DNA from: a virus
IMG/VR virus record: IMGVR_UViG_3300004097_000075
Span: 1-21,025 of that record
Length of the DNA: 21,025 nucleotides
Reading direction: 5' to 3' (one strand)
The notes under the pieces are model-generated. The model made no database searches, was not told the origin of the DNA, and was given only the letters and a program-made list of their open reading frames with translations. Shown here piece after piece: positions 1-21,025 of the stretch. Within the stretch, counting starts at the first letter, position 1; the number at the start of each line of letters is the position of its first letter. The position numbers were made by a program, and so were the translations under genes.

Positions 1-85
1 TGCATTAGTTGTAGCTGGGATTGTATTTAAAAACAACAATCCTACAATGTTAAAAATATTCGAATTAAAACGGTGGAATGATTAA
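1..85 (+). CDS. 3' end of an upstream gene, small membrane-like protein (partial)
   Basis: An open frame enters from the left edge in the frame starting at base 2 and ends with TAA at 83-85, leaving 27 residues. They begin with a hydrophobic stretch (ALVVAGIVF) and end in a polar, basic tail (ELKRWND). The stop overlaps the next start as TAATG, the translational-coupling style used throughout this operon, which supports it as a real gene end. The hydrophobic-then-basic tail could suit a holin or another small membrane protein, but too little is visible to assign a function. Confidence 0.55.
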   Translation, partial: ALVVAGIVFKNNNPTMLKIFELKRWND

Positions 86-525
86 TGCTTAACATAAGGC
101 AAATAGAAGGTGAGGATATATTGCTTCGCTACAACGATATAAAAGAAGAATTTGATAAAGCCCTAGAGCACTCTAGTGGTGAATGGACAGCTGCACAGAT
201 AACATCTAAGGCTGTCAGTGAGCCCCATATGTTCCAAATATGGGAGGTCCAAAAAGGTAATCATTGGATCGGCATAGCTTCAACAAGAGTTATGTATTAC
301 AACAACTTTGTTGCACTTCACATAATAACCCTCGGTGGGTCCAATATGTACGATGATATGCCAGAGTTGATAACTAAGTTTGAAGAGATGGTTAAACAAT
401 ACGATAACATAGATGTATTAGAATTTACAGGTCGTAGGGGTTTTATAAAACAACTAAATACTGTAGGATGGAAAGAGAGGTATACGACAATGCGTAAAAG
501 CTTAAAGGAGAATATAGATGTCTAA
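85..525 (+). CDS. T7 gp13-like / GNAT-fold-like virion assembly protein
   Basis: A 146-residue protein, close to the length of T7 gp13. The C-terminal part (about residues 112-143) has a segment, TGRRGFIKQLNTVGWKE, that resembles the final helix-strand of GNAT-type folds and the GNTSHIRFLKTIGAVF region of T7 gp13 as I remember it. I see no convincing acetyl-CoA pyrophosphate-binding loop, so acetyltransferase activity should not be assumed. Gene order supports the call: it lies directly upstream of the internal virion proteins, as gene 13 does in T7. A GGTGGA ribosome site precedes the ATG, and the last 8 bases overlap the next gene. Alternative: a generic phage acetyltransferase-like protein of unknown role. 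Confidence 0.5.
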   Translation: MLNIRQIEGEDILLRYNDIKEEFDKALEHSSGEWTAAQITSKAVSEPHMFQIWEVQKGNHWIGIASTRVMYYNNFVALHIITLGGSNMYDDMPELITKFEEMVKQYDNIDVLEFTGRRGFIKQLNTVGWKERYTTMRKSLKENIDV

Positions 526-1234
526 AGTTAAAATTTATAATGGTGTTACAATTGATATGAGCACCAGCGATGTGATACAAACAGGTGAGGTTAACTATGT
601 TGACTCTACTGTAGTCTCCTACTGTGGTGGTGGCGGTGATAATCAAACATCAACAACTACTTCTGGTTATGCTCCAGAGTTTAAACCACAGATTACTAAG
701 ATGCTTAATACTGGTCAAAGTCTTTATGACTCAGGGCAATTAGGTGCTGTAGCAGGTCAAAATCAAACACAAATAGACGCACAAAAGGCTGGACTGGCTG
801 CTGCTGGTAATCAGACTAATTTAGAACAGTCTTTAATGAATACAGCTAATAAAGGTGTAGACTTATCAGGTATGCGTACAGGAGCTAAACAAAGTGCAAT
901 GCAAGCTTTAGGTATTAATGCAGCTAACGCAGGAAGAGCTGGAGGTCTTGGAGGATCTAGACAGTACTTGAATCAACAATCAATTGCTAATGATCTAGCT
1001 GGAAAGTTTGGTCAAATTGATCAAATGGCGCAACAGCAGAACTTCTCTAACATGCAAAATGCCCTAGGTGCCCAAGGTACTGGTGCTAACACAATGGCTC
1101 AAATTGGAGCCGGACAGCAACAGCAGGCACAGAATGAGGCAGATGCAGCTTACAAAGGTCTCTCTCAACTTGCTAGTATCTTTGGTACTGGTATGGACAA
1201 ACAGAGCACGACTACGCAAAGTGGAGGTAAGTAA
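518..1234 (+). CDS. Gln/Ala/Gly-rich internal virion (ejection) protein, possible gp14 analogue
   Basis: 238 residues. After a polar N-terminal 35 residues comes a Cys-Gly4 turn (SYCGGGG), a Thr/Ser linker, then a long low-complexity, mostly helical region rich in Ala, Gln, Asn and Gly. It includes a QQQQAQ tract near residue 200 and ends in a polar Thr/Gln/Gly tail. This composition is typical of small DNA-ejection proteins (T7 gp14, P22 gp7 types), but I see no diagnostic motif, so the role rests on position and composition. A good AAGGAG site lies 8 bases before the ATG, inside the previous gene, which it overlaps by 8 bases. The stop overlaps the next ATG as TAATG. Confidence 0.55.
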   Translation: MSKVKIYNGVTIDMSTSDVIQTGEVNYVDSTVVSYCGGGGDNQTSTTTSGYAPEFKPQITKMLNTGQSLYDSGQLGAVAGQNQTQIDAQKAGLAAAGNQTNLEQSLMNTANKGVDLSGMRTGAKQSAMQALGINAANAGRAGGLGGSRQYLNQQSIANDLAGKFGQIDQMAQQQNFSNMQNALGAQGTGANTMAQIGAGQQQQAQNEADAAYKGLSQLASIFGTGMDKQSTTTQSGGK

Positions 1235-1641
1235 TGCCGAATAACATGTATGAACCTAACAGGGGGTATAATCCATTTGCACCAGCAAGTTATGGTTATA
1301 GTCCTGATAGTCCCCAAGATCTTTTACCGCAAATAAGTACACCCCAAGCAGTCCAATTAGGGACTCCAGAGGAGTCTGTTATGGACAAAGCTACTGGACT
1401 TGCTATGGATAAGGGTTTAAATTATGGAGCTGATAAGGGGACAGAAATGGCAACAAAAGCACTAGCAGGAGGTAAGGGTGGTGCCGAAACTGTTGTTGGT
1501 AAACACATGGCTGCAAACTCTGTCGGAGCTGCTGGAGCTGCTGGTACTACAGGAGCTGTGGCTGGGATAGGGGCTGCTATGGCTCCAGTGTTGCCTGTTA
1601 TAATCGGGGCTATGGCGCTGAAATCTATCTTTAAGAAATAA
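1234..1641 (+). CDS. Small virion-module protein with hydrophobic Ala/Gly-rich C-terminus
   Basis: 135 residues and not recognised by family. The first 50 residues are rich in Pro, Tyr and Asn (for example PNRGYNPFAPASYGY) and probably extended. Residues about 97-135 are an almost uninterrupted Ala/Gly/Val/Ile stretch ending in a basic KSIFKK, compatible with a membrane-inserting hairpin. A small protein with such a tail next to large ejection proteins could help form the channel through which DNA crosses the cell envelope; this is inference. GGAGG lies 6 bases before the ATG, and the start overlaps the previous stop. Confidence 0.5.
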   Translation: MPNNMYEPNRGYNPFAPASYGYSPDSPQDLLPQISTPQAVQLGTPEESVMDKATGLAMDKGLNYGADKGTEMATKALAGGKGGAETVVGKHMAANSVGAAGAAGTTGAVAGIGAAMAPVLPVIIGAMALKSIFKK

Positions 1642-1650
1642 GGAGTTATT

Positions 1651-4287
1651 ATGGCAACACCAAGAGCTTTAGCAATGAAAAGGCTAAGAGAAAGAGAAGA
1701 ACTAGCTAGACAAGCTGCTTTGTTAGGTCAAAGTAAAAATAAAGGTATTATGTCTAACTTAGGCTCTATAGGTCAGTTTATAGCTAATGATAATAATGAT
1801 TTAGATAATTTGTCATTTTCAACTGTAGATGGTTTAAATGCAACTTTTAAAAACAACAGAGTTAAAGATACTACGCCAAAATACAATGTTGGAAGTACAA
1901 ATATTCAGCCCGTGTTTCCTAATTTTGAAGGGGTTACGTCTGATGATCTTGCTGACCCAAATAAGATAATAGATTTTAAACCTACCTCAACAGCTTTAAC
2001 TTCTTTTATTGAAGAAAACTCAGTTGCTCCAAAAGAAAATCCAAGAGTAACCGCTATGAATAGACTTAAAGAGCAGGCAGAGTTAAATGCATTAATTGAA
2101 GAAAATAAAAAATTACAAAGATTTAGAGGAGATTCTTCAAGAATAGCACCAGCTGGTACAGTAATGCAACCTCGTTGGGATGGAAGTGTAGATCAAAATT
2201 TAAACTACAATATGCCTATGGAGGGTCAAGAGTCAGCTAGAGAAGCTGCTACAAGAAATGGAATATCTCAACAGCAATTAGACGATATTATGCTTTATTC
2301 GGGAAATGAAGACCCTACGTTTGACGAAAATTATGTTTACAACATGGGTGTTACAGATGACGGTACTTTCCCAGACTTACCAAAATTAGGTGATGAGGAT
2401 GCCAGTTTTGATGAAAATTATGTTTACAACATGGGTGTTACAGATGACGGTACTTTCCCAGATTTATTATCTCCTCAACCTTTAGACGGTAGTAATGAAT
2501 TAGAAATAGGACCTGAAACTTTTAAATTACCTGAAGACTACGAAGCATTAGACGAGGTAATGGCAGAATTAGAATTAAACAATCCAGATTTAATTAATGA
2601 AAATGCAGAATTTTGGGAAGCAGAAAATAAAGAGCAGGCAGAATTAGATGCAGAGTCAGAAAGAATAGATAACCTTAATTTATTAGATACAGAAGAGGAT
2701 ATAGTATTACCGGTTGATAATGAAAGTTTTGACCCATCATTAGGTGATGATATTGATGCAAATCCTTTAGATAACACTATTGAAAGTAAGATAATACAAG
2801 AGGATAAGGACAACAGAGAGGCTTACATACAACTTAGTAATTCAATGTCTTCTGAAGATTTGGCAGCTCTAGAGAATGAAGTTAGTGATATTAACTCACA
2901 AACAGATGTAGACGGTCAAGAGGTTACAGAGTCTAAACTATCAGACCTCTTTGGATCCCTAAAGGACATTTTTGGAGTAGACAATAAATCACTTCTTAGA
3001 GCAGCAATAAAATACATAGGTGGTCGAGTGTTTGGTCTTTCTTCAGGTAAAGCTGCACAATTTGCTTGGGCAGGTATTGAGGCTGATATGGCTACTGAGG
3101 CTGCTAAAGGAGCAGATGCTAAAGCTTATCAAGCTAACATGGATGAATACGATAAGATGTATGAGTCTGCAATGTCTAGAAAGGATTTTGAAGAAGCTGA
3201 CAGAATACTTCAAAAGATGAACTCACTATCTGGTATTGAAAAATCAGATTCTGAAAAGTTTGATGATAACTTAAGTTACCTTAACAAGAAATACAAAGAA
3301 GCTGAAAAAGCTAAAGATAAAGTTAAAATGTCTCAAATTGCAAAACAACTTAAGAAAATGCAAGCAGCTGGGATCGATGGAACTAAAGCAGATACTTGGA
3401 TGGGATCTGCTGGGATGTATGATAAGAACGGTACATATGTTGTTAAGCAAGCTATGCAAGTTGAGGGTGAAGGTATAAAAATATATGATGAGTCAGATAA
3501 TACATTTAAATTACCATCAAAGCTTGGTTACAGGGATGCAATTAGAACCCCAAGTAGTGATAAAGGGAATGATACATATGCAGTAGATGAAAGAGTTATA
3601 ACAGACCCTGCAGAATACGGAAGATACTCCACTGAGATACCTAACTCTATTGGTGTCTCACCTAAAGGTGTTCCACAATTTGATGAGGGAAGTGGTGATC
3701 TTAATAAAGCAGCTAGTTTCTCTCATACAGCTATTAAGTCGTTTATGCAAATGGAAGACATTCTAGCACACAGTGATGAAGTTAGACAAGAAATATTTAG
3801 CTTACAATCAGAATTTAGAAAATCTATTGCAGACATGCCTTCTGACAGCGCTATGAAAGGTCTTCTAGGTAAGTTTATTAAGAGAAATATGAGTCCTGCT
3901 GCTAAACTTTGGTTTAATGAGATGAACACTCTTGTTACTTCTAAGTTAAGAAGAGAGACAGGAGCTGCTTATAATAAAGAAGAATTAATCACTACAATGA
4001 ATTTCTTCCCTAATGTCACTGACTACCCTGCAAACTTTAATGAGCTAGATGATCAAGGTAAGACAAACGCTCTTCGTTTTATGGATGTAAGAATGAAACA
4101 GGCTGGTAATTGGATTTTGACTAATGCTCAAGGTTTACAAGCTTACGAGTATCTAGAAGGTTTAAAAGGTGGTTTGTTTAGACCTGATGATGAATGGTTG
4201 GATGCTAACAAAGGCATAATGGAATTTTTAGATGCTCAATACAATCCACAGGTAAGCACTTCAACTCAAGCTTTAATTGAACAATAA
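1651..4287 (+). CDS. Large internal virion protein (gp15-like position), with tandem repeat
   Basis: 878 residues, just longer than T7 gp15. The N-terminus is a basic amphipathic helix (PRALAMKRLREREEL, from residue 4) that recurs in variant form at about 131-145 (PRVTAMNRLKEQAEL). Residues 190-420 are strongly acidic and probably disordered, and hold two near-identical 24-residue repeats at 220-243 and 249-272. About 470-575 is helical and coiled-coil-like, with two Lys/Glu-rich helical hairpins. Near residue 765 lies LRRETGAAYNKEEL followed by a Pro-containing turn, a pattern I associate with phage DNA-ejection/structural proteins. No transmembrane segment or lysozyme motif is apparent. AAGGAG precedes the ATG. 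Role in the virion is inferred from size, position and composition. Confidence 0.6.
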   Translation: MATPRALAMKRLREREELARQAALLGQSKNKGIMSNLGSIGQFIANDNNDLDNLSFSTVDGLNATFKNNRVKDTTPKYNVGSTNIQPVFPNFEGVTSDDLADPNKIIDFKPTSTALTSFIEENSVAPKENPRVTAMNRLKEQAELNALIEENKKLQRFRGDSSRIAPAGTVMQPRWDGSVDQNLNYNMPMEGQESAREAATRNGISQQQLDDIMLYSGNEDPTFDENYVYNMGVTDDGTFPDLPKLGDEDASFDENYVYNMGVTDDGTFPDLLSPQPLDGSNELEIGPETFKLPEDYEALDEVMAELELNNPDLINENAEFWEAENKEQAELDAESERIDNLNLLDTEEDIVLPVDNESFDPSLGDDIDANPLDNTIESKIIQEDKDNREAYIQLSNSMSSEDLAALENEVSDINSQTDVDGQEVTESKLSDLFGSLKDIFGVDNKSLLRAAIKYIGGRVFGLSSGKAAQFAWAGIEADMATEAAKGADAKAYQANMDEYDKMYESAMSRKDFEEADRILQKMNSLSGIEKSDSEKFDDNLSYLNKKYKEAEKAKDKVKMSQIAKQLKKMQAAGIDGTKADTWMGSAGMYDKNGTYVVKQAMQVEGEGIKIYDESDNTFKLPSKLGYRDAIRTPSSDKGNDTYAVDERVITDPAEYGRYSTEIPNSIGVSPKGVPQFDEGSGDLNKAASFSHTAIKSFMQMEDILAHSDEVRQEIFSLQSEFRKSIADMPSDSAMKGLLGKFIKRNMSPAAKLWFNEMNTLVTSKLRRETGAAYNKEELITTMNFFPNVTDYPANFNELDDQGKTNALRFMDVRMKQAGNWILTNAQGLQAYEYLEGLKGGLFRPDDEWLDANKGIMEFLDAQYNPQVSTSTQALIEQ
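2308..2466 (+). repeat. Two-copy direct repeat inside the 878-residue virion gene
   Basis: A unit of about 72 bases at 2308-2379 recurs at 2395-2466, a period of 87 bases or 29 codons. The core of 60 bases (2320-2379 against 2407-2466) differs at only two silent positions, Asp GAC/GAT and GAC/GAT near the end. Both units encode ED[PA][TS]FDENYVYNMG then VTDDGTFPDL. Near-identity at synonymous sites points to a recent in-frame duplication. Confidence 0.9.
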
Positions 4288-4298
4288 TAGGAGTTTAA

Positions 4299-6785
4299 AT
4301 GCAATATACAAAAAAACAACTAGAGAATGCTCTGGTTAGAGCTAATGCAGATCCTGTTAAATATGCTGAAAACATAAAAGAGTTAAAAAGATTATTAGCT
4401 AGTGGGGTTTTTAAAGAAGAAAATTTAGATGGTGGTCAAGGGACTTCTGAGTCTAGTTCAGATAGTCTTGTGTTTGACAAGCTTAATGAAGACGAAGCCT
4501 ACAATGAAGCTTTAATGAAATTTTATAGTGGCAAGGCTGGCGGAGCTGTAAATACAATAGATCAAGGTAAGGGTTTTCGTGAAACTGCAACTTTATCAGA
4601 TTATCAAAGTATTGACAGAGATGCCAGTGGAAATATAACAATGTCCCCTGAAGATTTAAAAGAGAAAAGCTTTGAATTGTTTAATAATGCTTTGCTAAAT
4701 GAGGTAAGTTTAGCTAGATTTGCAAATGAGATAAGCTTAATGTCTCCCGAAGAAAGAGATAACTTAGCATATTTGTATGATGTTTATGAAAGAACTGCTA
4801 TAACTGGAGAAGGGTCTAGGTCAGGTTTTGAACAATTTAAAGACGCTGGAAATTTGCTAACTGCCCCAAGTACTTACGCAGGAGGTTTTTTATTAAAAGG
4901 CGCAATGGCTCCTGCTTTAAAAGCGTCCTTTAGTGCTGCAATGAAAAAGATGTTAAAAGTTGGTGCCAAGGGATTGTCTTCAGCTGAGACAACAGCTTTA
5001 AAAGAAGGAAGCAAAGCACTAGCTGTAAGGTCAGGGAAAGTTGGTGCTGGATATGCCGCTGGGTTTGATGCAGCACAACAAACTGGTGTAGAGATGCAGT
5101 TAGATCCAGAGCAAGAATATTCTTTTGGCAGGACAGCAGCAATGGGAGCTGTAGGTTATGGGGCTGGTAGATTTTTACCACAAGCTTTAAAAGGAGCCGG
5201 TGTAGTTGTAAAGGCTCCGGGAACTTTAATTAATAAAGCTATTCCGGGAGTAGGTAAAGCTATTGCAAGACCATTTCAAACTGTTGGGGGTGGCTTTGTT
5301 AAAGCTTTTGGAGGAGGACCAGCTGCTAAAACACACGTTGGTAAGGAAGGTCAAGAAATTTTTGGATCTACTGGTGATACACAATACGCTGATATTGTAA
5401 ATACTGAAATTAAAAAAGCATCTAAACAAGCCTTTAATAATTTTAAAGAAGCTTTTAGAAACTTAGGTGATTTACATATAAAATTTGGACCTAAAAATGA
5501 TCCTTATGATTTTAACGCTGGGTTACGTTTAGGTGATGAGACTAATTCTTTTGGAGTACCCACACCTGAACAACAATTGAAAGAGTCTAGAGAGTCTGTT
5601 TTTAATTTAATTAATTATATCCAAAGTGTAGAGGCTGGTGTTCCCGGCTGGGGTGGTTTAAAAAATATTACGTTTTTATTAAAAAGAGGTGATATTACAC
5701 CGACTGAAGCTTTAAGAAAAATAAGATCTAAAGTAGGTGCAGCTACAGTTGATAATAGTGAAAAAACAAAAGAATATCGTGATGTTTTTATAAGATTAAA
5801 TGATGAAGTTAGAAAAGTTATGGCTGACGCTGCCAAAAGATCTAAAAAGAAAGATCCTTTTGAAAAATTAGACCGTTTATATCAAGAATTTGTTGAAGCA
5901 AATAATCATAAAAAAATGCAGCAATTAATGGATAAAGACTCTTCTAAAGCAATTAATCAATTAAGATCAGTTGCTACAGGCGCTAAAAACAATTATAAAA
6001 TATTAGAAGAGCATCAAGATAGATTAGAAATTATTAATAAATTTTCTTCTTCGAAAGTTGAAGAAGGATACATTGATAATGTAACAGGTGTTGAATTAAA
6101 AACTGGAGATGTGATACCTAATGAAACTTTAAAACCTGCTATGGATGATGCAATGCGAGGGGTTGTTGGTCATCAAATGTTTCAAGGTGAAAACGCTGCT
6201 GGTTTTAAATCATACTTAAGTACAGATCAAGGTAAAAAAGTCCTTAAAGATTTATTTCCAGATCAACGACAAACTATTGATAGGTTTTCTAAAATATTAA
6301 CTGCAGCAGCAGATAAGACCTCTATGGGTATGTACGCCATGAGAGTTTTAACAGCCGGGTTAATTGGTGTTGGAACTTTAGGTGTATCTACGGGAGGTGC
6401 TTTTACATCTGGTGCAGCTATCGTTGTTATTGAAAGTTTATTAAAATCTCCTTGGTATGGAAAACAAGCTGCAAAAGTGTTTGCAAGGGACAAAACAAAA
6501 AGTGCATCTGAAGCATTTAAATTAGTTAAAATGATGGAAAACAAAGGGTACACTAAAGAACAAGCAAATAAAACTTTAGAACTTATGCTTGGTTCTGCAG
6601 TATGGGCTAGTTTTCTTCAAGATAAAGAAAATAGAGACGGTATAAAAGATGCAGGTTCAAAAATAGGAGACATAGCCCTCAGAGGTATTGAAGAATATGC
6701 ACTACCAACTTTAAAATCTACTGATGAAAAATATTTTCAACCTGTATTTGATACAGTATCAGATATGTTAATAAGGGATAATTAG
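4299..6785 (+). CDS. Large internal virion / ejection protein with membrane-active segments
   Basis: 828 residues. Glycine- and alanine-rich hydrophobic stretches lie at about residues 184-212, 277-325 (GAVGYGAGRFLPQALKGAG is typical) and 681-716 near the C-terminus; the rest is charged and mostly helical. Repeated Gly/Ala stretches in a large soluble-looking protein are typical of podovirus ejection proteins that insert into the host membrane to form a DNA channel. I find no lytic transglycosylase motif such as that at the N-terminus of T7 gp16. It lies between the 878-residue protein and the RNA polymerase, with TAGGAG before its ATG and 11 bases from the previous stop. Function is inferred from composition and place; homology is not recognised. 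Confidence 0.6.
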   Translation: MQYTKKQLENALVRANADPVKYAENIKELKRLLASGVFKEENLDGGQGTSESSSDSLVFDKLNEDEAYNEALMKFYSGKAGGAVNTIDQGKGFRETATLSDYQSIDRDASGNITMSPEDLKEKSFELFNNALLNEVSLARFANEISLMSPEERDNLAYLYDVYERTAITGEGSRSGFEQFKDAGNLLTAPSTYAGGFLLKGAMAPALKASFSAAMKKMLKVGAKGLSSAETTALKEGSKALAVRSGKVGAGYAAGFDAAQQTGVEMQLDPEQEYSFGRTAAMGAVGYGAGRFLPQALKGAGVVVKAPGTLINKAIPGVGKAIARPFQTVGGGFVKAFGGGPAAKTHVGKEGQEIFGSTGDTQYADIVNTEIKKASKQAFNNFKEAFRNLGDLHIKFGPKNDPYDFNAGLRLGDETNSFGVPTPEQQLKESRESVFNLINYIQSVEAGVPGWGGLKNITFLLKRGDITPTEALRKIRSKVGAATVDNSEKTKEYRDVFIRLNDEVRKVMADAAKRSKKKDPFEKLDRLYQEFVEANNHKKMQQLMDKDSSKAINQLRSVATGAKNNYKILEEHQDRLEIINKFSSSKVEEGYIDNVTGVELKTGDVIPNETLKPAMDDAMRGVVGHQMFQGENAAGFKSYLSTDQGKKVLKDLFPDQRQTIDRFSKILTAAADKTSMGMYAMRVLTAGLIGVGTLGVSTGGAFTSGAAIVVIESLLKSPWYGKQAAKVFARDKTKSASEAFKLVKMMENKGYTKEQANKTLELMLGSAVWASFLQDKENRDGIKDAGSKIGDIALRGIEEYALPTLKSTDEKYFQPVFDTVSDMLIRDN

Positions 6786-6793
6786 GAGTACAA

Positions 6794-9700
6794 ATGAACT
6801 TAACGGCATTTACAAATCAATTGTCTAAAGTATTAACTAGAAGACTTTCCAAAGCTATTATTGATGGAAACAAACGTGAAGTAGGTACTATTAGGAAGTT
6901 ACTGGACGACCCCCAAGGTCTCCAGAAGAAAGTAGAAGATATTCAAAAAAGACATCAACAAGGTGAATCATTTGACCAACAAAAAATTAATAATGACATA
7001 GATAAATCTTTCCCTGAGCCTGAAAAGACTTCTTTATCAGGTTCTCAAGTTGTTGAAAATCTTAAAGTAATGGGAACTGATCAAAGTCAAGATGCTGGTA
7101 AATATGCTGACACTAATGGTTTTGTCCCTAACACGTTAAGAGAAATACAAGAGCATGATAGGTTTGATATTGAGACCGTAGATGTAGACGATATTTATAA
7201 AAGTGCAGGTGCTGAGGATTTTAGGATGATTGCCGATAGTCCCAACCCTAGAGCGGACACAGTGCAATCTGAACCTACGGTACCGCCTATTATAGATAAA
7301 AATGGTAAAGTACTAGATGGCAACAATAGACTCCACATAGCTAAGTTAAATAAAGAAGATAGTACTTCTGATGGTAAAGTTGAGATCCTCCGGGGGTCAT
7401 CAACTTTGCAAGATAATGCAAATAATGAAGTTATAGATAGGATTGGATCTTTTGCAGAAAACCTGAAAACTAAAATTGAAATGGATAGACCATCTGTAGC
7501 AACTAAGGTTGGTACTAATGTAGTTGCAAGTCTTAAAAATGTTGCAAACATGCCTCAAAGTGGGTCTTTCATAAAGTCTTTTGCAAAAGCAACTAATAAT
7601 TTTGATCCTAAAATTGTAGACGATGAACTTTATGTTGGTATTGCAATGGATCTTTTAAGGGCTGTAAAAGATAACAAAGGTGGTCGTCCCGGTAAAAAAC
7701 TTACTGAGGTAGACAAATCTGGTCAAACACATGTTGTTACTGCTAAAAATATGAACGAGCTTGCTAAGGATGTAGGCGAGTCTGTAGCTGATCGGATTTT
7801 AAGTAAAGGAGGTGCTCCTTTAAAACCTTGGGAGCAAAGGTACTTAGGGTCTATGATTCTTCAACTTGGTAGGGGTAACTTTGGGGGTAAGTTTTCTGAC
7901 ACTGACTTAGATATTCCTCATTTGTTTAAAGAAAGTACACAACCTAAAGATGTCGGCAAAGGTAAATTTAAAGATCAAAAAATTCTAGAGACTTCTGATT
8001 ATTTTAATACTTGGTATAAAACTAGAAATGGTGGTCATGGGGGAAAATATTGGTTTGATTTATTCCCTCATAATAGATCAGAAAAAGCTGCAAGTCCTAG
8101 ATACCACGGTCCTTGGAAAGTAGATGAAAATCTTAATGTTATAGAAGCACCAAGAGGTGTCGATAAATCTTTAAGGATTGGTGGTGGTAAAGGAGATACT
8201 TCACAAACTAAAGATAATTTAGAAATATTAAATATTTTAGGAAAGCAAAAATTAGGAGTAGATTCAGACAAGTTTGAATATTTTCAACATTTAGGTAGGA
8301 TGGGTGTTTTTAAAGAAGCCGGTATAGATAAAGGATCTTTAGAAATAGCTATTGCGAGAAATAAACTAGACGAAGTAGATGTTCAAGAGCTTACACGTTA
8401 CTACGATAATTTAAAACTTTTAAAAAAGAAGTACAATGATTTAGAAGACGTTGAAAGAATAAAAGAAAATAAACCACCTTTGACCCCATTAGAAAGAGAA
8501 AATTTTGGAAAAGGAGAAAACATAAGAAATGAAATATATCAAAACTATTATAAACCAGCTCCTAAGAAAAATAAAAACAATCCAAACCCTTCTCCGACTG
8601 GAGAAAAAATAGACCTTGACAACAGTGTAGGTGGCTTTGAGTCAGGTAATTCTAATTTTCTAAAAGCTTTACAAATGGCTTCTTTAGACACTTCTAACTT
8701 ATCTGAATTAAATACTATACAAAGAGCTAAGTTTAATAGAATTACAACAGAGATTAAAGAAAGATTTAGAATGGACCCTGAAGGTGCTGAGGTGTACATG
8801 CCTTATTTTCTTGATAGTAGAACTAGAGTTTATCCTTTAGACTCCTCTGGGGCAAATCTTATTAGTGGACTAGGTAGGTTTGGGTATTCAGCTGAAAGAG
8901 CAATGGCTAAACCTATAACTTACAACGATGAGTCTTTTTATGCAATTGTAGATGACTTTCTTAGGTTTGAAGATAACCCTATTGTACAAACAAGGGTAAA
9001 AGGTGATGAGTTAGGTATGAAGAGTACTGCCTCAACTGCCAAAGCTAAAAGAGTATTAAGTGGTAATTACCCTAAAGAAATTGAATTAAAAAATATAATT
9101 CTTCGTGGTACTGGTAAAGGGGTAGCTACAGATCTAGACAGGATGAAATATTGGAAAACTTTTGAAAGTGAGTATTTAACAAGAGCTGAAAATTTATTAA
9201 AAGCAATAGACGCTTCTAAAACAGCTAAAAACTCTGATGAAAGATCAAAAATCTGGAGTAAGTGGTTAAGTAAAAATTCTTGGATAAGAAACATTAAAGA
9301 TCAAGAAGCTTATGTAGCAAATTTGACTGAGATAGGTCGCATAAAAAGAGCTTACGATGGTAATCCTCAAAAAGGAAGTATAGGGGCGTATCCTCAAAAT
9401 AACTCTCATTACTCAACACACTTAATGGAATTAGACGCTTCTGCTTCTGGGTCTCAAGTGTTAGGTGCACAATATAATGATTTAAAACTTCTTGAGTCTG
9501 TTAATGTTATTGTTCCAAAAGAAGGTAAACCTAGAGGTCTCTTAACTAAAGAAGAGATGGATATGGTTCTTGAGGGTGTTGATAACAATGCTGTTGCTAG
9601 AGATTTGTATGTAGAGGTAAAAGTGCATTATGGTAAGAAATTTACCCAAAAAATGACAGAGCTTGAACAAACAAATCCACAATTAGCTCAAATTTATAAA

Positions 9701-10813
9701 GAGCTTACAGAAAGGTATATACAAGTAGGAAGAGGTACAACCAAACCTATAGTCATGAAAGTTCCTTACGGTGCTGGTATGGCTAGGCTTAAAAAGACTA
9801 TGGCATCTTTAATAAGTGGAAAAGATAGGATTCAAATAATGAAAGACTATCAAGGAAGAGTTGAAGATCCTACAACTTTAGTTAAAGATTTTGTAGATTT
9901 TCATTGGGACTCTATGGAGACTTCTTTACAGAATTCCTTAGAAACTCAATACGAGTTTAGAAGATTTTCATCTATTATTGGATCTCTTTACACAGACCTA
10001 GCAGGGTCTTCAGGTAGTCCAAGAAAACCTTACTTGGTTAAGTCACCTACTGGCGGTGAGACTGACTTTACTGTTTTTGCAACTCAAACTGTTCAAACAA
10101 AGGAAGAGACAAGTTTAAGACAATTTCCAAGTTTCGAACAAAAACTTAGAAAAAAGGGTGTTAATAAAGATGGTAGTCCAAAAATGGGGGCTGGTCTTAC
10201 TAAAGTTTATACAACTAGTAAAGTCCCAATGGACCCTAATGATCCAGAAACTATTAAGTTGGTTACTCCGAATAAAAATACCCCAGCTGACACGGTTAAA
10301 AATTTAGAAAAGCGAGGTATTAATTCTTCTAATTTAGAAATGTTTGCAGTAGATGGTAAGATGGTTCAGGAGTTTCCTTTTGCTGGTGGTGGTTCTAAAA
10401 CAATGGCTTCAGCTTTAGCACCTAATGCTGTACACAGTGTAGATGCCGCTTATCTAAGAGAACTTGTTAAAGCTTTACATAAAGAAGGTATTCCAGTTTA
10501 CGTTGTACATGATGCTTTCTTTGTGCTTGCTCCTGATATGAAAAAGACTAAGCAAATAGCTGGTAATGTAATGCTTGAAATGCATAACAATTATAACTTA
10601 AGGGAAGAAATGGTTAAAGGTTTAGCAAGAGCATTAGATATGCCTTTTGATGATGTGCTAAGACAGGTTGATGATATAATGGCAAACCCAACTGCTAAAC
10701 AACAAGCTGATGGAATAAGACCTTACCCTAATGGGTCTTTAGCAAATAAATCAGAAGGACCATTAACAGTCCCTGAAGGATATACAACTGAAAACGTACT
10801 AGTAGGAGGTTAA
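6794..10813 (+). CDS. Probable virion-associated T7-type single-subunit RNA polymerase, with ParB-like N-terminal domain
   Basis: 1339 residues, against 883 for T7 RNA polymerase. The C-terminal half carries its catalytic core. Motif A is FLDSRTRVYP, with D674 matching T7 D537. DASASGSQ at 881-888 matches the T7 DGSCSGIQ segment. Motif B is R-G-T-T-K-x-x-V-M-x-x-x-Y-G, with R980, K984 and Y992 matching T7 R627, K631 and Y639. Then come APNAVHS and motif C VHDAFF, with H1239 and D1240 matching H811 and D812. The polymerase core spans about 610-1310. The N-terminal 600 residues are not T7-like; about 150-205 resembles a ParB/Srx-type fold (VLDGNNRLHIAKL, D175-R179), and 560-600 is a Lys/Asn/Pro linker. 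The gene is last of the large genes in the ejection-protein operon, so packaging in the virion is likely but inferred. GGAG precedes the ATG by 6 bases. Confidence 0.85.
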   Translation: MNLTAFTNQLSKVLTRRLSKAIIDGNKREVGTIRKLLDDPQGLQKKVEDIQKRHQQGESFDQQKINNDIDKSFPEPEKTSLSGSQVVENLKVMGTDQSQDAGKYADTNGFVPNTLREIQEHDRFDIETVDVDDIYKSAGAEDFRMIADSPNPRADTVQSEPTVPPIIDKNGKVLDGNNRLHIAKLNKEDSTSDGKVEILRGSSTLQDNANNEVIDRIGSFAENLKTKIEMDRPSVATKVGTNVVASLKNVANMPQSGSFIKSFAKATNNFDPKIVDDELYVGIAMDLLRAVKDNKGGRPGKKLTEVDKSGQTHVVTAKNMNELAKDVGESVADRILSKGGAPLKPWEQRYLGSMILQLGRGNFGGKFSDTDLDIPHLFKESTQPKDVGKGKFKDQKILETSDYFNTWYKTRNGGHGGKYWFDLFPHNRSEKAASPRYHGPWKVDENLNVIEAPRGVDKSLRIGGGKGDTSQTKDNLEILNILGKQKLGVDSDKFEYFQHLGRMGVFKEAGIDKGSLEIAIARNKLDEVDVQELTRYYDNLKLLKKKYNDLEDVERIKENKPPLTPLERENFGKGENIRNEIYQNYYKPAPKKNKNNPNPSPTGEKIDLDNSVGGFESGNSNFLKALQMASLDTSNLSELNTIQRAKFNRITTEIKERFRMDPEGAEVYMPYFLDSRTRVYPLDSSGANLISGLGRFGYSAERAMAKPITYNDESFYAIVDDFLRFEDNPIVQTRVKGDELGMKSTASTAKAKRVLSGNYPKEIELKNIILRGTGKGVATDLDRMKYWKTFESEYLTRAENLLKAIDASKTAKNSDERSKIWSKWLSKNSWIRNIKDQEAYVANLTEIGRIKRAYDGNPQKGSIGAYPQNNSHYSTHLMELDASASGSQVLGAQYNDLKLLESVNVIVPKEGKPRGLLTKEEMDMVLEGVDNNAVARDLYVEVKVHYGKKFTQKMTELEQTNPQLAQIYKELTERYIQVGRGTTKPIVMKVPYGAGMARLKKTMASLISGKDRIQIMKDYQGRVEDPTTLVKDFVDFHWDSMETSLQNSLETQYEFRRFSSIIGSLYTDLAGSSGSPRKPYLVKSPTGGETDFTVFATQTVQTKEETSLRQFPSFEQKLRKKGVNKDGSPKMGAGLTKVYTTSKVPMDPNDPETIKLVTPNKNTPADTVKNLEKRGINSSNLEMFAVDGKMVQEFPFAGGGSKTMASALAPNAVHSVDAAYLRELVKALHKEGIPVYVVHDAFFVLAPDMKKTKQIAGNVMLEMHNNYNLREEMVKGLARALDMPFDDVLRQVDDIMANPTAKQQADGIRPYPNGSLANKSEGPLTVPEGYTTENVLVGG

Positions 10814-10814
10814 T

Positions 10815-11054
10815 ATGGCAAAAATGTTTAGAGATCATAATATATTATCTGGTATGGGTATAACAGATATAGAGCTATTAAAAGAACACGGTGGACCTGA
10901 GAAGTATGCAGGTACAAATAAGTGTAATACTTGGATGATTAACAACGAGTATAAAGAAAATTTAGCCGCTGGTATACCTGTTCAAGAGTGTAATGCTTTA
11001 AGAAATAAAGCTCAAAGAACTGTAGCTGAAGTAAGACGACAAAGAGGCTACTGA
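10815..11054 (+). CDS. Hypothetical protein, last gene of the virion operon
   Basis: 79 residues, not recognised. It is polar and mostly helical with a basic C-terminal helix (RNKAQRTVAEVRRQRGY). Two cysteines (near residues 37 and 60) do not form a metal motif. GGAGG stands just before the polymerase stop and 6 bases before this ATG, with only one base between the genes, so it is coupled to the polymerase. The bidirectional terminator follows its stop. It could be a small virion or assembly factor; nothing visible decides. Confidence 0.7.
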   Translation: MAKMFRDHNILSGMGITDIELLKEHGGPEKYAGTNKCNTWMINNEYKENLAAGIPVQECNALRNKAQRTVAEVRRQRGY

Positions 11055-11063
11055 CCGCAAGCG

Positions 11064-11117
11064 AAAAAAAAGGTCGCAAAAAGACATTGATTGTCCAATT
11101 TGCGACCTTAATTTTTC
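11064..11117. terminator. Bidirectional intrinsic terminator between convergent operons
   Basis: A perfect 11-bp inverted repeat pairs 11070-11080 (AAGGTCGCAAA) with 11099-11109. A second 4-bp helix (GACA 11083-11086 with TGTC 11092-11095) can stack inside it. On the + strand a T-rich tract follows (TTAATTTTTC), and on the - strand the eight As at 11064-11071 become a run of Us. It lies just after the last + gene and just after the last - gene, so it can end both transcripts. Confidence 0.92.
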
Positions 11118-11329
11118 TACGACTTACTATCTGTAACTATCTCAGGAACCTCTTTAGCTTTCTTATCATCCTTTTCAAAAGGACCATTCTTAGCCTGTAA
11201 TAAAAACCCAATAAGATTATTAAGTTCTTTATTATCTAAAGGAACATCTTCTACTTCATAGATAGTAGTATTGACAACTGGCGATGTTACATCAGTTGTT
11301 TGTATAGTTACTTTTGCCATTACTTCCAT
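11117..11329 (-). CDS. Hypothetical protein, last gene of the replication operon
   Basis: 70 residues, not recognised. The first half is rich in Val and Thr and probably beta-stranded (VTIQTTDVTSPVVNTTIYEV). A short helix follows (about 33-47), then a charged Lys/Glu tail. The ATG lies 2 bases after the endonuclease I stop; a weak AGAG site in the end of that gene would serve it. An in-frame ATG three codons later is an alternative start. The gene ends directly at the terminator hairpin. Confidence 0.65.
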   Translation of the reverse strand: MEVMAKVTIQTTDVTSPVVNTTIYEVEDVPLDNKELNNLIGFLLQAKNGPFEKDDKKAKEVPEIVTDSKS

Positions 11330-11331
11330 AG

Positions 11332-11739
11332 TTATTTCTCTTTTAAAATTTTAGTTATAGTATTCTCCGTAAACCATCTAAAATTATTTTTAGATGCCCA
11401 CTCACCGTGTGTACACTTAGTTCCATCTTTTCTTACCTTTGCTCTAGGCATAGGCGTTTTATGGTTATAGAAAAGAAAAACTAACTCCGTACCAAAAGGA
11501 AGAGCGTCTCTAATAAAGAGATACTTACGAGCTTCTGCAGAATCCATGAATCTACCTTTGGCTTCAACCAGTATATCATCTGTTTTAAAATCAGGATGAT
11601 AGTGATGATCAACAGTGTAGGGTATCTTGTCGGGATGATATTCACAAGACGATAATATACCGTCTCTTAGCTCACCTTCCCATTTAGAGTCTGCATTTCT
11701 TACTTTAGTTTTCCAACGATTATTAGGCTTATATCCCAT
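11332..11739 (-). CDS. Endonuclease I, Holliday-junction resolvase (T7 gp3-like)
   Basis: 135 residues, near the 149 of T7 gp3. This family cuts four-way junctions and branched DNA, helping break down host DNA and untangle replicating phage DNA before packaging. Visible matches: KWEGEL (E21/E23, the first acidic position), HHYHPDF (D50) and ILVEAKG (E59 and K61), corresponding to E20, D55, E65 and K67 of T7 endonuclease I. A later KCTHGEWASKNNFRWF matches the conserved segment near the end. The T7 enzyme is a domain-swapped dimer; I expect the same here. TGGAG stands 8 bases before the ATG, at the end of the upstream small gene. Confidence 0.9.
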   Translation of the reverse strand: MGYKPNNRWKTKVRNADSKWEGELRDGILSSCEYHPDKIPYTVDHHYHPDFKTDDILVEAKGRFMDSAEARKYLFIRDALPFGTELVFLFYNHKTPMPRAKVRKDGTKCTHGEWASKNNFRWFTENTITKILKEK

Positions 11740-11742
11740 AAA

Positions 11743-11940
11743 TCACTCCAGTTTTTCCCCATCCTCATCTAAACCTAGATGTTGCATTGTCATGCTTATT
11801 ATAGACGAATGGCACCACTCACAGAAAGTAACTGGGGTCATGCCAAAATAACCTTGGACACCACCACAATCGGGATCGTAATCACTGCTACATATAGAGC
11901 ATTGATCTTTTGGAATAAAAGCGTTGTTTATTTTCTCCAA
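11743..11940 (-). CDS. Small zinc-binding-like protein (TTG start)
   Basis: About 65 residues with a CSIC pair near the N-terminus and a CEWC pair about 25 residues later, plus an extra Cys (DPDCGG) between them. This is the C-x2-C ... C-x2-C pattern of a zinc ribbon or treble-clef finger. The function is not recognised; a nucleic-acid-binding accessory role would be plausible. No ATG is available upstream of the cysteines. The TTG at 11940 has GGAGG 5 bases before it and is my choice; the TTG at 11952 is possible but has no clear site. The start lies 13 bases inside the end of the preceding small gene. Confidence 0.65.
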   Translation of the reverse strand: MEKINNAFIPKDQCSICSSDYDPDCGGVQGYFGMTPVTFCEWCHSSIISMTMQHLGLDEDGEKLE

Positions 11941-12059
11941 TCTGACCTCCAAAGTCTTGGATTGAGTTTCTTTTTTTTGTTCTTTAACTCTTGGTAAAAC
12001 TTAGAAGTCTCATCCATTTGAACGAGACCCCAAGTTTTTTTGCCGGGAGTGTTACTCAC
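11928..12059 (-). CDS. Small basic protein, 43 residues (GTG start)
   Basis: A short frame filling the gap between the holin-like gene and the zinc-finger-like gene. Read from GTG at 12059 it gives MSNTPGKKTWGLVQMDETSK and continues with a Lys-rich helix (ELKNKKKKLNPRLWRSDWRK). The tail is rich in Trp, Arg and Lys. A stop codon lies three codons upstream of the GTG. An ATG at 12017 would give 29 residues. The ribosome site is weak (GGGG, only 2 bases from the GTG), so the evidence is mainly gap filling, coupled overlap with the next gene and protein-like composition. Function unknown. Confidence 0.5.
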   Translation of the reverse strand: MSNTPGKKTWGLVQMDETSKFYQELKNKKKKLNPRLWRSDWRK

Positions 12060-12064
12060 TACCC

Positions 12065-12307
12065 CTATTTAGATAATTCATTCGTTATGTCTTTATCTAG
12101 CAACTTCCAGATTATACCAGCGGCAATTAAGCCTGCTAATCCAGCGTTACCTAAAGTCCAGACAATATTAAGTATAGAACCAATTACATCGCCAGTAAGG
12201 AATGCTACCTTCTGTCCGAATATAACTTGCAGTACAATTGATAAGCTTATTAACTTAATACCTACATCAATTGCCGCATCGGCTCCGTTCTTTATTTTAT
12301 CTAACAT
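12065..12307 (-). CDS. Holin-like small membrane protein
   Basis: 80 residues. An amphipathic N-terminal helix (residues 1-14) is followed by hydrophobic stretches at about 15-30 and 34-69, the second long enough for one or two further passes, and a short charged tail (KLLDKDITNELSK). Size and layout resemble phage holins, which form the membrane lesions that time lysis; T7 gp17.5 has 67 residues. There is no sequence motif that proves this. A strong AAGGAG stands 6 bases before the ATG. No endolysin gene lies beside it in this window, so the assignment stays tentative. Alternative: another small inner-membrane protein acting on the host. Confidence 0.55.
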   Translation of the reverse strand: MLDKIKNGADAAIDVGIKLISLSIVLQVIFGQKVAFLTGDVIGSILNIVWTLGNAGLAGLIAAGIIWKLLDKDITNELSK

Positions 12308-12324
12308 TTTAACTCCTTTCGTTA

Positions 12325-12747
12325 TTAAACATCACTATGCTTTTTTGCATAGTACATGAGCCCCTCAATCTTGCTAGGGCTCTCCATGAGAAGTCCAAGT
12401 GCAGTGTTACAGTGATGACACAATAGACCCCTGACCTTACCAGTTTGGTGACAATGATCTACAAACAACTTATGATCATCATCTAAACCATACTGGCAAT
12501 TCTCATTGGCGCAAGTACCTCCCTGCTCCTCAATAATCTTTTCTTTTTCCTCAACAGAAAGATTATACCTCCACTTATCCATATAGCCGGGGTTAGCTTC
12601 TTTGAAAGATTTGTTATATTTACTTCTACAATCTTTACAAATAGTACGACAACTAGGGTTAGTAGTGTCTAACTGACTCTTGCTAAAATGGAAAGATTCT
12701 TTTGAATCCCCACAACTGCTACAAACTAGAATGTCTGGTTCGGACAT
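12325..12747 (-). CDS. Endonuclease VII-like HNH nuclease
   Basis: 140 residues. The C-terminal half has the hallmark of the recombination endonuclease VII family: DHCHQTGKVRGLLC, then HHCNTALGLL. The first His pairs form the HNH active site, and CANENC with LLCHHC form the structural zinc site. The N-terminal 50 residues hold two more Cys pairs (CSSC and CKDC), a zinc-ribbon-like extension also seen in phage and environmental members of this family. Its role would be cleavage of branched DNA or nicking. The ATG directly follows the stop of the small lipoprotein gene. This window thus has two junction-type nucleases, with endonuclease I further along the same operon. Confidence 0.88.
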   Translation of the reverse strand: MSEPDILVCSSCGDSKESFHFSKSQLDTTNPSCRTICKDCRSKYNKSFKEANPGYMDKWRYNLSVEEKEKIIEEQGGTCANENCQYGLDDDHKLFVDHCHQTGKVRGLLCHHCNTALGLLMESPSKIEGLMYYAKKHSDV

Positions 12748-12879
12748 TTAATTCCAACCAGAGCATCCTAATGAATCGACAGGTGTACATTCAAGCCTCT
12801 TGGCTTCATCAATCTTTGCCTCAAAAACAGCGCAACTTGCTAAAAAAATAGCTAGAACACAAACTAATAATAATTTCAT
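12748..12879 (-). CDS. Tiny predicted lipoprotein (43 residues), possible lysis or surface protein
   Basis: The frame starts at ATG 12879, overlapping the reductase stop as ATGA, and AAGGAG lies 5 bases before it, an excellent ribosome site. The product begins MKLLLVCVLAIFLASC, a textbook lipoprotein signal peptide with an LASC lipobox, so the predicted mature protein is 28 residues starting at Cys16. It has two further cysteines (C31 and C39) and ends SGWN. The family is not recognised. A short lipoprotein close to a holin-like gene could be an outer-membrane spanin, but it lacks the proline-rich stretch of many Rz1 proteins and no inner-membrane partner is seen. It could also protect the infected cell from other phages. 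Confidence 0.75.
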   Translation of the reverse strand: MKLLLVCVLAIFLASCAVFEAKIDEAKRLECTPVDSLGCSGWN

Positions 12880-14840
12880 TCCATCTCCTTTTCCTCTTCA
12901 ACTAAGTCAACCATTTCACATATACTTCCTGTACATGCCAATGTTTTATTGCCAATTGTTGTGTCTGTTAACTCGTACTCACTTATTAAGTCCCAGTCTA
13001 CAGATGAAGGCATTACCTTAGCTAATTTATCGTACTCTTTCTTAGTACAATCTTCATAAGGTGCTTGTTGATACGAGTGATCTGAATGAGGTAAGAAAGA
13101 TACACCACTTACTTCATCAAAATGTTTATAGACCCATGAGCCTACTTCCATCCACTCGTGTTCTCTGACACTTACTGTGACACTTGGTTTGTGCTCACAA
13201 TAGTATCTTTGGTAAGTTAGCCACAACTCTAACTGTTCTATTGCACTTCTATCGTTTCTAAGGATTGCACCTTTTGGAGCCTTAGTAGGAAATGTAAACA
13301 CCTTAACACTGTCAGGCTTCATTACGTCAGCCTCACATGGTATGCCTTGGTCTTCCATTAACTGTGCAATAGGGTCTTTTGCATCTGCTCTTACCCTACG
13401 ATAATAATAGTCGTTGTGTCTAGTGTGGATACCAGACGCTGAATCGACTAGTTGACTTACTGTACCGCTGGGTTTAATAGCAGTTGTTGCTGTAGCCTGA
13501 CTAATTCCTAATAAGCCTGACCAATCTTTGTTGACCTTAACCGTTTCTTTTCTAAGGTCTGATAGAAAGTCTGATAAATTTCTTTTACCGTAATAACCTC
13601 TATCTGTATTACTACCGTTCATAAATGAATTGTCCATAATTCCAGTAAGAGATACACCTAGTAGTGCTTCCTCTTCTGTATTGTGAACCCATTTAGGTCG
13701 TAATCTTTTAATGTTTGTAAGAGAGGCTTGGAATGTTCCAAGTATCGTAGCCAATCTAACTTTTCTAAGTATGTCTTTTTGAGTATCTTCTGCCCTGATA
13801 ACCACTTCTGTTAAATTACAGAACTGACCGTCTCTGAGAATAATCTCACTACAAGGGTTACAGCCAAAGTCATGGTCAGGGTCTCTTCTACCTATAGACG
13901 CTACTTGTTTAATAGCGGCTTCTCTATTAAAGATACCACGCTCACCTGATTTTGACTCATACAGGGATGTCCACTCTTTCATAAATATACCCATGTCAGG
14001 TTTTTCTGTATAACACACGCTGTTATTACTAAGAGCCATCTCTGGTGTATCTGACCACCATTGACCACTCTTGGCATTACGCATGCGCTCATCAGTCAAA
14101 TTACTTAGAGAAATCAATGCACTACGTCTAACACCACCAACGACAACAACCTCTGCAATCTTACACATCATACGGTGACACTCGTAACTAGTAAGTTTCC
14201 TACCACCAGCGTCCTTAAAAATGTTCGTAGCAAAATGAAACAAGTCGATCAAAGGCTCTGGACCACTGGCTCTACCGCCAAATGTTTTAAGCCTAGATCC
14301 TTTTGGTCTTACTTTTGAAAAGTCCCACTTAGGCATTTCACCGTCATAGAGATAGGTAATAAGTTTACGGAAAGCTGATTGCCATCCTTCTTTGCTATCT
14401 TGGACTACTATGGTGTCTTCTACATCTACTTGTTCTTCAGGAACTTCAGGTAGTTTATTTACATGTTGCCTCTCTACACTAAAGCCCACACCAGTACCGT
14501 GCATAAGTATAAACAGACATTCGTCAAATGCTTTAGGGTGGTCTACGCTTAAGTAAGCGCAATTGTAACCTGCTATGTGGTTCTTAGCTAAGGCAGGTCC
14601 TGCAGTCATTAGCGCTCTCATGCTAGGCATTACATCTAAATTGAGAACAGCTTCTTCAAGAATCTTACGAGTCTTGGGAACTAGTTCTTGTTCTGTATTG
14701 TCTTTTAAGTGTTGCTCCATAAAGTCAAAGTATCGAGCTACAGTCTCTTCCCACGTCTCTCTCCTGTTTTTCTCAGGTAGCCACCTTGCATACCTGCTTA
14801 GGGCTATAAAATTTTGATAATCTGTTGCTAATTTTTTCAT
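12876..14840 (-). CDS. Class II (adenosylcobalamin-dependent) ribonucleotide reductase, monomeric RTPR type
   Basis: 654 residues, shorter than the 739 of the Lactobacillus leichmannii enzyme. It reduces ribonucleoside triphosphates to dNTPs for phage replication, using coenzyme B12 to generate a thiyl radical. All five expected cysteines are visible: C94 (GYNCAYLSV) and C341 (FCNL) as the reducing pair, C330 in NPCSEII as the radical site with E332 following, and C636 and C641 (ACTGSIC) near the C-terminus for reactivation. The C330-C341 spacing matches C408-C419 of the Lactobacillus enzyme. GGVRRSA (about 235-241) and PSGTVSQL are further family segments. No NrdB-like partner is needed or seen. 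GAGG precedes the ATG. Confidence 0.93.
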   Translation of the reverse strand: MKKLATDYQNFIALSRYARWLPEKNRRETWEETVARYFDFMEQHLKDNTEQELVPKTRKILEEAVLNLDVMPSMRALMTAGPALAKNHIAGYNCAYLSVDHPKAFDECLFILMHGTGVGFSVERQHVNKLPEVPEEQVDVEDTIVVQDSKEGWQSAFRKLITYLYDGEMPKWDFSKVRPKGSRLKTFGGRASGPEPLIDLFHFATNIFKDAGGRKLTSYECHRMMCKIAEVVVVGGVRRSALISLSNLTDERMRNAKSGQWWSDTPEMALSNNSVCYTEKPDMGIFMKEWTSLYESKSGERGIFNREAAIKQVASIGRRDPDHDFGCNPCSEIILRDGQFCNLTEVVIRAEDTQKDILRKVRLATILGTFQASLTNIKRLRPKWVHNTEEEALLGVSLTGIMDNSFMNGSNTDRGYYGKRNLSDFLSDLRKETVKVNKDWSGLLGISQATATTAIKPSGTVSQLVDSASGIHTRHNDYYYRRVRADAKDPIAQLMEDQGIPCEADVMKPDSVKVFTFPTKAPKGAILRNDRSAIEQLELWLTYQRYYCEHKPSVTVSVREHEWMEVGSWVYKHFDEVSGVSFLPHSDHSYQQAPYEDCTKKEYDKLAKVMPSSVDWDLISEYELTDTTIGNKTLACTGSICEMVDLVEEEKEME

Positions 14841-14868
14841 GTAATTTCCTCTAATAATTGTGTTTATT

Positions 14869-15123
14869 TTAATCTTCTTTTGCTTCAGGTAATAGCCCTA
14901 GCTTTTTAAGTTTATCAAAATATCTTCTATGGACATCTGAGTACATTCTAAATCCTTCGTAGTACTCAGTGTCCTCTTCTATCAAACTATGGAATTTTGT
15001 TAATGCCTCAGCTAACTGCATTACATCTTTACCTTTGTTTGACTCTTCCTCTAGACTTTCTTTTATACAAGATCTAAGAAGTCTATTCTCAGTGTTAAGT
15101 AATTGATAGTTAATGGATGTCAT
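14869..15123 (-). CDS. Small helical hypothetical protein between polymerase and reductase
   Basis: 84 residues, not recognised. It is almost wholly helical and charged, with a Leu/Ile-rich heptad-like N-terminal half (LLNTENRLLRSCIKESLEEE) suggesting a coiled coil, and a C-terminal segment rich in Tyr and Lys. Its ATG lies 14 bases inside the end of the polymerase gene, so it is probably translated by coupling. Position between polymerase and reductase hints at a small replication accessory, but nothing confirms this. Confidence 0.65.
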   Translation of the reverse strand: MTSINYQLLNTENRLLRSCIKESLEEESNKGKDVMQLAEALTKFHSLIEEDTEYYEGFRMYSDVHRRYFDKLKKLGLLPEAKED

Positions 15124-17062
15124 ACCAAGTTGCTCCTATCTTTGAATTGCCAGACATTGGACAATCAAAGCCTAACCTTTGACCTGCAATCTTAGCAGAC
15201 TCCTCTAATATTTTAGATAGTTTGTCTGCATCTTTTCTGTCACATTCAAAGTTCTGCTCATCATGCATAATGGCTAACAACTTACAATTTATATTATTTT
15301 TCTTAATAAGACCATCCGATACAATCGCCCACTCTTTAGCTAAAATTGCTTCATTACCTTGTAACAAGTAATTAAGAAGTTTATGTTCAGAGTCAACCTG
15401 TATTTTCCTACCATCTTGAGCGGTTATAAATCTGTTGCCAGACCTATTGAACTCGTTTATCAACTTATCTTGTAATTTCTTAAGAAGCGGAAACGTCCTT
15501 AAAAATTTAGTCTTAAGCACAGTCCCTTCTTTAGACTTACCACCAACAATAGTTCCAAGTTTTGCGGCACTTGCGCCAAACAGAAACCCGTATATAAAAG
15601 TCTTTGCTTGACTTCTATCTTTCAACCCTGCGGCTTTTTGGTTGACAGTGTGTACATCTGTACCGTCTTCTTCTTTGCCTGTAGTAACTGTTTCTACATA
15701 CCTAGGGTCTCCCATTGCTGCGGCTAAAAGTCTTAACTGGGCAGATGCTAAATCACAACCAACCAGTACTTTGTCTTTTGGTGCTATAAAGATACTTCTC
15801 ATTTCTTTACCAAAGACAGCTTTTGCTCCGGGAACATTCACTAGATTTCTATGTGACATTCTTCCAGTAGCTGTACCTAGTGTAAAAGGCACACACTCTA
15901 ATCTACCATCATCTCTACAAACACCAAGCCAACCTCTATCTTTATTCTTTTGGTTTTGCAATGTGTTTCTTCTATGTTGATAGACAGCGTGTAAAGCTAT
16001 ATCTTGTCCAAGATCACCTTGTATAGAATTGTAGGAATCTTCTGTTAACTTCGCAGAAGTTCTGACTAAACTACCATCTTCGGCTCTCTTAGTGTTCCAT
16101 TCTGTAGGTTTCCAACCGTGTTTAAACAGCAATTTCTTGACCTCTGCAGTCTGTGTTAGCTTTGCAGGGGTAATCTCAACTCTACAATATGGACCATTTA
16201 TTTGTAAACCTTTTGTATTATTTATGTAATCAATACACTCATAATCACCAAACCAGTCTTGTATGTGTTTATGAAGTTTACCTGCCTTAGTCCATTTGGG
16301 GACTATCGGCTTTCTTAACTGCTTACCTCCTACTAGCCCTTTCTGGTAGTCAACACCGTTAGTGTTCATTATCTCATTACACTCAGAGTTGCTGACCCAA
16401 AAGTCAGGGCACTTGAGTATAGGTGGCATTAAAGGTTCAATCTTATCTCTAAGTTTGTCAATCTCTTCAGTCAAAAACTTTATGTGTTTGTCAGCAAGTT
16501 CTTTGTCAACTAACCAACCGTTCTTTACTTGTTCAGAACTTATTTTAGCTATCCTGAACTCACGATTTAAAACTTCTTTTGGTACCCCAGATTCTTTAAA
16601 CTCCCTAAGTAAAGAGTGGAACACCCTAACATTGATTAGGACGTCTTGCTCACACCTGTTTAACATAGCTTGTTCAAATCTTAGCCACTGCTCTTGACGT
16701 GGTTTTAAAACACCAAAGTGCTCTCCCCACATCTCAAGACCATGTCTACCTTTGTATCTACCAAGAGTCCTGTTAAAGTTCAGCAATTGGCTCATAAGAA
16801 AAGTATCAACAAGCCTAGCTTTTGTTTTAAAGTTAAAAAGTTTTTTCAGTAGAGGTATGTCATACATGATTATGTTATGACCTATTAGTTCGTCAGCATT
16901 TGCAAGCAACTCAAGACCCTCCTCTAAAGAAGGGCAATCGTCACTGTCATTTGAAAAAGTAATCGTATCCTTACTTATTATGTCGTAAGTAGAGATACAC
17001 CAAACAGTAGTAGCGTCATTAATAAAACCATTTGCCTCTACATCAAAAACTAATTTCTTCAT
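15110..17062 (-). CDS. T7-type family A DNA polymerase with 3'-5' exonuclease domain
   Basis: 650 residues from the chosen start (T7 gp5 has 704). Exonuclease domain: FDVEANG (D7, E9) as Exo I, HNIIMYDIP as Exo II, and RCEQD (D140) as Exo III. Polymerase domain: motif A GCDLASAQLRLL (D437), motif B RSQAKTFIYGFLFG with Tyr at the T7 Y526 position, and motif C MHDEQNF (D601). The end GATWYDIH resembles T7 GPNWAICH. The segment CRVEITP through HGWKPTE also follows T7. The Exo III tyrosine (YxxxD) is replaced by Arg136. The start at 17062 overlaps the upstream stop as ATGA; an ATG two codons earlier (17068) is also possible. It would act with the primase-helicase and ssDNA-binding protein encoded upstream. 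Confidence 0.95.
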   Translation of the reverse strand: MKKLVFDVEANGFINDATTVWCISTYDIISKDTITFSNDSDDCPSLEEGLELLANADELIGHNIIMYDIPLLKKLFNFKTKARLVDTFLMSQLLNFNRTLGRYKGRHGLEMWGEHFGVLKPRQEQWLRFEQAMLNRCEQDVLINVRVFHSLLREFKESGVPKEVLNREFRIAKISSEQVKNGWLVDKELADKHIKFLTEEIDKLRDKIEPLMPPILKCPDFWVSNSECNEIMNTNGVDYQKGLVGGKQLRKPIVPKWTKAGKLHKHIQDWFGDYECIDYINNTKGLQINGPYCRVEITPAKLTQTAEVKKLLFKHGWKPTEWNTKRAEDGSLVRTSAKLTEDSYNSIQGDLGQDIALHAVYQHRRNTLQNQKNKDRGWLGVCRDDGRLECVPFTLGTATGRMSHRNLVNVPGAKAVFGKEMRSIFIAPKDKVLVGCDLASAQLRLLAAAMGDPRYVETVTTGKEEDGTDVHTVNQKAAGLKDRSQAKTFIYGFLFGASAAKLGTIVGGKSKEGTVLKTKFLRTFPLLKKLQDKLINEFNRSGNRFITAQDGRKIQVDSEHKLLNYLLQGNEAILAKEWAIVSDGLIKKNNINCKLLAIMHDEQNFECDRKDADKLSKILEESAKIAGQRLGFDCPMSGNSKIGATWYDIH

Positions 17063-17307
17063 GACCATTTACCAAATAAAAGTTTAAATTGCTCTGGTGT
17101 TAAGTCTTTGTATGTGTCTTCAAAATAGTTCTTATGACCTCTTTCTTTTTTCATAAAAACAGTAGGTTTAGCCAAATCCTCATAGTTTCGAGTAGTTTGT
17201 AACCTAACCCACGTTGTCTTTTTACTAACCCCAGTCAATGCCATTATCTCATCTATTGTGAGAACTCTGCCATCATCTAGAGTGTAGAATTTTCTCTCAG
17301 TACTCAT
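17059..17307 (-). CDS. Small HTH-like protein between primase-helicase and polymerase
   Basis: 82 residues from the start at 17307, chosen because GGAGGAGG lies 4 bases before it; a longer frame upstream to 17376 runs back into the helicase gene and has no such site. Residues about 13-38 (LTIDEIMALTGVSKKTTWVR) read like a helix-turn-helix (first helix, VSKKT turn, recognition helix). The second half is basic and aromatic (HKNYFEDTYKDL). It may bind DNA, either as a regulator or as a replication accessory, but the family is not recognised. Its TGA overlaps the polymerase ATG. Confidence 0.7.
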   Translation of the reverse strand: MSTERKFYTLDDGRVLTIDEIMALTGVSKKTTWVRLQTTRNYEDLAKPTVFMKKERGHKNYFEDTYKDLTPEQFKLLFGKWS

Positions 17308-17326
17308 AATCCTCCTCCATAGTGAA

Positions 17327-19009
17327 TTATTGAAACTCAGAAGGTGTGCTGTGTAAACGACCTGTAATGTTATCATATCTTGCCGAACCTGCTGGACCTG
17401 TATGTCCTGTAAACCTGTTCTTTAACACTGATATTCCAACCCTTTGTCGCTCACCCTCGTCCTCCGAGTATTTGTTTCTAGAAAAACCGATGATTTGAAA
17501 TGCTATCTGTTTTAAACTTCCTGACCCTTTTAACGAGTCTTCGGTTATAGATGCACCTTCCTCAAAAGTTTTACTACCTCCGCTAGTCTTTCTCAAATGA
17601 GAGACTACTCCAATCCATACATTATGTTTCTTACATAACTTGAGAAGATCAGACATAGCTTTATCCATAGCTTCGTTTACATTACCGTCAACCTCACTAA
17701 CTGCAATAGTTATGTGGTCTAGGAATATAAACTTACAGCCAGATGCCGCCATAAATTCTATCTTATCCATAAGAGAAGAGTCACTTACAGAGCCCTGATG
17801 GTCTAATAATAACAAACGACCTGAACCTGCAACATCTTCCCATGCTTTAGAGCCTTCTGCCCCTGAGCGGTCAAATTCTACGTCTGGGAGGTTTATTCTC
17901 TTATTTAAGTGTACCCCAATGATTCCATCTAAAGTCTCCCGTATGGACTCCTCAAGGGACACTACGCCAATTTGGTAGTCTGTTGTCATAATAAGATGAT
18001 AAATATCTTCTTTGACAAAAGTAGACTTACCTGAGCCTGTTCCTGCAGTAAAGATAGTTAACTCACCAGTTCTTCTGCCGTATGTCATCTTATTTACATT
18101 GGCAAAACAATCAGGGTAGGGGACTGAATCCTCTCTTCTATCTTCGTTGAACAAATCCCAAGTATCAGCAGAGTTTACAATACCTGCAGGAGAGTACATC
18201 TCAGCATTCCATATCGCTTTCTCTAGTTCGTAAGTCTTACCTGAAACTAAATAATCAGAGGCATCCTTACCGTATCTGCCTAGGGCACCAATCTTAGCTT
18301 TCCCGGTTCTAACCAGTCTAGCACAAGCCTCTGCACCATCTCTTCCTGCTTCATCGTGGTCAAATAAGAACACAACTTCTTCAAAGGAATTAAGATAGTC
18401 TAAGTTGGCAACAACCTGTTTGTATGCCCCTTGGGCTCCATTGATAACTGATACAACTGCCCACTCTTGTTTCTTATCTTTCCAAACCTGTTGTACAGAC
18501 ATTGCATCAAGTGCCCCTTCTGTAACAACAATTCTTTTACAAGAGCCGGGAGCAAATTTGGACTGACCAAAGAACTCGTTTTTGTTCTTAACAGACCCTA
18601 TCGCTAGAAACCTTTTAGCATCTAAATCTCTACGCTCATATCCTACAACTTTACCTTTCTCAGTTATAGGGTAGTAATGGTATTTGATAGTCTTACCATC
18701 TTCCTCAGAGTATCCTACTTTAACACCATAAAGTTCAGCAATATCTTTTGTTATCTTGCGCTCACGAAAACCTCGCACTGGATAATCTTTTATGTCATCA
18801 ACTGACTCTACAATGTTTTTAAATTCTTTTGGTGTCTTCTCGACAACCAGACTATCATCATTGTATATGCCTGTATCTTCACAACCAAAACAGTAATAAG
18901 TCATCTTATCACCGTTGTCATAAACAGCCCTGTTGTCTCTAGAACCACAAGCCTCACAAGACTCGTGTCTTACAAACACGCCCTCTTGATTATTTTCTTT
19001 ATTTTTCAT
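17327..19009 (-). CDS. Bifunctional DNA primase-helicase (T7 gp4-like)
   Basis: 560 residues, against 566 for T7 gp4. N-terminal zinc-binding domain C18-x2-C21 ... C40-x2-C43; Toprim primase domain with TEGALDAMS and FLFDHDEAGRDGA; hexameric helicase domain with Walker A GTGSGKST (K328) and Walker B FIFLDHI; then GFSRNKY, carrying the Arg-finger-like position of motif H4. It would unwind DNA and lay down primers for the family A polymerase. I chose the ATG at 19009, which has GGAGG 4 bases before it; an extension to 19054 would run through the hairpin and lacks a site. Unlike T7 gp4, the C-terminus (STPSEFQ) is not strongly acidic, so contact with the polymerase may differ. Confidence 0.95.
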   Translation of the reverse strand: MKNKENNQEGVFVRHESCEACGSRDNRAVYDNGDKMTYYCFGCEDTGIYNDDSLVVEKTPKEFKNIVESVDDIKDYPVRGFRERKITKDIAELYGVKVGYSEEDGKTIKYHYYPITEKGKVVGYERRDLDAKRFLAIGSVKNKNEFFGQSKFAPGSCKRIVVTEGALDAMSVQQVWKDKKQEWAVVSVINGAQGAYKQVVANLDYLNSFEEVVFLFDHDEAGRDGAEACARLVRTGKAKIGALGRYGKDASDYLVSGKTYELEKAIWNAEMYSPAGIVNSADTWDLFNEDRREDSVPYPDCFANVNKMTYGRRTGELTIFTAGTGSGKSTFVKEDIYHLIMTTDYQIGVVSLEESIRETLDGIIGVHLNKRINLPDVEFDRSGAEGSKAWEDVAGSGRLLLLDHQGSVSDSSLMDKIEFMAASGCKFIFLDHITIAVSEVDGNVNEAMDKAMSDLLKLCKKHNVWIGVVSHLRKTSGGSKTFEEGASITEDSLKGSGSLKQIAFQIIGFSRNKYSEDEGERQRVGISVLKNRFTGHTGPAGSARYDNITGRLHSTPSEFQ

Positions 19010-19031
19010 TTTTCCTCCATAGAAAAATAAA

Positions 19032-19076
19032 TAGTGTCTATCGATACCCCTCATAGAAGAGTATCTGTAGACACTA
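19032..19076 (-). terminator. Hairpin with following T-rich tract between SSB and primase-helicase genes
   Basis: A 9-bp perfect inverted repeat pairs 19032-19040 (TAGTGTCTA) with 19068-19076. After a two-base imperfect step it continues with 5 bp, GATAC 19043-19047 with GTATC 19061-19065, around a 13-base loop. On the - strand the stem is followed by TTTATTTTTC, then the GGAGG of the helicase gene. It fits a partial (attenuating) terminator or an RNA-processing site that lets the upstream genes (SSB, exonuclease) be made in excess of the helicase and polymerase. It could also serve as a hairpin signal for the phage polymerase. The structure is visible; the role is inferred. Confidence 0.6.
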
Positions 19077-19080
19077 CTGA

Positions 19081-19620
19081 TTAGTAATCGTCATTTTCTT
19101 CAAAGTTTAAATCCATATCCTCTTTCTTAGGTTGATTAAACTCAGAACCTGAATCTAAGTTACCAAACTCTGAACCTGCAGGGTCTGATTTCTCGTAAGG
19201 TATGAGATTAGTAACAAGAACATTTTTTAAACTCATTGACTTACCCTTTTGACCTTTAAAATCCCAGTCATAAGTGTCATATGAAACAGTACCAGTAGAA
19301 CCATTGCCGATGATAACACCAGATAATGGTTTAATAGTACCTGTATCTGTCTTTGTAAAAACACCGGGAGGTGATAAATCTTTTCCTGCCGAAGTTTTTG
19401 CATTTTGTTTAAAAGTGACTTTATATTGTCCAGTCTCATTACCCTCTGCATCCTCTACAGGTCGCAAAGATCTAATTAGACCGTCTTTCTTAAACTTCTG
19501 TGCTACTTCCTTTTCTACATAGGCTGTAACAGACCATTGAAGTTTCTCAAAGTTTTCTTGTGGGTTATCTGGGTCTAAAAAGCACCAGTTTAACTCCACG
19601 TTTTCTACTAAATTAGCCAT
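19081..19620 (-). CDS. Single-stranded DNA-binding protein (T7 gp2.5-like)
   Basis: 179 residues; T7 gp2.5 has 232. It has an OB-fold-like pattern of alternating strands, with the segment VIIGNGSTGTVSYDTYDWDF then GQKGKSMSLKNVLVTNLIPY resembling the second half of gp2.5-type proteins in marine T7-like phages. The C-terminus is strongly acidic and ends in an aromatic residue (NFEENDDY), as T7 gp2.5 ends in acidic residues and Phe. In T7 that tail contacts polymerase and primase-helicase. AAGGAGGA lies just before the ATG, and the start overlaps the end of the exonuclease gene by 8 bases. The hairpin at 19032-19076 lies directly downstream. Confidence 0.85.
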   Translation of the reverse strand: MANLVENVELNWCFLDPDNPQENFEKLQWSVTAYVEKEVAQKFKKDGLIRSLRPVEDAEGNETGQYKVTFKQNAKTSAGKDLSPPGVFTKTDTGTIKPLSGVIIGNGSTGTVSYDTYDWDFKGQKGKSMSLKNVLVTNLIPYEKSDPAGSEFGNLDSGSEFNQPKKEDMDLNFEENDDY

Positions 19621-20497
19621 TCTTTTCCTCCTTCTCTAGCTTATTTGTAAACGAAGGCAGTTCCCACATTTGTCCGACTTTACGTCTCATCCAAAGTAGT
19701 CTACCCATCTCTAACATTACATCATCAGAGTTATAGTCATAGGAACTCCTATACAAATCTCTAATAACATTCCAAGCATCTTGAATATCTTCGTTATCCT
19801 CTAATATCTTTTTTGCCTTTACAGGACCAATCTTAGGAACACCCTGTATGTTGTCAACTTGGTCACCTGCTAACATTTGGTATTGGAAATGTCTAATACC
19901 ATCGTATTCGGTAACGTAACTTGATTCTTCTCTTTTAAAATCGTATTTTGCACCGGGAACAATCCATAAATCTTTATCTATAGTACAAATTACTGTGTTA
20001 TCTAAATCATCTGTTTGTGCAATAGCTAAAGTATCATCAGCTTCTTCATCAACAGATATTTTTGCACCTAACACATTTGTTAAGTAATCTCTTACTTTTT
20101 GGTAGTAAAAAGGTTTTTCACCTGTTCTGTTACCTTTGTAGGGCTTAGTCACAGCTATTTCTTTTCTAAAATTAGTGTGACCTGACAAATGCAATTCATA
20201 ATCGTCTGCTTTTGCCTTTTTAACAACACTATCAATAAAGTCTTTAATAAACTCAACACACTCAGACCAAGGCTCAAGAACTGTCTTACCTTGTACAATT
20301 GTATAAGGTGAGATTTCTCCAACTTTAGATTGTGTTGACCATAGTGCATTAATGTCCTCCAGACCATCCATTGCATGACGTTTACTGTCATACTCTTTTA
20401 TATTGTCGCCATTCTTATCTACTACGTTGTAATAGTTTGTTTGGCAATGATTTGATGCCCAGTAGACTATTATGTCACCGTCAATTAAAGCCCTCAT
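19613..20497 (-). CDS. 5'-3' exonuclease, FEN-like (T7 gp6-like)
   Basis: 294 residues, close to the 300 of T7 gp6. It would degrade host DNA to feed nucleotide pools and remove RNA primers. Visible signatures of the 5'-nuclease family: LIDGDIIVYW at the N-terminus (first metal-binding Asp), an arch-region TKPYKGNR, EEADDTLAIA and CTIDKDLWIVPG (acidic metal-binding clusters), and LAGDQVDNIQGVPKIG leading into PVKAKKIL, the helix-hairpin-helix DNA-binding segment with its central Asp. All expected acidic clusters are present. Its ATG overlaps the upstream TGA as ATGA. Confidence 0.93.
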   Translation of the reverse strand: MRALIDGDIIVYWASNHCQTNYYNVVDKNGDNIKEYDSKRHAMDGLEDINALWSTQSKVGEISPYTIVQGKTVLEPWSECVEFIKDFIDSVVKKAKADDYELHLSGHTNFRKEIAVTKPYKGNRTGEKPFYYQKVRDYLTNVLGAKISVDEEADDTLAIAQTDDLDNTVICTIDKDLWIVPGAKYDFKREESSYVTEYDGIRHFQYQMLAGDQVDNIQGVPKIGPVKAKKILEDNEDIQDAWNVIRDLYRSSYDYNSDDVMLEMGRLLWMRRKVGQMWELPSFTNKLEKEEKNG

Positions 20498-20754
20498 GAG
20501 TTGTCTCCGTTGTAAAGCTTATCAATTTCATGCAATCTTAGACCTATTATTCGGTTAATATAAAAAACCGCTTTTTCTAAATCTTGTATTGGGTCTTTTT
20601 TCTTGTTGAACCTAACCAAATACTTTAAAGCACTACCCATTGCAAATGCTTCAAGACCCTCTAGGTCTCTTGTCACATCTTCAATTATCTCTAATGCTTC
20701 TATCTTGCCTGAAGTGTAATGTTGTGGGTGATTAACCTCATCATTCTTCTTCAT
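20494..20754 (-). CDS. DUF3310-type protein (related to the small conserved phage 'nucleotide kinase' family)
   Basis: 86 residues. NHPQHYTSGKIEALEIIEDV followed by ALKYLVRFNKKKDPIQDLEKAVFYINRII is the standard DUF3310 pattern, found in many phages next to replication genes and seen within T7 gp1.7, a protein reported to have nucleotide kinase activity. Whether this short version has any enzymatic activity is unknown. GGAGG and AGAGG lie upstream of the ATG, which overlaps the previous gene by 14 bases; its stop overlaps the exonuclease start. The position among early replication genes fits a role in nucleotide metabolism. Confidence 0.85.
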   Translation of the reverse strand: MKKNDEVNHPQHYTSGKIEALEIIEDVTRDLEGLEAFAMGSALKYLVRFNKKKDPIQDLEKAVFYINRIIGLRLHEIDKLYNGDNS

Positions 20755-20932
20755 CCTCTATTTCCTCCGTTTTTAAAGAATCTGGATCAAACGCATCGGC
20801 ATTTTCATTGAAATACCATGAGTCATCCTCATCATCCGATTCACCTATAAAGTGAATCAATTTATCAATTGCTTCTGGGTCACCCGGAGATAATCCATAC
20901 ATATCACACAATTCTGTAAATTCACTTGCCAT
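20741..20932 (-). CDS. Small acidic hypothetical protein
   Basis: 63 residues, very acidic: SDDEDD in the middle and a C-terminal run EEIEDEEE. No family is recognised. Highly acidic small phage proteins near the start of an early operon often mimic DNA to block host enzymes (T7 Ocr is the classic case), so a host-takeover role is possible, but only composition supports this. GGAG stands about 8 bases before the ATG. It is the first gene after the only sizeable intergenic gap of this operon, so it would be made first from a promoter there. Confidence 0.75.
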   Translation of the reverse strand: MASEFTELCDMYGLSPGDPEAIDKLIHFIGESDDEDDSWYFNENADAFDPDSLKTEEIEDEEE

Positions 20933-20956
20933 TTTTAGTCTCCTCTAGCGAACCAT

Positions 20957-20977
20957 CCTCTATAAGATGTCATATAA
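20957..20977 (-). promoter_or_regulatory. Candidate T7-like phage promoter upstream of the acidic-protein gene
   Basis: Read on the - strand, the 17 bases from 20977 to 20961 followed by G at 20960 agree with the T7 class III consensus at about 13 of 20 positions, including the ATA block at -15 to -13, GAC at -11 to -9, TATA at -4 to -1 and G at +1, all in register. It lies in a 45-bp gap before a gene with a good ribosome site. Weak matches (10-11 of 19) occur inside genes elsewhere, and this polymerase's recognition region is rebuilt, so this is only a candidate. Confidence 0.35.
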
Positions 20978-21025
20978 TTAAGAAATAATATACTTAGATT
21001 CTAAAACTTCTTCCAAATCTAAGTC
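20978..21025 (-). CDS. 3' end of an upstream gene (partial)
   Basis: The frame entering from the right edge reads DLDLEEVLESKYIIS and stops with TAA at 20978-20980; the other two - frames close quickly. The composition is protein-like and helical, and a gene here would leave a 45-bp gap before the next one. Too short to identify. Confidence 0.4.
   Translation of the reverse strand, partial: DLDLEEVLESKYIIS
20992..21024. repeat. Short inverted repeat at the right edge
   Basis: A perfect 9-bp inverted repeat pairs ACTTAGATT at 20992-21000 with AATCTAAGT at 21016-21024 around a 15-base loop. It is AT-rich and probably lies within the end of a gene. On the - strand it is followed by ATATTATTTCTTAATT, so it might be a weak terminator or a hairpin recognition signal. 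Chance is a real alternative in such AT-rich DNA. Confidence 0.35.

Follow-up and report, generated by a model that had tools for sequence, protein, structure and literature searches.

A giant T7-type RNA polymerase encoded beside the ejection proteins of an uncultured podovirus is a predicted virion RNA polymerase

The window analyzed here, meaning the whole 21-kb stretch at its full length, is a fragment of an uncultured virus in which virion genes run rightward (85–11054) and replication genes leftward (11117–20932), the two modules converging. Leftward genes include those encoding an endonuclease, endonuclease VII, ribonucleotide reductase, a family A DNA polymerase, a primase-helicase, a single-stranded-DNA-binding protein, and an exonuclease. 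On the plus strand, the virion operon encodes a 238-aa protein (518–1234) that is perhaps gp14-like, going by its position only, and a small 135-aa virion protein with a hydrophobic segment and no cysteine (1234–1641). Next come two large cysteine-free ejection proteins: one of 878 aa with a net charge of -66 (1651–4287), probably gp15-like given the gene order, and one of 828 aa with hydrophobic segments at residues ~676–711 (4299–6785), a probable inner-membrane (gp16-like) component. The gene for a giant, 1339-aa RNA polymerase (RNAP) follows (6794–10813), its polymerase core (residues ~607–1339; 8612–10810) delimited by structure alignment to T7 and mitochondrial RNAPs and by profile alignment. 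Gaps between this gene and its neighbors in the ejection module are 2 to 11 nt, and a Shine-Dalgarno-like sequence precedes each large gene. The giant gene had been described as the last of three giant genes in the virion operon; it is the last large one, but a 79-aa ORF directly behind it (10815–11054, plus strand), kept in all relatives with a giant polymerase, means that it is not the operon's last. At the right end, on the minus strand, lie the last 15 codons and stop of a conventional T7-type RNAP (20978–21025) and, just behind that gene, TGACATCTTATAGAGGAT (20955–20972). The gene for the 878-aa ejection protein also holds a 74-nt tandem duplication (2306–2379 and 2393–2466, 89% identical, spacing 87).

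Related loci were collected by searching with the window's DNA polymerase (80 viral loci), and giant-polymerase loci by searching with an alignment of giant polymerases (31 loci). The best isolate match was a Zobellviridae phage, at 36% identity and with the same convergent layout, a tentative placement that reflects layout and DNA polymerase, with terminase, capsid, and portal lying outside the window. This phage had no match to the giant polymerase, and isolate phages in general yielded nothing beyond short polymerase matches to it or its relatives. No giant polymerase was found in the prokaryote genome contigs scanned, isolates yielded no homologs of the 878-aa or 828-aa protein, and a literature search of incomplete coverage returned no description of the family. 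Among relatives, the ribonucleotide reductase region of two loci (L097 9154–11890; L048 8853–11984) carries, as identified by eye, genes of 593 aa and 317 aa versus the window's single 654-aa gene, and these two arrangements suggest that the gene has been exchanged within the group.

The giant polymerase is encoded by a single open frame (6794–10813, plus strand). It matched the Pfam RNA_pol family (E 1.2e-11; 44.5 bits against a curated cut-off of 22) and PHROG RNA polymerase families (4.7e-21), the latter also matched by all 12 aligned relatives. Homology to T7 RNAP starts near residue 607 to 625 and the core extends over ~607–1338, in agreement with the claim that ~600 residues without a T7 match precede it. 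When aligned to T7 RNAP, D881 (in ELDASASGSQ) corresponded to D537, R980, K984, and Y992 to R627, K631, and Y639, and H1239 and D1240 to H811 and D812 (T7 numbering), while DSRTRVYP at 674 aligned with T7 DWRGRVYA. D881, R980, K984, Y992, H1239, and D1240 were invariant in 12 homologs, across lineages down to ~30% identity, and D674 was at least 90% conserved. Alignment, family matches, and conservation thus confirmed the catalytic positions reported in the original prediction, which had also proposed comparing the structure with T7 and N4 polymerases. A predicted model of moderate quality (mean pLDDT 66, core mostly 70 to 94) adopted a T7-type fold; its best Foldseek match was T7 RNAP (E 2.5e-10), and Z scores were ~12 to 20 against T7 and mitochondrial RNAPs over ~385 to 453 residues, 17.9 against N4 RNAPII, and 11.0 against N4 vRNAP. 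As read from sequence and model, the core of a single-subunit RNA polymerase of T7 type is complete in the giant protein, and its activity is predicted.

Phylogenetically, giant polymerases formed one clade (100/100 support) on a long stem (3.4 changes per column), which excluded both the RNAPs of Autographiviridae and the conventional enzymes that these phages also encode. A recent duplication of the second RNAP as the origin of the giant one was unsupported, given the separate clade and long stem. That stem, and the strong divergence from other RNAPs that it represents, is what might be expected had the polymerase died catalytically and persisted as a structural ejection protein, yet the six residues that stayed invariant down to ~30% identity make this highly improbable.

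The remainder of the protein is less conserved. Complete members of the family are 1037 to 1342 aa in length; residues 1 to ~240 are variable and differ between subgroups, and residues ~245–600 are conserved within the giant-polymerase family only and are a candidate promoter-binding part. A Pfam search of the first 659 residues returned no match, the model of the first ~640 residues was too poor to use (pLDDT 51), and a ParB-like appearance of residues 130–205 was unsupported. One subgroup carries an N-terminal domain of ~240 residues (L097 2594–6607, residues 170–406) with 48 to 51% identity to segments of proteins from cyanophages and other uncultured phages, among them a "large polyvalent protein" by annotation (cyanophage, 48%) and a "RelA/SpoT" protein; proteins of the large polyvalent type have been described as injected (PMC5512222), which speaks for packaging. 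In one subgroup the giant polymerase has an N-terminal motif in common with the ejection protein encoded before it, a motif not visible in the window.

Consistent with its place beside the two large ejection-protein genes, near the end of the virion operon, the giant polymerase lacks cysteine, as do all 27 distinct members of the family (27/27; 19,890 residues). Among non-virion proteins of the window, ribonucleotide reductase and DNA polymerase have 13 cysteines each, the primase-helicase nine, and the exonuclease three; at these rates the chance of finding none in 1339 aa is 6e-11, and at the rate of the second RNAP it is 3e-6. Conventional RNAPs of the same clade have 5 to 8 cysteines and full-length ordinary phage RNAPs 5 to 15. 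For comparison, cysteine was absent from N4 gp50, gp51, and gp52, from the polymerase regions of eight further Schitoviridae vRNAPs, from T7 gp15 and gp16 (T7 RNAP has 12), and from the large ejection proteins of the podoviruses Aer_P220, 1.208.B, SWcel-C56, and S28-C10, whose RNAPs (encoded by three of the four) have 9 to 14 cysteines and whose tail-tube proteins have 4 to 6. Exceptions among ejection proteins were T7 gp14, with one cysteine, and one sister-clade homolog of the 828-aa protein, with two. This mark of ejection proteins is a correlate drawn from the present comparison, neither a proof of ejection nor a published criterion; a plausible cause of the avoidance is that such proteins pass a narrow channel while partly unfolded.

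Given its operon position and the absence of cysteine across the family, as in N4 gp50 to gp52 and T7 gp15 and gp16, we predict that virions carry the giant polymerase and eject it, a conclusion that is well supported, though only indirectly. The original prediction of a capsid-carried, injected enzyme is to that extent partly upheld. Late-operon position alone would also allow a polymerase that acts only in the cell producing it, in late transcription, its place among virion genes being incidental, and in Autographiviridae of the SWcel-C56 type the RNAP gene does lie immediately ahead of the virion genes. However, RNAPs of that type have 8 to 14 cysteines versus none in the giant family, and the giant gene sits in the ejection module fused to ~600 further residues, so we consider a purely late role improbable.

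The giant gene had been proposed to occupy the place of T7 gene 16, a reading that the sister phages disfavor. In L048, L049, and L052, the last large gene among those for virion proteins encodes the homolog of the 828-aa protein, no giant polymerase is present, and a conventional RNAP is. Since the module ends without it in these phages, the giant polymerase appears to have been either gained by or lost from an otherwise shared ejection module, and, because the 828-aa protein also has hydrophobic segments, that protein corresponds better to gp16, which would make the polymerase extra cargo. The 828-aa gene rather than the giant polymerase gene is thus more likely to be the gp16-like one.

The conventional polymerase gene, within which the window ends, was recovered complete on a second contig. 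L005 is 99.97% identical to window positions 13825–21025 over 7.2 kb, continues past the right end of the window, and encodes a 744-aa T7-type RNAP (L005 2446–4680) beside the replication genes. Among the contigs searched, nine carry both the giant polymerase and a conventional RNAP of ~740 aa next to the replication genes. A second RNAP gene is therefore not missing from genomes with the giant gene, where the original prediction had proposed to check for the absence of an early one, and the proposed contrast with T7-like phages, which encode their polymerase near the replication genes, does not hold, the phage of the window doing the same. The original prediction had also counted a second complete RNAP gene serving early transcription as evidence against it. 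The gene exists, but does not refute packaging, because N4 has the same arrangement, its second phage RNAP coexisting with the packaged one (PMC4496689). In one relative (G007), the conventional RNAP gene comes after ~11 kb of mostly small genes, a position comparable to that of N4 RNAPII, which sits behind small N4 early genes. As in T7, transcripts made by the host could nevertheless come first and the second polymerase could then serve the early genes, which may thus still depend on host RNAP.

Alternatively, the giant polymerase may be packaged and ejected mainly to internalize DNA, as a motor or clamp, most early RNA coming from host RNAP or from the second polymerase. The presence of a conventional RNAP gene and the company of the ejection proteins are compatible with this; the C-terminal part of T7 gp16 is a cytoplasmic DNA binder that governs entry of the DNA (PMC8954989), and N4 early transcription has been described as drawing the genome in (PMC4496689; PMC12633501). 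Against it, the catalytic residues are invariant, and a motor driven by transcription would still make early RNA, which leaves a difference in emphasis only. We regard a mainly mechanical role as unlikely, and prefer an ejected polymerase that transcribes.

Among known systems, N4 offers the closest parallel. The giant polymerase resembles N4 gp50 as a predicted virion-carried, cysteine-free single-subunit RNAP encoded behind cysteine-free ejection genes; N4, too, has a second phage RNAP that is produced intracellularly, and its vRNAP is the last gene of a late operon meeting a convergent replication module, the giant gene being the last large one in the window. In motif A, both have a glutamate two residues before the catalytic aspartate, within ExDAxxxG in the giant polymerase and ExDGxxxG in Schitoviridae. 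However, N4 gp50 is ~3500 aa long with its polymerase in the middle, versus 1037 to 1342 aa and a C-terminal polymerase in the giant family, and the second RNAP of N4 is a heterodimer, unlike the single-chain T7-type enzyme of the window's phage. Schitoviridae vRNAPs are defined by the motif ExDGxxxG and a length of 2842 to 3820 aa (PMC10654107); the motif was found in all nine Schitoviridae examined and not in the giant polymerase. Profile comparison (hhalign) yielded 99.1% and 5e-19 against T7 RNAPs and 26.8% and 7e-4 against vRNAPs, with motifs A and B in register, and structural Z scores were 11.0 for N4 vRNAP versus 15 to 20 for T7 and mitochondrial RNAPs. Lacking the motif, too short, and closer in profile to T7, the giant polymerase is by sequence not assigned to the N4 vRNAP family and is much nearer to T7-type RNAPs.

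Catalytic motifs and core fold are common to the giant polymerase and the RNAPs of T7 and other Autographiviridae, from which it differs in its virion-operon location, absence of cysteine, long unmatched N-terminal part, and separate clade. It resembles T7 gp15 and gp16 in size, absence of cysteine, and operon place behind the tail genes, but carries an RNA polymerase and has no hydrophobic segment. Thermus phage P23-45 likewise has a virion protein fused to an RNAP and a second, non-virion RNAP (PMC10770324). The P23-45 enzyme, however, is homologous to cellular RNAPs and lies in the tape measure protein of a long tail, unlike the T7-type giant polymerase.

An exact copy of TGACATCTTATAGAGGAT lies at the same place in 15 related loci, and the element, similar by eye to the T7 promoter core, is a candidate T7-type promoter. 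In another subgroup, the T7-like motif TTAYGCGGWYGTATAG precedes early and replication genes, and TTAYGCGGWYGTATAGATATAAA, which resembles a T7-type promoter, occurs ahead of early genes as well as behind the gene for the second RNAP (upstream regions of L122, L082, and L047). Relative G007 carries seven or eight copies of a 50-nt element (L121 12616–16634), in the order AATAAATCAAAG, a GC-rich hairpin (CCCAYY...TGGG) whose stem and loop vary, and TTTTTACTTRTTATT, mostly ~30 nt before the start codons of small early genes. These hairpins are candidate promoters that could equally be terminators, and a scan of viral contigs recovered them only in two near-identical contigs of one lineage. No vRNAP promoter was found with confidence in these loci, hairpins before small early genes occurring in that one lineage only. 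In the early region of one relative, promoters of host type showed no excess (51 versus 44.8 in shuffles, sd 6.3), a count that is uninformative because the DNA is AT-rich.

Outside the window, we also observed repeated RNA-like elements with the core strands of a hammerhead ribozyme in type II order (CGAAAC, hairpin, GUC, hairpin, CUGAUGAG). These were located by CTGATGAG or CTGAAGAG in L122 (53, 3338, 9647), L030 (1330, 3371), L034 (3963), L047 (135, 3117, 8258), and L082 (823 and others). Covariation links the loop of the second hairpin to the tail that follows CUGAUGAG (GTGC/GCAC, GACC/GGTC, GAGTT/AACTC, CCGTT/AACGG), a pattern that would fit a pseudoknot in place of stem II. Rfam returned no match for the window or for five related loci, and the elements of L122 had none even at E 5.

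Taken together, these data are best read as an independent T7-type lineage of virion RNA polymerase, predicted to be packaged and active, that was added behind an existing ejection module. The giant polymerase, the final large protein encoded by the virion operon, would be synthesized late, enter the capsid together with the ejection proteins, and pass into the cell either alongside the DNA or before it. Its C-terminal half would then transcribe the leading end of the genome, which holds small early genes, and it may help to pull the DNA in, before the conventional RNAP, made inside the cell, takes over middle and late genes. We place the probability of a T7-type polymerase that is made late, packaged, ejected, and transcribes the leading early genes until the second RNAP takes over at roughly 70%. 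More tentative, and in our view somewhat doubtful as a whole, is a fuller scenario in which a T7-type RNAP was recruited as virion cargo independently of N4, lost all its cysteines on becoming an ejected protein, and works in relay with the ordinary RNAP from a promoter class of its own, possibly the hairpins of one relative.

To our knowledge, virion-carried single-subunit polymerases are known essentially from N4-like phages. If the reading is true, the existence of another lineage, of T7 type and in small marine-type podoviruses, would mean that the virion-polymerase strategy arose more than once, and would provide a much smaller enzyme for study (~1040 to 1340 aa versus 3500). Related phages that share the ejection module and second RNAP, some having and others lacking the giant polymerase, offer a natural comparison, and lack of cysteine, as a feature that marks ejected proteins, may serve as a sequence test for other candidate virion enzymes.

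Follow-up and report, generated by a model that had tools for sequence, protein, structure and literature searches.

A Bacterial Virus That Appears to Carry a Second, Very Different RNA Polymerase among Its Probably Injected Proteins, beside a T7-Type Early RNA Polymerase

The window analyzed here (the whole 21,025-nt stretch of viral DNA) encodes a 1339-aa single-subunit RNA polymerase (RNAP) which, at the position of the T7 specificity loop, carries a segment more than twice as long as that of T7. This raises the question of what kind of polymerase it is, and whether it reads promoters in the way that T7 RNAP does. Coordinates of the relevant features are given in Table 1.

Table 1. Features of the window that bear on the two RNA polymerases.
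Feature	Position	Strand	Basis or remark
878-aa putative ejection protein, 0 Cys	1651..4287	+	Position, Cys count; homologue in L067
828-aa putative ejection protein, 0 Cys	4299..6785	+	Ends 8 nt ahead of RNAP gene
1339-aa single-subunit RNAP gene, 0 Cys	6794..10813	+	Pfam RNA_pol, phrog_414, PDB fold matches, Cys count
Catalytic Asp D881, motif A (T7 D537 position)	9434..9436	+	Invariant column; T7 numbering
Motif B R980, K984, Y992 (T7 R627, K631, Y639 positions)	9731..9769	+	Invariant columns; T7 numbering
125-residue stretch SPTGG...AL ahead of APN, T7 specificity-loop position	10043..10417	+	Motif spacing, alignment
Main insert relative to short-loop group, residues ~1118-1159, Lys/Pro-rich, hypervariable	10145..10270 (boundaries approximate)	+	Alignment
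Second insert, residues 1193-1205, just ahead of APN, missing in short-loop group	10370..10408	+	Alignment
Motif C His-Asp H1239-D1240 (T7 H811-D812 positions)	10508..10513	+	Invariant columns; T7 numbering
C-terminal Gly-Gly, family-conserved	10805..10810	+	32/32 sequences
79-aa ORF immediately 3' of RNAP	10815..11054	+	Diverges along with RNAP
25-nt T7-register promoter-like motif ATTATATGACATCTTATA followed by GAGGATG, before 63-aa ORF	20954..20978	-	0 expected by chance
3' end of early T7-like RNAP gene	20978..21025	-	Complete copy in near-identical contig, L023:2446-4680

A divergent, cysteine-free RNA polymerase in the virion operon

The C-terminal half of the 1339-aa protein was matched by the Pfam RNA_pol family (PF00940) at 1.2e-11, with a score of 44.5 bits against a curated cut-off of 22, and by the PHROG RNA polymerase family phrog_414 at 4.7e-21, which places the polymerase domain at residues ~600-1339. 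Because a single-sequence comparison with T7 RNAP stays at noise level (E 0.35), the protein must be counted as a very divergent member of the family. Positions D881, R980, K984, Y992, H1239, and D1240 are nonetheless invariant in a 10-sequence alignment, and both polymerase homology and an intact set of catalytic residues are present. The family set was drawn from 33 loci, of which L060 gave no match and the others yielded 32 sequences from 31 contigs (L048 and L067 are one contig); some of these relatives are 1038 aa long. When the whole protein was searched against annotated phages, a weak match of its C-terminal part to Aer_P220 was all that came up, and no distant relatives were found in bacterial genomes. 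The large N-terminal extension has no Pfam match; a ParB-like N-terminus, of the DdrB-like kind known in polyvalent proteins, had been suspected by eye, and residues 1-331 produced no match to Pfam ParB up to an E-value of 10.

The RNAP is the third large gene of a plus-strand virion operon, after those for the 878-aa and 828-aa putative ejection proteins, and the same context was found in L067 and L089, where the function of the neighbors is likewise putative. The minus strand of the window carries replication genes for a class II ribonucleotide reductase (RNR), a DNA polymerase A, a primase-helicase, and an exonuclease. None of the three large plus-strand proteins contains a single cysteine, whereas Cys makes up 1.6-2.0% of the minus-strand RNR, DNA polymerase, and primase-helicase. 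Across the 32 sequences of the virion-operon RNAP family there is no cysteine in 21,902 residues; for comparison, T7 RNAP has 12, the early RNAP described below 7, and the RNAP of Roseobacter phage CRP-7 14. Homologues of the 878-aa and 828-aa proteins also lack cysteine, as do the ejection-type proteins gp33-gp35 of CRP-7, and an RNAP profile run against the ejection proteins of 1.208.B, CVT22, and CRP-7 (gp33-gp35 included) found no RNAP. Since other podovirus ejection proteins share the lack of cysteine, it marks the class of ejection proteins and not RNAP function. The third place in the ejection operon and the missing cysteine together rule out the usual Autographivirus-type early RNAP. 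In N4-like phages, the third ejection-protein place is occupied by the virion RNAP (vRNAP), according to PMC12633501.

Other genes of the window gave further observations. The 79-aa ORF next to the RNAP gene is 63-97% identical across records that keep more than 90% identity in RNR and DNA polymerase, and its product is possibly a partner of the virion RNAP. The gene for the class II (B12-dependent) RNR lies at 12876-14840 on the minus strand, between the polymerase and HNH genes. No relatives of a 238-aa protein were found.

Length, structure, and variability of the specificity-loop region

In T7 RNAP (NC_001604), TPDG begins at residue 729 and APN at residue 779, and the 50 residues from the one to the other hold the promoter-contacting specificity loop. 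The window protein has SPTGGETDF from residue 1084 (nt 10043) onward and APNAVHS from residue 1209 (nt 10418). The original prediction of about 125 residues here against about 50 in T7 is thus exact (residues 1084-1208 against 729-778), with an excess of 75. It had also described the extra residues as rich in Lys, Pro, and Asp, which is borne out for Lys (14.7% of residues 1109-1183 against 9.6% of the whole protein) and Pro (9.3% against 4.7%) but not for Asp (5.3% against 7.2%); the summed content of the three residues is attained by 5% of all 75-residue windows in the ORF. Nor is the long loop a peculiarity of a single sequence. It measures 116-129 residues in 10 of the 32 family sequences and 71-75 in 15, the remaining seven being truncated and without the start motif. 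The enlargement is therefore confined to the group of the window. In the alignment, the insert is flanked by two conserved anchors, (S/G)PxG and APN, which in T7 mark the two sides of the specificity loop.

AlphaFold models were generated for residues 232-1339 of the window protein and for a 1038-aa relative (L086), both with a mean pLDDT of 65-66 and with most of the loop below 50. Because the insert of the window protein was itself modelled at a pLDDT below 50, its placement on the specificity hairpin rests on the alignment. In this low-confidence part of the model, beta strands at residues 1099-1107 and 1137-1145 resemble a longer hairpin, after which come helices at residues 1151-1184. The best fold matches of both models were T7 and mitochondrial RNAPs. 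For the window model, T7 scored Z 20.9 and N4 mini-vRNAP Z 14.2; for the L086 model, the corresponding scores were 27.5 and 17.9. By these scores, the predicted structure of the virion-operon RNAP appears nearer to T7 than to N4.

Amino-acid differences inside and outside the loop were compared for 12 pairs of sequences, of which three gave a strong excess in the loop, one a weak excess, three more distant pairs a moderate excess, and five none. The strong cases are window/L002 (14/111 in the loop against 2/131 outside, p 5e-4), L001/L002 (21/111 against 2/131, p 3e-6), and L007/L008 (14/91 against 1/152, p 6e-6). The excess is weak for window/L001 (7/125 against 4/325, p 0.013, uncorrected for the 12 pairs compared), and p ranges from 0.0005 to 0.011 for the more distant pairs window/L059, window/L048, and L061/L070. 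No excess was found for L028/L061, L028/L068, window/L007, and both short-loop pairs. The dN/dS of the loop in close pairs, 0.48-0.78, is above the value outside it and, since it stays below 1, does not point to positive selection. The simplest reading of the hypervariability is that the loop adapts as the early promoters change. Because the segment is specific to its lineage and varies strongly even between close relatives, promoter recognition by the virion RNAP probably differs from that of T7, and this part of the original prediction is plausible, given that the insert aligns within the loop.

The identity of the RNAP does not track the relatedness of the genomes. The RNR proteins of L002 and L059 are identical, yet their RNAPs are 53% identical past the loop; for the window and L028, the RNR is 96% identical and the RNAP past the loop 39%. 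In trees of 13 rows, some with long branches, the two groups of RNAP alleles are each monophyletic by RNAP (99/99), while three changes are needed to place them on the RNR tree. Whole RNAP alleles have therefore been exchanged between closely related phages.

A second, T7-like polymerase and the promoter-like motif that it probably reads

The contig L023, which is 100% identical to the window in shared proteins, supplies the complete early RNAP, a protein of 744 aa (phrog_414 1e-112, Pfam RNA_pol 3e-52) with a loop of 48 residues, the T7 length. Among 15 records searched, this RNAP was present in 12, seven of which also carry the virion-operon RNAP on the same contig, and fragments explain part of the remaining records without both. 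A gene for an AAA+ ATPase (AAA_2; L023:1221-2375, L035:2639-3967) adjoins that of the early RNAP; by eye, its product is ClpX-like with a CxxC-rich N-terminus, and a copy of the promoter-like motif and a strong inverted repeat lie ahead of the gene.

The motif is in T7 register, with GAC at -11 to -9 and TATA at -4 to -1, and was found ahead of the 63-aa ORF in all distinct upstream sequences of records at least 76% identical in that ORF (L042 is cut by the contig end). Second copies precede the AAA gene in L023, L034, and L035, with a variant in L043, and the 32.4-kb sister record G001 (loci L048 and L219) has three copies. In the more distant L053 and L055, the two copies per record share a variant of their own, as expected for sites of one polymerase. 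Likeness to the T7 promoter amounts to 14/23 positions, which is weak alone, being attained by 9 of 23,643 stretches, and the short-loop group has no T7-like motif ahead of the 63-aa ORF. The motif is constant across records in which the virion RNAP shows 37-98% identity to that of the window. The early RNAPs of these records are 83-100% identical and their loop hardly varies; on these grounds we assign the motif to the early RNAP, which is most likely its reader. Where the motif differs (L053 and L055), the loop of the early RNAP differs too. In L055, the motif is changed at -11/-10, yet R and N are kept at the positions of T7 R746 and N748, which contact the promoter in T7, and this argues against a simple T7 contact rule. 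The motif also occurs ~320 nt ahead of a 173-aa ORF in eight contigs, one of which (L183) also has the genes for terminase, portal, scaffold, and capsid. No contig was found that joins these to the window group, so its role as a late promoter is presumptive. No promoter for the virion-operon RNAP was found on the contigs at hand, and for none of them is it known that it extends to the left end of the genome.

In the early regions of the short-loop sister phages L220, L221, L222, L087, and L089, most often in the gaps between early genes, there are 13 distinct elements that resemble hammerhead ribozymes, with the layout CGAAAC-hairpin-GTC-hairpin-CTGATGAGA, in the order of type II hammerheads and with a loop-to-tail pseudoknot. 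Two-sided changes occur in 12/17 pairs, and 99.5% of cells pair. Against Rfam, they gave no match at the gathering score, and no hammerhead family matched them even at E-values up to 5; related permuted hammerheads are described in PMC10085705. A repeated intergenic element, TTAATAAATATTGTCCATTTAATACAAGTGGGCAATGCTGATTAAATAA, has two copies in L223 (the L055 contig), at 496-666 and 1271-1328, and L222 has a repeated element that resembles it.

Possible roles of the virion-operon polymerase

We consider it fairly probable that the protein is a packaged and ejected RNAP for early transcription, with a fast-diversifying promoter-reading loop. The virion RNAP would be made late, packaged, and ejected with the two other Cys-free ejection proteins, and would then start early transcription, much like N4 vRNAP. 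The T7-like RNAP of the early region would next read T7-register promoters of the replication genes and probably of the late genes. The loop in the window group diversifies quickly and whole RNAP alleles are exchanged, most likely tracking changes in the early promoters that the enzyme reads. Packaging, ejection, the reading of early promoters, and the loop as the determinant of specificity are what we infer here.

It is quite unlikely that the enlarged loop recognizes small hairpins in DNA that is supercoiled or single-stranded, in the manner of N4; the original prediction had named a hairpin or single-stranded signal, as in N4, as a possibility. The place in the virion operon and the lack of cysteine favor this, an argument made for N4-type vRNAPs in PMC10747016, and the fold searches did retrieve N4 mini-vRNAP, although T7 structures outscore it for both models. 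In G001, moreover, seven distinct AATCAAAGCC-hairpin-TTTTTACTTRTTATT elements followed by TTTTT stand ahead of early genes. With loops of at least 4 nt and a T-run, these are more like intrinsic terminators, or possibly RNA processing or promoter sites, and they were not found in L023, L034, L035, and L043. In the early regions of these nearest relatives, short GC-containing hairpins occur at the level of chance (3 against 2.15 expected in L023, 3 against 1.85 in L034, 3 against 1.7 in L035, and 1 against 1.9 in L043), which leaves N4-style promoters unsupported there. A reading in which the T7-register motif TATGACATCTTATAGAG is recognized by the enlarged RNAP, its insert being irrelevant to specificity, is very unlikely: this is the sole repeated promoter-like element found, but it remains identical while the virion RNAPs diverge, and it is the loop of the early RNAP that stays constant or changes in step with it.

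The insert might instead be a surface loop for packaging, for binding of the 79-aa neighbor, or for escape from a host inhibitor, with promoters read conventionally. The neighbor does diverge in step with the RNAP, the model has helices after the hairpin, and hypervariability would fit contact with a host or phage factor; we nevertheless hold this to be unlikely, given the position of the insert between the anchors of the T7 specificity loop and the modelled strands of a longer hairpin, low as their confidence is. As improbable as a hairpin-reading loop is an RNAP made late that is never packaged and boosts late transcription only. Packaging of the protein is itself deduced, but its complete lack of cysteine and its slot in the ejection operon speak against such a role, as does the second RNAP already there for middle and late genes.

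Among known systems, the gp50 vRNAP of coliphage N4 (Schitoviridae) is, like the window RNAP, a single-subunit enzyme whose gene comes third among the large ones of an ejection operon, in a phage that has a further RNAP. The resemblance to N4 suspected at the outset thus holds for gene context, including the missing cysteine. N4 RNAPII, however, is a two-subunit RNAP, whereas the second RNAP here is one T7-like chain, and the fold scores with N4 lie below those with T7, while hairpins are at chance in near relatives and recur in one sister record. N4 vRNAP is also ~3,500 aa long, as given in PMC12633501, compared with 1339 aa here with the polymerase at the C-terminal end. With T7 RNAP (Autographiviridae), the window RNAP has in common the PF00940 fold and the positions D537, R627, K631, Y639, H811, and D812; it differs in its loop (125 against 50), its lack of Cys, its place among virion genes, and its large N-terminal extension. 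Zobellviridae and phage StenR_269 have large Cys-free ORFs in the same operon place, which have been proposed as vRNAPs from their size, lack of Cys, and helix content (PMC10747016); unlike in that proposal, the polymerase domain is identified here. The DNA polymerase of the window is nearest to that of a Zobellviridae Vibrio phage (36%). N4-like vRNAPs are treated among polyvalent proteins in PMC5512222. As far as our searches show, it is for N4-like phages that an ejected RNAP has been described whose polymerase domain is identified, and searches of titles and opening lines of abstracts, in which subscription literature is thinly covered, found no publication on a compact virion RNAP alongside a T7-like RNAP.

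If the packaged early-transcription reading is true, a small phage from a podovirus group other than the N4-like phages can have a compact virion RNAP in its gp16-type slot and a full T7-like RNAP as well. The exchanged alleles and the variable loop make a natural series on the change of promoter specificity in single-subunit RNAPs, and the virion RNAP alleles could yield new orthogonal polymerases. More speculatively, and in our view rather unlikely, the virion RNAP may be an exchangeable, rapidly evolving promoter-reading module, the alleles of near-identical phages each being paired with their own early promoters. If so, the injected enzyme would start its own genome only, which would amount to transcriptional self-recognition or exclusion at genome entry.
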